Below are positions 1 to 64,000 of a DNA stretch of 64,000 nucleotides, in pieces; positions within the stretch are counted from its first letter, which is position 1; each line of letters opens with the position of its first letter. The DNA is from an uncultured Gemmata sp. (GTDB taxonomy: Bacteria > Planctomycetota > Planctomycetia > Gemmatales > Gemmataceae). The notes under the pieces are model-generated. The model ran no database searches, was not told the origin of the DNA, and worked only from the letters and a program-made list of their open reading frames with translations. The stretch spans positions 62,001-126,000 of the forward strand of contig CALDUT010000003.1 of the NCBI GenBank assembly GCA_937924775.1, given 5' to 3'. The position numbers and the translations under genes are program-made.

Positions 1-1286
1 ACGTCACGAACGTCCTCGGGACGACCTTGGACGAAAACCTCCAGATGATCGCCGATTCCATCACCTTCTGCCGCGACCATGGCCGGGACGTGTTCTACGA
101 CGCCGAACACTTCTTCGATGGCTACCGTGCCAATCCCGACTATGCCCTGCGGACGCTGCAAACCGCCGCCGCCGCCGGAGCCGGTGTGGTCATTCTGTGC
201 GACACCAACGGTGGCACTATGCCCGAACGGATTGCAGAAGTTATCCAACAGGTTCGCCGCGAGTTGCCCTGCGAAGTGGGGATCCACTGTCATAACGATT
301 GTGATTTGGCTGTGGCCAACTCGCTAGCCGCAGTTCGAGCCGGGGCCACGCAAGTGCAAGGCACTATCAACGGCCTGGGTGAACGGTGTGGCAATGTCGA
401 TTTGATCAGTGTTATTGCCAATCTCGCCTTGAAATATCAGTACGAGGTGTTGAAACCCGGCAGCCTGCAGCGGCTCACGGAAACGTCGCGCTACGTTTAC
501 GAACTGGCCAACATGAATTTCCGCACAGGGCAGCCGTTTGTCGGGCAAAGCGCCTTCGCCCACAAAGGGGGTATGCACACTCACGCCGTCGCCAAAGACC
601 CCAGCACCTACGAACACATCAACCCCGAAGCGGTGGGTAACGAACGGCGGATTCTCGTTTCCGAACTCTCTGGGCAATCAACCATTCTCACCAAAACGGC
701 CAAGTACGAAATACAGCACGATAAAGCCCTCATGGCGAAAATTCTGCACGAGGTCCAGGAATTGGAAAATAAGGGTTACGAATTTGAAGCGGCCGAAGCC
801 TCATTCGATCTGCTGGTGCGGAAAATCGCCAAGCTCCACAAGCCATGGGAAGTCCAAAACAAGCTCCGATTATACAAGCCATGGTTTGAACGGATCAGTT
901 ACCGTGTCAATATCGAAGCCCGTGAGGATGGGGAACCGGTGACGGAGGCCACGGTGCGGCTGAGGATCAACGGGCAGATCGAACACACCGCCAGTACCGG
1001 TGATGGCCCGGTCAATGCCCTCGACGGAGCGTTGCGCAAAGCGCTGGTGCCATACTTCCCCCGCTTGCAAGAAATGCAATTGGTGGATTACAAGGTGCGG
1101 GTGGTGAACCCGCGGGCCGGCACCGCGGCGCGGGTCCGCGTCGTGATCGAATCCCGCGACCCAACCGATGTCTGGGGCACGGTCGGCGTCAGTGAGAACG
1201 TGATTGAGGCCTCATGGTTGGCACTGGTCGACAGTATTGAGTACAAACTGTTCAAGGATGTCGAACGCCGCTCCGGGGAACAGTGA
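1..1286 (+). CDS. cimA: citramalate synthase, 5' end cut by window
   Basis: Member of the LeuA/citramalate synthase family, which condenses pyruvate with acetyl-CoA to (R)-citramalate in the threonine-independent route to isoleucine. The reading frame is open to the window edge (first full codon at base 3), so the N-terminal part of the TIM barrel is missing; the TTG at 27 is not a real start. Visible: the metal-binding HCHND segment near base 286, the NGLGERCGN loop, a second GMHTHAVAKDP segment, and a C-terminal LeuA-type regulatory dimer domain from about base 890 to the stop. The TLDENLQMI and YDAEHFFDGY segments are typical of CimA rather than of 2-isopropylmalate synthase. valS follows after 45 bases in the same direction. 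The product choice over LeuA is inferred from family motifs. Confidence 0.9.
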   Translation, partial: VTNVLGTTLDENLQMIADSITFCRDHGRDVFYDAEHFFDGYRANPDYALRTLQTAAAAGAGVVILCDTNGGTMPERIAEVIQQVRRELPCEVGIHCHNDCDLAVANSLAAVRAGATQVQGTINGLGERCGNVDLISVIANLALKYQYEVLKPGSLQRLTETSRYVYELANMNFRTGQPFVGQSAFAHKGGMHTHAVAKDPSTYEHINPEAVGNERRILVSELSGQSTILTKTAKYEIQHDKALMAKILHEVQELENKGYEFEAAEASFDLLVRKIAKLHKPWEVQNKLRLYKPWFERISYRVNIEAREDGEPVTEATVRLRINGQIEHTASTGDGPVNALDGALRKALVPYFPRLQEMQLVDYKVRVVNPRAGTAARVRVVIESRDPTDVWGTVGVSENVIEASWLALVDSIEYKLFKDVERRSGEQ

Positions 1287-1331
1287 ATGTTCCTCCACGG
1301 CGACGGCTTTCAGAGCATAGGAAAGGCACCC

Positions 1332-4300
1332 ATGGCGATTGAACTGCCGAAAACCTACGATCCCCAAGCGGCGCAGCAAAAGTGGCTCGCATTTTGGAAA
1401 AAGAAGGGTTATTTTCACTCCGATCCAACCCCGGACAAAACACCGTTCACCATTGTCATCCCCCCGCCCAACGTCACCGGGGCGCTGCATATGGGGCATG
1501 CGCTCAATAACACCCTTCAGGATGTTCTCATTCGCTGGCGGCGGATGCAGGGGTACAACGCCCTGTGGATTCCCGGAACTGATCACGCCGGGATCGCCAC
1601 ACAATCCGTGGTAGAACGGCTCATTTTCGCACAAGAGAAGAAAACTCGGCACGATCTGGGTCGCGAGGAACTGGTCCGACGCATCTGGGCCTGGAAAGAC
1701 AAATACGAAGCCCGCATTCTCGAACAACTTCAGGCTTTGGGGTCCAGCTGTGATTGGCGGCGGACCCGGTTTACTCTCGATCCCGTCTGTGCCCGTGCGG
1801 TGCGAGAAACCTTCTTCCGCATGTTCCGCGATGGCTACATCTACCGGGGCAAACGGCTGGTCAACTGGGATACGCAACTGCAAACCAGTGTCGCCGACGA
1901 TGAAACGTACACAGAAGAAACCCCCGGCAGCTTCTGGACCTTCCGCTATCCGGTTGAAGGAGAACCCGGGGTATTCATCGCCTTCAGCACCACGCGTCCG
2001 GAAACCATGTTGGGCGATACCGCGGTCTGCGTTCACCCCTCCGACGAGCGCTACCAACACCTGATCGGCAAGCGTGTCATTCAACCTCACACCGGGCGGA
2101 AAATCCCCATCATCGCCGACGGGCTTCTGGCCGATCCCACCCTGGGCACCGGGTGTGTGAAAGTCACCCCCGCCCACGACCCCAACGACTATGCCTGTTG
2201 GCAGCGACACCCCGAAATCGGCATTATCAACATTCTCAACCCGGATGGCACCATCAACGAAAATGGCGGCCAATACCAGGGTCTGGACCGTTACAAAGCC
2301 CGCGAGGCCGTGACCAAGAAGATGGAAGAACTGGGCCTTTACGAGGGCCAAGAAGAACGCCTCATCCCACTGAAATTCAGTGACCGCAGCAAAACCCCCA
2401 TTGAACCGTATCTGTCGGACCAATGGTTCGTGAAGATGTCGGACCGCGACGATGGCTGGCCCGGCTTGGCGCAAATGACGATGGACGCGGTCACCACCGG
2501 CCGCGTCAAGTTCTTCCCGGAACGCTACGCCCGGTCCTATCTCGATTGGCTGGCCGAAAAACGCGATTGGTGCATCAGCCGCCAACTGTGGTGGGGCCAT
2601 CAAATCCCAGTGTGGTACAAAACCGAAGACCAGCCGCCGGAAATCTTCCAAAATGTGGCTGAACCCACCCCGCGTGCCCTCCAACCGTTTCTTCGCACAC
2701 GCCAGGGGATTGTGATCTCGTGGTTGAATAAGCCTGATCGTGCTGCGGGCGACACCAGCGTGGATTTCGTGGTATGTCTGGGGCCCGGCAACGAAGACAT
2801 CGAAGCGGCCCTCGAAGCCGACGGCTTCACCCGCGACCCGGACGTTCTTGACACTTGGTTCAGCTCTGCGCTGTGGCCCCATAGCACCCTGGGCTGGCCA
2901 GGCCCGGCCCTGGCCGAAGAACGCCCCGACCGCACCCCCGCCGATTGGGAAAAACTCCGCAGCTACTACCCCACCAATACCCTTGTCACCAGCCGCGATA
3001 TCATCACCCTCTGGGTGGCTCGGATGGTGTTAACCGGCCTCTACAATGTGGGCGATATTCCTTTCCATCACGTCTACATCCACCCGAAGATCCTCGACGG
3101 TTTCGGGGAAACCATGAGCAAAACCAAAGGCAACGGTGTCGATCCGCTTGACATTATCGACATCTACGGCACCGATGCCTTGCGTTATGGTATCGTCAAA
3201 ATCGCCACAGAAACGCAAGATGCTCGCTTGCCGGTGTCGAATATCTGCCCCCACTGCGGCCACGATGTACCGGTCAAACCAGAACACATGTACATGAGAA
3301 CGAAGAAACTGACCTGCCCGGAGTGCAAAAAAGATTTCCGCCCTGGCGGACCGTGGCCCACTGACGACCCCGAACGCCCCACCGCCAAACAGGGTTCGGA
3401 CCGCTTCGAAGAAGGCCGCAACTTCGCCAATAAACTGTGGAACGCCACCCGCTTTTTGCTGCTGAATCTTGAAGGTTACACTCCCGCTGCAATCTCACTG
3501 GCGGAATTGCCCACAGAAGACCGCTGGTTGCTATCGCGTTTGGCCACGACCACCCAAGCCGTCACTGCCGCTCTCGAAGCCTACAAGTTCAGCGACGTTT
3601 CCCGGCTCATCTACGAGTTCGTCTGGAGCGAATTCTGCGATTGGTACATCGAAATGAGCAAAGGTCGGCTTAAGGATGATAGCACACGGCCCGTGGCGCA
3701 GCGAGTGCTGGCCGGCGTTTTGGACGGGATCCTGCGGCTGGTTCACCCCGTGATGCCGTTTGTGTCCGAATCGCTGTGGGAAGCCCTGGGCCGGGCGGCT
3801 CCCCAGCGGGGGCTTCCGATCCCCACGCCGGCCGAAGAGGCGGCTTGCATTGCCCGCTGGCCGAACTACCCCCCCGAATGGGTCAGCCTGGAGGTGGAAG
3901 CTCGCTTCGCTCGGATGCAACAACTTGTCCGTGGTGTCCGCGACATTCGCAACCGTTACCAAGTGGACGACAAAACCAAGCTCGAAGTGCGCGTGAAGTG
4001 CCCCGAGGCTGTAGCTGCGGATTTTAACGCTCTGGCCGCGTTCATCGGACCCCTGGCGGGTATCGCGACGCTCACCGCCGGCCCGAATACCCCCAAACCC
4101 AAGCAATCCGGCACCCTGATCACCGCGGAATTTGAAGCCTACGTTCCCCTCGCGGGGCTGATCGACCCGCTAGCCGAAGCCAAGCGGCTGGAAAAGCAAC
4201 TCGCCGACAAACGCAAAGCTCTCGAAAACGCCAAAAACAAACTCCGCAATGAGAAATTCGTGGCCAATGCACCCGCGGAAGTCGTGCAACAGCAGCGGGA

Positions 4301-4370
4301 TTTCGTCGCGGAGCTCGAAAAACAAATAGCTATAATCGAAGACAACCTGAACGAGCTTCAAACCCATTAA
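1332..4370 (+). CDS. valS: valyl-tRNA synthetase
   Basis: Class I aminoacyl-tRNA synthetase that charges tRNA-Val in the cytoplasm; 1012 residues from the chosen ATG. The start at 1332 is preferred over the in-frame ATG at 1287 because AGGAAAGG lies just upstream and the MAIELPKTYDP opening is typical. Seen: the HIGH signature as HMGH (H53), an editing domain, the MSKTKGN form of KMSKS at about residue 595, the anticodon-binding domain after RNFANKLWNA (about 690), and a C-terminal coiled-coil arm in the last 70 residues. Unusual: between the KMSKS region and RNFANKLW there is an extra segment of about 50 residues with two CxxC pairs (C639/C642 and C662/C665), which looks like a zinc ribbon. 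I do not know of this insert in the well-studied bacterial enzymes. Confidence 0.97.
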   Translation: MAIELPKTYDPQAAQQKWLAFWKKKGYFHSDPTPDKTPFTIVIPPPNVTGALHMGHALNNTLQDVLIRWRRMQGYNALWIPGTDHAGIATQSVVERLIFAQEKKTRHDLGREELVRRIWAWKDKYEARILEQLQALGSSCDWRRTRFTLDPVCARAVRETFFRMFRDGYIYRGKRLVNWDTQLQTSVADDETYTEETPGSFWTFRYPVEGEPGVFIAFSTTRPETMLGDTAVCVHPSDERYQHLIGKRVIQPHTGRKIPIIADGLLADPTLGTGCVKVTPAHDPNDYACWQRHPEIGIINILNPDGTINENGGQYQGLDRYKAREAVTKKMEELGLYEGQEERLIPLKFSDRSKTPIEPYLSDQWFVKMSDRDDGWPGLAQMTMDAVTTGRVKFFPERYARSYLDWLAEKRDWCISRQLWWGHQIPVWYKTEDQPPEIFQNVAEPTPRALQPFLRTRQGIVISWLNKPDRAAGDTSVDFVVCLGPGNEDIEAALEADGFTRDPDVLDTWFSSALWPHSTLGWPGPALAEERPDRTPADWEKLRSYYPTNTLVTSRDIITLWVARMVLTGLYNVGDIPFHHVYIHPKILDGFGETMSKTKGNGVDPLDIIDIYGTDALRYGIVKIATETQDARLPVSNICPHCGHDVPVKPEHMYMRTKKLTCPECKKDFRPGGPWPTDDPERPTAKQGSDRFEEGRNFANKLWNATRFLLLNLEGYTPAAISLAELPTEDRWLLSRLATTTQAVTAALEAYKFSDVSRLIYEFVWSEFCDWYIEMSKGRLKDDSTRPVAQRVLAGVLDGILRLVHPVMPFVSESLWEALGRAAPQRGLPIPTPAEEAACIARWPNYPPEWVSLEVEARFARMQQLVRGVRDIRNRYQVDDKTKLEVRVKCPEAVAADFNALAAFIGPLAGIATLTAGPNTPKPKQSGTLITAEFEAYVPLAGLIDPLAEAKRLEKQLADKRKALENAKNKLRNEKFVANAPAEVVQQQRDFVAELEKQIAIIEDNLNELQTH

Positions 4371-4371
4371 T

Positions 4372-4479
4372 GGAGAAATGGAGAGCCGTTCTTTCAGGGG
4401 AGATAACTCTCCTCACTCCTCCTCTCCCTCCTCAGCGGAGGAGAAATGGAGAGTCGTTCTTTTCAGGGGAGATAGTCTC
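4372..4479 (+). repeat. tandem duplication of the leader of the GH5 gene
   Basis: Two near-identical copies of about 39 bases, at 4372-4410 and 4440-4479, separated by a pyrimidine-rich spacer. Both begin GGAGAAATGGAGAG and contain CAGGGGAGATA; they differ by one substitution and a one-base indel in the middle plus a few changes near the end. The second copy supplies the ribosome-binding site (AGGGGAGA) of the glycosidase start at 4480; the first copy lies directly after the valS stop. Confidence 0.85.
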
Positions 4480-5502
4480 ATGGCTCGACTGCTGCTTATT
4501 GTGTGGTTCTGCATCGCCTCGGCTGGGGTTATCACCGCTCAGTCACCCCCGGCCAAGACCGATGTCTTCGCGGTCAATCGGTCGCTGGGTCGCGGCATCA
4601 ATCTGGGCAACGCTCTTGAGGCCCCCAAAGAGGGTGACTGGGGTCTCAAACTGGAAGCCCGCTACTTCCAGATTATTGCGGAGGCGGGATTCCAGACCGT
4701 CCGCGTGCCGGTGAAGTGGTCGGCCCATGCCGCGAAGGAAGCCCCCTACACTATCGACCCGCGGTTTTTCCAACGCATCGACTGGGTTCTCGAACACGCC
4801 ACGGCCAACAAGCTGAATGTGGTGCTGAACGTTCACCACTACGACGAAATGGACCAGCAGCCGCAGCAGCACCTTCCACGTTTGATCGCCCTTTGGGAGC
4901 AAATCGCCAAGCGGTACAAGGATCAGCCTGCGGTGGTCGTCTTCGAGCTTTATAATGAACCCCATGATAAGTTTGTTGATGACCAATGGAATAATGCCAT
5001 CCCGCAACTTCTAAAGGCTGTTCGCGCAACCAACCCCACACGAGCGGTGATCGTCGGCCCACCGCATTGGAACGCAATTTGGGCTTTGCCTAAGTTGAAG
5101 CTACCCGATGATCCGAACTTGATTCTTACCGTCCACTATTACGAGCCGTTCCCCTTCACGCATCAGGGGGCACATTGGGCCCCGGATAACGTGAAGAAGC
5201 TCAGTGGTATTCGTTGGCAGGGCACCGCAGCAGAGATGGCCGAATTGCGTCAGAAATTCGACCAGGTCGCCGACTGGGCCAAGAAGAATCAAAGGCCTGT
5301 ATTTCTCGGCGAATTCGGAGCCTATGAAAAAGCCGACATGGACAGCCGCGCCCGCTGGACGGCCGCGGTCGTCCGGGAAGCGGAAGCCCGGGGCTTCAGT
5401 TGGGCCTATTGGGAATTCGCAGCCGGTTTTGGAGCCTACGATCGCACCGCGCAAGCATGGCGGGAACCGCTCTTGAAGGCCTTGATGCCCAAGGGAAAAT
5501 GA
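4480..5502 (+). CDS. secreted GH5-family glycoside hydrolase (endoglucanase-like)
   Basis: Retaining beta-glycosidase of clan A, likely exported and acting on a beta-glucan or related polysaccharide. The 340-residue product from ATG 4480 begins with a Sec signal peptide (MARLLLIVWFCIASAGVITA, cleavage near SPP), which is why this start is preferred over the upstream in-frame ATG at 4378. GH5 landmarks: GRGINLGNALE at the start of the barrel, RVPVKW, HHYD, the acid/base glutamate E160 in the LYNEPHD motif and the nucleophile E278 in FLGEFGA. No carbohydrate-binding module or dockerin is visible. Substrate is not determinable from sequence; cellulase is the conventional annotation. It stands alone between valS and a histidine kinase. 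Confidence 0.9.
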   Translation: MARLLLIVWFCIASAGVITAQSPPAKTDVFAVNRSLGRGINLGNALEAPKEGDWGLKLEARYFQIIAEAGFQTVRVPVKWSAHAAKEAPYTIDPRFFQRIDWVLEHATANKLNVVLNVHHYDEMDQQPQQHLPRLIALWEQIAKRYKDQPAVVVFELYNEPHDKFVDDQWNNAIPQLLKAVRATNPTRAVIVGPPHWNAIWALPKLKLPDDPNLILTVHYYEPFPFTHQGAHWAPDNVKKLSGIRWQGTAAEMAELRQKFDQVADWAKKNQRPVFLGEFGAYEKADMDSRARWTAAVVREAEARGFSWAYWEFAAGFGAYDRTAQAWREPLLKALMPKGK

Positions 5503-5669
5503 CCTGACAAACTGTTCAGAACAGCTCTGATTCCCCCCGGACGATGAAGAAAGGTAAGAAATTGATGATTTTTCTTTGAAGAAAGCCAGCGGAGACCGCA
5601 AAAAGCCGTAAAGACATTAGATTGTCAACAGGCATGCAACCTCGGGGCTTCCACCGCTCACGGCTCTCC

Positions 5670-7055
5670 ATGTTCCGGCGTTTGTTTTTGACTTACCTTC
5701 TGTTGGTCGTTACAACCGTCGCTCTGGTAGGTTTGTTGATCTATCAGCGGGCCGAAGATGTATTCTTCGATCTAGTTCGCGAGGTGGCCGCGGCGATCGG
5801 TTTTGTCCTTGTGGCCGCCATCGGGGCCGCGTATCTTCTGGCCCGAGCCATCACCCGCCCCTTGGCGGAGCTACGGGAAGGTGCCCGCAAACTCGCCGAG
5901 GGGGACTTGGGGCACAAAATCCGCGTCGGTGGTGGCACCGAACACATCGAGCTGGCCGAAACTTTCAACACCATGAGCGACCGCTTGGCGGCAACCTTCC
6001 GCCTACTCGAACACGACCGGGAACAACTCCGGGCTATCCTCTCGGGCATGGCTGAAGGCGTCATTGCGATTGATGCGAACCGCCGTGTGCTTTTTGCCAA
6101 CGAACGGGCCGGCCAGTTGTTGGAATTCGATGCTAATAAAGCAGTCAACCAACAATTGTGCGAGGTCACCCGGTTGACCGCATTTCGGGAGGTGGTCGGC
6201 AAGGGGTTGGAAGCGAGCGAACCATACCGGGAGGAGTTTGAGCTCAGCGGTCCGTCACCGCGGTATTTGTCGGTCTATGTGTCGCGGTTCCCGGGCCACG
6301 GGATGCCTGGGGCCGTCATCGTGATCGATGATATGACCGATGTTCGACAAGCCGAACGCATGCGGCAAGATTTCGTCGCCAATGCGTCACACGAACTGAA
6401 AACCCCGCTAGCGGTGATCAAATCGAGTGTGGAAGCGCTTCTCGACGGGGCGGCCGAAGACCCCGAAGAACGCGATAACTTCCTCAATCAGATCGACCGG
6501 GAATCCGAACGGCTCTCAGCGCTCATCAAAGACATGCTCAGTCTTTCGAAGATCGAATCCGGGGCGTTGCGGCTGGAGCCACGCGCCGTGCCGTTGGGCA
6601 AAGCCATCACCGATTGTATGGAACGGCACCACCCCCGGGCCGATGCCAAAACCCTCACCCTCGTCGAGAAGCCGCCCACGGATGTCCCAGCGGATGTTCC
6701 GGTGTGGGCCGATCCCGACGCGTTGCGGCAAGTGATGGATAATTTGGTCGATAACGCCATCAAATACACCCCCAACGGGGGGCGAATCACTGTGCGATGG
6801 GGAGCCACGAGCGATACGGTGAGTTTTGAAGTGGAAGATACGGGCATCGGCATTCCCGAATCGGATGTCAACCGCGTTTTCGAGCGTTTCTACCGTGTGG
6901 ACAAAGCCCGGGGCCGCGAACAAGGCAGTACCGGATTGGGGTTGTCGATCGTCAAGCACCTGGTTCAGGCCATGCGCGGCCAAGTTCGTGTCCATAGTAA
7001 GCTGGGCAAAGGCACCACCTTCCGCGTCACACTTCCGCGTGCCGGAACGGCGTAA
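5670..7055 (+). CDS. sensor histidine kinase, PhoR-like, orphan
   Basis: Membrane-bound two-component sensor kinase of about 461 residues. Order: TM1 (about 1-25), a very short outer loop of some 15 residues, TM2 (about 40-60), HAMP, a PAS domain (about 125-220), HisKA with the phosphoacceptor H241 in NASHELKTPL, and HATPase_c with N box (NLVDNAIKYTPNGG), G1 (DTGIGIP), F box (FERFYRVDKAR) and G2 (GSTGLGLSIVKH). The overall plan matches PhoR/WalK-type kinases. The start is uncertain: TTG 5622 and ATG 5634 are in frame, but ATG 5670 puts the hydrophobic segment at the N-terminus. No response regulator gene lies beside it. The nearly absent periplasmic domain suggests sensing by the membrane or the PAS domain. 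Confidence 0.93.
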   Translation: MFRRLFLTYLLLVVTTVALVGLLIYQRAEDVFFDLVREVAAAIGFVLVAAIGAAYLLARAITRPLAELREGARKLAEGDLGHKIRVGGGTEHIELAETFNTMSDRLAATFRLLEHDREQLRAILSGMAEGVIAIDANRRVLFANERAGQLLEFDANKAVNQQLCEVTRLTAFREVVGKGLEASEPYREEFELSGPSPRYLSVYVSRFPGHGMPGAVIVIDDMTDVRQAERMRQDFVANASHELKTPLAVIKSSVEALLDGAAEDPEERDNFLNQIDRESERLSALIKDMLSLSKIESGALRLEPRAVPLGKAITDCMERHHPRADAKTLTLVEKPPTDVPADVPVWADPDALRQVMDNLVDNAIKYTPNGGRITVRWGATSDTVSFEVEDTGIGIPESDVNRVFERFYRVDKARGREQGSTGLGLSIVKHLVQAMRGQVRVHSKLGKGTTFRVTLPRAGTA

Positions 7056-7146
7056 GGAAACTCGGGCCTCCGAATGATACGCCCGCGTCGTGGGTCTGCC
7101 CCCTGTCGGACGTGTTGGGTTTCCCTCAATGCGGAGAAGCGGGTTC

Positions 7147-7965
7147 ATGGAACTGATAGAAGCCCGGTCGATCTTCTCGCCAGCGACCGGTTTCATTCTC
7201 CGTGGTGGCTTCCAATGGACGTGTAATCCCTATGTCGGTTGCACCTTTGGTTGTACCTACTGCTATGCCGCGTTTCTGCCGCAGAACCGTCAGCCCCGGG
7301 ACGATTGGGGGCGGTGGCTGATTGTCAAAAAAAACGCAATCCCCCTGGCGCACAAGCAAGCCCCGAAAGTCGCCGGGCAAGCGGTGTATATGTCGAGCGT
7401 GACCGACCCCTACCTACCGCTAGAACGCCGTCTGATGCTTAGCCGCGGCATCTTGGAAGCGCTGCTTCCCGTCCAACCGCGGTTGGTCGTGCAAACCCGC
7501 GGACCTTTGGTCGTTCGCGATATCGACGTTCTACAGGATTACCACTTTTTGCGGGTAAATGTGTCGATTCCTACCGATTGCGACGTGATTCGTTGGCGAT
7601 TCGAGCCCAAAGCTCCCCCGCTGGACCAACGCTGGGAAGCGGTACGGCAACTGCAAGCCGCCGGTATTGCCGTCGGCATTTGTGTGACACCGACTTTGCC
7701 CATCGGGAATGTGGTGGAATTTGTGAAAAAACTCACAAACTCCGCCCCGGCAGTCCTCGTCTGTCAGGATTTTCATGATGCTGGCGGCCGTTTCGGAGCC
7801 GATACCGGACTTCTAGCTCGGCGTGCGTTGGCAGAATTCGGTTGGAGTGAAACCGATTATCGCGACTTTGTCGATCGCTTGCGTGGCCAAACTCCGGTTT
7901 TTGAGGGGGAAGCGGGGTTCTTTCCGCCACCGAGCCGCCCTGGGTTACCCACCCGGCCCTTTTGA
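7147..7965 (+). CDS. radical SAM protein, SPL / Rv2578c-like family
   Basis: Radical S-adenosylmethionine enzyme of 272 residues. The [4Fe-4S] cysteines are C32, C36 and C39 in GCTFGCTYCYA (CxxxCxxC). The family is annotated as spore-photoproduct-lyase-like (COG1533), but few members are characterised, so actual photoproduct repair is not proven. The ATG at 7147 is chosen because GGAGAAG lies about 8 bases upstream; the ATG-less extension to 7090 has no such site. A mismatch uracil-DNA glycosylase gene begins 9 bases after the stop, so the two are probably cotranscribed, which fits but does not prove a DNA repair role. Confidence 0.88.
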   Translation: MELIEARSIFSPATGFILRGGFQWTCNPYVGCTFGCTYCYAAFLPQNRQPRDDWGRWLIVKKNAIPLAHKQAPKVAGQAVYMSSVTDPYLPLERRLMLSRGILEALLPVQPRLVVQTRGPLVVRDIDVLQDYHFLRVNVSIPTDCDVIRWRFEPKAPPLDQRWEAVRQLQAAGIAVGICVTPTLPIGNVVEFVKKLTNSAPAVLVCQDFHDAGGRFGADTGLLARRALAEFGWSETDYRDFVDRLRGQTPVFEGEAGFFPPPSRPGLPTRPF

Positions 7966-7974
7966 CTCGCCAAT

Positions 7975-8544
7975 ATGGCTGCGTCTCGACCAACCCGTGC
8001 TGAGTTAGAAGCGGCACGGAATAAAACTGTCGCCGATGTTATCGCCCCAGGGTTGCGGGTGTTGTTTTGCGGCATCAACCCCGGCCTATATACGGCGGCG
8101 ATCGGCCACCACTTCGGCCGCCCGGGTAACCGCTTCTGGCCAACGCTGCATCGAGCCGGTTTCACCCCCCGGCTCTTCGACCCCAGTGAAGAACGCCAAC
8201 TGCTTCCCTTGGGCTACGGTATTACGAATCTTGTGGCTCGGGCTACGGCCAGCGCTTGCGAGCTGACCGACGACGAACTCCGGGCCGGGGGTGAAACCTT
8301 GCGCCAGAAGGTGCTGCTGTGGAAACCGCAGTTTCTGGCGCTATTGGGCATCAGTGCCTACCGGGTGGCGTTTCAGCATCCACGGGCGACACTCGGGCTT
8401 CAACAGGAAACGATCGGTGAAAGCCGCGTGTGGATACTGCCCAACCCTAGTGGCTTGAACGCGCATTACCAAAGTCCGGATTTAGTAAGAATGTTCCGAC
8501 AACTGCGGAAAGTCGCTAACGCCGCGGATGGCCAAGGTGGCTGA
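7975..8544 (+). CDS. mug: G/U mismatch-specific DNA glycosylase (MUG/UDG family 2)
   Basis: Base-excision repair enzyme that removes uracil or thymine mispaired with guanine. The 189-residue product carries family-2 motif A as GINPGLYTAAIGHHFGRPGN (from residue 33), where the asparagine of GINPG positions the catalytic water, and motif B as NPSGLN near residue 160, which wedges into the DNA helix. The length suits bacterial MUG (about 170 residues) with a short N-terminal extension. It lies 9 bases downstream of the radical SAM gene. Family assignment is firm; substrate preference (U, T or alkylated bases) cannot be read from the sequence. Confidence 0.92.
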   Translation: MAASRPTRAELEAARNKTVADVIAPGLRVLFCGINPGLYTAAIGHHFGRPGNRFWPTLHRAGFTPRLFDPSEERQLLPLGYGITNLVARATASACELTDDELRAGGETLRQKVLLWKPQFLALLGISAYRVAFQHPRATLGLQQETIGESRVWILPNPSGLNAHYQSPDLVRMFRQLRKVANAADGQGG

Positions 8545-8625
8545 TTCCGTTCGCGGTTCCAGCCGGCGACACGGTGAAACTTCCAGTGTGACGCACCGGG
8601 AAGCAACCAGCGAGTACGCTGGGTC

Positions 8626-9945
8626 TTACGGCCTCGGTGGTACCATCGCCGGCTCGGTGGGTTCCAACATTCCTTCGCTGGCGGCCACAATCAGCACCGC
8701 GGACATATCGCCGATGTTGTTGACCGTGGTTCGCGACATGTCCAGAATCCGGTCGATACCCAAAATCAAGGCGATCGCTCCGGGTTCGACCCCGATCGAA
8801 GCCAGAACCAACATCAGCAGCGGAATCGATCCCCCGGGCACCCCCGCGGCGCCTACCGCTGTCAGCACGCACAAAATTACGACAATCACTTGATCGCCCA
8901 GCGTAAGGGCTTCCGGCAGAAAGACTTGGGCCAAAAACATCACCGTAACACCCTCGAACAGGGCTGTCCCGGCCATGCACATCGTCGCTCCCAGCGGCAG
9001 GACAAAGCCAGCAATCGGAATCGGAGCGCGGAATTCCGTTTGGGCTACCCGCAGATTGGTGGGCAGAGTGGCATTCGAAGAGCTGGTGCTGAACGCGGTG
9101 ACGATCGAAGCCCGGATTTTGGTGAAAAATGTGAGCGGATTGATCCCGGTGAGCAGCTTCACAAACAGCGGTAGCACCAATCCGCCTTGAATCGCCAAAC
9201 CGACCAGCACCACCGCCGCGTATTGGCCCAAGAGTTTCAGCAATGCGACACCGAATTCAGAAGTTGTTTTGAAGATGAGGCAAAACACTCCATAGGGGGC
9301 CAACGTCATGGCCAATTGAATGATCGTCACCATCAATTCCCCCACCGATTCGAGAAACCGCTTCATCAGTTCAGCCTTATGCGGTTCAAGCCGGGTAAGA
9401 CCAATCCCCACCAGAAGGGCGAAGGTGATAACCCCGAGCATCTCGAGATTGGCCGCGGCACTGATGGGGTTATTCGGTATGATCTGTTTGACAAATTCTA
9501 AAACAGTGAAGTCCGCTTTTTTGCGTTTGGCCGCGTCGCCGCCGTAGGTGCGCTGGAGTTCGGCGATCGTCTCCTCGGGCAAACCGCGGCCTGGTTCCAC
9601 AAGATTCACCAACACGATCCCAATGACAGCGGCCATCGTACTCGTCAGGAGGAAATAACCGATGGTTTTGGCCCCCACGCGGCCCACGGCTCCCAAACTG
9701 CCGATCTGAGCCACCCCCACCGCCAACGACGCAAACACCAACGGCACTACGGTAACAAACAGTAAGCGCAGGAACACCTGCCCCAGCGGCTCGGCGATGT
9801 TGGCGTTGATCCACCGCAACCACAAGGGAATCTGCGGCGGCAAGCCCGGCTCCACGAACAGGGCGTTGACACAACAGCCCACAAGGGCCCCCAGAAGTAG
9901 ACCGGCGAGAATGCGGGTATGCGGAACCGGCGGACCTGCCGACAT
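8626..9945 (-). CDS. dicarboxylate/amino acid:cation symporter (DAACS)
   Basis: Inner-membrane glutamate/aspartate or C4-dicarboxylate:H+/Na+ symporter of the GltP/DctA/EAAT family, 439 residues with the expected eight helices and two hairpins. Signatures: the serine-rich hairpin STSSSNATLP, the TMCMAGTALFEG helix-7 motif (NMDGT position), the GVPGGSIPLL hairpin 2, and the helix-8 motif DRILDMSRTTVNNIGD. The ATG at 9945 is preferred over 10062 because GTAGGGGG precedes it and the family N-terminus begins here. It is divergent from an N-acyl-D-amino-acid deacylase gene, with 122 bases between the two starts, so uptake and hydrolysis of an acidic (D-)amino acid derivative is a possible link. 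The substrate is inferred from the family only. Confidence 0.94.
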   Translation of the reverse strand: MSAGPPVPHTRILAGLLLGALVGCCVNALFVEPGLPPQIPLWLRWINANIAEPLGQVFLRLLFVTVVPLVFASLAVGVAQIGSLGAVGRVGAKTIGYFLLTSTMAAVIGIVLVNLVEPGRGLPEETIAELQRTYGGDAAKRKKADFTVLEFVKQIIPNNPISAAANLEMLGVITFALLVGIGLTRLEPHKAELMKRFLESVGELMVTIIQLAMTLAPYGVFCLIFKTTSEFGVALLKLLGQYAAVVLVGLAIQGGLVLPLFVKLLTGINPLTFFTKIRASIVTAFSTSSSNATLPTNLRVAQTEFRAPIPIAGFVLPLGATMCMAGTALFEGVTVMFLAQVFLPEALTLGDQVIVVILCVLTAVGAAGVPGGSIPLLMLVLASIGVEPGAIALILGIDRILDMSRTTVNNIGDMSAVLIVAASEGMLEPTEPAMVPPRP

Positions 9946-10067
9946 ACGGCCCCCTACGACTTTGTGAAAACAATAACAAAGTTCGGCAGGATTTCTAGGA
10001 TTTCCGCCGTTTGGGGCATCCTGTAATCCTGTTAAAACACCATCGGTTGCCCGGCGGATCACACTCT

Positions 10068-11645
10068 ATGTTCGACTTTATCATTCGTAACGGTCGCATC
10101 GTTGATGGCAGTGGGTTGCCATGGTTTCACGGCGATGTCGGCCTCAAAGGCGACCGCATTGCCGCCGTGGGCCAACTGTCCTGGGCGCAAGCTCAACACA
10201 TTCTCGACGCGCAAGGGAAAGTCGTTTGTCCGGGCTTCATCGACGCCCACGTTCACGGGGACTTAGCCCTGTTGGTCGATCCCGGGCACGAAGCCAGCGT
10301 GCGGCAAGGAGTCACCACGCACATCCTCGGGCAAGACGGCGTGGCCTTTGCCCCAGCCTCGCCAGACACCATGGCCTACATGCGGCGTTACACCGCGGGT
10401 TTCAATGGTAACTTCCCCACCCCGGGCCGCGAGTGGCGTAGCATCACCCAGTTTCTCTCGCAATTCGACCACCAATGCGCTATCAACGTGTGCGTACTGA
10501 TTCCCAATGGAAACGTTCGCATGGAGGTGATGGGGCTGGATCCGCGGCGGCCCACGCCAGCGGAATTGGCCGCGATGCGGGCGATCGTCCGCGAAGGCAT
10601 GGAGCAAGGGGCCGTCGGGCTTTCCAGCGGCTTGGATTACGTCCCCAGCCTGTATGCCGATGAAGATGAACTGACGGCGCTGTGTGAAGAAATCGCACCT
10701 TACGGTGGCATCTACGTTACCCATATGCGCGGCTACACACCGCAAAAAGCCCCCGCGGCACTCCAGGAGGTATTCAACATCGGCCGGCGGGCCGACTGCG
10801 GTGTACACGTTTCGCATTTCAATTGTCTGGCCGATCAGACGATACCGCTACTGGAAGCCGCTCGGGCCACGGGCGTTGATGTCACATTCGACCTTTACTG
10901 CTACCTGTACGGCAGCACGATTGTGGCCATGCTCACGCTACCGCCGGAAGTGTTAGAAGGGGGGATTGAAGCCACTATTTCCCGGCTAAAAAACGCGGCC
11001 ACCCGGCAACAACTCGAAGCGGCCTTGGCCCACGCCCGTTTCCCCATCGAAACGATCCGCCTCGCCAGCCTACCGCATCCCGAGTGGAAAGGCTATGAAG
11101 GTTTGAATCTTCTTGAAGCCTGTGCCGTGCATCAACGAACCGCAAGCCCCCCCACCCCGCGGGCCTTGGTCGATTTCATCTGCGAAATGCTGATCGCCAC
11201 TGATTTGGCCGCGGGGTGCCTGGTCCGGCACTTCGCCGAACGCAGCGACCGCGATATTCTCAAACTCATGCGACATCCGCTGATGATGGCCGGCAGCGAC
11301 GGTATTTACGTCGGCGGGAAACCCCACCCCCGGGGCACCGGCTGTTTTGCCCGGTATCTGGGGCATCATGTGCGCAACGGCGATTGGCCGCTCGAAGAGG
11401 CGGTGATGAAATGTTCGTACCACGCGGCCCGACGATTCGGGCTGAAAGACCGCGGCTTGATCCGCAACGGCATGGCCGCCGATGTGGTGGTGTTTGATCC
11501 GCAAAACCTAAGGGATTGTTCGACTTATGACAACAGTCGGGCACTGGCCGTGGGGGTGGAGCACGTGTTCGTTAACGGTACCCCGGTACTGCTCAACGGC
11601 CAACGCACGGCCGCACGCCCTGGTCGGGGACTCCAACGAGGATAA
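10068..11645 (+). CDS. N-acyl-D-amino-acid deacylase family amidohydrolase
   Basis: Zinc amidohydrolase of the D-aminoacylase family, 525 residues, which hydrolyses N-acyl-D-amino acids (e.g. D-Glu or D-Asp derivatives). The amidohydrolase fold opens with FIIRNGRIVDGSG; metal ligands H61 and H63 are in FIDAHVHGD; the C-terminal part has the family segment AGSDGIYVGGKPHPRGTG and the closing GMAADVVVFDP. The start at 10068 is chosen because the family begins at MFDFIIRNG; the ORF could be extended to 10011 without support. The neighbouring divergent symporter may import the substrate or product. The exact substrate (D-amino acid versus dihydropyrimidine-type) is not determined. Confidence 0.88.
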   Translation: MFDFIIRNGRIVDGSGLPWFHGDVGLKGDRIAAVGQLSWAQAQHILDAQGKVVCPGFIDAHVHGDLALLVDPGHEASVRQGVTTHILGQDGVAFAPASPDTMAYMRRYTAGFNGNFPTPGREWRSITQFLSQFDHQCAINVCVLIPNGNVRMEVMGLDPRRPTPAELAAMRAIVREGMEQGAVGLSSGLDYVPSLYADEDELTALCEEIAPYGGIYVTHMRGYTPQKAPAALQEVFNIGRRADCGVHVSHFNCLADQTIPLLEAARATGVDVTFDLYCYLYGSTIVAMLTLPPEVLEGGIEATISRLKNAATRQQLEAALAHARFPIETIRLASLPHPEWKGYEGLNLLEACAVHQRTASPPTPRALVDFICEMLIATDLAAGCLVRHFAERSDRDILKLMRHPLMMAGSDGIYVGGKPHPRGTGCFARYLGHHVRNGDWPLEEAVMKCSYHAARRFGLKDRGLIRNGMAADVVVFDPQNLRDCSTYDNSRALAVGVEHVFVNGTPVLLNGQRTAARPGRGLQRG

Positions 11646-11745
11646 CCTCGGCCGCGTCCTGCCCGCCCTGAGCGTGTGACAACTACCGGTGTTTGTTCGC
11701 AACTGAAAATTATTCCACCAACTGAAAAAACGGATCAGAACCGCG

Positions 11746-12660
11746 ATGAAGCACTTACTCGGTTTGGAAGGAATGCCCGCCGCGACCCTGACCCGCCTTC
11801 TGGATGTCGCGGAAACTTACACCGGGGTGGGTGTGGGCGATCAGCCCAAACGCGACGATCTCAAAGGTAGGGTGGTCGTCAATCTCTTCTATGAACCCTC
11901 GACCCGCACGCGGATGAGTTTCGGACTGGCGGCCCGACGCTTGGGGGCCGACGTCCTCGATTTTTCCCCCAGTGGCTCCAGTACGGCTAAAGGAGAATCG
12001 TTCATCGATACCGCGAAGAATATCGAGGCGATGGGAATTGACATCGTCGTGGTTCGGCATTCTTCGCCCGGGGCTCCGCACATGCTGGCGAAGTACCTCA
12101 AACCCCATGTTCGCGTCATCAACGCTGGCGATGGGGCCCATGAACACCCCACCCAGGCCCTGCTTGACATTTTCACCATTCGGCAGCGTTTGGGGCGTAT
12201 TGAAGGGTTGACCGTGGGGCTGATCGGCGACATTATGCACAGCCGCGTTGCTCGCAGCAACATTCACGGGCTAACGACGCTGGGAGCGAAAGTGATCGTG
12301 TGCGGACCAACAACACTGGTTCCTTCGGAAGTGGAGCGTTGGGGCGTCGAGGTGGCCCACCGGCTCGATGATGTCCTACCCCGTTGCGATGTTCTGAACC
12401 TGTTGCGGGTTCAGTTCGAGCGACAACGCAGCGGGTTGTTCCCGTCGATCCGCGAATACCGGTTGCTCTTCGGCGTGGATAGCGACCGAATGCGAAAAAC
12501 GAAACCCAATGTGTTGATTTTGGCCCCCGGACCCATCAACCGCGGGGTGGAGATCAGCCCGGAGGTCGCGGATGGGCCGCGTTCGGCCATCCTGGATCAG
12601 GTGACCCATGGTTTGGCTGTGCGGATGGCCGTCTTAAGTGAATTGAGTCGAAGCACTTAG
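11746..12660 (+). CDS. pyrB: aspartate carbamoyltransferase, catalytic subunit
   Basis: Second step of pyrimidine synthesis: carbamoyl phosphate plus L-aspartate gives N-carbamoyl-L-aspartate. The 304-residue product has the carbamoyl phosphate loop S52-T-R-T55 in [12 protein letters not shown], the SSTAKGES loop, and HPTQALLD. These features match ATCase rather than ornithine carbamoyltransferase. pyrC lies about 780 bases downstream on the same strand, with one small secreted-protein gene between them. No pyrI is visible. No convincing Shine-Dalgarno precedes the ATG. Confidence 0.96.
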
Positions 12661-12672
12661 GGCTAACTCTGC

Positions 12673-12696
12673 CAGTCAGCGCCGTGCTGACGGTTT
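12673..12696 (+). terminator. possible terminator after pyrB
   Basis: GTCAGC and GCTGAC (12675-12680 and 12686-12691) form a short hairpin with a 5-base loop 15 bases after the pyrB stop, followed by GGTTT. The stem is short and the T-run weak, so this is tentative; if real it separates pyrB from the next gene. Confidence 0.3.
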
Positions 12697-12851
12697 CCCG
12701 TAAAAGTTCACGATGAAAATTTCCAACAACTGTCCGGTGGCTTTACTGAACTGGACCATTTCCACTGTTGTACGCAATTCCTACACTGTTTCCACCTGAT
12801 CACCCTGCCGACGTTCGGTACGGGAGTCAGTGTGTTTCAGGAGGAAGCATC

Positions 12852-13349
12852 ATGAAGTCGTATCTGTTGGCCGTAGTAGTGGCCGCGTTGTCGGCAAGTG
12901 TGGTGATGGCTGAAGACAAACCGGCCACCTCACCCCCCCCCACCACGAGTGCCCCGGTTGTTGTCGCCACCACGGGTACCACCTTTGTGGAGTACGTCCC
13001 TGTGCAATCCACCCGTCGCGGCCTGTTCGCGCGTCTGCGCAACCGCACCAACCGCATGACGTACACCACCGTACCAATGGTCACTACTCCCACCAGCCCC
13101 GCACCAATGCCGACCCCGGCTCCGCAACCCATGCCGATGCCTGGTACCAAAACCGATAACACGGTCAGCATGCCTAAGACCACCACGGTGGTTCCCGCGA
13201 CCGGCAATCTGCCCCCGGGTATCTACACCACCACCGATGGAACCGTCATCCAGATTGGTGGCACCTCCACTGGAGGCGTGATGACCGCCGGATATATGGA
13301 AACAACTCCGGCTCGCCGCGGCTTCTTCAGCCGGCTCCGGAACCGCTAA
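12852..13349 (+). CDS. small secreted Pro/Thr-rich protein with two RRGxFxRLRNR motifs
   Basis: No known function. The 165-residue product starts with a clear Sec signal peptide (KSYLLAVVVAALSASVVMA) and is then rich in Pro, Thr and Val. The ATG at 12852 has a strong AGGAGG 8 bases upstream. Two copies of a basic motif stand out: RRGLFARLRNR at residues 55-65 and RRGFFSRLRNR as the last 11 residues. Between them is a Pro/Met-rich linker and a segment PPGIYTTTDGTVIQIGG. The repeated basic, aromatic motif could bind an acidic polymer, membrane or nucleic acid, or be a sorting/processing tag. It sits between pyrB and pyrC but shows no relation to pyrimidine synthesis. Confidence 0.85.
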   Translation: MKSYLLAVVVAALSASVVMAEDKPATSPPPTTSAPVVVATTGTTFVEYVPVQSTRRGLFARLRNRTNRMTYTTVPMVTTPTSPAPMPTPAPQPMPMPGTKTDNTVSMPKTTTVVPATGNLPPGIYTTTDGTVIQIGGTSTGGVMTAGYMETTPARRGFFSRLRNR

Positions 13350-13439
13350 CGCGCTGGAGTTGTTTGCCAACGCCGGGAGCCGCACGCGTGTGGCACCCGG
13401 CGTTTGTTCGCGCCGAGGTCTTCTTTTGCATGGTTAGCC

Positions 13440-14762
13440 ATGACACACCCTCTGCATCTCCGCAACGGTCGGGTGATCGACCCCAAGCAGAATTTGGATG
13501 CCATCACCGATCTCTGGCTGGCGGAAGGCCGCATTGCCGGAATTGGTCCGCGTCCAGCGCAGCTGCGGGGAGATGTCAAAACCCTCGATTGTACCGGGCT
13601 GATTGTGGCCCCGGGGCTGATCGACATGCACGTTCATCTCCGTGAGCCGGGGCGGGAAGAGGATGAAACGATCGCCACCGGCACGGCAGCGGCTGTCGCC
13701 GGGGGAATCACGTCGGTCGCGTGCATGCCCAATACGGAACCGGCTATCGACACGCGGGCCGCGGCCGAGTTCGTCATTCACCAGGCGGAGCGTGCGGGGT
13801 ATTGCAATGTCTTCCCCATTGGTGCGGTGACCAAAAACCGCGAAGGCAAGGAGCTGGCCGAACTTGGGGGCTTGGTCGAGGGGGGAGCGGTGGCCTTCAC
13901 CGACGATGGCGCTCCGGTCTACTCCGCGGAAATCATGCGCCGAGCGCTCGAATACTGCAAAATGTTCAACAAGGCGATCCTCGTTCATGCGGAAATTCTC
14001 GAGCTGACGCAAGGCGGCGTCATGAACGAAGGCTTTGTCAGTATGCAGTTGGGCTTGCGCGGCATGCCGGCCGTAGCTGAGGATATCATGATCTACCGCG
14101 ATATTGTCTTAGCCGAAATGACCGGGGGGAAATGCCACATTCTGCATGTTTCCACCGCTGGGGGCGTGGAATTGATCCGCCAGGGTCGCCAGCGAGCGGA
14201 AGCCCTCCGGACCGCCGGGCGACCATCGTTTTGGATCAGCGGCGAAGCCTGCCCGCATCACTTCATCCTCACCGACGAATGCTTGCGGAGCTTCGATAGT
14301 AACTTCAAAATGTCGCCCCCGCTGCGGACGGAAGCCGACCGACTCGCGGTACTGGAAGGGCTGAAAGACGACACCCTGACGGTACTGGCCACCGATCACG
14401 CCCCGCATGCCCCGGAGAAAAAAGAACGCGAACTCGATCAAGCCCCCAACGGTATTCTCGGTCTGGAAACCTTTTTGCCGCTGTGCATCAGCTACCTCAT
14501 CGAACCGGGGCATCTCAGTTGGCCGCGAATGTTGGCGAAAATGACCTGTAATCCGGCGGACGTACTCGGTATTGACCGCGGCACACTCCTGCCCGGCCGC
14601 CCGGCGGATGTCACCGTGATCGACCCCAAAGTGAAGTGGACAATCGACAAAAACGCCTCCCAATCCAAGAGCCGCAACACCCCGTTTCATGGATGGGATG
14701 TCACCGGGCGAGCGGTGGCGACCATCGTCGGCGGGGAGATCAAAATGAGCCGCTTGGGCTGA
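13440..14762 (+). CDS. pyrC: dihydroorotase, class I
   Basis: Third step of pyrimidine synthesis: cyclises N-carbamoyl-L-aspartate to dihydroorotate. The 440-residue amidohydrolase has metal ligands H64 and H66 in DMHVHLREPG, the PNTEPAID loop, the carboxylated-lysine/strand region, and the catalytic aspartate segment ATDHAPHAPEKK. It ends with the composite beta domain (GRAVATIVGGEI). The length and DMHVHLREPG place it in the class I (type PyrC of Gram-positives and Aquifex) group. The ATG at 13440 fits the family start (HLRNGRVIDP); an in-frame ATG at 13404 is less likely. Confidence 0.96.
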   Translation: MTHPLHLRNGRVIDPKQNLDAITDLWLAEGRIAGIGPRPAQLRGDVKTLDCTGLIVAPGLIDMHVHLREPGREEDETIATGTAAAVAGGITSVACMPNTEPAIDTRAAAEFVIHQAERAGYCNVFPIGAVTKNREGKELAELGGLVEGGAVAFTDDGAPVYSAEIMRRALEYCKMFNKAILVHAEILELTQGGVMNEGFVSMQLGLRGMPAVAEDIMIYRDIVLAEMTGGKCHILHVSTAGGVELIRQGRQRAEALRTAGRPSFWISGEACPHHFILTDECLRSFDSNFKMSPPLRTEADRLAVLEGLKDDTLTVLATDHAPHAPEKKERELDQAPNGILGLETFLPLCISYLIEPGHLSWPRMLAKMTCNPADVLGIDRGTLLPGRPADVTVIDPKVKWTIDKNASQSKSRNTPFHGWDVTGRAVATIVGGEIKMSRLG

Positions 14763-14862
14763 CCAAAAATTGAACAACCGAACCGAATGGCAGCGTGGTC
14801 GTCGGGGCTGACCAAAAGTTGGCCATCGTCCTGGTCCTTAAATCTTCTCTCCCACAAGCCGG

Positions 14863-16065
14863 TCAATCGACCACGCGACTGATGAGGCATTTCAGGTAGC
14901 CGGTTTCCGGGCAGGTGACCGCGACCGGATGATCCGCCGCGGCCCCGCGGCGTTCGAGAATTTGTAGGTCGCGTCGCGCGTCCACGGCGACTTGACCCAA
15001 GAGCTCTTCGAGTTCCAGCATCGAAATCAATCCGCTACAGCAGCAGGAAACGAGAATGCCATCGCGTTCGAGCAATTTCAGGGCCAGTTGGTGCAAGCGG
15101 CGATAGCCCTTCATCGCTTCGGGAACTGCGGCCCGGTTGCGGGCGAACTTGGGCGGATCGAGGACAACCACTCCGAATTTCTCACCACGTTCCACCAATT
15201 CCGCCAAATGATGGAAGACATCCGCATTGACAAAGGTGATGTCGCTGAGGCCATTGACTTGGGCATTGAGCTTTGCCAGTTGCAGAGCCGTTGCCGAAGC
15301 ATCGACGCCCAACACCTCGGCTGCGCCGGCTTTGGCGGCATAGAGGCCGAAGCCGCCGCTGTAGCAAAACGCATCGAGAACGCGTTTCCCATGGCATAGC
15401 CGCGCCACGGCGGCGCGGTTGTCGCGTTGATCGAGGTAATAGCCGGTTTTTTGCCCCTCCGCGAGATTGATGAACAACCGCAGTCCATTTTCGACAATAC
15501 TCAGGTCGGGGGGGGGCGGTTCGCCCCAGAGCAATTCATCGTGCAGTTCAACACCTTCCAACCGGCCAATGCCCTTCTCTGTGCGGAGGTAAATCCCGCG
15601 TGGCGAAAGCCGCTCCCGGAGAATCTCCCCCAGCATCGACCGGCGTTGGGCCAAACCCAGAGCGGTGAATTGAATCGTCAGCCACTCGCCGTAACGATCG
15701 ACAATCAACCCGGAGAGGTAATCCGATTCGCTGAAACACATGCGGTAGCCGGCATCGGGGGTGTTGAGACGCAACGTTTTGTGGCGCAGTGAGATAGCAT
15801 CTTCAAGGCGGCGTTGGAAGAACGCCCGATCCAGAGGAACGCCTTCCTGCCAGCAGTAGAGCCGAACGCGAATCTTCGAGCGGCTGTTGTACAATCCGCG
15901 AGCGATGAAATGCCCCGCGGTGGACACCAGTTCCACTTCGTCGCCATCGGCCGGGGTGCCTTCCACGCGGTCCACCGCGCCGGCGAAAACCCAGGGATGG
16001 CGGCCCAAAAACGGCTGGGCCCGCTTCGGTTTGAGAATCACGCGGGGAATCATCAGCTGGCTCAC
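14863..16065 (-). CDS. rlmI: class I rRNA (cytosine-5) methyltransferase, RlmI-like
   Basis: SAM-dependent methyltransferase of the RlmI/YwbD family (23S rRNA m5C1962 in E. coli). The 400-residue product has an N-terminal PUA domain (about 5-85, opening with LKPKRAQPFLGRHPWVFAGAV), a central EEHD-like domain (DYLSGLIVDRYG, GLRLFINLAEGQKTGYYLDQR) and a Rossmann methyltransferase domain with VLDAFCYSGGFGLYAA (motif I) and VVLDPPKFARN (motif IV). The GTG at 16065 overlaps the stop of the upstream response regulator (GTGA), with CAGGGA before it; ATG 16053 is an alternative. The gene symbol is by homology and the target nucleotide is not proven. Confidence 0.88.
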   Translation of the reverse strand: MSQLMIPRVILKPKRAQPFLGRHPWVFAGAVDRVEGTPADGDEVELVSTAGHFIARGLYNSRSKIRVRLYCWQEGVPLDRAFFQRRLEDAISLRHKTLRLNTPDAGYRMCFSESDYLSGLIVDRYGEWLTIQFTALGLAQRRSMLGEILRERLSPRGIYLRTEKGIGRLEGVELHDELLWGEPPPPDLSIVENGLRLFINLAEGQKTGYYLDQRDNRAAVARLCHGKRVLDAFCYSGGFGLYAAKAGAAEVLGVDASATALQLAKLNAQVNGLSDITFVNADVFHHLAELVERGEKFGVVVLDPPKFARNRAAVPEAMKGYRRLHQLALKLLERDGILVSCCCSGLISMLELEELLGQVAVDARRDLQILERRGAAADHPVAVTCPETGYLKCLISRVVD

Positions 16066-16490
16066 AGTCCCTGGAGTACGCGGCCCATGTAAGCGAGGGT
16101 GCGATCGACTTCATTCGGCTCGCCGCGGCTGGCCAACATGGCACGCACGCGCAGAAGCAGTTCGGTCTTGTTAATAGGCTTGGTGATGAAGTCGTCGGTC
16201 CCAGCCTCGACGGCTTTATCCACATCGGACGATTGATCCAGGGCCGTGATCATCAGAATCGCCATCGCGTGGGTGGCGGGATCCGCCCGGAGACGTGAAC
16301 AAACTTCAAAACCACTCAATTTGGGCATCATCACATCGAGTAAGATTAGATCGGGTTTCCATTCCCGGGCTACGGCGAGGGCATCTTCGCCGTTGTAGAC
16401 GAGCTTGGTTTCGAATTCCGCGCCGTCGAGGTGGGCATCGAGCAAATCCGCGTTGGAGGGGTTATCATCAGCTATCAGAATGCGCGGCAT
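16062..16490 (-). CDS. single-domain response regulator (CheY/PleD receiver type)
   Basis: Receiver domain of about 142 residues with no output domain. Acidic pocket in ILIADDN, phosphoacceptor aspartate in LILLDVMMPKLSGF, Thr in MITALD and conserved Lys in FITKPINKTELL. The pattern resembles PleD-type receivers. ATG 16490 is chosen because GAGGA lies a few bases upstream. It overlaps the rlmI-like gene by four bases at its 3' end, so they are translationally coupled; no histidine kinase is nearby. A partner kinase cannot be named from this window. Confidence 0.9.
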   Translation of the reverse strand: MPRILIADDNPSNADLLDAHLDGAEFETKLVYNGEDALAVAREWKPDLILLDVMMPKLSGFEVCSRLRADPATHAMAILMITALDQSSDVDKAVEAGTDDFITKPINKTELLLRVRAMLASRGEPNEVDRTLAYMGRVLQGL

Positions 16491-16564
16491 GGCGTCCTCG
16501 TGTGGTCTTTCGTTGCCAGGCATTATAGCAACCCCAAAACCTAGTCAGGGAGGAACGACGGACG

Positions 16565-17587
16565 ATGCGTGTGATCCTGAACCCGTGGCAAGCGGACCAT
16601 GCCCCCACTATGGAACTAGATGGCGGCGACATCATCCCGGCTTACGAAACTCCTTCGCGTTTCACAGCTATTCGCAAGGCCTTGGAAGCGGCCGGCGGTT
16701 TCACACTGGAAGAACCGCCACCGTCTCCTGATGTTCCCCTGACCGCGGTTCACCACGCGGACTACGTTGCCTTCTTGCGGCAAGCCTGCAGCCAAGCCCA
16801 GCACAACCGCCGCGGGTCATCGCCACACCTGTGGCCCAGTGTGTTTCCGTTTGGGCCCAATCCACAGACACACAATGCCAAGGCTTTGCGCGGCCGCTAC
16901 TGTTACGACACCTACACCCCCCTGTTACCGGGCACCTTCGCCGCAGCATTGGGCGGGGCCACCGCGGCGAGCTATGCCGCCAAGCTCTTGGCTTCCGGAC
17001 GGGAGACGTGCGTGTATGTTCTCACGCGACCCCCGGGCCATCATGCCGAAGCCGACCGCTGTGGCGGCTACTGCTATTTCAACAACGTCGCGGTGGCGGC
17101 CGCGATGCTCGCCCCGCTGGGCCCCGTCGCCATCGTGGACCTCGACGTTCACCACGGTAACGGAACCCAACACATCTTTTACGATCGCGCGGACGTACTC
17201 ACGGTCTCCGTACACGGCGACCCCCACGATTTGTACCCCTTTTTCAGCGGTTATCCAGATGAAACAGGGACCGGTGCCGGAATCGGAACCAACCTCAATC
17301 TTCCCCTTCCGCTCGGCAGCGGTGTCCCCAAGTATCGCGTGGCCTTGACCCAAGCGATCGAGGCGGTGGTGCGTTTCCAGCCGACTTTTCTGATTGTGGC
17401 ATTGGGAGTCGACGCTCACGAAGCCGACCCAATCGGGGGTATGACGCTACCCACCCCGTTTTTTGAGGAAATCGGTACCCAATTCCGCCAACTGCAACAA
17501 CCAACCTTGATCGTGCAAGAAGGAGGGTATAACCTCGATGTGGTAGGAGATTGTGTTGTCAATTTTTTGAAAGGAATTGCATCCTGA
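16565..17587 (+). CDS. aphA: acetylpolyamine amidohydrolase (class II HDAC-like)
   Basis: Zinc deacetylase of the histone deacetylase superfamily; 340 residues. The family matches the Mycoplana acetylpolyamine amidohydrolase in length and layout: MRVILNPWQADHA start with a conserved MELDGG segment, RPPGHHA with the His dyad H159/H160, zinc ligands D194 and H196 in DLDVHHGNGTQ, a third ligand Asp in LGVDAHEADP, GGYCYFNN, and EGGYNLDVVG with the catalytic Tyr. The likely role is deacetylation of acetylated polyamines or another small amine; protein deacetylation is possible but not indicated. It is convergent with a gene for an HU-type chromosomal protein. Confidence 0.9.
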   Translation: MRVILNPWQADHAPTMELDGGDIIPAYETPSRFTAIRKALEAAGGFTLEEPPPSPDVPLTAVHHADYVAFLRQACSQAQHNRRGSSPHLWPSVFPFGPNPQTHNAKALRGRYCYDTYTPLLPGTFAAALGGATAASYAAKLLASGRETCVYVLTRPPGHHAEADRCGGYCYFNNVAVAAAMLAPLGPVAIVDLDVHHGNGTQHIFYDRADVLTVSVHGDPHDLYPFFSGYPDETGTGAGIGTNLNLPLPLGSGVPKYRVALTQAIEAVVRFQPTFLIVALGVDAHEADPIGGMTLPTPFFEEIGTQFRQLQQPTLIVQEGGYNLDVVGDCVVNFLKGIAS

Positions 17588-17663
17588 AATCTCGTGCCCG
17601 GAGCGACTTGCGGCTAGTCCGTTGGCAACAAGCCACTCCAGGTGGTGCTAGTGTACCGGGCAG

Positions 17664-17999
17664 CTATTTTAATAGATCTTTGAGGGCTTTGAGCGGTCGT
17701 GCAGTAACGCGAGTGTGAGCGGGTTTATCCTTGGTTTTGATCATCTTGCCAGGGTTGAAGCGGTCGGGAACCAATTCGCCGCCCTTCTTGGCCGGGATTC
17801 GCTTGGCTTTGAGTTTGAACAGGCCCGGCAGCGTCAGAACACCCGGACCTTTGGCGCTCAGTTGCTGCGTGATGATTTCGGTCATCGCTTCGAAAACCCT
17901 CGCGATATCGGATTTCGACAATTCGGTTTTGTTCGCAATTTCGGTGAAGAATTGGGATTTGGTCAGCGATTTGGGGCTTTTCCCGCTGGCTTTGGCCAT
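17664..17999 (-). CDS. HU-family DNA-binding protein
   Basis: Nucleoid-associated protein of 111 residues, longer than the usual 90. An N-terminal Lys/Ser-rich tail (MAKASGKSPKS) precedes the HU helical dimerisation body (LTKSQFFTEIANKTELSKSDIARVF) and the beta-arm region in which the usual RNPxTG tip is replaced by FNPGKMIKTKDKP. Basic C-terminus. HU proteins bind DNA with little sequence specificity and shape the nucleoid. It lies convergent to aphA and its start faces the long tkt leader. The modified arm tip may alter DNA bending. Confidence 0.92.
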   Translation of the reverse strand: MAKASGKSPKSLTKSQFFTEIANKTELSKSDIARVFEAMTEIITQQLSAKGPGVLTLPGLFKLKAKRIPAKKGGELVPDRFNPGKMIKTKDKPAHTRVTARPLKALKDLLK

Positions 18000-18371
18000 A
18001 GTAATTCTCCAACTCGTGGTGTGAAGGGAAGCAGCAAACTGCTTGAAAACTACGGGTTTTCGCGGGGTTTTGTCAACTCAACAACGGAATTTCCCTAGAA
18101 ATATCTGGCATTTTGCGGGCGGGGAGACCATTTTTTGCATTTTTCGGGGGATTTTTCATCATTTCGACCCGCTACAGACGCTATGGACGCCACGCTCATC
18201 CGCGACGGGGCGGCCTGGGAAACGCGGGGAATCGTGGAAGAAAAACACGCTTGTGGAGCTGGCGATTGTGGCTTCGAAACGTTCGCAGAGCGGTTTCGCC
18301 CCGCGGCTGGTTGCTCGTTGCAGGGGAGGCTGTATTCTCTACTGCAATCGTTACTTGTTTGTGAGGGAACA
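18000..18371. other. 372-bp divergent intergenic region between HU and tkt genes
   Basis: No convincing gene. The tkt frame stays open back to 18135, but the family N-terminus and a GAGGGA ribosome-binding site both favour the ATG at 18372, so the extension is not counted as coding. The left part (18060-18170) has AT-rich runs (TTTTTTGCATTTTTCG) in an otherwise GC-rich region and is the likely place for the promoters of both genes. I could not pick out a specific -35/-10 pair. Confidence 0.5.
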
Positions 18372-20429
18372 ATGGCCGAGTTCACCCCGCTCGACATTAC
18401 CGCCATCAACACCATCCGCACCCTGGCGATAGACGCCGTCCAGAAGGCCAATTCTGGCCACCCCGGTGCGCCGATGGGTTTGGCCCCGATGGCCTATGTG
18501 CTGTGGAACCGCTTCTTGACCTACGACCCGGCCGACCCCCTGTGGCCGAACCGCGACCGCTTCGTGCTCTCTAACGGCCACGCCTCCATGTTGCTTTATG
18601 CCCTCATCCACCTGGCCCAAATTCGCAACGCCGATTGGCACCACGGCCGCGTTCTCGACGAAGAATCGTTGCCGATGGATCAATTGAAGCAGTTCCGGCA
18701 GCTCAAAAGCCGCACCCCTGGGCACCCGGAAAGCGACCGGACCGCGGGCGTGGAAACCACCACCGGTCCCTTGGGCCAAGGTGTCGCCAATGCCGTCGGT
18801 ATGGCTATTGCGCAGAGATGGAAAGCCGCGTACTACGGCCGCCCGGGCTTCGAAGCGTTGTTTCATCACCGCATCTATGCCATTTGCGGCGACGGTTGCA
18901 TGATGGAGGGGGTGGCCAGCGAAGCGGCTTCCCTCGCCGGGCACCTGCAACTGAATCATCTCACGCTCATCTACGACGATAACGGCATCACCATCGACGG
19001 CCACACACACTTGGCGTTCAGCGAAGACGTTCCCAAACGCTTCGAGTCTTACGGCTGGAATGTGCTTCGCATCCACGATGGCAACGACCTCGATGCGATG
19101 GTCAAGGCCCTCGAACAAGCCCAGCAATCGGACAAACCCACCCTTATCACCCTGAAAACTGTCATCGGCTATGGTTCTCCGAATAAGGCCAACACGCACT
19201 CAGCCCATGGCGAACCGTTGGGTGCCGAGGAAGTGAAGTTGACCAAGAAAACCTACGGCTGGCCGGAAGAGTCCTCATTTCTGGTTCCCGACGGGGTGTA
19301 CGATCTTTTCCGGAAAGGCTTGGGGGCCCGGGGTGCGGTCGCTCACGCCGCGTGGAAGCAATTGTTTGCGGATTACCAAGCGAAATACCCGAAAGAAGCT
19401 GCCGAATTAGAACTGATGGAACAACGGCGGCTGCCCAGCGGTTGGGACAAAGACATTCCTAGCTTCCCTGCTGATGCCAAAGGATTGGCCACGCGCGACA
19501 GCTCGGGGCAAGTTCTCAATGCGATTGCCAAGAACCTGCCGTGGTTGGTGGGCGGATCGGCCGACCTGAACCCCTCCACGAAAACCTACATGAAATTCGA
19601 GGGGGCCGGAGTTTTCACGGCCAAAACGCCCGCGGGCCGCAACATCCACTTCGGTGTCCGCGAACACGCTATGGGGGCCATCATGAACGGTATGGCCCTC
19701 TCCAAGCTCCGCTCCTACGGTTCCGGCTTCTTGATCTTCTCCGACTATGGCCGCCCGGCAATTCGTTTGGCCGCGCTGATGGGAGTTCCGGTGCTCTACG
19801 TTTTCACCCACGACAGTATCGGTGTGGGGGAAGACGGTCCAACGCACCAACCCATCGAACAATTGATGTCGCTGCGGGCGATTCCCAACCTCATCGTCAT
19901 TCGCCCTTGCGACGCGAACGAAGTCGTCGAGGCTTACAAAGTCGCCCTCCAGCAAACCCACTGCCCCGTGGTCTTGGCCATGACGCGGCAACCGGTTCCC
20001 ACGCTCGATCGCACCAAATACGCACCCGCTGCGGGATTAGCCCGGGGTGGCTATGCTCTCAATAACGTCCCCAACCCGGCGGTGCTGCTGATCGCTACTG
20101 GCAGCGAAGTGGCCCTCGCTGCGGAAGCTGCCGAGAAGCTGGCCGCGGAAAATATCCCCGCTCGCGTCGTCAGTTTGCCGAGTTGGGAATTGTTCGAACA
20201 GCAAGACCAGGCCTACCGCGACTGCGTCCTACCCCCGCAAGTGACCGCACGCGTGTGTATCGAGATGGGTTGTGCCTTCGGCTGGGAGAAATACGCCGGG
20301 CCGACCGGAGCAATCCTGGCAATGCGTTCCTTTGGGGCCTCGGCTCCGATCAAAGATTTGCTGAAGCATTTTGGTTTCACCGTGGATGCCGTGGTCCAGG
20401 CGGCCAAGGCGCAACTGCGCGGCGTATAG
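18372..20429 (+). CDS. tkt: transketolase
   Basis: Thiamine-diphosphate enzyme of the non-oxidative pentose phosphate pathway, moving two-carbon ketol units between sugar phosphates; 685 residues, normal for a complete bacterial transketolase. Seen: [12 protein letters not shown] at the N-terminus, the ThDP-binding GDGCMMEG...[10 protein letters not shown] segment, [20 protein letters not shown], the pyrimidine domain with [11 protein letters not shown] and [16 protein letters not shown], and a C-terminal domain ending [18 protein letters not shown] 18372 has GAGGGA upstream. It is monocistronic in appearance, convergent with a sulfatase gene. Confidence 0.97.
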
Positions 20430-20469
20430 AGGGAATCGCCCAGGCACTGCGCGCAGAAGTCGACCTGAT

Positions 20470-20499
20470 GTGAACCGAGAGTTGCTGATCCCGGTTCAC
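20470..20499. terminator. possible bidirectional terminator between tkt and the sulfatase gene
   Basis: An 8-base perfect inverted repeat, GTGAACCG (20470-20477) and CGGTTCAC (20492-20499), with a 14-base loop, sits in the convergent gap 40 bases after the tkt stop. No T-run on either side, so the role is only suggested by its position. Confidence 0.3.
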
Positions 20500-20541
20500 C
20501 CCGCTGCGGTATTTCCTCAACAAGTCTTGCTCATCCACCAT

Positions 20542-22158
20542 TTACTTCTTGGGTGGCGGCTGAAGTCCATCGTCGGGCTGGTTCCACAACCGGTAGGGGT
20601 CGTGATGGCGTCGCATTTCCTTCAGTAGCAACTGCTCCATTTCACGCAGCTTGTCGGCGTATTGGGGATCGTTGGCTAGGTTCGTTTGGTGTTTCTCCGG
20701 TTTTACGCTAGTCAAAGCGATCACATTCGGGTCGTGATGCTCAGGAAGAAATTCGTGGGGATTGTCTTTGAGGTTGAACAATTGCTTCTGTCGGACTTGG
20801 CCCTCGAGAACATCGTACTGGATCAGTTTCCAGTCGCCGTGGCGAACAGCCCGCATTCCGGGTGTGGTTCCACCCGAGTAAACACCATAGAGAACGTCGC
20901 GGATCGTATCGCGGCGACCCTCGAGGACCGGCTTGAAACTGAGACCCTCGTTGGAATCCGGCGGTGTGATACCCGCCAGATCACAGAACGTCGCAAGCAG
21001 ATCCGATAGATAGACGTTGCCGACCACGCGGGAACCGGCACGGATACCCGGTCCTTTCACAATCAGGGGCACACGCCAAGAATGTTCGTAGAGATTCTGT
21101 TTGCCTTGTAAACCATGTCGGCCAATCGCGATGCCATGATCGGCGGTATAGACGACGTAGGTGTTATCCAGCTCCCTCATGTCGCGGAGTTGGGAGAGAA
21201 CCCGGCCGATCTGTTCGTCGATGTATTCGGAACACGCGAACTGACGGCCCAATTCATTGCGAATGGTGCGTTCATCGCGTCGGTCCCATACCCCGCTGAC
21301 ATCGACTTCATCGCGCAAGTTCGGGTGCCCGTGGTCGAACGGATGGGCGGGCAGATAGTTCACTGGCAGTTTCGGCGCTTGGGCGTTGGCCGGCGGCGGG
21401 TTGTGGCGATCAGTATGATTGCTGGCTCCGTATTTGGCGAGAAATTCCGGTTTGCCATCGCGGGGATCGTGGGGATGCGAAAAGCCAAAATAGATAAAGA
21501 ATGGTTCTTTCTCGCGAAGGCGTTGCCGCTGCTGAAGATAGGCCAGCACCTGGTCGGCGTGCCACGCACTGCCGGTAGCATCGGTCGAACCGCGTTTGGT
21601 GGCATCCTTCACGATGGCGAATTGTTGGTTAGCCGCAGTATAGCTGTTGCCGATTTTGCAGGTTCGCATGGTTGTGTAGCCCGCACGGCCGAAGACAGCA
21701 GCCAGCGTGTTTTTCTCCAACTCCGGCGGGCAGAGTTTCTTCTCTACAGCCTGTGGTGAAATAGGAAGATGCCATACGCTACGCCCGCTCATGATCATGT
21801 ACCGCGACGGCATACAGACGGCACCCATGAACGATCCCATGTGATAGGCTCCATCGAAGGTCATGCCCTCGCGGGCCAACCGTTCAATCACCGGGGTTTG
21901 TAATTCCGAGTGGGGATTATAAACCTTCAGATCAAACGGGGATTGATCATCCACGATGATGAACAAGAAATTCGGCTTGTCCGCAGCCGGTAACAGCGAA
22001 GCCCAGCCCAACAGCAACGCGAAGATGCCGGAATAACGCCCGTATCCCCGAAGTGAACCCAGCGGTACTCCACAGAACAACCCCAACCTGCGAGCAAAAT
22101 AGAACGGAGAGTCAGCCCGCGGAATGAGCCCGCTGCAACGAATCCATAGCCCGTTCAT
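20542..22158 (-). CDS. secreted sulfatase (type I, Cys-type)
   Basis: Sulfate ester hydrolase of the alkaline-phosphatase superfamily, 538 residues. The active-site formylglycine precursor is C115 in VCMPSR (CxPxR), preceded by metal-binding Asp residues in FIIVDDQSP; further metal ligands are in YTADHGIAIGRHG. A hydrophobic segment GIFALLLGWASLLPAA near residue 45 acts as signal peptide, so the true start may lie downstream of ATG 22158 or the 40-residue N-terminus is an extended leader. Segments HDPRDG and KQNLYEHSWRVPLIVKGPG are typical of planctomycete iduronate-sulfatase-like enzymes. The substrate, probably an algal or other sulfated polysaccharide, is unknown. No maturation enzyme gene is nearby. 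Confidence 0.9.
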   Translation of the reverse strand: MNGLWIRCSGLIPRADSPFYFARRLGLFCGVPLGSLRGYGRYSGIFALLLGWASLLPAADKPNFLFIIVDDQSPFDLKVYNPHSELQTPVIERLAREGMTFDGAYHMGSFMGAVCMPSRYMIMSGRSVWHLPISPQAVEKKLCPPELEKNTLAAVFGRAGYTTMRTCKIGNSYTAANQQFAIVKDATKRGSTDATGSAWHADQVLAYLQQRQRLREKEPFFIYFGFSHPHDPRDGKPEFLAKYGASNHTDRHNPPPANAQAPKLPVNYLPAHPFDHGHPNLRDEVDVSGVWDRRDERTIRNELGRQFACSEYIDEQIGRVLSQLRDMRELDNTYVVYTADHGIAIGRHGLQGKQNLYEHSWRVPLIVKGPGIRAGSRVVGNVYLSDLLATFCDLAGITPPDSNEGLSFKPVLEGRRDTIRDVLYGVYSGGTTPGMRAVRHGDWKLIQYDVLEGQVRQKQLFNLKDNPHEFLPEHHDPNVIALTSVKPEKHQTNLANDPQYADKLREMEQLLLKEMRRHHDPYRLWNQPDDGLQPPPKK

Positions 22159-22368
22159 AAATGCAACCCCCGTGGAGATACGGGCCCATTCTCGGACGCT
22201 GGGCCGAGAATCCGCATCTCTCCTGGCGAGTCAGTGTAGCCGGAGCCGTTCGGATGAATCAATGTTGGTAGTGGAAATTTTCCTGCGCAGAGGGGTCTTC
22301 CCCAATCTTGGAAAGCGGGCGAATGTTCCTGGTGTTAGGGAACAAACCGGTTGGCCCAGAGGTGACCA

Positions 22369-24999
22369 TTACGCGGGTTGGGCCAAGTCACGCAACAGGG
22401 TCGCGACAAGTGCGGACCAGCCGGTTTGATGGCTGGCACCGCAGCCACGCCCGGTATCGCCGTGGTAGTATTCGTAAAAGAGGATGAGGTTTTTCCAGTG
22501 GGGATCGTCGGCATAGCGGCGGACATCACCGTGGCAGGGGCGTTGTCCATCAGCTCCGGGCAGAAAGAGGCGGATGAGCCGTGCGGAAAGGTCGTCGGCC
22601 GCTTCCGCGAGTGTCTTCCATTGGCCGGACCCCGTTGGCACTTCAACGCGGAAATCGCCTTCATAGTAGCGGGCATATTCTCGGAGCGACTCGATGATCA
22701 GAAAATTCATCGGGAACCACACCGGCCCACGCCAGTTGGAATTACCGCCAAACATGCCGTTGTCGGCTTCGCCTGGCACATACGCGACGACATGATCTTC
22801 CTCATTTCGGTGCCACACATAAGGTTTTTCCGCATGAACGCGAGAAAGCGAGCGGACACCACAGGGGGAGTAGAACTCATTTTCCGCAAAAAGATACTGG
22901 AAAAGCCGTTCCAAGCGGTTGCGGTTGGGCAAGGTCAAAAGATAGTAAGGCCGATCGAGAGGTGCATCGGCCCCTTGGAGGTCCAGATAGCCCAGAATCT
23001 CCGAGCGGTGCCGGACAAACCATTGCAGACGCCGGCGAAACTGCGGCAGTTTCTCCAAGGTTTCGCGGGGTAACAGTGTGACGGCAAACAGGGGAACAAG
23101 CCCGACAATGGACCGCACCTTGAGCGGAATCAATTGCCCGTCGAGGTGGAGGTGATCGTAATAGAAACCGTCGTCTTCATCCCAAAGCCCTGTGCCATCG
23201 AGCGTATTGATGGCATGGGCAATCGCGACGTAATGTTCCAGGAATTTGCTGGCCATATCTTCATAGGCCGCGTCCTCGAGGGCCAATTCGAGAGCGATCG
23301 CCAGCATTTCCCGGCAGAAGAAGGCCATCCACGCGGTACCGTCAGCTTGTTCGAGGTGCCCCCCGGTGGGCAGCGGATGAGAACGATCGAACACGCCGAT
23401 ATTATCGAGGCCGAGAAACCCGCCCGAAAATAAGTGCTTGCCAGTGTAGTCTTTGCGGTTCACCCACCAGGTGAAATTGAGAGCCAGCTTGTGGAAGGCG
23501 CGTTTCAGAAAGGTTTTATCGCAGCGACCGTCGCGCTCGTAAACGCGACGGCACGCCCACGCATGCACCGGGGGGTTGACATCCGCAAAATTGAATTCGT
23601 AAGCCGGCAGTTGCCCGTTGGGATGTTGGTACCAATCCCGCAGAAAGCGGAGAAGCTGATCTTTCGCGAACGCGGCGTCAAGATCGCTGAATGGGATCAT
23701 CTGGAAGGCCGTATCCCAAACAGCAAACCAGGGGAATTCCCACTTATCGGGCATGGAGAGAATGTCACGGGCAAACAGGTGAGGCCAATCTTGGTTCGGA
23801 TGCATGCGGTGCGCGGGAGGAGCCGGCTGCGCCGGGTCGCCGGTCAACCAATCACGGACATGGTAGTAGTAGAACTGCTGGGTCCAAATCAGGCCTGCAT
23901 TCGCCTGGCGGAATACCAGACTTTCCGCGTCGCTCAAGTGTGGGGCGAGGGCATGGTAAAATTCATCGGCTTCCGCAATCCGTTGCGCGACAGTTTGCTC
24001 AAACGATTCTCCAAAAGCCGGTTCGCCCAAGTCTGCCCGGCGTAAGCGCAGGCGCACGGTTGCCGTTTGGCCCGGTGCCAACTCCAAGCGGTAAACCGCG
24101 GCGGCTTTCGTTCCGCGTTCGGCCGGGTTGATGGCCTCGTCGCGGCCGTGGATGAGCCATTCGTGAAAGGCATCCTTCACATAGGGGTTGTCGTTGGCGA
24201 CGTTGAAAAGCCGGGCTTGGTTCGTTTCGTTATCGGTGAATAGCCATCGCGGGGAGCCTTCCGCGTCCAGACGATAGCGACCGAGGGTGGCGTGTTCCGC
24301 AATCACGGCGTCGCCGTCCCGCCACAGTTGTGGCCGCCCCCAGTCTTGTTCGTAGCCACCGCCCCAACTCCAGGTATTGCGGAACCACAGAGTCGGTAAG
24401 ACATGGATTGTTGCGGGGTTAGGTGAATGGTTGGTTAAGTTCAAGCGGATGAGCAGATCGTGGGGGCTGGCTTTCGCATATTCGGCCATCACATCGACAT
24501 AGCCCGCCTCGAACACCCCAGTATCAGTGATTTCAAACTCTGGCTCATGAAAACCACGCTCCGCGTTCCGCTGCACCAGCTCCGCGTAGGGATAGGCCTG
24601 CAGCGGATACTTGTAGAGGCCTCGCAGATAGCTGGCCGTGGGGGTGGCGTCCAGATAATAATATAGTTCTTTGACATCCTCCCCGTGATTGCCCTCGGGA
24701 TTGGAGAGACCAAAGAGCCGTTCCTTCAAAATCGGATCGACGCCATTCCACAGGGCGAGGGCAAAACACAGTCGGCATTCGCGATCGGTGATCCCCAACA
24801 GTCCATCTTCACCCCAACGATATGCCCGGCTGCGGGCCTGCTCGTGTGGGAAGGATTGCCAGCTCTGCCCGTTTTCGGAATAGTCCTCACGGACAGTCCC
24901 CCATTGCCGCTCCGACAAATACGCCCCCCAGAGTTTCCACTCCTCGGGATTGTCCGCGGCCGCTGCCATGCGTTGACCTTCGGCGGTATGGGCTGCCAT
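22369..24999 (-). CDS. GH63-like glucosidase (MGH1-type)
   Basis: Intracellular-looking alpha-glycosidase of the mannosyl-oligosaccharide glucosidase-like (MGH1/GH63) family, 876 residues, with no signal peptide. The N-terminal beta-sandwich region (about 1-350) precedes an (alpha/alpha)6 barrel containing WFAVWDTAFQMIPF and the conserved NSNWRGPVWFPMNFLIIE segment. ATG 24999 follows a strong GGGGAGGT. Bacterial relatives act on glucosylglycerate, mannosylglycerate or oligosaccharides; which applies here cannot be read from sequence. It lies in the same direction as the sulfatase gene, 210 bases upstream of it. Confidence 0.88.
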   Translation of the reverse strand: MAAHTAEGQRMAAAADNPEEWKLWGAYLSERQWGTVREDYSENGQSWQSFPHEQARSRAYRWGEDGLLGITDRECRLCFALALWNGVDPILKERLFGLSNPEGNHGEDVKELYYYLDATPTASYLRGLYKYPLQAYPYAELVQRNAERGFHEPEFEITDTGVFEAGYVDVMAEYAKASPHDLLIRLNLTNHSPNPATIHVLPTLWFRNTWSWGGGYEQDWGRPQLWRDGDAVIAEHATLGRYRLDAEGSPRWLFTDNETNQARLFNVANDNPYVKDAFHEWLIHGRDEAINPAERGTKAAAVYRLELAPGQTATVRLRLRRADLGEPAFGESFEQTVAQRIAEADEFYHALAPHLSDAESLVFRQANAGLIWTQQFYYYHVRDWLTGDPAQPAPPAHRMHPNQDWPHLFARDILSMPDKWEFPWFAVWDTAFQMIPFSDLDAAFAKDQLLRFLRDWYQHPNGQLPAYEFNFADVNPPVHAWACRRVYERDGRCDKTFLKRAFHKLALNFTWWVNRKDYTGKHLFSGGFLGLDNIGVFDRSHPLPTGGHLEQADGTAWMAFFCREMLAIALELALEDAAYEDMASKFLEHYVAIAHAINTLDGTGLWDEDDGFYYDHLHLDGQLIPLKVRSIVGLVPLFAVTLLPRETLEKLPQFRRRLQWFVRHRSEILGYLDLQGADAPLDRPYYLLTLPNRNRLERLFQYLFAENEFYSPCGVRSLSRVHAEKPYVWHRNEEDHVVAYVPGEADNGMFGGNSNWRGPVWFPMNFLIIESLREYARYYEGDFRVEVPTGSGQWKTLAEAADDLSARLIRLFLPGADGQRPCHGDVRRYADDPHWKNLILFYEYYHGDTGRGCGASHQTGWSALVATLLRDLAQPA

Positions 25000-25397
25000 A
25001 CTGGATACCTCCCCATAATCACACCCGGGCGACGACAGCGATCACCCGATGATACTTGGACCCCAAAGCAGTCAGGAGGCCTCATCCCCCGGCGGTAAAA
25101 TACTAATTCTCTCGCCAGTTGGATAAAGAAAAACGGGGATCACCGTACGGAACAAGACGGGTGAATGAATCCATCGGCCCTAACGAAAAGATGTGCAGAA
25201 TGTGTGAATATTTCACCAGTTACGCGGCGGGGAGCATCGCTGTATGAAGGCAATCCGCGACGGAAGCACGACCGAGGCTGTGGGCCAGCTCACTCAAAGT
25301 AACGGCTGGCCCACAGCTTCCACACGATATGAAAACTTGATGAAAATATAAACGTCCTTTTCGTCATTACTCCCTGCTTCTTAACTAACGTTCGCCG
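25000..25397. other. non-coding stretch, 398 bp
   Basis: No gene is supported. It holds the upstream region of the glucosidase gene (ribosome-binding site and presumably promoter), the long inverted repeat described separately, and an AT-rich tract near 25325-25390 that differs in composition from the flanks. Confidence 0.6.
25274..25320. repeat. long inverted repeat (16-bp stem, 15-nt loop)
   Basis: GCTGTGGGCCAGC at 25277-25289 is the exact reverse complement of GCTGGCCCACAGC at 25305-25317; three more outer pairs (one of them G-T) extend the stem to 25274-25320. No T-run follows on either strand. It could be a strong hairpin terminator for the decayed minus-strand gene ending at 25398, a small mobile repeat, or a structured RNA. 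Confidence 0.8.
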
Positions 25398-25926
25398 TCA
25401 TGGCCGCTGGTATTCAATCCGGTCCTCCCCTTCCCACGCATATACAAACGGCGGTGTGAAACACTCTTCATGGATAATCAACGGGAACAGTTCCGAAACG
25501 GCCACCATCCAAAAACTGCCGGCTACCAGTTTCCGGAATCGCCGCGTACTGCGGTGAGGATCCGGGTTGAATTCTGCATAGACAAACGCTTGCACAATGG
25601 GTGTCCCTTCTCCTTCCACAGGAATGACTTCAAACTCCCCGTTTTCTCGGCTCCGTTATCGGTGTTGCCATAGGGAGGAGAAGCCCCGTCGCTCTGTTGG
25701 CCGGTTACTGGATCACTGATGAACCACGTCCCCTCAGTGAAGTCGTAACAGAGCGGATAATGCACGATATAGGGTGAGTCACGTCCGCAGTCGTTGATAC
25801 CGCGACACGCACCTGGGCCACATTCAGATAGCTGTTGTAATCGTTGGGCACCGTATTCCAGTCGATCCACTAGTGGAGACTCTCTTACTCTCAGGAGGGC
25901 AACAGCCGGGTATGCGCCGACCACGG
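25398..25926 (-). pseudogene. frameshifted remnant, unknown protein
   Basis: Three minus-strand frames each carry protein-like stretches but none is intact. One frame reads DWNTVPNDYNSYLNVAQVRV near 25860-25800; the next frame reads HYPLCYDFTEGTWFISDPVT; a third gives an uninterrupted C-terminal part (from ENGEFEVIPVEGEGTPIVQA to the stop at 25398). The switching implies at least two frameshifts. I do not recognise the family. It follows the DUF1559 remnant in the same orientation and could be part of it or a separate gene. Confidence 0.55.
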
Positions 25927-26150
25927 TTAGAACGTTCGGCCTCTGGGCAATTCGGAGACACCAGGATAAGTCCCTACGGTAGTTTGATTGTTGTGAAGAG
26001 CCAAGCCGATCTGTTTGAGGTTATTCGTACACTCCGATCGTGTCGCTGCTTGGCGGACTTTTTGCCCCGCTGGCCGCAGTGGCCGGATCATAACAGCAAT
26101 AATCGCTATCTCCACAAGAAGTTCAATCTGGAGTGAACCCCATACGCCGG
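25927..26150 (-). pseudogene. remnant of a DUF1559 (pilin-like) protein N-terminus
   Basis: The minus strand encodes a recognisable planctomycete DUF1559 N-terminus: [14 protein letters not shown], then [20 protein letters not shown] and [15 protein letters not shown]. The prepilin-type start (normally RRGFTLIELLVVIAIIAIL) is broken: RRMGFT is in one frame and [10 protein letters not shown] in the next, consistent with a one-base insertion in CACTCCAGATTGAA near 26130. A stop follows about 60 residues later. So the gene is dead, though only mildly diverged in this part. Confidence 0.75.
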
Positions 26151-26238
26151 TTCGTCTTCATCAATACCTCTTCATGTAGCGATCGGAGCCCCGCAACGGT
26201 CTTTGGGTCTATCTGTGAATGTTGTTCAGAAATGACGC

Positions 26239-26261
26239 AAGCCCTAGGGAATCTAGGGCTT
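26239..26261 (-). terminator. hairpin just after tRNA-Pro
   Basis: AAGCCCTAG and CTAGGGCTT form a perfect 9-bp stem with a 5-base loop, 9 bases past the 3' end of the tRNA on the minus strand. The following minus-strand sequence (GCGTCATTTC) has only a weak T-run, but the position suits a factor-independent terminator of the tRNA transcript. Confidence 0.55.
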
Positions 26262-26269
26262 ATGGGGAG

Positions 26270-26344
26270 TCGGGCTGACTGGATTTGAACCAGCGACCTC
26301 TTGGTCCCGAACCAAGCGCTCTAGCCAAACTGAGCTACAGCCCG
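26270..26344 (-). tRNA. tRNA-Pro (anticodon CGG)
   Basis: A complete 75-base cloverleaf can be folded by hand. Acceptor CGGGCUG pairs with CAGCCCG (26271-26277), discriminator A at 26270, D arm GCUC/GAGC, anticodon arm CUUGG-UUCGGGA-CCAAG giving anticodon CGG for the proline codon CCG, a 5-base variable loop, and T arm GCUGG-UUCAAAU-CCAGU. The CCA end is not encoded. It sits among decayed sequences with no integrase or duplicated 3' end visible. Confidence 0.95.
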
Positions 26345-26604
26345 TAAGTGTGTCGTCATCGTAGCGGAGTGACCAGAGGAGTCAATAGCAACCTCGGAAC
26401 CCGCAGAGTCCACGAGAGTGCTGCCATCCACACCGGATCATGCAAGATGACCTCAACGCAAACTCATATATCTGTTGATGTTATAATTGTAGAGATCATC
26501 AAACCGCCTTTTGGTCGGCGTTCGCACGCGGGGAACCGTGGAATGCTGTTGATTTTTGAGGAACATCCAAGTTCCAATGGTTAAGGGTATTAGTTAGGGG
26601 TATC

Positions 26605-26950
26605 AACTGAAAAGCTCACCGATCAGCTCGCCCGCTAACCAAACTGCCCCTCCGACCATGGCTCCCACGGGACCACCAACATCCACTCCTATCGCGACAC
26701 TCGTAGCCAGCCCAGCCGCTGGTCCAGTTTACCGGGCCTCTTACGGATCCATGCCGCCGTGAGTCGTAGCGGCCATTTCTGAAACCAATTGCACCCCATC
26801 CGGGACTAACAACCACGGGCAGAATACCCGAGCTGTCGATTGCCCACCGATTTTGCTGCCGCTTTTGGCGCGAACTTTAACAGGGGTGGGTGTAGCCGTT
26901 TTGGCCACGGTCGGAGTGAGTTGACGTTGTGCCGCATGCACTGGCTGACT
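26605..26950 (-). pseudogene. remnant of a small protein with a glycine-zipper C-terminus
   Basis: The minus strand holds a 66-residue open frame from 26941 (HAAQRQLTPTVAKTATPTP...) ending at a TAA near 26744; after that stop and a second one, the same frame continues as AGLATSVAIGVDVGG followed by PVGAMVGGAVWLAGELIG to a stop at about 26608. The Gly/Ala-rich end looks like a glycine-zipper membrane segment. Either this is one gene broken by two stops or the second part is a small independent frame lacking a start. No family is recognised. Confidence 0.4.
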
Positions 26951-27114
26951 GTGTTCACGATTCGGGGAGTTTCCTGGGGCAAACGGTTGCCAGGGAGCGG
27001 CGGCTCCGTCATACTGAAGACACCGGCTCCTCTCGCCGGTTTGCGCGGAAATGCGTCAGTCATCCAAAACCCTTGTCAGGCTAGCCCGTTTGATACGCTC
27101 TGTCGGCACAGCAC

Positions 27115-30100
27115 ATGACGTACCTCCTCTTGGCTGACTTCACTCCCTGGCTGGCCGCCGGAGCCGCCGCTGCGGCCATCGGCGTACCATTGATTATCCA
27201 TTTGTTGTTTCGCAAACGGTATCAGATTGTGCCATGGGCGGCGATCCGTTTTTTGATGGTCGCCGAACGACGACACAAACGCCGCATTGACCAATGGTGG
27301 TTGCTCATTCTCCGGGCTGCGGCCTTGTCCCTTCTGCTCTTGGCCATGGTCGCACCGACCGAATGGGCCGAACGGCTCTGGCAAGCCATCCGACCCGGCG
27401 CGACCGACATTATTGCCAACGTACCGCGAACACACCATGTGATGGTGTTCGATGCCTCGCTGAGCATGACTGCCAAGACCGAAGACGGCCGGTCGCGCTG
27501 GGATGCGGCCATCGCTCAGGCCGAGAATCTGATCGAGTCGAGCAACCGGGGCGATGGCTTCACACTCGTGTGGCTGGCCGGTAGTGCCCAGGTGATCGTT
27601 CCCGGACCCTCCAACGACCCCGAGAAAGTGCGGGCGGAACTGCGGAAGCTGCGCCCCACCCACGGCCCGGCCGATCACACCGCTGTCCTGCCCGTGGTCG
27701 ATGATATCCTCAAACGTTCACCGTATGCTTATCCACGGCGGCAGGTTACCTTTTTCACCGATTTGCAACGCTCCTCGTGGGTGAACGCCTTGCCGCGAGC
27801 GGAATCTCCGACCACGGAATTGTGGCAGCGGATCACCGCCCGTGCCGATGTGGCGATTGTGGATACCGCCCGCAGCGACCCTGACAATCTCGCCATTGCC
27901 GAGATAACCTTGTCGGACCCAATGCCGCTGGTGGATCAACCGGTCACGGTGACGGTCACGGTGGTCAATTTCAGCCGGGTGGAGAAGAAGAAGGTCCGCA
28001 TCGATCTTTATCTGGGTCGTCCTTCCAGTGGCGCGGACGCGTTGGCTGCAGTCGAGCAGCAAGAGTTTGACCCAATTCCGCCGGGGGCACGCGCCAGTGT
28101 GAAATTCGAGCTGATCGGTCCGAATACGTTCCGCGACCGGGGCGTGCATGTCATTCAAGCGAAACTCACGCAGGCGGATGCCCTGACGGCCGACGACAGC
28201 CGGGCACTGGCCGTGGAAGTCCGCGATGGCATTCACATGCTGTTGGTTGATGGCAAGGCCCACCCCGAGTGGGACCGCCGGGCGGCCACATTGTTGCACC
28301 ATGCGCTCTATCCGCCGGACGCCAAACCCCACATGACGCCCAATCGGCCGCGGTCGGTCACGCCCACGGAGTTTGTGGACCCGAATGTGGCCGATTTGGC
28401 CAATGTCGATGGCCGGGGCAGTGCGGTCGACGGCGTCTTCTTCTGCGATGTTCTCTATCCCACCGCGGATATGGCGGCCAAGCTCGAAGCGGTGTTGCGG
28501 CGTGGCGGAACGGTGGTCATCGGCTTAGGGCCCAATGCCGCGGCCAGCCGTGAGCAATACAACGCCGTGTTTTATCGCGATGGCGACGGGATACTTCCGG
28601 CACCGCTGGGAGAAGTGGTCACGGCCGAACCGGATCGTTTCTTCCGCCTGGCGGCGGCCGACGAAGACTACCGCAAACCACCTCTGGTGTTCTTCAACGA
28701 CGACCGCATCCGCCCCGGGTTGATCAACGTTCCTTTCACCTCGTACATCCGGCTCGATTTGCCGGCGGAAGGCCGCGGGCGCCGCCTGATGACTTTCACC
28801 CGCGCCGACAGTCCCGACACGAAACCCGATCCCAACGCTAAACCCGATGCCGCGATCGTGGAGTGGCCGCGCCATCGGGGCCGGGTCTACGTCTACACCA
28901 GCACCTTCAATCGCGATTGGACCAGCTGGCCGGCGTTGCGAAGCTATCTCCAGTTCTGGCATGAATTCGTCCGCTACTCGGTGGCCAATCCAGATCGGCA
29001 CACCCTGCGTGTCGGTGAACCCATCGAGGAATTCTTCCCAGCCAGTGCCGCGGGATTGACCGCGGGGCTCAATGGCCCGGAGGGTCTAACTGCCGAAATA
29101 CCGCTGCTTTTGCAAGATGAAGCTGGCGTGGCCCGTTTCACCAACACCGCGATCAGCGGACTGTATCGCATGGGCTTAGGGGGGGCACGGGATCGGGTTT
29201 TCGCCGTCAACGTGGCCGAGATTGTCCCTGGGGCACCCACGGAATCCGATCTTCGCACCATCGACGCCAACGACTTCAAATCCCTCAGTGGTGTGCAGAT
29301 CGTCCCAGATGCGCTGGATGTCAAACCATCTAGCGAAAGCGGGGCGGTGGTGACTACCAAGCCCAAACCCCACGGCCCGTGGATTGCGCGCATCGCCGTC
29401 GTGTTAGCGGTGGTGCTATTGGTCGCAGAACTACTGGTGGCGTGGCGTTCGGGCCCGGCCCGCACCAGCGCGGTCTCTCCTCCGGTACCGAAAACCATCG
29501 GTCGGCGGCTGTTACGCGGGATGGGCAATGGGGCCGCCAGCGTGCCTCTGGTGATAGGAGCTTTCATTCTGGCCACGGTGTGGCATGCGGAATCGACGGG
29601 TGACCCACTCGGGTTTCTCCCCCATGGAATCCGTACCACACTCGAAAACGCTGCCGGAGTTCCTGCCGCAGCCCCGGGCGAAGGCACCAAATGGCGGCTT
29701 GAAGGTCTCACCGCCTTTTTCCGCAACTCCGTCACTGATCGCCGCGTCATCGTCACGCTGGCTTTGGCATGTGTCGTGCTGACGGTTGTCATCTATGGGT
29801 TGGAACGGCGGGTGGCTGGTGGAGCCGGCCGCGTGGTCCTGCCGATGCTGCTACGCTCGTGTACGTTCCTGTTGGCCCTGCTGGTTGTGCTGCCACAATT
29901 GCGGCTGGCGTTTGACCGCGAAGGATTACCCGAGGTGGTGATTCTGCTCGACACCTCCGCGAGTATGGCTACTGTGGACAACTTCAAAGACCCGGCACTT
30001 CAACAAAAAGCTCGCGAACTCGCCGGCACCACCAACTTCGCCGAATTGACACGCCTCCGCTTAACGCAACTGTTGCTTCTACGCCCAGATGCCGATTGGC

Positions 30101-32139
30101 TCGAGAAACTTTTGCGCGAAAAGCAGGTGAAAGTCCACATTTATACGGTCGATGTGCACACACGGATGCTAACGCTGATCGAAGATGAATCGTCCCTGGC
30201 CGAGAGTCGTGAAGTCCTCGCGAGCCTGAAGGCCGAAGGCGACGGTTCTCACCTGGGCGACGGAATCCAGGCCGTGCTGAAAGCCTTCCGCGGCAGTTCC
30301 CTGGCCGGCATCATCATGTTCACCGATGGTGTTACCACCAGTGGCGACGATCTGCCCAAAGCCGCTCGTGCCGCGGCTCTCGATGGTGTGCCCTTGTATC
30401 TCGTCGGTGTCGGTGACACCTGGGAAACGCCGGATTTGGCCTTAACCGACCTGCAAGCCGACGATGTCGTCGGGCGGGGTGACCGGCTGGCGTTGGAAGC
30501 CCGACTGACGGCTCGCGGCGAAGTGCCCCCGGTTCCAGTCACGGTCTTCCTGAAAGAAAAACTTCCCGATGGTCGGATCGAAGATCGCGCGCAGACCACG
30601 GTCACACCCGATCCGTCGGGCCATCCGGTCACGGTTTCCATCGCCTACACCCCGATGGAAACGGGGGAACGCACGTTTATTCTCGAAGTCCCTGCGGTCG
30701 CCGGCGAAACCAACACTCGCAACAATCGCCTCGAACGCACCGTGCTGGTCACCGATTCCCGGCGGATTCGCGTATTGTATGTGGAGGGCTACCCGCGGTA
30801 CGATTTCCGTTTCGTCAAAGTCCTGCTGGAACGGGAATCCGACAAATCGATCGGCGGTAAATCCGTCGAAGTGCAGGTGGTGTTGCTGGATGCGTCCAAG
30901 GGGTGGGCGGAAACGGATCGTTCTGCCTTCCGGGGCGAATTCCCCACACGGACAGAACTGTTCGGCTTCGACGTCATCATTCTGGGGGATATCGATCCCA
31001 AGGAGATCGGCGGAACGCGCTCCTCAGTAATTCTGCGCGACATTGTCGACTTTGTCAAACAAAAAGGAGGCGGATTACTGTTTTTGTCGGGTCAACACGG
31101 TACGCCAGCGGCCTATGCCGAGACGCCCTTGTCGGAAATCCTCCCGGTGGTGCCCAGTGCCCCCCCCGCGACCAGTCGCTCGCCCGAAGAACAGCCGCTT
31201 ACGGAGGGGTATCAACCCAAGCTGACGGCGGCGGGGCGTTTGCATCCGCTGTTCCGTTTCGCCGCCGATGAAGCCGAGTCGGCTCGGATTTGGAATCAAC
31301 TGCCTCCCTTGTACTGGGCGGCCACTGGCTATCGCCGCAAACCGCTGTCGAATGTCTTGGCGGTGCATCCCCAGCTACCCGCCGATGGCGGCGCACGCGG
31401 GGAGAATCACCCGCTGGTGATCCAACAATTCGCCGGTGCCGGGCCGGTGTTGTTCTTCGGCTTCGACGACACCTGGCGCTGGCGGTTCCGCAATAACGAA
31501 GAGCATTTCGACCGTTTCTGGATGCAAGCCATGCGGGTTTTGGCCCGTTCCCGGGTCCGCCGACCCGAGTTGCGCGTGGCCCCCAAAGCCGAATTCCGCC
31601 GCGATGAGAAAATCACCGTTCAAGTTCGCTTCCCCATCGAAGCCCCAGCCCCCGCCGGCGATACACCGGTGCGCGTCGCGGTCAACCGCTCGCCATTGCT
31701 GCAGGCCGACGGCAGCCCGGGTCCGGGTACCACCGAAACCGGCACGTTGATTCTCTATCGGGTGCCAGGGCCGACCATACAGTTTGAAGGCACCCTCACC
31801 CGGGCCCCCGAAGGCGAATACCGCTTCGAATTGATCGATCATGACATTCCTGGCACACGCCCTGTGGCCACCGCGCGGGTGCTCCCGCCATTGAATGAAC
31901 GTGATCGCCTCGAAATGAACCGCGCCGATATGATCACCGCTGCCAACGATTCCGGCGGTCAATTCTACACCCTCGCCACCGCGATGGAAGTATTCGACGA
32001 CCTGAAAAACCTCGAACGCGTCCCCCTGAATCAACCCTGCAAACCAGTGGAATTGTGGAACCAACCTGCGGTTTATGCCCTGTTGATATTCCTCCTGATG
32101 AGCGAATGGCTCTTACGCAAACGGGAACGGCTATTATGA
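27115..32139 (+). CDS. giant membrane protein: fused BatA/VWA and VWA/GATase-like units
   Basis: A 1674-residue envelope protein of unknown exact role. Order: BatA-type N-terminus with two TM helices (about 9-30 and 60-80); VWA domain 1 with a degenerate MIDAS (MVFDASLSM, about 110); a Rossmann/glutamine-amidotransferase-like part (LLVDG..., VVIGLGPNA, about 375-480); a TM at about 757; then TMs near 808, 877 and 908; VWA domain 2 (VVILLDTSASM, about 943); a second GATase-like domain (RVLYVEGYPRYDFRF, about 1217, with LLFLSGQHG near 1320); and a C-terminal TM (about 1650). So the protein is a fusion of two BatA/VWA-type proteins that usually occur as neighbours. It begins a four-gene operon. 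The ATG lacks an obvious ribosome-binding site. Confidence 0.88.
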   Translation: MTYLLLADFTPWLAAGAAAAAIGVPLIIHLLFRKRYQIVPWAAIRFLMVAERRHKRRIDQWWLLILRAAALSLLLLAMVAPTEWAERLWQAIRPGATDIIANVPRTHHVMVFDASLSMTAKTEDGRSRWDAAIAQAENLIESSNRGDGFTLVWLAGSAQVIVPGPSNDPEKVRAELRKLRPTHGPADHTAVLPVVDDILKRSPYAYPRRQVTFFTDLQRSSWVNALPRAESPTTELWQRITARADVAIVDTARSDPDNLAIAEITLSDPMPLVDQPVTVTVTVVNFSRVEKKKVRIDLYLGRPSSGADALAAVEQQEFDPIPPGARASVKFELIGPNTFRDRGVHVIQAKLTQADALTADDSRALAVEVRDGIHMLLVDGKAHPEWDRRAATLLHHALYPPDAKPHMTPNRPRSVTPTEFVDPNVADLANVDGRGSAVDGVFFCDVLYPTADMAAKLEAVLRRGGTVVIGLGPNAAASREQYNAVFYRDGDGILPAPLGEVVTAEPDRFFRLAAADEDYRKPPLVFFNDDRIRPGLINVPFTSYIRLDLPAEGRGRRLMTFTRADSPDTKPDPNAKPDAAIVEWPRHRGRVYVYTSTFNRDWTSWPALRSYLQFWHEFVRYSVANPDRHTLRVGEPIEEFFPASAAGLTAGLNGPEGLTAEIPLLLQDEAGVARFTNTAISGLYRMGLGGARDRVFAVNVAEIVPGAPTESDLRTIDANDFKSLSGVQIVPDALDVKPSSESGAVVTTKPKPHGPWIARIAVVLAVVLLVAELLVAWRSGPARTSAVSPPVPKTIGRRLLRGMGNGAASVPLVIGAFILATVWHAESTGDPLGFLPHGIRTTLENAAGVPAAAPGEGTKWRLEGLTAFFRNSVTDRRVIVTLALACVVLTVVIYGLERRVAGGAGRVVLPMLLRSCTFLLALLVVLPQLRLAFDREGLPEVVILLDTSASMATVDNFKDPALQQKARELAGTTNFAELTRLRLTQLLLLRPDADWLEKLLREKQVKVHIYTVDVHTRMLTLIEDESSLAESREVLASLKAEGDGSHLGDGIQAVLKAFRGSSLAGIIMFTDGVTTSGDDLPKAARAAALDGVPLYLVGVGDTWETPDLALTDLQADDVVGRGDRLALEARLTARGEVPPVPVTVFLKEKLPDGRIEDRAQTTVTPDPSGHPVTVSIAYTPMETGERTFILEVPAVAGETNTRNNRLERTVLVTDSRRIRVLYVEGYPRYDFRFVKVLLERESDKSIGGKSVEVQVVLLDASKGWAETDRSAFRGEFPTRTELFGFDVIILGDIDPKEIGGTRSSVILRDIVDFVKQKGGGLLFLSGQHGTPAAYAETPLSEILPVVPSAPPATSRSPEEQPLTEGYQPKLTAAGRLHPLFRFAADEAESARIWNQLPPLYWAATGYRRKPLSNVLAVHPQLPADGGARGENHPLVIQQFAGAGPVLFFGFDDTWRWRFRNNEEHFDRFWMQAMRVLARSRVRRPELRVAPKAEFRRDEKITVQVRFPIEAPAPAGDTPVRVAVNRSPLLQADGSPGPGTTETGTLILYRVPGPTIQFEGTLTRAPEGEYRFELIDHDIPGTRPVATARVLPPLNERDRLEMNRADMITAANDSGGQFYTLATAMEVFDDLKNLERVPLNQPCKPVELWNQPAVYALLIFLLMSEWLLRKRERLL

Positions 32140-32174
32140 TGAACAAGAGACAATAGCCGGCAGGAGCAACGTGT

Positions 32175-35100
32175 ATGCCCTTGGTTCTCCACACGCCGTT
32201 CGAACGTGTATCGCTGACCGATCGGCTGGCCGAGTTAGGCCGATCGCGCAAACGCACCGCCATCGCCAGCGGGGTGTTCACCTTCCTGGCGACCCTCATC
32301 GGCCTCACCACACTCGCCGGTGTGGCCGATGCGGCGTGGCACTGGGCCCCGGTGTATCGGGCCCTGGCTCTGGTACTGATCCTGACGGCGGCGGGCGTCG
32401 TTTGGCTTCGCAGCGTGGCTTGCCCCTGGCGCTATCGCACCGATGCCCTGTCGATGGCCTTGGAGTTGGAAGAACGGTTTGCGACCTTCAACGATTCGCT
32501 CGCGTCGGCGGTGTCGTTCCTGGCGGCGGACGCGGAACCGAAACCACCCGGTGTTTCCAATCGTTTATTGCAAACGGCTGTTCGCCTGGCGGAACGCAAA
32601 GCCGCCCGGTTACCGATCGACAACATTGTTCCGTCGGGGGCTTTCTGGCGGTCGTTCTGGCTGACAATGTTGGTGCTGATGGTGTCGGTACCACTGGTAT
32701 TCTGGGACAGCAGCCGCGCAGCAACCGCTTTCATTCGCCTGGCCGACCCCTTCGGTTCTCACCCGTGGCCCACCAAGACGCAGGTCGAAATCCTCGTTCC
32801 CGAGTTCCCGATACGCATCGCCAAGGGTGATGCCCTGGATGTCAAATTCGCCGTTCGCGGGGTTTTGGCGGGCCCTGCCATCTTGCAGGTGCGCGTCACC
32901 GACGGTGGCGAATTCGAGGCCGTCTTCCCTCTGGCATTGAACAACGACCTGGATTACCCCGGTGCGGCGGTGGTGGAAACTCGCCTCGACGGTGCCCGCC
33001 TGGCCAATCACTTCGCCATCCGGATTCTGGCGAACGACGCCGATACTGGCTGGCATGACATCACGGTTGTTCCTCCGCCGCGGTTGGTCCCGCTTGATGG
33101 TCGCCCCTCGCCGCAGATCGTTGCGTGGCGGCCCGCGTACACGAACGTGCCCTCAGGGAGCTTACCCGACGGGGCCGCGGTCATCGAAGTCCCCGTGGGA
33201 ACCCGCTTGCAGTTTCAAGCGGCCACTGATGTGCCTTTGTCCGCGGCCGTGCTAACGTACATTGGTGATCGGTCGAACGTGAGTCGGGGGGCTTCGATCA
33301 TTCCTGTGGGGCATTGGCACCCGCTGGCAGCGCTCGGTCTTCAGCAGATGGCCGAGCAATTCACCGCCGATATTCCACTGGTCATCTCGGGCGATCGAAC
33401 CCGAATCGCAGTCCATTTCACCCCGCTGTTATCCGGCACTTACGCCCTGAAACTGACAGACACTACAGGGCTGACCGGAACGCAATTGCTGGAAATCCGG
33501 CTCACGCCCGATCCGGTGCCCACGGTGGTTCTCACACGGCCGCTGGCCGGTTCGGATCCGCCCCTTTTGACTCCCACCGCGAACCTCCAGCTCCAAGCTA
33601 CCGCGGATGATTCACTCTACGGGCTTCGCTCACTGTTTGTGGAATATCGGACATGCTCCGATGGCCCGGTGCGCACACTGCCTTTAGCGAAAGTACCCAA
33701 CGTTTCGCCCAGCGCGTTGGCGATGCTCGCCGGCGGGCCCCTCGTGGCCGATATTCCTCCTTCAGGCATCGTATCGGTGAATCGTTCGATCCCAGTAGCC
33801 CACTTCGTGCGAGACGACGGCCGACCGGTCCGCGAAGGCGATCGGCTCATCCTCCGCGCAGCGGCTAATGATTGGGACGATGTTTCTCCACTCAAAGGTC
33901 CGGGGCGCAGTACCGCGGAGGTGGAAGTTCGTATCGCCGCGCCGGAAGTCATCGAAGCGTGGTTACAGCGGGAATTAGCGGCGCTGCGCCCGGAATTGAT
34001 CCGATTGCGCGAGCAGCAACGCGACGCCAAAGACAAAGTCACAAACGTTGAAGTTCCTCCGGGGGGCATGCTGGGCTCGGCCGAACGTGATCAACTCGTC
34101 ACGGCCGAACGCATCCAACAACAGCTCCGCGGCAAAATGGCCGACCCGCGCGACGGCTTGCGAGCCCGGGCCGAACTTCTCCGCGCTACTGTTGCAACTA
34201 ACAACCTTCCCAAATCCCACACCACCGAACGGGTTGAGGTGGTCGCCTCAGAATTGGGCCGCTTGGTCGAACGCGATTTACCCACCGCCGAGCAGAACCT
34301 CGCCAACGCCCGGCAACTGGGTAGTCAGCCCCCAAGACCCGAACAGGAGGACCTTCTTCGCGATGCCCTCCGGCGTACAGCCCGGCATCAGAAGAATATC
34401 GAGGATACCGCAACGGCCCTTTTGGATCTGCTGGCTCAATGGGGCGGCGCGGGGGAAATCCGCGGCGAAGCCCGCGTTCTCCGCGATGCTCTAGTGCGGC
34501 AACTGGCCGAACAGGAACAACTCAAGGATCGGGTTTCCGAAGGGAAATTGAAACCCAGCGCTGAAGAACAAGCACAGTTGAACCGTGCAGCGGCTAAAGT
34601 GGAACCAATAGCCGAACAAGCCGGGCAGCTCATTGGCCGCGCGGCGAATTTGGCACGCGAAAAAGACAAACAAGCGGCCGACCTGCAAACCCAAGCGGCC
34701 GCCAAAGAAGCCACCGCCATCCAACTTCACCAACACGCTGCAGAAACCGCCAATCCACTGGAAAAATCCAACCTTCAGGCCCAGGCAGCCGCCGCTCATG
34801 CAGCGGCGGAAGAACTCCGCCACGCCGCTCGCCAAGCTGAAGCCGAAGCCACCGCGCTCCGCCAGGGCATCGCGGCCGCCAATGGCCAAGGCTTGGCCGA
34901 CGACATCCGCCAAGCCGCGAGTGCCCTCCGCAACAACCAACAAGCGGCAGCGAATACAGCCCTGCAGGCCGCTGTAAAACGGCTGGAGGCTCTGGCCGAA
35001 GCTCTGACGGAAAAATCTGCCGATACGGTCCCCGAGCTGGCCAAGCCCAAAGCCCTCAAGGCCAATGCCGACGAGCTAAACGCCCTTGCCGATGCCCAAG

Positions 35101-36155
35101 ACAAACTCCGCCAAAAAGCGGAAGCTGCGGCTCGAATCGCCGAGGCCGACCAACGCCAAGCTGCCCTCAAGGAATTGGTCCCCGAGCAAGAACGCCTCAT
35201 CAACCGCGGCCGAGAACTGCTACAGCGGCTCACTCGCGAACGGGCTGACGACGCCGCCCGCGATCTCCGCGCGGCGCTGGATAAAATGGAAACGGCCCGC
35301 GACGACCTCGAAAAAGGCCTTCCGGCCAACCGCGCCCAAGCGGAAGCCGTGGATCAACTCGATGTCGGTCGCGACAAACTCGATGTGGCCGCCGAACACG
35401 CCGGGCGGCAACTGTCCGACGAAAAACGTCGCCAGTTGGTCGATGTGGTAAAATCCTTACTCGAACGCCAAAAGGCTGCGGTGGACGAAGCGCAGCGCAT
35501 TCATTCGGAAGTCGCCAAAGAACAGGGTTGGAGCCGCTTGCTCCTCACCAGCTACGCGGATCTAGAATCCCTTCGGATCAACGAGATCGCGACTGAACTG
35601 CAAAAAGTGGCTGCCGCGGAGTTCCAAGCGTTCCCGGTTTTCGCCCGCTTGCTCACCGAAGCCGCTCAGGCCAACAATCGCGCCCGCGAGATCATCCAGC
35701 GCCGCTGCGACGATGCCGATCTGGCGGCCGCCTTCGACGCCGAACTCGAAACCGCCCTCGACCGCAAGGCCATGCGGCCGCTAGAGCTCGCCCTGCGTCG
35801 TCTGCAACAACTCACCGACGCCCTCCAACCCGATGAACCGAAAAAACAACCCGGCTCGCCCCCCCCAGCGCCGCAACAGCCTCAACCCGCCCCCCCCAAT
35901 CCCGAGGCGGGGCGCGAAGCCGACCTCGTTCCACCGTTAGCTCAACTGAAGGTGCTTCGAGCCTTGCAAGCGGAACTCAATGACCGCACTGCGGAATTCG
36001 CCAAACAACACCCTGACGTAACTCAGCTCACCGACGAAGACAAAGCCGAGTTACGCGAACTTCACCAAGCGCAAACCGAGATTGCCGAACTCTTTGAACA
36101 ACTGGCGCGAATGATGAAAAAAGACGCCACCCCCCCAGAACCGGAGAAACCCTGA
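32175..36155 (+). CDS. large membrane-anchored coiled-coil protein (DUF4175-like)
   Basis: 1326 residues. Two N-terminal TM helices (about 33-55 and 62-80) are followed by a third near 155-175, then beta-rich sandwich-like domains (about 200-590) and a very long Ala/Gln/Glu-rich helical region (about 600-1230) predicted to form coiled coil, ending in a Pro-rich patch and a final helix. The layout resembles DUF4175-type proteins encoded beside BatA/VWA genes in planctomycetes; I cannot assign a biochemical role. AGGAG lies 9 bases before the ATG. The next gene overlaps its stop (ATGA), so the two are translationally coupled. Confidence 0.85.
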   Translation: MPLVLHTPFERVSLTDRLAELGRSRKRTAIASGVFTFLATLIGLTTLAGVADAAWHWAPVYRALALVLILTAAGVVWLRSVACPWRYRTDALSMALELEERFATFNDSLASAVSFLAADAEPKPPGVSNRLLQTAVRLAERKAARLPIDNIVPSGAFWRSFWLTMLVLMVSVPLVFWDSSRAATAFIRLADPFGSHPWPTKTQVEILVPEFPIRIAKGDALDVKFAVRGVLAGPAILQVRVTDGGEFEAVFPLALNNDLDYPGAAVVETRLDGARLANHFAIRILANDADTGWHDITVVPPPRLVPLDGRPSPQIVAWRPAYTNVPSGSLPDGAAVIEVPVGTRLQFQAATDVPLSAAVLTYIGDRSNVSRGASIIPVGHWHPLAALGLQQMAEQFTADIPLVISGDRTRIAVHFTPLLSGTYALKLTDTTGLTGTQLLEIRLTPDPVPTVVLTRPLAGSDPPLLTPTANLQLQATADDSLYGLRSLFVEYRTCSDGPVRTLPLAKVPNVSPSALAMLAGGPLVADIPPSGIVSVNRSIPVAHFVRDDGRPVREGDRLILRAAANDWDDVSPLKGPGRSTAEVEVRIAAPEVIEAWLQRELAALRPELIRLREQQRDAKDKVTNVEVPPGGMLGSAERDQLVTAERIQQQLRGKMADPRDGLRARAELLRATVATNNLPKSHTTERVEVVASELGRLVERDLPTAEQNLANARQLGSQPPRPEQEDLLRDALRRTARHQKNIEDTATALLDLLAQWGGAGEIRGEARVLRDALVRQLAEQEQLKDRVSEGKLKPSAEEQAQLNRAAAKVEPIAEQAGQLIGRAANLAREKDKQAADLQTQAAAKEATAIQLHQHAAETANPLEKSNLQAQAAAAHAAAEELRHAARQAEAEATALRQGIAAANGQGLADDIRQAASALRNNQQAAANTALQAAVKRLEALAEALTEKSADTVPELAKPKALKANADELNALADAQDKLRQKAEAAARIAEADQRQAALKELVPEQERLINRGRELLQRLTRERADDAARDLRAALDKMETARDDLEKGLPANRAQAEAVDQLDVGRDKLDVAAEHAGRQLSDEKRRQLVDVVKSLLERQKAAVDEAQRIHSEVAKEQGWSRLLLTSYADLESLRINEIATELQKVAAAEFQAFPVFARLLTEAAQANNRAREIIQRRCDDADLAAAFDAELETALDRKAMRPLELALRRLQQLTDALQPDEPKKQPGSPPPAPQQPQPAPPNPEAGREADLVPPLAQLKVLRALQAELNDRTAEFAKQHPDVTQLTDEDKAELRELHQAQTEIAELFEQLARMMKKDATPPEPEKP

Positions 36156-37006
36156 TGCGCTGGCTGATATCACTTCTTGGAATGGGTGCCGGGATGGCCC
36201 TGACCACCCCGCCTGCGCCGGGCGAACCGCCTGTCGCCCCCATGCCCCGCGAGATCCGCCCTGATGGTTCGCGTGAACCCGCAGCAGCGGCCGAAAATCC
36301 TTCCCCCCCGGAAGACCCCGCCGTGGTGATCGAACGCATCATTCAAAATTCCAAACAGGTGGGGGAAAAACTCGCCCAAAGCGACACCGGCACGCAAACA
36401 CGCCTTACCCAAAGCCAAATTCTCAAAGACATCGACGCCCTGATCAACCGGCAAGACGAGCCACCGCCTCCACAGAATAACATGACAAATCCGGATTCCC
36501 AGCAACAGCCGATGAACAAAGACGACAACCCGAACAATCAGGATAACAAGTCTAACAAAAACGATATGCCCATGGGCGACGGTGTGGACAATAACGCGGG
36601 GATGCCCATGAACAGCATGAACGACATGCCGCCACGGCCGATGGGCGAGGCCCGCCGACCTCGCCGCGGCGACCCCAATAGCACCGCAAACAAAGACCCG
36701 GCCCCTGGTATGGAATCTGAGCCGATGAAAAATCCGAAAACCGCTCAGAACCCCGAGAAAAAAGAGCCCACGGGTTCATTCGCGGTAACCGGTGGCCAAC
36801 CCGGCGGTAAAATCGCGCCCAAATCGTTATTGCCCTTCGAAGACGACGTGGCCAAAGATGTCTGGGGGCATTTGCCCGATAAACTTCGGCAACAGATGAC
36901 CCAATACTACCGCGAAGACGTAACCCCCAAATATTCTGAACTCCTACGGCTGTATTACTCTTCCCTCTCAGAGAAAACCACCAGCCCCGCACCGCCGCGG
37001 AAGTAA
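36155..37006 (+). CDS. secreted low-complexity protein of the VWA operon
   Basis: 283 residues, no known domain. A short hydrophobic N-terminus (MRWLISLLGMGAGMALT) looks like a signal peptide. A helical segment with RIIQNSKQVGEKLAQ and SQILKDIDALINRQ (about 60-110) is followed by a long Asn/Met/Asp/Pro-rich low-complexity linker (about 110-210) and a conserved-looking C-terminal domain (DVWGHLPDKLRQQMTQYYRE, LLRLYYSSLSE). The start overlaps the stop of the 1326-residue protein gene. Proteins with this C-terminal pattern accompany the BatA/VWA cluster in planctomycetes; function is unknown. Confidence 0.8.
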   Translation: MRWLISLLGMGAGMALTTPPAPGEPPVAPMPREIRPDGSREPAAAAENPSPPEDPAVVIERIIQNSKQVGEKLAQSDTGTQTRLTQSQILKDIDALINRQDEPPPPQNNMTNPDSQQQPMNKDDNPNNQDNKSNKNDMPMGDGVDNNAGMPMNSMNDMPPRPMGEARRPRRGDPNSTANKDPAPGMESEPMKNPKTAQNPEKKEPTGSFAVTGGQPGGKIAPKSLLPFEDDVAKDVWGHLPDKLRQQMTQYYREDVTPKYSELLRLYYSSLSEKTTSPAPPRK

Positions 37007-37157
37007 TCCGTCCAGGGGTGCTGGCTTGACGCTCCCCCGGTAAAGCGGATGAGTGGTCCTCGCAGACGGACTCTTCTCGGCCCTGACAGTCCCAGATTGG
37101 TAACTCACAGATTCGACGAAGCGTCACAAATCGCGAGTCACGATTGGAGGTCGACTG

Positions 37158-38309
37158 ATGTTGCGGCAACACCCAAGCATCTCCCGCCGCGATTTCCTCC
37201 GTGCCTCGACGACGGTAGGGCTAGCAGGTAGTCTCAATTGGATCGGGGCCGCCCAACCACCCAGGGCCGCCCCGGTCAGCCCCCCTTCCGACACCGGGGC
37301 TGAGTTCATCAACACCGAAACGCAAATTGCCATCGATCGCGGCTTGAATTATCTCGCCCAAGCGCAAAACAGCGACGGTTCGTTCGCCGAACGCGCCAGT
37401 GGGACAAGTGCCGGCATCACGGGTCTGTGCGGCTTAGCGCTTCTGGGAGCTGGTCACCAACCGGGTCGCGGCAAGTTTGCCCGGCAGGTCAGCCGTGCTG
37501 TCGATTATGCCCTCGATCTGGCCCGAGGCAATACGCCGGGGTTCCTGACCGCCGGCGGGGGGCCGATCACCCGCTTAGGCAATCAGCCCAGTGCCATGTA
37601 CAGCCACGGCTTCATGAGCCTGTTTTTAGCGGAAGTCTGCGGCATGTTACCCGATCCGCAGCGGCAAAAGAAGGTCCGGGCTTTGCTCGAGCAGGCCACC
37701 GCGTTTTCTGTCGCCGCGCAGAACAAAGAAGGCGGCTGGCGTTATGAACCGCAGGCCGCCTACGCCGATGTCTCGGTGACCGTGGCCATCATGATGGCAT
37801 TGCGAGCGGCCCGCAATGCCGGGGTTTTCGTTCGGAAAAACGTCATCCGCGATGGTTCCCGCTACATTCGGGAATGTCAGATGCCTGATGGCGGCTTCAG
37901 CTATTTCCGCAGCCAGAATCAAGGATTTTCGGCCTTCGCCCGCACCGCGGCGGCCATTGTCGGGCTGTACAGTGCTAGTGTCCCCGAAGATGAAGACGTC
38001 AACGCCAGAGCCATTCAACGCGGATTACGCTACTTGCAACAGTTCACACCAGGCCGGCAGTTCAACCAACGCGAAATCCCGCCCCAACACTACTACTACG
38101 GTCAGTACTACGCGGCGCTGGCCATGTGGACCGCCGGCGGCGATTACTGGCGACGGTGGTTCCCCGCCATTCGCGACGAACTGCTCAACCGCGCCCGCAA
38201 TAGTAGCGGCATCTGGAGCGATCAATACCACGGCAGTGCCTATGCCACCGCCATGAGCCTCATCATTCTCCAACTGCCCAACAACTACCTGCCGATTCTT
38301 CAGAAGTAA
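37158..38309 (+). CDS. Tat-exported prenyltransferase/squalene oxidase-repeat protein
   Basis: 383 residues. Begins with a twin-arginine signal (SRRDFLRASTTVGLAG) followed by an alpha/alpha-barrel of squalene-cyclase/prenyltransferase-type repeats: GLNYLAQAQNSDGSF, TGLCGLALLGAG, KEGGWRYEPQ, YIRECQMPDGGFSYF, YYYGQYYAALAMW. The catalytic DxDD of squalene-hopene cyclase is not present, so this is likely a non-enzymatic or protease-inhibitor-like/terpenoid-toroid protein rather than a hopanoid synthase. A perfect GGAGGT stands 8 bases before the ATG. It closes the operon with the VWA genes, which suggests a shared envelope role. Confidence 0.88.
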   Translation: MLRQHPSISRRDFLRASTTVGLAGSLNWIGAAQPPRAAPVSPPSDTGAEFINTETQIAIDRGLNYLAQAQNSDGSFAERASGTSAGITGLCGLALLGAGHQPGRGKFARQVSRAVDYALDLARGNTPGFLTAGGGPITRLGNQPSAMYSHGFMSLFLAEVCGMLPDPQRQKKVRALLEQATAFSVAAQNKEGGWRYEPQAAYADVSVTVAIMMALRAARNAGVFVRKNVIRDGSRYIRECQMPDGGFSYFRSQNQGFSAFARTAAAIVGLYSASVPEDEDVNARAIQRGLRYLQQFTPGRQFNQREIPPQHYYYGQYYAALAMWTAGGDYWRRWFPAIRDELLNRARNSSGIWSDQYHGSAYATAMSLIILQLPNNYLPILQK

Positions 38310-38366
38310 CCCATGGCCGACAGCCGTGGAACTCTCGATCCCACCCCACCATCTACCGGTAATGGG

Positions 38367-38403
38367 AAGACCAGCGAACTGCCAAGATCGGGTCGCTGGT
38401 CTT
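38367..38403 (+). terminator. possible terminator of the VWA operon
   Basis: AAGACCAGCGA (38367-38377) pairs perfectly with TCGCTGGTCTT (38393-38403), an 11-bp stem with a 15-base loop, 58 bases after the last stop of the operon. A T-run (AATTTTG) comes only 14 bases further on. Confidence 0.4.
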
Positions 38404-38430
38404 GCCCGCGGATAGCTAATTTTGTCGAAG

Positions 38431-38446
38431 TGTTCCACGTGGAACG
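38431..38446. other. parS: candidate parS centromere-like site
   Basis: TGTTCCACGTGGAACG contains the perfect 14-base palindrome GTTCCACGTGGAAC. The bacterial chromosomal parS consensus recognised by ParB is TGTTTCACGTGAAACA, and the TGTTCCACGTGGAAC variant is a known functional form in other bacteria. It is intergenic, which also fits. ParA/ParB genes are not in this window, and I noticed no second copy, so function is inferred. Confidence 0.65.
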
Positions 38447-38940
38447 TCAGCGAAAGTTAGAATGTCGCACCGAAGGGCTTGGCAGTATTGAATATAGGAA
38501 CATTAATCATCCAATCTCAATTTTCATGCCCGACAGAAATTGCCTAAAATGAACCATCATAACCCTACAAAATTATACAAAAGTAGACACCCACGGTGTG
38601 GCCCTCACTGGGCCGGTCGGCTTACTGATATGGGATACGGGTTTCTTCCGACTCACTCTGCCTGGCTGGCGTGGCCCTCACCAACTGAAAATGGAAACAC
38701 CTTACTTGAACCGTGACATCTTCCCACGTCAGGCAATGACCTTCGATGAATCTTCCTCTCTCTGGTGCCGGTAAAGCGATAACTCTCATCGACTTAAGCG
38801 GGCAATGACCGTCAGGGGCCTCCTCCACAGCCGCCACCGCTTTCAGGCTTTGGGAATGGCCCGCCCCTCAGCGGGCTTGCTTGCTGACCAACGCATTTAT
38901 CGCGTAGAAAACAACGGGTATGTTGGTTTCAGGAAGCTCC

Positions 38941-40161
38941 TCAGCGGGCGTCCTCCACGGCCAAGGCTTCCATATAGGGTTTCTTCAACCCGGGGCGGGT
39001 TTGCAAAACCCCATACACCTCCACCCGCTTACCCAGAAACTTTTCCAGATCGACGCCCGGTGCGGCCAGAACGTACATTTTCACCTCGCCTGGAGAGCTT
39101 TCGAGCAGGTAGGTCTTGCGGTTCAACCCGTCGAGTGTCACCGCCGAACGGAGCAACATTCCTGGACCACTCCATTGGCCAGGGGCATCGCTCGACCGAG
39201 ATGGGCCGCTGGTGTTCGAGCGGCTATCGCTCAGGGGCAGTGGCTGCGGGGTTCCCGGACGCACGCCGCGATCCTCTTTTGCAGGGGGTTGCAGGACATT
39301 CGTTGGCCGTTGGAGTGCGGTGGCATTCCGTTTCTTTTCGCGCAGGGCGTGAATGCGTGTATAGCACAGATTGGCGATGTCGTGATCGCCGCCGGGGCCG
39401 TTCATCAGAGCTGCCAGTTCAAAGTACGCTTTTTCGGCATCCGCCCAGCGATTGTCACGTTCAGCGGCTTCCGCTTGGGCCCACAGCGGATGCTGGACAG
39501 CCGGTCGCTGGGGATAGGATGTTTCTGGCGCAGGGGGGGCGGGGGCTGATCCTGAAGGGCCTGGCCGGCTCGTTGATGTGGGTAAGCTGGTGGACGGAGG
39601 GCTTGACCCGCCGGTGCTGGTTTCGGTGATGCGAACGGTGAAGTTGTTGTGATGAGGCTGTTCGAAGCGTACCGCGGTTTTGGGAATGTAGCGGACATCG
39701 CCCGGCGGCGGGGCGATCGGCCACCACTTTTTGCCGGCGAATTCCACCGGCGGGCCGATCAGTAGCACCCGGGTGCCCTGGGGGATTTTCTCCCGGCGGG
39801 TGTGGAGCGGCTGAAACTCCCCCGGTTTGCCCGCGGCGATGGTGATTTCACCTTCGCTATGCACAAAGCCGTTTTTGGGCGTGGGCTTATCTGGCGCAAG
39901 GTCTTCAACGAAAGCAAAGGCGATCCAACTGACGGCATCGTGCGGTGCCGTGATCGCCAGCCAGCCGTTGTTTTCTTCCCGTTCGACAATGACTACGCGG
40001 TCGCGTGGCAAAGTGCCGGTTTCGGGGAAGGAATCACTGGGTCCGGCCCGCATTTTCACTTCGGTATCCGTCACCACAGCGCGGTACATCGCCGGTTCCG
40101 CAGCTGCCAGTGGCCCCACCGTGGCCCCCGCCACTAGCCCGACGAACGCTACCGCACGCAT
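38941..40161 (-). CDS. secreted protein with bacterial SH3-like domain
   Basis: 406 residues from ATG 40161, which has GGAGGAG just upstream and opens a signal peptide (MRAVAFVGLVAGATVGPLAAA). An SH3b-like domain occupies about residues 28-90 (TEVKMRAGPSDSFPETGTLPRDRVVIV, with W-rich core), followed by a second small beta domain (GTRVLLIGPP, WWPIAPPPGDVRYIP), a Ser/Pro/Thr-rich linker, a TPR-like helix pair (AEAAERDNRWADAEKAYFELAALM), another linker and a C-terminal OB-like segment (GKRVEVYGVLQTRPGLKK). SH3b domains often bind cell-wall peptides. Its function is unknown; it is divergent from the LamG/cytochrome gene. Confidence 0.82.
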   Translation of the reverse strand: MRAVAFVGLVAGATVGPLAAAEPAMYRAVVTDTEVKMRAGPSDSFPETGTLPRDRVVIVEREENNGWLAITAPHDAVSWIAFAFVEDLAPDKPTPKNGFVHSEGEITIAAGKPGEFQPLHTRREKIPQGTRVLLIGPPVEFAGKKWWPIAPPPGDVRYIPKTAVRFEQPHHNNFTVRITETSTGGSSPPSTSLPTSTSRPGPSGSAPAPPAPETSYPQRPAVQHPLWAQAEAAERDNRWADAEKAYFELAALMNGPGGDHDIANLCYTRIHALREKKRNATALQRPTNVLQPPAKEDRGVRPGTPQPLPLSDSRSNTSGPSRSSDAPGQWSGPGMLLRSAVTLDGLNRKTYLLESSPGEVKMYVLAAPGVDLEKFLGKRVEVYGVLQTRPGLKKPYMEALAVEDAR

Positions 40162-40419
40162 TACTGCTCCTCCACCGACCCACTTTTCGCGGCAGATGAC
40201 ACATCGAGTGAACATTAGTTTACCAAGAATAGCCCGAGCGTTAGCGACGCTCCCCGTTCTCGGCTGCCCGGAAGGCAATGTTCATAGCCCCAGGAAACAA
40301 TCGGTCAAGGTCGATCTGAAAACGTGTGCAATCAGTCAAGGTTTGACGTGGCCTGGTTGAACGGAAAAGCTACAATAAACAGAATTGGCGGGTAATTTTC
40401 CTCCCACCTGATTCCGCGT

Positions 40420-43400
40420 ATGATTCGCTACCTGATTGCCTTCCTCCTCACTACGGCCACCAGCCTCACCGCAACGGCACAAAATGATACGACCGCCATC
40501 GAAAAGCCGTTAGTTGTGTGGACGTTTGACGCTCCCGGCGAACCGGGGGTGTCTCCGGCGACCGCGAAGTTCTTTGAACCGGGTCCGCGTCCGCCGATCT
40601 ACCCCCATTTCGAGGCCTGCAACACTGCGATGGCCTTTACAGCCGCCAACAGCCGTTTGACTGTCCGCGCGGCGGATCTGCCCCACACTAATTTGCGTTT
40701 TGGCCTGAACGATTCCATCACTTTGGAAGCCTGGGTGAAAGTGGGGGAATTGAAAGACGGTCAGTACGCCTACATTCTCGGGAAAGGGAGAAACCGTAAG
40801 CCGGGATACCCGGAATTGAATCAAAATTACGCGCTGCGGCTCATAGGGGACAAAGGCGAGGTCAAAGTTTCGTTTCTGTTTGCCAGCGCTCCAGACAAGA
40901 ATCAACCCGCCCAATGGCACCGGTGGACCACGACCAAGGGTTTCCGCTCCGGTGGCTGGCACCACGTCGCGATCAGCTATACTTTTGGTCGTCCAGAGAG
41001 CATCCGCGGCTTCATCGATGGAGAATTGCACAAGGGAACGTGGGACATAGGGGGGCCGACGACACGGGCCCCCGTGCAGGATGACGACGACCTCACGCTG
41101 GGTAGCGGCAATGGGGGTGGTGCCGGCAACTCTTTTCGGGGTTGGCTGGATCATGTCGTCATTTGGCGAACCGCATTGCCTGAGAGTGAGTTGAAGAATC
41201 GCTACCAATTTGTCCCGCCACCGCCGGTAGTGAAACGCGCAGACCTGCCCAAGGGCGAGATTCTCGTTCAATTGTGTGAAGAAGGTTTGCCCACCCGGAA
41301 TGCCTGGCCGGAAATTCCCCCTCCGGCCACAGAGAGCTATCGCGAAGAGTGCTTTGGCTTCTTTGAGGTGCCCCAGAAATACGTCGATAGCGGCGTTCGG
41401 GGCGATCGAGCCAATCCCTTTTTATTCCGGGCCGCCGCTGTTGTGTCGTTGCCCCCGGGCAAACACCGGCTGTTACTCCGCGGCCGTGGTGCTGCTCGCC
41501 TTTACATCGACAACCAACTCTTGCTGACGACACCATTCCCGCCGCCAGGAAGTGATGGTCACCATCTGGTTCGCAAGCCCGAAAGCTACCTCAATCTCGG
41601 CCCGGATTTCCGGTTCGCCCCGCCAGGTAACCGCGAAGCGTGGACCCACTTCGAATCCCCCGGCGGTGAGCATCTGGTGGTTTTGGAGACGATTGTCGGC
41701 TTCTACCTGGGGAATTCTCGACGGCGGCCGGAGTTGGGCGAGACCGTGGTCGCCGTGGCCTTCGAGGGTCGCGATGCGTGGCAGTTATTAACCCCCACCC
41801 CGCGTGTTGTTCCCTACACCGATGAGGGATGGGCCAAATACGAAGCGGAACGTACGACGCGGTTGGAGGCCATGAATGCCGCGGCGCGGGCGGCCAAGCG
41901 GGCAGAACATGCCGACTATTGGAATAAACGCCGTCAGGTCGCTCAACAGTGGCTGGCGGAAACGCCGGAGGAGAAAGTACCGACACTGCCGGAGGGCTAT
42001 CCAGCGCACAATCCCATCGACCATTTCCTGGCCCTCAAGATCGAGCAATACCGGCAACAAGCAGCGGCCCCGCCTGGTTCCGTGGATTTCTACAAACAGA
42101 TCCACCCGATTTTGGAAGCCAAATGTTCCGGGTGTCACATCGGCAACAAGCCCAAAGCGGGACTGCGGCTCGATAGCCGAGCGGCCGCACTGCGCGGCGG
42201 CAAAAGCGATGGCCCGGGGATCACCCCCGGAAAACCCGAGGAAAGCTCAATTCTCGCGCGTGTGAAGGCCAACGACGACACCGTGATGCCCCCGAAAGGC
42301 GATAAGTTGACGGCCGAGGAGATCGCGCTTCTAGAGACGTGGATTCAGCAGGGGGCCCGGTGGCCCGACCTCAACGCCGATCATACCACTCTCACACCAC
42401 TGTGCGACGATATGACTTTCTTGCGTCGTGTCACCCTCGACACGGTGGGCGTTGTGCCAACCCTTGAGGAAATTCGCGCCTTTCTGGCCGATCGCACACC
42501 CAATAAGCGGGCCCAGGTCATCGATCGGCTGCTCGCCGATCCGCGTTGGGCGGATCATTGGATGGGCTATTGGCAAGACGTCTTGGCCGAGAACCCGAAC
42601 ATCATCAATCCGACCTTGAACAACACTGGCCCGTTCCGCTGGTGGTTATACGAATCCTTTCGCGACAACAAACCGCTGGACTTATTCGTCACCGAATTGT
42701 TGCGGATGCGGGGCAGTACGCGTTTTGGCGGCCCGGCGGGCTTTGCTGTCGCCTCGCAAAACGATGTGCCTATGGCGATGAAGGGTACGGTAGTGGCGGC
42801 GGCGTTTCTGGGAGTTGAAATGAAGTGTGCCCGCTGCCACGATGCCCCGGCCCACGCGTCAACGCAGAAGGAACTTTTCCAACTGGCCGCGATGCTCGCC
42901 ACACAGCCGGTGAAGCTCCCGGCCTCTAGCAGCGTCCCCCTCGATAAGTTTCACGATGGCGGCCGCTCCCCGTTGATTCGTGTCACCCTGGCCCCCGGCA
43001 GCAGCGTCGACCCGAAATGGCCGTTTGAACAGTTCGCTCCCGCCGATCTGGGCCCCACCCTCGCCCAATACCCCGACGATCCCCGCGACGTCCTCGCCGC
43101 TCTCATCACCGCCCCCCACAATGAACGCTTTGCCCAAGTGATGGCCAATCGGATCTGGCAGCGTCTCATGGGGCGGGGCATCGTCGAACCGGTGGAAGAT
43201 TGGGAACGGGGACGGCCGTCGCACCCTGAGTTACTCCGCTGGCTGGCCCGCGAACTGGTCCGCAGTGGCTACGACGTCAAACACTTGACACGCCTGATTC
43301 TCAATTCGCATGCCTACCAACGGGCGGCCGATCCGGACCTCCCAGAAACTCCGGTCCTCTTCACGGCGCCGGCGCGCCGCCGGCTGACCGCTGAACAGAT

Positions 43401-44097
43401 TGTGGACTCGCTGTTCCACGCCACCGGCAAGCCCTTCCAACTGGAAGAAGTCAGCCTGGATATCGATAGCATTCGCAGTCAGGATGCGTCCATCACCCTG
43501 GGCAAACCGCGGCGGGCTTGGATGCTGGCCTCGACCTCCAACGAACGAGACCGGCCCAGTTTATCCTTACCGCGTGTGCAGTTGGTTGTGGACGTTCTGG
43601 AAGCCTTTGGCTGGCGTGCCGCCCGCCAGGATCCGCTCAGCACCCGCGATCACTCGCCCAATGTGCTGCAGCCGGCCATACTCCAAAATGGTCCAGTCGG
43701 GCTGTGGCTGATACGCTTGAGCGACGATCATGCCATGACGCAATGCGCCATCGAAACCCCGTCGGTCGAGGATCTGCTAGACACCCTGTTTCTGCGCATC
43801 CTGACACGCCCACCCACCCCACGTGAACGGCAAATTTACGGAGACTATCTCCGTCCCGGGTTTGCCCAGCGCCTCCGGACACCATCCGCCCGGCCTGCCG
43901 GCGCCCGTCAACCCGAGCCGTATGTGTCGTGGTCCAACCACCTCAGCGCGCAAGCCAATGAGATCATGATCCAACGCGGGGCAGCGGCCCGCCGGGGTGA
44001 TCCGCCCACCGAACGACTCGACACCGATTGGCGACAACGCTTGGAAGATGTGCTGTGGGCGGTTGTGAATTCGCCAGAATTCCTTTTCACGCCCTAG
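40420..44097 (+). CDS. secreted LamG + planctomycete cytochrome + DUF1549/DUF1553 (PSD1) protein
   Basis: 1225 residues with a signal peptide (MIRYLIAFLLTTATSLTATA). Order: LamG/concanavalin-like domain (about 75-270, with LEAWVKVG and HHVAISY); a linker domain (about 280-540); planctomycete cytochrome C domain with the c-type heme site C569-S-G-C572-H573; DUF1549 (about 660-850) with a second CxxCH at C803/C806/H807 (KCARCHDAPAH); and DUF1553 (about 900-1220, opening with RFAQVMANRIWQRLMGRG). This family is hugely expanded in planctomycetes and is thought to act with DUF1501 proteins in polysaccharide degradation or surface redox, but the biochemistry is unproven. The DUF1501 partner follows after 57 bases. 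Confidence 0.93.
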   Translation: MIRYLIAFLLTTATSLTATAQNDTTAIEKPLVVWTFDAPGEPGVSPATAKFFEPGPRPPIYPHFEACNTAMAFTAANSRLTVRAADLPHTNLRFGLNDSITLEAWVKVGELKDGQYAYILGKGRNRKPGYPELNQNYALRLIGDKGEVKVSFLFASAPDKNQPAQWHRWTTTKGFRSGGWHHVAISYTFGRPESIRGFIDGELHKGTWDIGGPTTRAPVQDDDDLTLGSGNGGGAGNSFRGWLDHVVIWRTALPESELKNRYQFVPPPPVVKRADLPKGEILVQLCEEGLPTRNAWPEIPPPATESYREECFGFFEVPQKYVDSGVRGDRANPFLFRAAAVVSLPPGKHRLLLRGRGAARLYIDNQLLLTTPFPPPGSDGHHLVRKPESYLNLGPDFRFAPPGNREAWTHFESPGGEHLVVLETIVGFYLGNSRRRPELGETVVAVAFEGRDAWQLLTPTPRVVPYTDEGWAKYEAERTTRLEAMNAAARAAKRAEHADYWNKRRQVAQQWLAETPEEKVPTLPEGYPAHNPIDHFLALKIEQYRQQAAAPPGSVDFYKQIHPILEAKCSGCHIGNKPKAGLRLDSRAAALRGGKSDGPGITPGKPEESSILARVKANDDTVMPPKGDKLTAEEIALLETWIQQGARWPDLNADHTTLTPLCDDMTFLRRVTLDTVGVVPTLEEIRAFLADRTPNKRAQVIDRLLADPRWADHWMGYWQDVLAENPNIINPTLNNTGPFRWWLYESFRDNKPLDLFVTELLRMRGSTRFGGPAGFAVASQNDVPMAMKGTVVAAAFLGVEMKCARCHDAPAHASTQKELFQLAAMLATQPVKLPASSSVPLDKFHDGGRSPLIRVTLAPGSSVDPKWPFEQFAPADLGPTLAQYPDDPRDVLAALITAPHNERFAQVMANRIWQRLMGRGIVEPVEDWERGRPSHPELLRWLARELVRSGYDVKHLTRLILNSHAYQRAADPDLPETPVLFTAPARRRLTAEQIVDSLFHATGKPFQLEEVSLDIDSIRSQDASITLGKPRRAWMLASTSNERDRPSLSLPRVQLVVDVLEAFGWRAARQDPLSTRDHSPNVLQPAILQNGPVGLWLIRLSDDHAMTQCAIETPSVEDLLDTLFLRILTRPPTPRERQIYGDYLRPGFAQRLRTPSARPAGARQPEPYVSWSNHLSAQANEIMIQRGAAARRGDPPTERLDTDWRQRLEDVLWAVVNSPEFLFTP

Positions 44098-44154
44098 TAT
44101 GGAACGGCGACATAACCCCCGAGAAGAGGTGATGACAGCCACGCGAGGTATCTT

Positions 44155-45426
44155 ATGAATCGTCGGGATTTTCTCGCCTCCAGTATCACTTTGGCCGCGA
44201 CCGGTGCCACCGGGGTATCCGCCGCCGAAAAGAAAGCCGCTACTATCCGAGGCCGGGCGGAGGCGTGTATTTTCATTTGGCTCGGGGGCGGCATGGGTCA
44301 GATCGACACTTTCGATCCCAAAATCAAAGGGGTCAACAAGGGAACCCCCCGAAAAGCGGGTTCGATTTATGACGCGATCCCGACCGCGGTCACCGGTGTA
44401 CGCGTGTGTGAACATCTGAAACAGACCGCCCCCTTGATGGACCGCATCACGGCCATTCGTACCGTGCATCACAACGTGATCGACGAACACGCCTTCGCCA
44501 CCAACCTCGTCCATACCGGACGGGTGACCAGTGGCAACGTGGTGTATCCCTCGATCGGTTCCGTCGTCGCCCACGAACGCGGGGCGGCCAATCCCAGCGT
44601 CCCCGCCTACATACTCATCGGTTATCCCAACGTCAGCCGCGGACCGGGCTTCCTCGGTGCCAAAGCGGGGTATGTGTATCTGACGGATACTAACACCGGG
44701 CCAGAAGGTTTCACTCGTCCGCCCGATGTGGATGAATCCCGGGCCCAACGGCGGCAACAATTGCTCAACGCCGCGGCCACAGCGGCACCGACCGGCTCCG
44801 CTGTGGCTGAATATGCCGCGACGCAACGAGAAGCCCTCCGGCTAGCCGGACCCGCGTTCATGAGACACTTCAACCTTCACACGGAACCCGCCGACCTCCG
44901 GGCCAGTTACGGCGGCGAATTCGGTCAACGCTGCTTATTGGCCCGCCGATTGGTCGAAGCCGGCGTGCGATTTATCGAAGTTTCACACAATCTCAACTTC
45001 CTCAACGGCACCGGCTGGGATGTCCACAACAAAGGCATCGAGAACCAACATCGGCTCATTCGCGAACTCGATATGGCGTTGTCAGCCCTGATCCAGGACC
45101 TCGAAAAAAAGAAGCTTTTCGATAAAACCCTCATCGTGGTCGCGACAGAATTCGGACGCCCCCCAGAGTTCGATGGCGACGGTGGTCGCGGACATCAGGG
45201 CAGCACCTTCACGATGGTGCTGGCTGGCGGCGGCCTCAAACACCGAGGAGCCTACGGCGTCACGGACGAATTGTCGAAAACGATCGTGGAAAAACCAGTA
45301 TCGATTCCGGATTTCCACGCCACCGTCCACGCGGCCTTGGGTATCGACCCGGCCCAGGAACTCTTCGATGGTCCGCGCCCGGTGCCGATTACCGATGGCG
45401 GCCGACCCATTGCGGAATTATTCTAA
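44155..45426 (+). CDS. Tat-exported DUF1501 protein
   Basis: 423 residues, an alkaline-phosphatase/sulfatase-superfamily-related domain of unknown reaction. The twin-arginine signal is [18 protein letters not shown]1501 landmarks: [51 protein letters not shown] and [30 protein letters not shown] precedes the ATG. It forms the usual two-gene unit with the upstream PSD1/cytochrome gene, and deoC follows after 21 bases in the same direction. Confidence 0.93.
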
Positions 45427-45447
45427 AATCCTAGCCAAAAAGCACTT

Positions 45448-46134
45448 ATGACAATGCCCACACTGGCCGAACTGGCCCGCATGGTCGATCATTCGCTCCT
45501 GCAGCCCACCCTGACCGACGCCGACCTCGAACGGGGCTGTCTGTTGGCTCGCGAGTGGAATGTCGCGTCGGTCTGCATCAAACCCTACGCAGTTCGGCTC
45601 GCGGCACAATTGCTCGCCGGCAGCAGCGTGAAAGCCAGCACTGTGATAGGTTTTCCTCACGGTGGCCATCTGACGGCGGTCAAAGTTTTTGAAGCCGAAC
45701 GGGCGATGGACGACGGCGCCACCGAACTGGATATGGTCGTCAACATCGGCAAAGTCTTGTCAGGCGAATGGAATTACGTCGCCCACGACATCGCCGCGGT
45801 TGTCAACACGGCCCATGCCCGCAATGCCAAAGTGAAGGTGATTTTCGAGAATGCTTACTTAAAAGATGATCATAAGAAAGAATTGTGCCGCATTTGTGGC
45901 GAAGTCCGCGCTGATTGGGTGAAAACCAGCACCGGCTACGCGGAAAGCGGAGCTACCCTTGACGACCTCAAGCTCATGCGGGAACACAGCCCCCCCTGGG
46001 TGCAGGTCAAAGCCGCCGGCGGCGTTCGAACCTTCGAACGCTTGATGGAGGTTCGCGCTATCGGCGTGACCCGCGTCGGGGCGACCGCGACGGCGGCCAT
46101 TCTCGACGAAGCCCGCCGCCAATTGGGATCGTAG
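45448..46134 (+). CDS. deoC: deoxyribose-phosphate aldolase
   Basis: Class I aldolase that splits 2-deoxyribose-5-phosphate into glyceraldehyde-3-phosphate and acetaldehyde in deoxynucleoside catabolism. The 228-residue TIM barrel shows the Schiff-base lysine K159 in VKTSTGYAESGAT, the second active-site lysine in VKAAGGVR, the catalytic Asp in ELDMVVNIG, and VIGFPHG. The start could be ATG 45448 or ATG 45454. It is 21 bases after the DUF1501 gene; cotranscription is plausible but no functional link is evident. No deoA/deoB/deoD is nearby. Confidence 0.96.
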   Translation: MTMPTLAELARMVDHSLLQPTLTDADLERGCLLAREWNVASVCIKPYAVRLAAQLLAGSSVKASTVIGFPHGGHLTAVKVFEAERAMDDGATELDMVVNIGKVLSGEWNYVAHDIAAVVNTAHARNAKVKVIFENAYLKDDHKKELCRICGEVRADWVKTSTGYAESGATLDDLKLMREHSPPWVQVKAAGGVRTFERLMEVRAIGVTRVGATATAAILDEARRQLGS

Positions 46135-46301
46135 GCCAACAGATTACACCCGCAGAATCAACCGCAGGGCTTGAGGGGTTTGCGAAAAGCGAGCAGATTC
46201 TGAAATTTGAGCGATTCTGTGGAAAACATCATAGACAAAAAGCCGACGCGGTGTTCTGTCAGTGGGTCGATTCTGAAACCCGCTTGGATGAGCTGATTGG
46301 T

Positions 46302-47543
46302 TCACAGCTTCATCAGATGCAGGCGGAGGGCATTGAGGGCGAGTTTGGCGGTGCGGTTCATGACCTCGGCGCGGGTGCCCACCCAGCCGTAGCGGGTCAC
46401 GGTTGTACCGCCGGCATGGGCCACGGCCACAAATACGGTGCCTACGGGGTTTTCGTCGGTGCCACCGGTGGGTCCGGCATAACCGGTCGTGGATACGGCC
46501 ACATCGGTACCCAAGCGGCTCCGCACACCTTCGGCCATGGCCTGGGCCACCGGTTCGCTGACGGCACCGTATTGCGTCAACAGTTCACGGGGTACGCCCA
46601 GTTCGCGAGCCTTTACTTCGTCGGTGTAGCTCACCATTCCGCCGGCGAAGAAATCGCTGGCCCCCGGCACAAGGCAGATGCGATGGGCCACTAAACCGCC
46701 GGTGACGCTCTCGGCCGTGGCCACGGTTTGCTTTTTTTCGTGCATCAAGCGAACAACAACATCCTGAATTTCTTCATCCTCAACCCCATAAATGAAGTCG
46801 CCAAGACGCTGGCGGATGGTCGCTTCCACCGGGGCGATCTGGGCCTGGGCTTCAGCCCAGGAGGCGGCCCGGGCCAAGATTCGCAGCGAAACGACCGCAT
46901 CGCTGACCGTGATACCCACTTCCGGAACATGGCCGCGGCGGGTCAAATCCGCGACTTTCTCTTCAATCACCGATTCCCCGGCTCCAAGGGTGTTGATTTT
47001 TCGCTGAATAAACACCCCACCGCCGACGCCCATCCGCAACAGCCGCGGTCGGACGTATTCCGTGAACATCCGGTGCATTTCGCTAGGAACCCCCGGCAGG
47101 GCGACGAGAAGGGCCCGGGCAGCTTGGGCCCAAATGCCCGGGGCGGTGCCACACGAATTGGGGATCGCCTCCGCCCCGGCGGGGATCAGGGCTTGCACGC
47201 GATTGCGTTCGGGCATCACCCGGCCCCGACGGGCAAACATCTCCTGTATCTGGGCCAGCGAAACGGGGTCTTCGACGAGTTTAACCCCGATGACGGCGGC
47301 CAGCACTTCGCGCGTCAGGTCGTCTTGAGTCGGTCCCAGACCTCCAGTGCTGATGACCAGATCCGATCGCTGCGCGGCCAATGCGAAAACCGCGACATTA
47401 TCGGCCATGTTGTCGGCCACCGTAGTATGGAATGCGACTGGTATGCCAATTTCCGCAAGCTGTCGGCTGAGCCACTGGGAGTTGGTATCGAGATTTTGGC
47501 CCGTGGTCATTTCGGTACCGACAGCAATCAATTCGACCTTCAT
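46302..47543 (-). CDS. cinA: CinA: nicotinamide-nucleotide amidohydrolase / competence-damage protein
   Basis: 413 residues, the full two-domain CinA. The N-terminal MoaB-like (COG1058) domain has [20 protein letters not shown] and [16 protein letters not shown]; the C-terminal NMN amidohydrolase (PncC) domain (about 250-413) has [56 protein letters not shown]. The enzyme recycles nicotinamide mononucleotide to nicotinate mononucleotide in the NAD cycle. It is convergent with deoC and divergent from the proline-rich protein gene. Confidence 0.95.
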
Positions 47544-47602
47544 AACCGCTCCGCGAAATGGGCTTGTTATGCCGCTGATCCGTTGCTATGGCCTGCGACA
47601 CT

Positions 47603-49750
47603 ATGAAAACAAATTATTGGCTGATCCTCATCGCGGCTGGAGCCGCCGTGGGGCTGACCGTGTATTTGCGGTTGTCGGGGGAGAAGTCGGTGCGGCCCAT
47701 GCCGCCGCGGGTGGCGGCAGTCCGTCATCATGTGCGGGAATTGGAACTTCCGCCGCCGGCCCCAGCGCCAACGGAATCCACCGCTGAACCGCTGGTGAAC
47801 CCGGTGGTAGAAGCGTCCCTCAGGCCACCGCCGCCCGCGGTGCCCCCACTGCCTGTGCCGGTGCCGCCCCTGTCTACAAAACCTCAACCCTCGCCGGTTC
47901 CGCCGATTCTCCCGATCTCCGCGACAGAATCCCCGGCGTCTCCCACACTACCAGGGTTCATGCCTGAGCCGAAAATTCCGCTAATGCCTGAAACCGAGCG
48001 GCACCCACGCCCGACGTTGCCCGCCGCGAACTCGGAACTGCCCCTTCTACCAGAACCTCCCGTATCGCCCGGGGCGTTGTCTTCTGGAACCGAGTCTGTG
48101 ACAGTACCGAAATTGCCAGTTCCCCCTTCTGCGGGGGCCGCCACTGTTAGCGCCCCGCAGCCGCCACAGCCGCCCACGGCGGGAGATGCTCGGGGGCTAC
48201 CGAAAGCGTCCACGCCGCCATTATCACCAGAACCCGCGATCCCGCCCATGATTCCGGGGCCGATCGTTGATGACCCGCGGCCGGCCGTGATGCCACCACC
48301 GGGGTTGCAACCACTGCCGGCTCCCAAACCCCTGCCCAACCCCTCCCCGACCTCCCCCACACCCCCGGCAGCACCGACACCGTTACCAGCTCCGGTCCTT
48401 CAGCCGCCCGTTTCACCCCACGCCCCCCCGACCGGCTCGCCCGCCTCGCCCCCGGATTGGTCCGCTAACGGGCGCTTTGTCGTTCTCAGCGACAACAAAT
48501 TGATTGAAGGCAGTCAGGTGAGCGTCGCGGGCAATAGCGTGGTGGTCCGGCAAGGGGCTTTGGATCGCACCTTCCCGAAAAGCCAGGTGCAATTTGTGGG
48601 GGCCAGTAAGGATGACGTGTATCAGTTCATGCTGGCGAAAGTTCCCGCCGATGATCCAGCGGCTCGGCTCAAGGTGGCCCAGTGGTGCATGTTCGCCGGG
48701 CTGCGGGAGCAGGCCTTACGCGAAGCACGGGAGGTGATGAAGCTGAAGCCCGACTATCGCGCCGCAGCGGATTTAGCCCGTTCTCTGGAGCGCTCGTTGC
48801 GGGAATTCCCGCCAGCAGAACTGCCAAAAATGGCTCCCCCGACGACCCCCGCCTTCCCCACGGAGCTGAAACCGCTGCCGCCGCCAATACCGCCGGCCGT
48901 AAGCGATAGCGACTGGGAGATCACGCCGGAGGCGGTGAAGACATTCCCGCGGCAGGTTCAGCCGTTTTTGGCCAATCAGTGTGTGTCCTGCCATGCGAAA
49001 AGCGATTATCCCGGAGCTTTCAAATTGGCCCGTGTCGCTCCCGACGACGCCCCCCCGCTAGCCACCCAAACCAACCTGCGCGCGGTTGTCGGGCAGATCG
49101 ATTGGACGAATCCCCAAAAAAGTCCGCTTCTATTGAAATCGCTGACCGCCCACGGAGGCCAAAGGCGGCCGGCCATTGATCACCGCGAGGAGGCGGTCTT
49201 TCAAACGCTCGAATCGTGGATCATTTTCGCTGTGGGCCGTTCCAACAGTGCCGTAGCTGAGCCAGTCGCGGAACCCCTCCTGATTCCTGGCGCAAACCCC
49301 CAGCCGGGTTCACCCATGATGCCAACAATACCCCACCCTCCTGAGCATGCTGAACCGCCGGTTCCACCGCTTGAAATTCCAGCAACGCCGCTGTTACCCC
49401 CGCCGGGGATTCCAACCGGAGAGGTTCCGCCTAAGCCGGTATTACCACCCTCCCCCGCCGCTCCACCCGGAGATGTCAAGGCGGAGCCGACGATACCGCC
49501 CCCGGGAATTCCCGCGGTTCCCCCGTTGGAGCCGCCGCCGCCTTCCATTCCGGTGCCCGTAGTGCCGTTACCCCAGCCGCTACCGCCGGTTCCGCCAATC
49601 CCCGGTTCACCCACCCCGGGAGAAGCCAACACCCCCCGGTCGTCCCAGCCCCCGCGGGGAGAAGGGGGCACCCTCCCACCGCCTCAACCAGCCACAAGCG
49701 GTCAGCGTGGCGATGAATTCGACCCAGAACCGTTCAACAAGGCTCGTTGA
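47603..49750 (+). CDS. membrane-anchored proline-rich protein with a heme-type CxxCH motif
   Basis: 715 residues. An N-terminal TM/signal segment (YWLILIAAGAAVGLTVYL) is followed by a very Pro-rich region (about 25-290), a structured middle part (about 295-400) with FVVLSDNKLIEGSQVSVAGN and a TPR-like helix (REQALREAREVMKLKP), another Pro-rich linker, then a planctomycete-cytochrome-like segment with C460-V-S-C463-H464 (FLANQCVSCHAK) and SPLLLKSLTAHGG, and finally a long Pro-rich tail. One c-type heme is likely attached, unless the domain has decayed. The function is unknown; the Pro-rich parts suggest an extended, wall-spanning protein. ATG 47603 is preferred over 47588 by the position of the hydrophobic segment. 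Confidence 0.82.
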   Translation: MKTNYWLILIAAGAAVGLTVYLRLSGEKSVRPMPPRVAAVRHHVRELELPPPAPAPTESTAEPLVNPVVEASLRPPPPAVPPLPVPVPPLSTKPQPSPVPPILPISATESPASPTLPGFMPEPKIPLMPETERHPRPTLPAANSELPLLPEPPVSPGALSSGTESVTVPKLPVPPSAGAATVSAPQPPQPPTAGDARGLPKASTPPLSPEPAIPPMIPGPIVDDPRPAVMPPPGLQPLPAPKPLPNPSPTSPTPPAAPTPLPAPVLQPPVSPHAPPTGSPASPPDWSANGRFVVLSDNKLIEGSQVSVAGNSVVVRQGALDRTFPKSQVQFVGASKDDVYQFMLAKVPADDPAARLKVAQWCMFAGLREQALREAREVMKLKPDYRAAADLARSLERSLREFPPAELPKMAPPTTPAFPTELKPLPPPIPPAVSDSDWEITPEAVKTFPRQVQPFLANQCVSCHAKSDYPGAFKLARVAPDDAPPLATQTNLRAVVGQIDWTNPQKSPLLLKSLTAHGGQRRPAIDHREEAVFQTLESWIIFAVGRSNSAVAEPVAEPLLIPGANPQPGSPMMPTIPHPPEHAEPPVPPLEIPATPLLPPPGIPTGEVPPKPVLPPSPAAPPGDVKAEPTIPPPGIPAVPPLEPPPPSIPVPVVPLPQPLPPVPPIPGSPTPGEANTPRSSQPPRGEGGTLPPPQPATSGQRGDEFDPEPFNKAR

Positions 49751-50021
49751 TGACTCCGCGGTGATGACAACGGGGTGATCGTCGCTATGTGGAAAGCCCG
49801 CCCGCCCCTGTAACGGGGCTGTCCTGTAGCGGCAGGTACACAGTGACCAATACTGGCACGCCGCTCGCGGTGGACCTATCGGGCAGGGCTGCCCCGTGAC
49901 GGGATGGCCCCATGGGGTCGTTGCGACTGGACAAACAACGTAAATATATGTCAATCCTTAGCTTATGAAATAAATCCACCGAGCTGATCGCCATCGGGAA
50001 TTTGCGAATAATGCGGCCGAT
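49751..50021. other. intergenic gap, 271 bp
   Basis: Convergent gap between the proline-rich protein gene and hisH. GC-rich, with short hairpins such as GCCCC/GGGGC around 49802 and a near-palindrome GGCCCCATGGGGTC near 49905. No gene or clear terminator can be supported. Confidence 0.45.
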
Positions 50022-50651
50022 TCACAGATGAGCAAAGTTACGCAGCATCTGCAGACCGATGCGTTGACTTTTCTCGGGGTGGAATTGGGTCGCGAAGATG
50101 TGGTCTTTCCATACCGCGGCACAAAAGGGGGTGGGGTAGTCGGCTTCTGCGGCAATGATTTCTGGTGATTCGGGCACCGGAAAGTACGAGTGAACAAAGT
50201 ACACCGCTGGTTCGGGCGGCAGCCCGGCCCAAAGTGGGCAGTTTGGTTGGGTGATGCGGAGCGTATTCCAGCCCATGTGGGGAATCTTCAGGCCCGGAGA
50301 TGGGGTGAAGCGAATCACATCGCCGCGGAATATCCCAAGCCCCTCGTGGAGTCCGTCTTCATGACCCCGGGTGAAGAGCAACTGCATTCCTAAGCAGATG
50401 CCCAAGAATGGCTGTTGGCGGTCGATATGTCGCCGCACAGCATCGGCCAAGCCACTTTCGCGGAGGCGGGCAATCGCATCGCGAAACGCCCCCACACCCG
50501 GCAGGACCACCTTGCCCGCAGCAGCCACCTGGCGCGGATCCCCACTGATGACGGCAGAATGCCCCACACACTCAAAAGCTTTTTGGACACTGCGCAGATT
50601 GCCCATACCGTAATCCACAATCACCGTTTCCGCCACAGCCGTCGCTCCCAC
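50022..50651 (-). CDS. hisH: imidazole glycerol phosphate synthase subunit HisH
   Basis: Glutaminase subunit that supplies ammonia to HisF in histidine biosynthesis. The 209-residue class I glutamine amidotransferase has IVDYGMGNLRSV, the oxyanion loop LPGVGAF, the nucleophilic Cys in FLGICLGMQLLF, HMGWN and the His/Glu pair in FATQFHPEKSQ. Start is GTG 50651; the GTG six codons further is equally possible. No other his gene is in the window, so the pathway is dispersed here. Confidence 0.96.
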   Translation of the reverse strand: MGATAVAETVIVDYGMGNLRSVQKAFECVGHSAVISGDPRQVAAAGKVVLPGVGAFRDAIARLRESGLADAVRRHIDRQQPFLGICLGMQLLFTRGHEDGLHEGLGIFRGDVIRFTPSPGLKIPHMGWNTLRITQPNCPLWAGLPPEPAVYFVHSYFPVPESPEIIAAEADYPTPFCAAVWKDHIFATQFHPEKSQRIGLQMLRNFAHL

Positions 50652-50763
50652 TATTCAAAACTCACTCAGTCCCAAACTTGATTCCGACGTTTCACCATCC
50701 ACCACTATTGAACAAGCAAGCCACCAGATATAGCATCCGCCTGAGTCGGGCATTGCTGGAAAA

Positions 50764-51921
50764 CTACTTCGCGGCCGGTTCGGGGGCTGGCGAGCGCCGC
50801 AACAGTAGCGCCGCGGCTAACAACCCCACCCCCATCATCGCTACAAGAATCCCCATCATTTGCGCATCGAAGAAGGGAAACTGCAGCCGCGGTGCCAACC
50901 ACGGCCAACCAAACCATGTGAGGACCACGCCCACAGCCAAACCTGGGCCAAACGGCAACTCGCGAGGAGCCATCGGCCCCCCTACGGCCGGACCACTGGC
51001 CACAGGCGCCCCGGTTCCCTGGATCGCCCATTCGACGATCTTCAATACCAACGCGGCAAATGAACCGACAAACAGTGACAGGACGGCAATTTGCCAACCG
51101 AGAAAGGCTCCGGCCATCATGAGCAAGTCGGCATCGCCCAAGCCGAGGGCTTCCCGGCCTAAACCGGTCTCAAATAACCACTTCACCGCGCGCACGACGA
51201 GCGAACCAGCCAACGCTCCCATCAGAGCGTTGAGAAGCCCCATTTTCCAACTTCCCGGCGGGATCGCTTCAAACGTGGGCCCCCAAAACGGCCACGGCTG
51301 CAAACCCAAGGGGATTTTGCCCACACATTCTTCCAAAAACCACGCCATGCCCGCGGGAATTTGCTGAGCCGCTTCCGGGGCATGCGGCCACGGCCACGGC
51401 ATCAGCACACCGCCCAAAACACCCACGGCCAATCCAGTGTAGGTAATTTGCGGCGGGATGATGCGATGCTCCGCGTCGATCACCGCGGCAGCGATCAGGC
51501 CCGACAGCAGGAAGGCATGGTAGGCGAACACCGCAATGGCTGCTCCGGAAGGCAGCCCGGGATCCAGGCCGACCGGCCGCCACGGAATTCCGGGAAGTCG
51601 GAACCAATTGAAGATCACTTCACTGATAAACAAAGTCAGAAATGAAATACCCGTACCCAACTCCACCCACAAGTAGCGGATGGAGAACCGCGCCCCACAC
51701 CACCGGCAGCGCCCCCTCAGCCGCAGGTAACCGATGAGGGGCAAATTGTCGAGCCGCCGGATGGGTCGATAGCAGGAAAAACACCGCGACGACGGCCAAA
51801 TGATACTTTTCTCATACGGCAGCCGTGCGACCAGAACGTTAATGAACGAGCCGATCATCAGCCCGGTGATGAAGACGAACACGCACCAGACGATCATCGG
51901 GAAATAGTGCCACCAGTCCAT
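50764..51921 (-). CDS. prepilin peptidase (A24A family)
   Basis: Bifunctional inner-membrane aspartic protease and N-methyltransferase that processes type IV pilin-like proteins; 385 residues from ATG 51921. The N-terminal domain has the zinc-binding pairs C47/C50 and C72/C75; the A24 catalytic aspartates are in AAVIDAEHRIIPP and GLGDADLLMMAG. The protein has about eight TM helices. The start overlaps the end of aroK by 28 bases. An insertion of about 60 residues with PWPW and AAQQIPAGM lies between the two catalytic helices. Likely substrates are type II secretion pseudopilins and the many DUF1559 proteins typical of planctomycetes. Confidence 0.93.
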   Translation of the reverse strand: MDWWHYFPMIVWCVFVFITGLMIGSFINVLVARLPYEKSIIWPSSRCFSCYRPIRRLDNLPLIGYLRLRGRCRWCGARFSIRYLWVELGTGISFLTLFISEVIFNWFRLPGIPWRPVGLDPGLPSGAAIAVFAYHAFLLSGLIAAAVIDAEHRIIPPQITYTGLAVGVLGGVLMPWPWPHAPEAAQQIPAGMAWFLEECVGKIPLGLQPWPFWGPTFEAIPPGSWKMGLLNALMGALAGSLVVRAVKWLFETGLGREALGLGDADLLMMAGAFLGWQIAVLSLFVGSFAALVLKIVEWAIQGTGAPVASGPAVGGPMAPRELPFGPGLAVGVVLTWFGWPWLAPRLQFPFFDAQMMGILVAMMGVGLLAAALLLRRSPAPEPAAK

Positions 51922-52433
51922 GCGGAGAGAATAGCATCCGCAACCGCTTCCGGCGACAGTGTTTCGGTTGAGACGACCAAATCGGCAATTTCCCGATAAA
52001 GCGGTTCGCGCAGTGTCAGGATAGTGCGAATTTCGTCCAGCTCCCCGGTGGCGGTGAGATTGGGGCGGCGAGCAGCCGTGGCCGGGTCGCGTTGGAGCCG
52101 TTCCCAGAGCGTTTCGGGAGCGGCGGTGAGCCAAACGACGAAGCCACTGGAATGCAGCAGACGACGATTGGCTTCCCGCAATACCGCACCGCCGCCGGTG
52201 GCAAGGACGCATGGCCGGGTGGAACACAATTCCTGGAGCGCGGCACTTTCCTTGTTGCGAAAACCGGTTTCGCCTTCTGTTGCGAAGATTTCGGCCACGG
52301 TTTTCCCGGCCCGGGCTTCCACAAACTCATCCACGTCGATGAAGGGCCAGCCGAGTCGCTCGGCCAATAACCGAGCGACCGTGGTTTTGCCCGTACACCG
52401 GGCACCAATCAGAAGGATCGATGGCGGCGGCAT
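51894..52433 (-). CDS. aroK: shikimate kinase
   Basis: Phosphorylates shikimate at O3 in aromatic amino acid synthesis; 179 residues. Walker A is GARCTGKTT; shikimate contacts include DVDEFVE and a GGGAVL loop, and the lid contains RRPNLT. The ATG at 52433 is chosen because the family begins MPPPSILLIG; the upstream in-frame extension overlaps the end of aroDE. It lies 28 bases after the aroDE stop, so the two genes are probably cotranscribed. Confidence 0.95.
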   Translation of the reverse strand: MPPPSILLIGARCTGKTTVARLLAERLGWPFIDVDEFVEARAGKTVAEIFATEGETGFRNKESAALQELCSTRPCVLATGGGAVLREANRRLLHSSGFVVWLTAAPETLWERLQRDPATAARRPNLTATGELDEIRTILTLREPLYREIADLVVSTETLSPEAVADAILSAWTGGTISR

Positions 52434-52461
52434 GATCGCGTTCCTCGACGCGGCCGGCGGC

Positions 52462-54033
52462 TCAGGACCCCTCCGCGGGCGGGGCGGCCGACGGAGATTC
52501 GGTGGGTTGTTCCGCATCGTCGAAGGCCCGCGTTAGTGGGGAGAGGGCTTTCCGCATCAATACCCGCATCTGTTCAATATCCGGCGTCAACCCAGTGAAC
52601 AATTCGATTTGCCGAGCGGCTTGCCGGATGAACATATCCACTCCGGTGATGGTTTCGCAGCCCCGAATCCGAGCTTCGCGAATCAATAGCGTGGTTTCTG
52701 GATTGTAGATCGTGTCGAATACGGTGGTGCCGGGTTTGAGAATGCTGAAGTGGCAGGGAGCCTCATCCACGTTCGGGTGCATACCGACCGGGGTGCAATT
52801 GATGAGAACGTCAAAGGATACACTGTGCCGGGCGTGCCAATCAACGACGCGGCACTTGACGGCTTCAGCCAATTGTTGGGCCCGTTCCAACGTGCGGCTG
52901 GTAATGGTGATTTGGGCCCCCTCGCGGTGAAGAGCAAAAGCCATCGACCGGGCCACGCCACCAGCCCCCAAAATCAAAAAGGACAGTTGGCTCAGTTGCG
53001 GCACCGGGCCATCCTTGGCTTGTTCCGCGAAATGGGCTTTGAGCGAATCCAGCGCGGCCGAATAGTCGGTATTGGCGGCGATAAAATGGCCGTCGTCTCG
53101 GCGAATGAGCGTATTGGCCGAACCGGTGACTTGCACGGTCGGTTCCGCCTCGCGGGCGATGTTGGCCGCGGATTCCTTGTGCGGGATGGTCACACTATAC
53201 CCGTGAACCGGAATGGCCTCGTAAGCCTTCAACCCGGCAGCTAATTGGCCGCGCGGCACCCGAAAGGGCAGATACAGGGCATTTACACCCAAGCGTTGAT
53301 ACATTTGATTGTGCAAAAGCGGGCTGAAACTGTGCCCGATGGGGTCCCCCACCACGCCGTAAATCTTGGTGTCCGGTCGAATCCGATACACCGGGTAGGT
53401 CGTGCGAAACTCCTCGTAGCTCGGTAGCCCCGGGGCAATGCCCCGTTCTTTGTTGAAGGCAGCGTAAATCCATGGTGCGCCGAACTTTAAAGACAAATAC
53501 CGCGATGGCAAGCCAATGTCGCCCATACAAAAGGCCACCGTCGGCTGGGGGGCTGAGCGTTGCAGTTGCAGCACCCGGGCCACGTCTTCGGGCGATTGGG
53601 CCATGACGGCGATTTTGTACACGTCGCCGTCCTGTTGCAGCATTTTGGCGTAAATCTCCTCCAAATTCCCCGGGGTTTCACTCGTATTGTGATAGCTGAT
53701 GATCCGCTTCACCGGGCCAAAACGGCGGATGGAATCGGCGATGTCAGTCTCCAAATCCACCCATTCGAAGATCCCAGAGACGATCGCTTGCCGGAGAATG
53801 ACCTGCCGTTCCGGTTCACTGCCGGAGTAACGGCCCCCATCGGCCGGGCGACGCAACGTCGCCACCCACGGGCATTGTTTGAGAGGAGCCAAACGCTTGA
53901 AATCGACGGCTTTGGCCAAAAAATCCAGCCGCAATTCGATGAACTTCGCCCCGCGTTTGACCGCTTCTTGCAACTCCGCCACCACCATTTTGTGACGGGT
54001 GCGACCAATCACCACCAAAACCCGATCCGACAT
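52462..54033 (-). CDS. aroDE: fused 3-dehydroquinate dehydratase (type I) / shikimate dehydrogenase
   Basis: Bifunctional shikimate-pathway enzyme of 523 residues. Residues about 1-220 form a type I dehydroquinase (FIELRLDFL, VATLRRPADGG, ISYHN, Schiff-base lysine in VYKIAVMAQSPED, FCMGDIG). Residues about 228-495 form shikimate dehydrogenase (GVVGDPIGHSFSPLLHN, VTIPHKE with the catalytic lysine, the NADP Rossmann motif GAGGVARS, INCTPVGMHPN). This fusion also occurs in plants and chlamydiae and is common in planctomycetes. A C-terminal Pro/Ala/Ser tail of about 30 residues is disordered. aroK and a prepilin peptidase gene follow. Confidence 0.95.
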   Translation of the reverse strand: MSDRVLVVIGRTRHKMVVAELQEAVKRGAKFIELRLDFLAKAVDFKRLAPLKQCPWVATLRRPADGGRYSGSEPERQVILRQAIVSGIFEWVDLETDIADSIRRFGPVKRIISYHNTSETPGNLEEIYAKMLQQDGDVYKIAVMAQSPEDVARVLQLQRSAPQPTVAFCMGDIGLPSRYLSLKFGAPWIYAAFNKERGIAPGLPSYEEFRTTYPVYRIRPDTKIYGVVGDPIGHSFSPLLHNQMYQRLGVNALYLPFRVPRGQLAAGLKAYEAIPVHGYSVTIPHKESAANIAREAEPTVQVTGSANTLIRRDDGHFIAANTDYSAALDSLKAHFAEQAKDGPVPQLSQLSFLILGAGGVARSMAFALHREGAQITITSRTLERAQQLAEAVKCRVVDWHARHSVSFDVLINCTPVGMHPNVDEAPCHFSILKPGTTVFDTIYNPETTLLIREARIRGCETITGVDMFIRQAARQIELFTGLTPDIEQMRVLMRKALSPLTRAFDDAEQPTESPSAAPPAEGS

Positions 54034-54141
54034 GGCGACCCCCTCGGGGGGAGAAACAACTAAGAAACCCTTCGCGGTGTATCCACCTTCAGCTTACAGC
54101 CAACCGGTTGCGGGTGAATGTGTCAAGCGTGACGAAAGAGC

Positions 54142-54168
54142 GAAACCCAGACTTTCCGTCTGGGTTTC
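54142..54168 (-). terminator. terminator after rpmG
   Basis: GAAACCCAGAC and GTCTGGGTTTC form a perfect 11-bp stem with a 5-base loop (TTTCC), 36 bases past the rpmG stop. On the minus strand it is followed by CTCTTTCGTC, a modest T-run. Confidence 0.65.
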
Positions 54169-54203
54169 AGGGAGGAGCCGATTTTTCCGCGCGTGCCGAT
54201 GGC

Positions 54204-54374
54204 CTACACTTTGCTGGCTTCCTTGTACAAAACGTGCTTCCGCACAATCGGATCGTACTTACGGAGTGTGATCCGCTCCTTGGTGTTGTTCTTGTTCTTC
54301 TCCGTGAAATAGCAATGGTCGCTCGCCTCACTTTTGAGCTTAATAATCAGGCGCGCTTCTTTGGCCTTCGCCAT
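54204..54374 (-). CDS. rpmG: 50S ribosomal protein L33
   Basis: 56 residues: starts MAKAKEARLIIKLKSEAS, contains CYFTEKNKNNTKERI and ends DPIVRKHVLYKEASKV, the classic L33 pattern. The CxxC zinc pairs are absent, so this is the zinc-independent (C-minus) form. GAGGA precedes the ATG. A strong hairpin terminator lies downstream (54142-54168). The gene sits alone between aroDE and a kinase gene. Confidence 0.95.
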   Translation of the reverse strand: MAKAKEARLIIKLKSEASDHCYFTEKNKNNTKERITLRKYDPIVRKHVLYKEASKV

Positions 54375-54480
54375 AAGCAATTCCTCGCAAAAACCCTACC
54401 GACTGACACCGTAGTAGCTCATCCTAGCAGGATCGAGGCCGTATGGGGAGAGGACGACAGGTACGATTATTCTGCGGCTT

Positions 54481-55893
54481 TCAACGGCTAAACACCAGCC
54501 AACCGACGAGCAACCCCAAAAACAGCCCCACCCCGAAACCCAAACTCAGAGGCCGGAGACAATGGTGATCGACACGGACAATGGCCCGCGATTTCACCAC
54601 CGGCGGACGAATGATAGGTTCCTCAACGGCAGTGGCATCGGCCGCGGACGGTGTGCGGACCGTTTCTGCAGCCGACATCACATACGTCGACTTCAACGCC
54701 TCCACGATATTGACCGCGATGACATCGCAGGACGACCCCCCCTCGCCCAAACCCGGCAGTCGTGCCGCGGATGACGACGGGCCAGACAACGACCGCTCGG
54801 CCAGCGAAGCGTGAATGTCCGGACTTTGTGACAAACTGGTCCGAGCCACCCCGGCCAATACCCGTGAACTGACACCCGCCCAGGGTGCCAAGGCCGCTAT
54901 CACCTCCCCGGCGTTGCGGAAACGTTGGCTGGGCTTCTTCTCCAACATCCGTGCGACAATCAAACTGAGCGACACCGGAACGGCCGGCACGAGCGTGTGC
55001 AGTTGCGGGGGAACCTTCATCTGGTGCTGCATCAGCTTCTGGGTGGTGTTGCCTTCGAACGGTGGCCGCCCACAGATCAGCGTAAACAGTGTGGCCCCCA
55101 GACTGTAAATATCCGCGCGATGGTCGATGTCCGGGCAGTTGATGGCTTGCTCGGGAGCGATGTAATCGGCCGTGCCCACCACAGCGCCTTCATCAAAGTG
55201 TTCCGTGAGCCGGTCGTGGGAATTCGCGGTGCGGGCTAAGCCCATGTCCAGAATTTTCACCACCCCGGAGCGGTCGCGGATCAAATTCGCGGGTTTGATG
55301 TCCCGGTGGACAAAGCCCTTTTCGTGCGCATGTTGCAGCCCAGCCGCGGCCTGAGCGATACACTCCACGGCGTCTTCGATCGCCAGGGCTCCGCTGCGAT
55401 CAAGCACCTGCTGTAGCGTTTCCCCATCGACAAATTCCATAACCAAATACGGCGTGTTATTGTGCCGGGCTACATCGAAGATGCGGACAATGTTCGGATG
55501 ATCCAACGCCGCGGCAGCCCGGGCTTCACGGAGAAAACGCTCGGTGGCCAATTTCGGGTCTTCCCCGCGGGTCGGGGCGAGAACTTTGATCGCCACTGGC
55601 CGATTCAATTCCAGATGTTTCGCTCGGTACACGGCCCCCATGCCACCGCGGCCGAGCAAATCCTCAATGATGTACTGCCCGATCCGAAAACCTTTGTATC
55701 GCCCTAAAAGTAATTGCGAGGCTTGAAACCGTGTAATGTGTCCGTCGTCAACCAGCCGGTTAGCGGCTTTGTGGGCTTCGTTGGGTAAATCCTCCACACC
55801 CGGCAGGGCACTCATCCGGTCGGCCGTCAAAATGCCGCTACGGCGAATCAGTTCCAGCAAATCAGCGGCCGATGCCGGGGCGATGGCTGCCAT
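54481..55893 (-). CDS. tail-anchored Ser/Thr protein kinase
   Basis: Hanks-type kinase of 470 residues. An N-terminal helical segment (about 10-65) common to planctomycete kinases precedes the kinase domain: glycine loop GRGGMGAVY (81-89), K103 in VAIKVL, catalytic D198 in HRDIKPAN, D216 in DMGLAR (DFG position), and APEQ (246-249). Then comes a variable linker and a single C-terminal TM helix (about 448-468), so the kinase domain faces the cytoplasm with no extracellular sensor. The target is unknown. Confidence 0.94.
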   Translation of the reverse strand: MAAIAPASAADLLELIRRSGILTADRMSALPGVEDLPNEAHKAANRLVDDGHITRFQASQLLLGRYKGFRIGQYIIEDLLGRGGMGAVYRAKHLELNRPVAIKVLAPTRGEDPKLATERFLREARAAAALDHPNIVRIFDVARHNNTPYLVMEFVDGETLQQVLDRSGALAIEDAVECIAQAAAGLQHAHEKGFVHRDIKPANLIRDRSGVVKILDMGLARTANSHDRLTEHFDEGAVVGTADYIAPEQAINCPDIDHRADIYSLGATLFTLICGRPPFEGNTTQKLMQHQMKVPPQLHTLVPAVPVSLSLIVARMLEKKPSQRFRNAGEVIAALAPWAGVSSRVLAGVARTSLSQSPDIHASLAERSLSGPSSSAARLPGLGEGGSSCDVIAVNIVEALKSTYVMSAAETVRTPSAADATAVEEPIIRPPVVKSRAIVRVDHHCLRPLSLGFGVGLFLGLLVGWLVFSR

Positions 55894-56059
55894 GGCGGTC
55901 CGAATCCACAGAATGGGGCGAGTTCACAAGACACAAAGGGCCTCGATAGAGCATAGAACAGAAACTCGCCCCGCGACGGCGGAAGCCCTTCAGTGTCGCT
56001 GGTAGCCCCGGAAATTGTAGTGGTTAGGAGGGAAATTCACTCCTCCACGCATCGAGGAA

Positions 56060-56698
56060 TCACTCCCCGCATTCGTCGGGAGCTTCACTCCCCCACCGCC
56101 GGGATAAATGATGGTCAACCCCCAATTGGTCACAAATCCGTGCCACGATAAAATCGACCAAATCCTCCAAATTCCGCGGGCGGGTATAGAATGCGGGCAT
56201 CGCGGGCAGCACGACCGCTCCCGCTTCAGTGACCGCGACCATGTTCCGCAGCGCCGCCAGCCCCAAGGGGGTTTCCCGCGGCACCAAGATGAGTTTGCGA
56301 CGCTCTTTGAGGTGAACATCGGCCGCCCGATGGATGAGATTTTCCGAATGCCCATGGGCAATGGCGGCCAAGGTGCCACCGCTACAGGGGCAGATGACCA
56401 TGCCTCCGGTCAAAAACGAGCCGCTGGCGATCCCTGCGCGAAAGTCGCGATAGTGGTGATAATGCAACCGGGCAAGGTTCAATCCGCTGGCCCGAGAACC
56501 CAGTAGCACCGCGGGCGAAAATTCGTCGGCCGCCAAGGAAATGCGACAGCCCAACTCGGATTCCAGAACCTGGACAGCTGCGGGGCTGATCGTCAGATGC
56601 ACCGTGCGAGTGGCCCGCAACAACACCTCCACCAAGCGCACTCCATAGGGCGACCCGCTGGCCCCCGTGAACGCTACGACCAAATCACTTGTCGCCAT
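56060..56698 (-). CDS. ubiX: flavin prenyltransferase UbiX
   Basis: Prenylates FMN with dimethylallyl phosphate to make the cofactor of UbiD-type decarboxylases (ubiquinone/menaquinone or aromatic acid metabolism). 212 residues from ATG 56698, preceded by GAGGGCG. Features: AFTGASGSPYG (FMN phosphate loop), ISPAAVQVLESEL, ICPCSGGTLAAIAHG, LILVPRETPLGLAALRNM, VLPAMPAFYTRPRN. ORF could extend to 56830, but that part has no family support. No ubiD is in the window. Confidence 0.93.
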   Translation of the reverse strand: MATSDLVVAFTGASGSPYGVRLVEVLLRATRTVHLTISPAAVQVLESELGCRISLAADEFSPAVLLGSRASGLNLARLHYHHYRDFRAGIASGSFLTGGMVICPCSGGTLAAIAHGHSENLIHRAADVHLKERRKLILVPRETPLGLAALRNMVAVTEAGAVVLPAMPAFYTRPRNLEDLVDFIVARICDQLGVDHHLSRRWGSEAPDECGE

Positions 56699-56863
56699 CA
56701 GCGCCCTCGTACCGCGAATGTGGGGTGGATAGTTTCTGAACAACAGGCCCCTGTGCTCACTTCCCGCTTCAGTGGCCCCCAATTCCCATCCGGGTTCGAC
56801 CGACACACCCACCAGCCGCGCTGACCGCAACGGCTCTTCCTATGCTACACTTAGGACCGCACA

Positions 56864-58321
56864 ATGGAGCAGGCGGCAACTAACCTCAGCATGGAATCGA
56901 TCATGCGTACTGGCATTGCGACAGGCATCATCACCGGTTGCTGGATGCTACTGGCAACCCTTCCCCTGCTCGCGCAACCCGACCCCCCCGCCGGGCTATC
57001 CCATTGGCCCATGGAAGAGCTTATTCTCAAAAACGGAGCTAAATTCAAAGGGCTGTTGTTGAACGAACTGCCGGATGTCGTGGAATTTCAGTCGGTCTAC
57101 CGCCGCCCCGGCCGACCCACTGTGACGCTAACGAGCTTTTTTAGCAAAAACGAGATCGCCGAAATCAAACGGCTATCTGCCGACGAACGGGCCATTCTCC
57201 ACGAAAAGTTGGCAGAACTGGATCCCAGCGGAGAAGGTGAACGCAAACGGATGGAATCGTTAGAATTGGTCGCCGCCGATTGGCCTGGGCAGAGGGGCGG
57301 CGCTCGGCAGTACGAATCCGACCACTTCATTCTGATTTGCACCGGTTCTGAAGAGCTGACGCGACGTTCCGCTGTCCGACTCGAACAAATTTATACCGCG
57401 TTTTCTCGCTTCTTACCGCCGACTGTCCAGAACGCCTCCCCGACTGTCTTTCTCCTCGCCACCCAACCCCACGAATACCGAGCCCTCTTGCGTTCCATCG
57501 GCGGCGAGCAGCTATTGAACCCCGCGGTCTACGACCCGCTGCGCAACCGCATTTACTGCGGTAGCGATCTGGAAAAACTCGGCAGCGACCTCCAATCGGC
57601 CCGCTTGCACAATGCCCAACAGCTCGCCGACCTCGACCGCTACGAAGAGAACATCAAACGTCTGTACAAAGGCGAAGAACTCGTCCGGCACCGCCGCGCC
57701 ATTGCCGCAGAACGCAAACGGGTTTATTTGGCTGATGTGGCCAACGGTCGCAAGTTCGACGAAGCCACCAGCCGGCTGTTCGCGTTACTGTATCACGAAG
57801 CGTTTCATGCGTATGTTGCGGCGTTCGTGTACCCGGCGTTGAAGCCGGCGGAGGTGCAAGCCGGCAAAGGCCCCGGAGAGCTGCCCCGGTGGCTCAACGA
57901 AGGCTTGGCCCAGATTTTTGAAACCGCGGTGGTCGAAGCCGGCGAATTGCGCGTCGATCATCCTGATCCAGACCGACTGGACCGTGTGAAGAATTGGCTA
58001 AAAGGTAATAACGGTCAGAAACTATTGCCGCTGAAGGATTTACTGACTACCGGCCAAGAAGCCTTTCTGGCCTCGCACGCCGATCAAAAAGCCGCCTCCG
58101 ACCGGGCCTACTTATCGTCATGGGCGTTGGCCTACTATCTTATGTTCGATCGTCGCCTGATCGGCACCGAACCCTTCCACAAGTACCTCATCACCCTCAA
58201 TAGCGGCGGCAATCCCCGCGAAGCGTTCGCCGGCCTGGTTCAAACCGATCTTGCGACCTTCGAGAAGCAATGGCACGACTATCTGCTCCGGCTGCGCACC
58301 AATGGAACTTTAGCGAAATGA
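56864..58321 (+). CDS. secreted putative metallopeptidase (DUF1570-like)
   Basis: 485 residues. Signal or lipoprotein-like N-terminus (GIATGIITGCWMLLATLPLLA, about 17-37). A beta-rich segment (about 50-110, LKNGAKFKGLLLN and TSFFSKNEI), then a peptidase-like domain with HEAFH (H311-E312, H315, an HExxH zinc motif) and a downstream glutamate in PRWLNEGLAQIFE, as in gluzincins. Helical C-terminus ends FEKQWHDYLLRL. AGGA lies 7 bases before ATG 56864; ATG 56891 and 56903 are alternatives that trim residues before the hydrophobic stretch. Proteolytic activity is inferred from the motif only. Confidence 0.8.
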   Translation: MEQAATNLSMESIMRTGIATGIITGCWMLLATLPLLAQPDPPAGLSHWPMEELILKNGAKFKGLLLNELPDVVEFQSVYRRPGRPTVTLTSFFSKNEIAEIKRLSADERAILHEKLAELDPSGEGERKRMESLELVAADWPGQRGGARQYESDHFILICTGSEELTRRSAVRLEQIYTAFSRFLPPTVQNASPTVFLLATQPHEYRALLRSIGGEQLLNPAVYDPLRNRIYCGSDLEKLGSDLQSARLHNAQQLADLDRYEENIKRLYKGEELVRHRRAIAAERKRVYLADVANGRKFDEATSRLFALLYHEAFHAYVAAFVYPALKPAEVQAGKGPGELPRWLNEGLAQIFETAVVEAGELRVDHPDPDRLDRVKNWLKGNNGQKLLPLKDLLTTGQEAFLASHADQKAASDRAYLSSWALAYYLMFDRRLIGTEPFHKYLITLNSGGNPREAFAGLVQTDLATFEKQWHDYLLRLRTNGTLAK

Positions 58322-58414
58322 CGAACCCTCAGGCATCCGCCGTTCGGGGACGAGTCGTTGACCATTCTGCTTAACTGGCGGTGACGTGATTACAAACCCT
58401 CAGGCCGTCGCCTG

Positions 58415-59482
58415 CTAACGGTGGACCACCGCGGCGTTGTCGAGTGGTGGATCAGTGCTCGCGGGATTTCCGGAAAGTGGCTCGGCGGCCACGGCGGGAA
58501 TCCGATGTGGGGCAGGTTCCGGTTCCGCAACCGCATCATCGGTCAGGGAGTGTGCGTTCTGGTTCGCCGTGACCAGCGGACAATGACGGGCCGCCGCGGC
58601 ATCGGCGGAGGAGTGGCCCGGATTTATGACCGTGCCATCGGCCGCAAGATCGGAGGTTCGCAACGGATGTTTCGCAACGGTCGAAGTGGCCGCAGTAGGA
58701 TGGGGCGGTGTCTCTATGGTATCCCCGATGCGGATACCAAATTCCTGGTCGGCCGCGCCATCGGGCGGCGGTTCGGGAGCTTTCTCCAGATGCCGGCCGG
58801 TCATGCGTTCAACGACCCTTTCCACCGCCTGGCCAACGGCGACAGCGGGTTTCGCGATGATGTTGGGAACGTGGGGGGGCTCCCCCGTCGACACCGGGCG
58901 GCTGAGAATGTACTTTTGGATTAACGCCCCGGCAATCGCCGACAGCACCGCGACCACCACCAGCGGCCGGTATTCGTTGATTTTGTTAAAAATTTCTAAT
59001 ACTTGATCCGTCAACAAGTAGGACAACCAGAATAACAGATTCACCAGCGGGATGGCATAAATGGCATCGGCGAGCAGAAATCGCCCCAACGGCACCCGCA
59101 GAACCCCGGCCATGATGAATATCGGGGTGCGAATGCCCGGCAGCAACCGCGCCCCCAACAGCACCCAAATGCCGCGTTCGGCAAAGTTCTTCTCGATCTG
59201 TTCTTGCTTGTCCAGTGGAACAAAATGACGGCGAACAAAGCCAATATCCAACAACCGCCGCCCCCAAATCCGCCCCGCGGCATACAACACACCATCGCCG
59301 ATTACCACCCCCGCCATCACCACCGGCAGCATGATGTACCACGACAGGCTCGTATCCTCATGGCCGACCAGAATTCCGGCGGTGATGACCGGCAGCTCTT
59401 CGGGAATCGGAAAACCGAAGCCCGCCGCCAGCAACGCGAGGAAGACGCCCTGATAACCATATTGGTCAAAATGTTCCAACAT
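58415..59482 (-). CDS. DedA/SNARE-associated family membrane protein with long C-terminal tail
   Basis: 355 residues. The DedA core (about 1-190) has FPIPEELPVITAG, VIGDGVLYAAGR, and ARLLPGIRTPIFIMAG, motifs of this polyprenyl-phosphate/phospholipid translocase family. A final TM follows at about 175-195. The rest (about 200-355) is a Pro/Ala/Thr-rich tail without known domain, an unusual addition. ATG 59482 begins MLEHFDQYG, the family start; ORF extension to 59545 is not supported. Divergent from the sugar isomerase gene. Confidence 0.9.
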   Translation of the reverse strand: MLEHFDQYGYQGVFLALLAAGFGFPIPEELPVITAGILVGHEDTSLSWYIMLPVVMAGVVIGDGVLYAAGRIWGRRLLDIGFVRRHFVPLDKQEQIEKNFAERGIWVLLGARLLPGIRTPIFIMAGVLRVPLGRFLLADAIYAIPLVNLLFWLSYLLTDQVLEIFNKINEYRPLVVVAVLSAIAGALIQKYILSRPVSTGEPPHVPNIIAKPAVAVGQAVERVVERMTGRHLEKAPEPPPDGAADQEFGIRIGDTIETPPHPTAATSTVAKHPLRTSDLAADGTVINPGHSSADAAAARHCPLVTANQNAHSLTDDAVAEPEPAPHRIPAVAAEPLSGNPASTDPPLDNAAVVHR

Positions 59483-59609
59483 CACGCAATCCGTGAGTGA
59501 TAGCCTCCTAGCACAGATGTTAAACAGCCTACCACCAGAACACAACGCCGGTTAGGGGTGCATGAATTTTGAACAGCGGATTTCTGTTGTTCCTGGAGGA
59601 GATGGTGCT

Positions 59610-60434
59610 ATGAAATTGGGCCTGATTAACTCCGCCTGGGTGCAAGCCGGGCGTGGGACCGCGTTCGGTATACAGCAGACACGGGCCATCGGCTTCGACA
59701 GCATCGACATTTTCGCCGATCCCTTGGATATCGACGCTAAGGAACGCCGGTTGATCCGCACCGAGTGTAGCAAGGCCGGTCTGCCGATCATCAGCGTGGC
59801 TTGTGTCGCGGTGGGGCTGATCGACTTCAACCCCAGTGTGCAGCGCTTTCACATGCAACGCTGTAAGGCTTACCTCGATTTCTGTTATGAACTGGAGGCG
59901 CGTAATCTACTTTTGGTATTAGGCGAATACATTTGGGAAAAACAAGTGATCAGGCCGGAGGAACAGTGGCAAACTGCCGTCCAGCACCTCCGCACCCTGG
60001 GTGATTATGCCGCCGATCTGGGGCTACAAATCGCTCTGGAATTGGAACCATTCAAGCTGTCGCTACTCAACAGCGTGCCCAGCATGGTGCGGTTCCTGGA
60101 CACGGTGAACCATCCGGCGGTGCGTGCCAACATCGATATTTCGCACCTACATCTGTCTGGAACCCGCCCTGAGGAATTACGGTCTCTCCAGGGCAAGGCC
60201 ATCCATGTTCACATCAGTGATTGCGATGGCCAGGTTCATGGGGATTTGCCCCCGGGTCGCGGCGTCGTGCAATTTGAGCCATACTTAAAGGAGATCGCCG
60301 CGCTGGGGATCGACGGCGCGATCAGTGTGGAACTCGAATATTCACCGGAGCCGGACAAAATCGTGGAATGGGTGACAGAAGCCTATCAATCAACCGCGGA
60401 ATTGCTCCGCCGCGCCGGGATTACCCGCGAATAA
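59610..60434 (+). CDS. sugar phosphate isomerase/epimerase (xylose isomerase-like TIM barrel)
   Basis: 274 residues of the AP-endonuclease-2/xylose-isomerase-like family. Seen: KLGLINSAWVQAG start, QIALELEPFKLSLLNS, VRANIDISHLHLSG, HVHISDCDGQVHGDLPPGRG and ISVELEYSPEPD, which supply the acidic and His metal ligands. The ATG at 59610 has GGAGGAG upstream, better than 59562. The substrate is unknown; planctomycetes have many such enzymes. It may be in an operon with the LOG-family gene 54 bases downstream. Confidence 0.86.
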   Translation: MKLGLINSAWVQAGRGTAFGIQQTRAIGFDSIDIFADPLDIDAKERRLIRTECSKAGLPIISVACVAVGLIDFNPSVQRFHMQRCKAYLDFCYELEARNLLLVLGEYIWEKQVIRPEEQWQTAVQHLRTLGDYAADLGLQIALELEPFKLSLLNSVPSMVRFLDTVNHPAVRANIDISHLHLSGTRPEELRSLQGKAIHVHISDCDGQVHGDLPPGRGVVQFEPYLKEIAALGIDGAISVELEYSPEPDKIVEWVTEAYQSTAELLRRAGITRE

Positions 60435-60488
60435 TACCGATAGGACCTGCATCTAGGACGGCATACCTCTCCAACGAGCGTGAGTTCT

Positions 60489-61304
60489 ATGGCCGATAAA
60501 ACCCTCGACGTGGACACAGGGAAAATCTCCGGAGAATGGAACCGGCACGTCGGCACGGTCGATCCCGACGAAACGAAATTCCTGCGCGGGCCTGGTTCGC
60601 GCGGCGTCGAGTTCTGGCAGGCGTTCAAGATGTTCCGGGAATTGCTCTATGGCTTCCGGAAACTTCACTTTGTGGGGCCGTGTGTCACCGTCTTTGGGTC
60701 GGCCCGGTTTGACGAGGAGCATCGTTTTTACAAACTGGCCCGGGAGGTGGGGCGGCTGCTGGCCCGTTCGGGATTTACCGTCATGACCGGGGGTGGCCCG
60801 GGCATCATGGAGGCTGCCAATCGCGGTGCCAAAGATGTCGGCGGTCGTTCGCTGGGATGCAACATCGTCTTACCACGCGAACAAAAACCCAATCCTTACG
60901 TCGATTCATGGATCGACTTTAAGTACTTTTTTGTCCGCAAGGTGATGCTGGTCAAATACAGCTATGCCTTCATCGTGTTGCCCGGCGGCTTTGGCACCCT
61001 CGACGAACTGTTTGAAGTGGCCACGCTTATCCAGACCGGAAAAGTCGAAAGCTTCCCCGTGGCTCTGATGGGAACCGACTATTGGCGGCCGCTGATCGAC
61101 CAACTGCGCCTCATGGTGATGGAAAAAACCATCGACCCCACCGATCTTGACCAGCTCATCATTTCCGATAACCCCGGGGAGGTCGTTTCCGGAATCACCG
61201 ATATTGCCCTCAATCGCTTCGGCCTCACCTACGGCCCGGACATTCAACCGCGATGGTGGTTGGGCGAATGGTTCGGCCGCTGGTGGAAAAAACTGATGAA
61301 ATGA
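60489..61304 (+). CDS. LOG-family (TIGR00730) Rossmann protein
   Basis: 271 residues. LOG/lysine-decarboxylase-like nucleotide phosphoribohydrolase: GGGPGIMEAANRGA (101-114) and PGGFGTLDELFE (165-176) are the diagnostic motifs of cytokinin-activating and nucleotide 5'-monophosphate phosphoribohydrolases. The fold is cytoplasmic. GTG 60480 is an alternative start. Activity on a particular nucleotide is not established. A 60-residue N-terminal extension precedes the core. Confidence 0.9.
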   Translation: MADKTLDVDTGKISGEWNRHVGTVDPDETKFLRGPGSRGVEFWQAFKMFRELLYGFRKLHFVGPCVTVFGSARFDEEHRFYKLAREVGRLLARSGFTVMTGGGPGIMEAANRGAKDVGGRSLGCNIVLPREQKPNPYVDSWIDFKYFFVRKVMLVKYSYAFIVLPGGFGTLDELFEVATLIQTGKVESFPVALMGTDYWRPLIDQLRLMVMEKTIDPTDLDQLIISDNPGEVVSGITDIALNRFGLTYGPDIQPRWWLGEWFGRWWKKLMK

Positions 61305-61462
61305 ATGATCGCCGAGAGGCTACAGGCAATTCGCCTCCATGAGCGATTAACCCTCCGCGCCAACGGCCCCGGCTTAAGCGTGATTGGCCCGCTGGCCACA
61401 CCACTCCCGAGCGGCCCCAGAGCAAAAACCTTGAGCCACCCGGGAGCTGCTCCTGGCGAATC

Positions 61463-61918
61463 TCAGTGATTCGTGAAGCTGTCGTACTGCCGGGGGCATT
61501 GCCAGCCTACCCCGAACGGAGCGGCAAATGGCGTCTTGGGGCACTTGTTGCCAAACAAACCTGAACCCCATGTCGGTCCGCACGGATTAAAGAAATTCTT
61601 GCAGGAACCGAAAGCGAACGCCAGATTGCTCTTCAAGCTCCCGCAGCCGTTTTGGCAGGGATGACCAAACGGGCAGTCGCCCCCAGTCACCATTTTGAAG
61701 GTTGTTCCCAAGGATGGCTTATCACAATTCGTACATCCGTTGCCCCGGATGATGCTCGATCCTGCGACCGGGACCACCGGGCTGGCTGCGTGCGTCGCGG
61801 GCGGATAAGTGGGGTACGCCGCCGGGACAGGCGTGACGATTTGGATGTGCGGATCTTGTGCCGCCGCGGAGCCTGCGAAGGCCACAACACCGCACAGCGT
61901 CAGATACAACTTACGCAT
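61463..61918 (-). CDS. small cysteine-rich secreted protein
   Basis: 151 residues. Signal peptide MRKLYLTLCGVVAFAGSAAA, ATG 61918 with GGAAAGG upstream. The mature part has a Pro/Ala/Tyr-rich linker, then a Cys-rich region: GCTNCDKP, GDCPFGHPCQNGCGSL, FGSCKNFFNPCGP, NKCPK and a final CPRQYDSF. Ten or so cysteines would suit disulfide bonding or metal binding. Family unknown; it fits the Cys-rich small secreted proteins of planctomycetes that may belong to the cell wall. Confidence 0.82.
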   Translation of the reverse strand: MRKLYLTLCGVVAFAGSAAAQDPHIQIVTPVPAAYPTYPPATHAASPVVPVAGSSIIRGNGCTNCDKPSLGTTFKMVTGGDCPFGHPCQNGCGSLKSNLAFAFGSCKNFFNPCGPTWGSGLFGNKCPKTPFAAPFGVGWQCPRQYDSFTNH

Positions 61919-62152
61919 GGTGGAAACCTTTCCGTGAGAGAACGCCGCTTCCGTGGCGGCTATTGATTCTTCGGTGGTTCCCCGTCTGCGAATTGGCCAA
62001 AGCGGCAGCCGAATTCCCACGAGGCACTCGCCCGCGGTCGTGTTACCACAGTCACGCCGAGGCCATCGCCTTCACCCAAAAAAATAACGATTCCGGATTT
62101 GACAATTGCCCGGAGATTGCGCAGAATACCAACAGGTGTATACACTAGATCA

Positions 62153-62938
62153 TTATTGTGAAGGAGATTCGATGTCCGCCAGCCGCTGCAGAATCCGGCC
62201 ATAATCCGGGGCCAGGGCGTCCCATACGCCCTGCTTACAGGCGATCCGGTTCGGCCAATTGACCAGATTCAGGTGATCGCCTTGCCAAATGTCGGTGTGT
62301 TCGCCCCATTGGGCCGAAGCCAACGAGACTACGCCATCGTTCGGCCCTTCCTCGCGATGAACAATCGCAGCGGGGAGCCGCCATGGCGCACTCATCCATT
62401 CAACCGGGCAAACCCCGGCCACAGCGAAATACCGCACGCCTGGCACATTCGGCACAGCCGCATTAAATTGCCGGCAGGCTGCGGTCGTTAAATCCAAAAA
62501 AGCCTGATACGACAGCCCTAACAGCTGAAACAACGGGGCCGCCAGGCGACGAAAGTTCCGCACGCCCCAATCAGCAAACGTCGTGCCCCGATGCGGTGTG
62601 CCAACGGTTGTCAGGGAGACCACACGTTCAGCCATGCCCAGGTGCGTAATCATGTAGCGGCTATCCAGCCCGCCCATGCTGTGCCCAATCAGGTGAACAC
62701 GACCTTTAGAAACGTGCTTGTCGATGAAGCGTTTCAACTCGGCGGCTCGTTCCGCCACGCTACGCGTGCCGCTCAAGCGAGGAACCAATACCCGGTTACC
62801 AACCGCTTCGAGCTGCTCGCGAATGCCAGGGAAATAATCTTTGAGCGTCCACCCCCCGAGGGAAATCCGATCGTAACCACACAAACCATGGACCAAAACA
62901 ATCGGAGCTTGCAATTGCGGAATCGCCATCCGAGCCAT
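62153..62938 (-). CDS. alpha/beta hydrolase, bacterial lipase I-like
   Basis: 261 residues. Nucleophile S87 in LIGHSMGG, oxyanion-hole HG in VLVHGLCGYD, acidic residue in GPNDGVVSLASA, catalytic His in GDHLNLVNW. The arrangement matches family I triacylglycerol lipases (Pseudomonas/Burkholderia type). No signal peptide is visible, so it may be cytoplasmic or secreted without a Sec signal. The start at 62938 or ATG 62929 is uncertain. Confidence 0.88.
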   Translation of the reverse strand: MARMAIPQLQAPIVLVHGLCGYDRISLGGWTLKDYFPGIREQLEAVGNRVLVPRLSGTRSVAERAAELKRFIDKHVSKGRVHLIGHSMGGLDSRYMITHLGMAERVVSLTTVGTPHRGTTFADWGVRNFRRLAAPLFQLLGLSYQAFLDLTTAACRQFNAAVPNVPGVRYFAVAGVCPVEWMSAPWRLPAAIVHREEGPNDGVVSLASAQWGEHTDIWQGDHLNLVNWPNRIACKQGVWDALAPDYGRILQRLADIESPSQ

Positions 62939-63178
62939 CGCCTAACATCCTTCTAGTAAGCCAAGAGCATCCCTTCCATCGCACCGGAGCCGGGCGTGGA
63001 AGAAGAGAGCGTATCGTCGCGTTTCGCGGGAGCTTGGGTGTGTCAGTGGGCGTGGCGAATCTGTAAAACAATTGCCAAGCGCCGGCACCCGACCCGAAGG
63101 TGGATCCACCCCGGACTCAGTCAACCACGGCGAACCATCTGTAAAAAATATACTTACTTTCTTCACAGGAACTACGCA

Positions 63179-64000
63179 ATGCAAATTCCTGTAGCACACC
63201 CCGGAAAAACGCGTATCGGCTGGATTGGCACTGGTGTAATGGGCCGCTGGATGTGCGAACACGCGATGAAAAAAGGCTTCAGCGCCACCGTCTACAACCG
63301 TTCGCGGGAGAAAGCCCAACCGCTCATCGACCTGGGCGCCCAATTCGCGGCCTCGCCCAAAGAAGTCGCGGAGAAGTCCGATATTGTGTTTGCCATCGTT
63401 GGCTTTCCGAAAGATGTTCGCGAAGTGTTTCTGGGGGAAGCAGGAGCGTTGACCGGAGCGAAACCCGGCAGTGTGCTGGTGGATATGACCACCAGCGAAC
63501 CATCGCTAGCCAAGGAAATTTATGAAGCGGCCAAAGCCAAGGGTGTCGGTGCACTCGATGCCCCTGTTTCCGGCGGCGATGTGGGAGCGAAGAACGCGAC
63601 ACTCTCCATCATGATCGGCGGCGATGCCGAGGTGGTCGCGGCCGTACAACCGGTGTTCGAATGCATGGGGAAAACCATCATTCACCAAGGGGGTCCTGGA
63701 GCCGGGCAGCACACCAAAATGGTGAATCAGATTCTCATTTCCTCAAATATGATCGCGCTGTGCGAGGGGTTGCTCTACGGTTACAAAGCCGGACTTGATC
63801 TCGAAACGGTCTTCAAAAGCGTTTCGGTAGGGGCCGCGGGTAGCAAAGCGTTGGAAGTACTCGGCCCGCGGATGCTGGCTCGCAATTTCGAGCCGGGTTT
63901 CTATGTGGAGCATTTCATCAAAGATATGGGCATTGCTTTGGCTGAAGCCGAAAGGATGAACCTGTGCCTACCCGGGTTGGCACTGGCCAAGCAGCTCTAC
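63179..64000 (+). CDS. NAD(P)-dependent oxidoreductase, 3-hydroxyisobutyrate/tartronate-semialdehyde dehydrogenase type, 3' end cut
   Basis: Beta-hydroxyacid dehydrogenase family. The frame opens at ATG 63179 (AGGA upstream) and runs through the window end for 274 codons. Seen: Rossmann motif [23 protein letters not shown], substrate-binding [17 protein letters not shown], catalytic Lys in [11 protein letters not shown]. About 15-25 C-terminal residues are probably missing. Substrate could be 3-hydroxyisobutyrate, tartronate semialdehyde or a similar acid. Confidence 0.93.

What the first reader, a model, noticed from the sequence alone, without database searches (positions are those of the whole stretch)
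27115..38309. BatA/VWA giant fusion heading an operon that lacks MoxR and DUF58
The first gene reads as two neighbouring proteins joined end to end (TM-VWA-GATase-like, repeated), 1674 residues. In planctomycetes the usual cluster is MoxR ATPase - DUF58 - BatA - VWA - DUF4175-like - small protein - terpenoid-toroid protein. Here the first two are missing directly upstream, where instead a decayed region and a tRNA lie. The machine may have been relocated or its ATPase supplied in trans.
Basis: partly seen in the sequence, partly recalled or inferred. Interest (0 to 1): 0.6.

Follow-up and report, generated by a model that had tools for sequence, protein, structure and literature searches.

The report
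Fused membrane protein, scattered operon
Two neighbouring membrane proteins of a bacterial MoxR/VWA machine were joined into one giant protein in an ancestor of the Gemmata family, apparently with a new membrane-spanning segment at the joint that keeps both halves the right way round, and the genes for the machine's motor were later moved elsewhere in the genome rather than lost.

Summary
The 1674-aa fusion is real and not a sequencing error. It arose once: 54 of 55 rows of one clade (Gemmataceae) are fused and all 17 outgroup rows are separate genes. The halves are full-length homologues. Fused proteins show four hydrophobic spans at the joint, unfused pairs three. Charges and an AlphaFold model agree that a transmembrane helix was gained there. 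Both halves are predicted N-out/C-in, so a direct join would turn the second half over.

MoxR and DUF58 are not missing. Orthologues lie with a PQQ-propeller gene at G000:C8:218940-224914. In basal Gemmataceae and five other families they still precede BatA. That link changed at least six times on the tree, once before Gemmata diversified. The tRNA beside the fusion recurs within the genus, so it marks an old junction. Sampled paralogous clusters show no fusion and mostly stay in order.

Topology, trans action and cellular role are inferred, not shown.

The parts
27115..32139 (+). fused BatA-VWA gene, 1674 aa
   Evidence: single frame; Pfam BatA, VWA_2, VWA; 54 of 55 rows of the clade fused
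27115..29484 (+). BatA half (residues 1-790): two N-terminal spans (13-31, 62-80), VWA, beta domains, last span 757-775
   Evidence: hydropathy, Pfam, model of residues 1-965
29533..29589 (+). extra hydrophobic span at the joint (residues 807-825; helix 795-828 in the model)
   Evidence: absent from the 17 outgroup rows
29662..32136 (+). VWA half (residues 850-1674): two spans (878-896, 907-925), VWA, CARDB-like and GATase1-like domains, C-terminal hydrophobic segment
   Evidence: homologous to the BatA half
32175..36155 (+). large coiled-coil protein, 1326 aa, three hydrophobic peaks
   Evidence: no Pfam family; peaks; conserved next to the fusion or VWA gene in many relatives
36155..37006 (+). 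small low-complexity protein, 283 aa, hydrophobic N-terminus
37158..38309 (+). toroid (squalene-cyclase/prenyltransferase-like) protein, 383 aa, with Tat-type signal match
26269..26344 (-). tRNA-Pro(CGG), divergent neighbour at the old break
   Evidence: same place in G012, G011, G002, G017, G015

Best explanation
This is the envelope half of a known kind of MoxR/VWA (Bat-like) machine. Its two homologous membrane subunits, BatA and VWA, were fused once in the ancestor of Gemmataceae while MoxR and DUF58 were still beside them. Each subunit is N-out/C-in with its VWA domain on the periplasmic side (inferred from hydropathy and charge), so a direct join would have turned the second subunit over; a new transmembrane helix at the joint (residues 807-825) restores the topology. 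Later the cytoplasmic part of the operon (MoxR ATPase and a soluble VWA-containing DUF58, with a PQQ-propeller gene) was unlinked, in the Gemmata lineage before the genus diversified, and survives as a separate cluster (own C8:218940-224914). Proposed working: a MoxR ring with cytoplasmic DUF58 as its VWA adaptor acts in trans on the membrane-anchored BatA-VWA pair and its envelope partners. Shown by sequence: fusion, single origin, extra hydrophobic span, orthologous partner genes elsewhere. Inferred: topology, trans action, function.
For: Fusion: one frame, 54 of 55 rows fused against 17 of 17 separate. Extra span: 4 peaks in 53 of 54 fused rows and 5 in one; 3 in 17 of 18 separate rows, the other (4 peaks) being L201, which belongs to the fused clade. 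Net charge per residue: unfused BatA tail +0.165, unfused VWA N-terminus -0.045; in fused rows +0.130 before and -0.019 after the extra span. Separate model helices 754-779, 795-828, 872-901, 905-925. Halves homologous over 680 columns, E 5.9e-19. Partners: own C8 DUF58 and MoxR fall in clades with the copies adjacent to the fusion in relatives (33 rows, 98/97, 28 rows, SH-aLRT 96). PQQ-MoxR-DUF58 keep together in most genus genomes. G019 and G032 show neither the fusion nor the C8-type genes. Borrelia BB0173, a BatA-type protein, has its VWA domain mapped to the periplasm (PMC5700661, passages).
Against: No biochemical evidence of interaction. Nine MoxR-type ATPases over 200 bits exist in this genome, so another could serve the fusion. 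G036 MoxR falls outside the 28-row clade although its gene is adjacent, and in the first DUF58 tree long-branched and C13-type paralogues fell among Gemmataceae rows. Hydropathy counting is crude: the C-terminal segment passed the threshold in only 13 of 22 rows. For the loci with no DUF58 upstream I did not check that DUF58 exists elsewhere in their genomes. G006 shows the fusion but no C8-type MoxR, DUF58 or PQQ (fragmented assembly), and G007 the reverse.
Confidence: 0.75

Rival explanations
1. The fusion is a sequencing or assembly error that removed a stop between two genes.
For: A few related loci do have frame breaks: G017, L175, L171, L201, and unfused relatives often have both genes in the same frame a few bases apart.
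Against: 54 rows from different assemblies share the fusion, with an inserted stretch that unfused pairs lack.
Confidence: 0.01
2. The added stretch at the joint is not a membrane span but a hydrophobic surface or re-entrant helix, and the topology of the two halves is different from that inferred.
For: The stretch varies in sequence and is the weakest of the four in this genome (1.76). No dedicated topology predictor was available.
Against: Its peak is 1.76-2.92 across 22 rows; it is present in all 55 rows of the clade; charges of the flanking loops fit a span.
Confidence: 0.1
3. The separated MoxR-DUF58 cluster no longer serves the fusion: the fusion works without an ATPase or with another MoxR (for example that of the intact C13 cluster), and the C8 cluster has its own job.
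For: Several complete MoxR-DUF58 clusters exist in this genome; unlinking removes any need for co-regulation.
Against: In the genus both parts are retained in most genomes after the split; G019 and G032 lack both; the paralogous clusters have their own BatA and VWA.
Confidence: 0.22
4. Adjacency in other families is secondary and MoxR-DUF58 were never ancestrally linked to this BatA-VWA pair.
For: None found beyond the many rearrangements.
Against: The same order occurs in 11 genomes of five other families and in basal Gemmataceae.
Confidence: 0.03

Closest known systems
Bat-type operon (MoxR of the MRP group, DUF58, BatA/BatB) of Bacteroidetes and spirochaetes (PMC11834572 and PMC5700661, passages seen)
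   Same: MoxR and DUF58 followed by membrane proteins with two N-terminal spans, a VWA domain and a C-terminal span; VWA of BB0173 faces the periplasm.
   Different: Here BatA and VWA proteins are much longer (CARDB- and GATase1-like domains), fused in one chain with an extra span, and MoxR-DUF58 are unlinked; toroid and PQQ-propeller genes belong to the planctomycete cluster.
Unfused MoxR-DUF58-BatA-VWA-coiled coil-toroid cluster of other planctomycete families (e.g. Planctomycetes bacterium Pan216, L206)
   Same: Orthologous genes in the same order.
   Different: Two separate genes with three spans in total at the corresponding place.
Proton-translocating transhydrogenase (PMC5742237, passages seen)
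   Same: Separate bacterial subunits versus a fused animal chain that has extra spans TM1 and TM5; TM5 lies where the E. coli subunits (TM1-4 and TM6-14) are separate.
   Different: Unrelated protein family; here the joined units are homologues of each other.
MoxR-vWA ternary conflict systems (PMC7159879, passages seen)
   Same: MoxR plus VWA logic; proposed ATP-driven remodelling of the VWA-bound partner.
   Different: There a beta-propeller is fused to the vWA component in one class; here the PQQ-propeller is a separate protein. VMAP, iSTAND and FtsH components were not searched for.

Membership tests
BatA / two-anchor family (PF07584, TIGR02226) | N-terminal double-transmembrane domain | tested here: met
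   PF07584 46.6 bits (cut-off 25.9), residues 11-81; TIGR02226 50.4 bits (cut-off 23.05); first half only
VWA domain proteins | VWA domain with conserved metal-site motif (DxSxS; motif label recalled and as in PMC5700661 passages) | tested here: met
   VWA_2 and VWA over cut-off; D113, S115, D216 and D946, S948, S950, D1071 invariant in 22 rows, S117 at 90% or more
MoxR-DUF58-BatA-VWA (Bat-type) cluster | MoxR and DUF58 directly upstream | tested here: not met
   none in 27 kb upstream in the window; orthologues at own C8
MoxR-DUF58-BatA-VWA (Bat-type) cluster | orthologous MoxR and DUF58 present in the genome | tested here: met
   trees; G036 MoxR is an exception
MoxR-DUF58-BatA-VWA (Bat-type) cluster | MoxR acts on the VWA proteins | not testable with these tools
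   needs biochemistry or genetics
MoxR-vWA-beta-propeller ternary system | beta-propeller fused to the vWA protein | tested here: not met
   PQQ propeller is a separate 1280-aa protein
MoxR-vWA-beta-propeller ternary system | MoxR of the bpMoxR type (PF20030) | tested here: inconclusive
   44.8 bits, over the cut-off of 27, but far below AAA_3 at 216.4 bits
Class I glutamine amidotransferase-like | GATase1-like fold | tested here: inconclusive
   profile matches to 2gk3, 3soz, 3rht (E 2.6e-8 to 1.8e-5) for the second half; no such match for the first half (best E 0.033, another protein)
Class I glutamine amidotransferase-like | catalytic residues | not tested
   -

The most novel reading that the evidence does not exclude
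The fusion required a topology-adapting transmembrane helix and, by locking the two envelope VWA subunits together, freed the rest of the machine from operon linkage, so that the cytoplasmic ATPase module was scattered repeatedly while its parts were kept. All 29 DUF58-BatA breaks in the tree set lie in the fused clade (29 of 53 determinable rows) and none in the 16 determinable unfused rows. This is one lineage, so cause is not shown; and unfused family f4 (G050, G054) has broken between BatA and VWA.
Probability: 0.3. Interest if true: 0.6.

Novelty: new variant of a known kind. Interest (0 to 1): 0.42.

Why it matters
No paper in the searched library holds MoxR, DUF58 and planctomycet together, though such clusters are numerous in these genomes. 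The case predicts which MoxR partners which membrane VWA protein when the genes are unlinked, separates a cytoplasmic ATPase/DUF58 module from an envelope module, and offers a conserved natural example of a membrane-protein fusion that gained a span so that both halves keep the same orientation. That can be tested directly with topology reporters.

Tried and rejected
Sequencing error or missed stop: rejected by the family-wide frame. Loss of MoxR/DUF58: rejected. tRNA as a recent integration scar: not supported, as the same tRNA-Pro recurs in the genus. Independent fusions in paralogous clusters: 16 loci fetched, none found; in L225 and L230 only the VWA gene was seen, and in L219 a 1354-aa ORF overlaps BatA in another frame and shows no BatA match. 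The open_frame_aa column suggested fusions in unfused families; direct ORF calls showed separate genes. First DUF58 tree was disturbed by long-branched paralogues; repeated without six own paralogues. Foldseek with the two models gave no whole-length match (low TM-scores; among the hits CARDB entries for the second half, and a VWA entry for the first). PHROGs gave one weak toroid match only. Paper searches gave nothing that I used; that planctomycetes keep few operons is recalled, not taken from a call.

Limits of counts. Tree: 72 of 86 loci tabulated; 14 dropped (L074=G017 and L175 for frame overlaps; L090, L129, L132, L171, L174, L178, L188, L193, L194, L204, L212, L214 with one half, a broken frame or a short fragment). 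Loci that duplicate a G genome were removed by equal contig length. J3 states of G004, G015 and G021 were set to broken by hand because DUF58 was found elsewhere. The VWA-coiled-coil count is inflated by divergence (G052 has an unmatched 1253-aa ORF in that place). In one search the PQQ-MoxR joint of G004 is printed broken because its moxR is cut by contig ends; one search shows the N-terminal MoxR part beside PQQ. The MoxR-DUF58 breaks of G020 and G035 rest on about 2 kb of contig.
Full report
OBSERVATION. The window is G000:C3:62001-126000 of a 4.79-Mb assembly in 27 contigs, 97% complete. ORF 27115-32139 is one frame of 1674 codons with BatA and two VWA matches. The next three genes are a 1326-aa coiled-coil protein, a 283-aa low-complexity protein and a toroid protein with a Tat-type signal match. 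No MoxR or DUF58 homologue was found upstream in the window; tRNA-Pro(CGG) lies at 26269-26344. The family name Gemmataceae is taken from most record titles; some MAG titles in the clade say otherwise (Isosphaera, Singulisphaera, Kuenenia, Bacteroidales).

FUSION. P0001 was searched in 59 genomes (own included), all with some match. With 73 loci from named genomes, 86 loci remained after removing duplicates, and 72 with both halves went into a tree. One clade of 55 rows (support 100) holds 54 fused rows. The exception, L201, has its frame break inside the BatA part (386 + 1266 aa) and sits on a very short branch among fused rows. All 17 outgroup rows are separate genes. The fewest changes are two: one gain plus L201. 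G017 and L175 (left out) and L171 have frame breaks too.

DOMAINS. Profile comparison of the halves gives probability 99.1 and E 5.9e-19 over 680 columns (residues 11-776 against positions 26-813), so they are homologues of one plan from the first spans to the last. In the second half a GATase1-like stretch rests on profile matches to PDB 2gk3, 3soz and 3rht and a CARDB-like domain on Foldseek matches 2kl6 and 3idu. The first half has no significant PDB sequence match (best E 0.033). Metal-site residues are invariant or nearly so in both halves across 22 rows.

THE JOINT. In unfused pairs BatA ends a few to about a dozen residues after its last span, and VWA usually has 30-45 residues before its first span. 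Counting hydropathy peaks (window 19, threshold 1.4), the joint holds 4 in 53 of 54 fused rows and 5 in one; it holds 3 in 17 of 18 separate rows, the eighteenth being L201 with 4. An earlier count gave 4 in 21 and 5 in 1 of 22 fused rows, and 1+2 in 19 of 20 unfused pairs, 2+2 in one (G050) (two of the 20 pairs are paralogues). Control: each large ectodomain gave no peak in 19 of 22 rows, while the C-terminal segment was detected in only 13 of 22. Net charges per residue over 22 fused rows and 14 unfused pairs: loop TM1-TM2 +0.259; unfused BatA tail +0.165; unfused VWA N-terminus -0.045; loop between the two VWA spans +0.217 unfused, +0.248 fused; in fused rows +0.130 before the extra span and -0.019 after it. 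By the positive-inside rule (recalled) both units are N-out/C-in with VWA outside, in line with the mapped topology of Borrelia BB0173 (PMC5700661, passages). A C-in end cannot be joined to an N-out start without one more span. AlphaFold of residues 1-965 shows separate helices 754-779, 795-828, 872-901 and 905-925 (mean pLDDT 82.3; the linker 782-793 is under 50, as is 34-56). Parallels: extra TM1 and TM5 in fused transhydrogenase (PMC5742237, passages), and an engineered glycophorin span that brings a C-terminus across the membrane (PMC4659628, passage). A review of duplicated membrane proteins describes fusions of oppositely oriented homologues, as in DUF606 (PMC3962082, passages); here the orientation is the same and a span is added instead.

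WHERE MOXR AND DUF58 ARE. The own genome has 12 AAA_3 matches, nine over 200 bits, and 11 DUF58 match pieces, two of them in one gene. The cluster C8:218940-224914 is a 1280-aa PQQ-propeller gene, MoxR and a 294-aa DUF58 with a VWA match, with no BatA or VWA gene found beside it. Eleven genomes of families f3, f5, f6, f7 and f8 have MoxR-DUF58-BatA-VWA in this order, mostly with the propeller gene before and coiled coil, small protein and toroid after (in some the contig ends or parts were not recognised). The C8 proteins were searched in the same 59 genomes (lists are capped but best-first). DUF58: a clade of 33 Gemmataceae rows (98/97) unites adjacent and dispersed copies and excludes own C13, C4 and C12. 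MoxR: a clade of 28 (SH-aLRT 96) does likewise, but G036 falls outside. On large contigs the distance is real: 2.68 Mb in G013, 2.89 Mb in G008, 0.84 Mb in G002, 0.87 Mb in G017, 0.21 Mb in G014.

DISPERSAL. By joint: DUF58-BatA is broken in 17 of 19 genus genomes and undeterminable in 2 (G006, G007); among the 16 other family genomes tabulated it is intact in 10, broken in 5, unknown in 1. MoxR-DUF58 is intact in 7, broken in 6 and unknown in 3 of those 16 (two of the breaks, G020 and G035, rest on about 2 kb of contig); in the genus 16 intact, 1 broken (G010), 2 unknown. On the tree the DUF58-BatA state (40 intact, 29 broken, 3 unknown of 72) needs at least 6 changes; one break covers a 25-row clade (23 broken, 2 unknown) with Gemmata, Limnoglobus and Fimbriiglobus records. 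The VWA-coiled-coil state needs at least 8, somewhat inflated by divergence. In unfused family f4, BatA and VWA themselves are far apart (G050: L090, L091). G019 and G032 show neither the fusion nor C8-type genes: best DUF58 there scores 257 and 244 bits, linked family copies 277 or more.

UPSTREAM REGION. tRNA-Pro(CGG) lies divergently just upstream of the fusion in 6 of 14 scanned genus loci, window included (G004 has no upstream sequence in its locus). BLAST adds G016, a 43-bp piece at the contig end of G004, and L214. It occurs in both Gemmata sub-branches of the tree (G015 against the rest), so the junction predates them. Outside the tRNA and the start of the gene the 2.1 kb gives matches only in G012 and G011 next to the tRNA and one weak 93-bp match in L144.

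CONTROL. Sixteen paralogous loci, taken from the list and so not a random sample, include no BatA-VWA fusion, and 12 of 16 keep MoxR-DUF58-BatA-VWA in order; own C13 does too. Fusion and dispersal thus look like features of this orthologous group, not of these genomes at large; own C12 is a further MoxR and DUF58 without BatA/VWA beside it.

MECHANISM. Shown by sequence: the parts, their homology, the extra span, the separate cluster. Inferred: MoxR and the soluble DUF58 form the cytoplasmic ATPase-adaptor pair; the fusion places two VWA domains in the periplasm; coiled-coil, toroid and PQQ proteins are envelope partners. MoxR-VWA pairs elsewhere remodel or load partner complexes (PMC7159879, passages; PMC9976466 and PMC13036017, listing and start of abstract only). 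In Riemerella moxR and batA deletions change stress survival (PMC11834572, passages). What this planctomycete system acts on is unknown; envelope assembly or stress repair is a guess.

NOVELTY. Papers with MoxR, DUF58 and planctomycet: 0; with MoxR, planctomycet and von Willebrand: 3, about conflict and immunity systems (listing; one read in passages). The fusion searches showed related principles, not this case, as far as listings and the passages named above show. I rate it a new variant of a known kind.

Noticed in passing
L106 (G010:C6:424600-444500): The C8-type moxR is in two parts on opposite strands about 12 kb apart (282 aa at 13.9k -, 179 aa at 1.7k +), with DUF58 near the C-terminal part: an inversion or a scaffold error.
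   Followed up: no
L090, L091 (G050) and L140 (G054): In unfused family f4 BatA stays with MoxR-DUF58 while VWA-coiled coil-small lies more than 1 Mb away: a break at the very joint that is fused in Gemmataceae.
   Followed up: partly
L075 (G025) and L158: The coiled-coil and small proteins are also joined in one ORF (1734 and 1704 aa).
   Followed up: no
L168, L203: The tail of the operon (coiled coil, small, toroid, or the last two) lies downstream of the fusion on the opposite strand.
   Followed up: no
L201, L171, L175, L074 (G017): Frame breaks inside the fused gene; in G017 the coiled-coil gene is in two pieces as well, which suggests base-call errors there.
   Followed up: partly
L056 (G000:C13:52000-71900): A paralogous cluster MoxR-DUF58-BatA-VWA with a toroid gene, unfused and in order, in the same genome.
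   Followed up: yes
L060 (G000:C4:214000-233900): A further cluster toroid-MoxR-DUF58-BatA-like (1005 aa) followed by 1252-, 1192- and 710-aa ORFs.
   Followed up: no
L052:11819-12196: The separate MoxR-DUF58 cluster is followed by a short piece matching 3-keto-disaccharide hydrolase (30.6 bits), perhaps a gene remnant.
   Followed up: no
window 40420-44097: A 1225-aa protein combining Laminin_G_3, PSCyt1, PSCyt2 and PSD1 domains.
   Followed up: no
window 22369-24999 and 20542-22158: A GH63/MGH1-like glycoside hydrolase and a sulfatase on the minus strand upstream of the tRNA.
   Followed up: no
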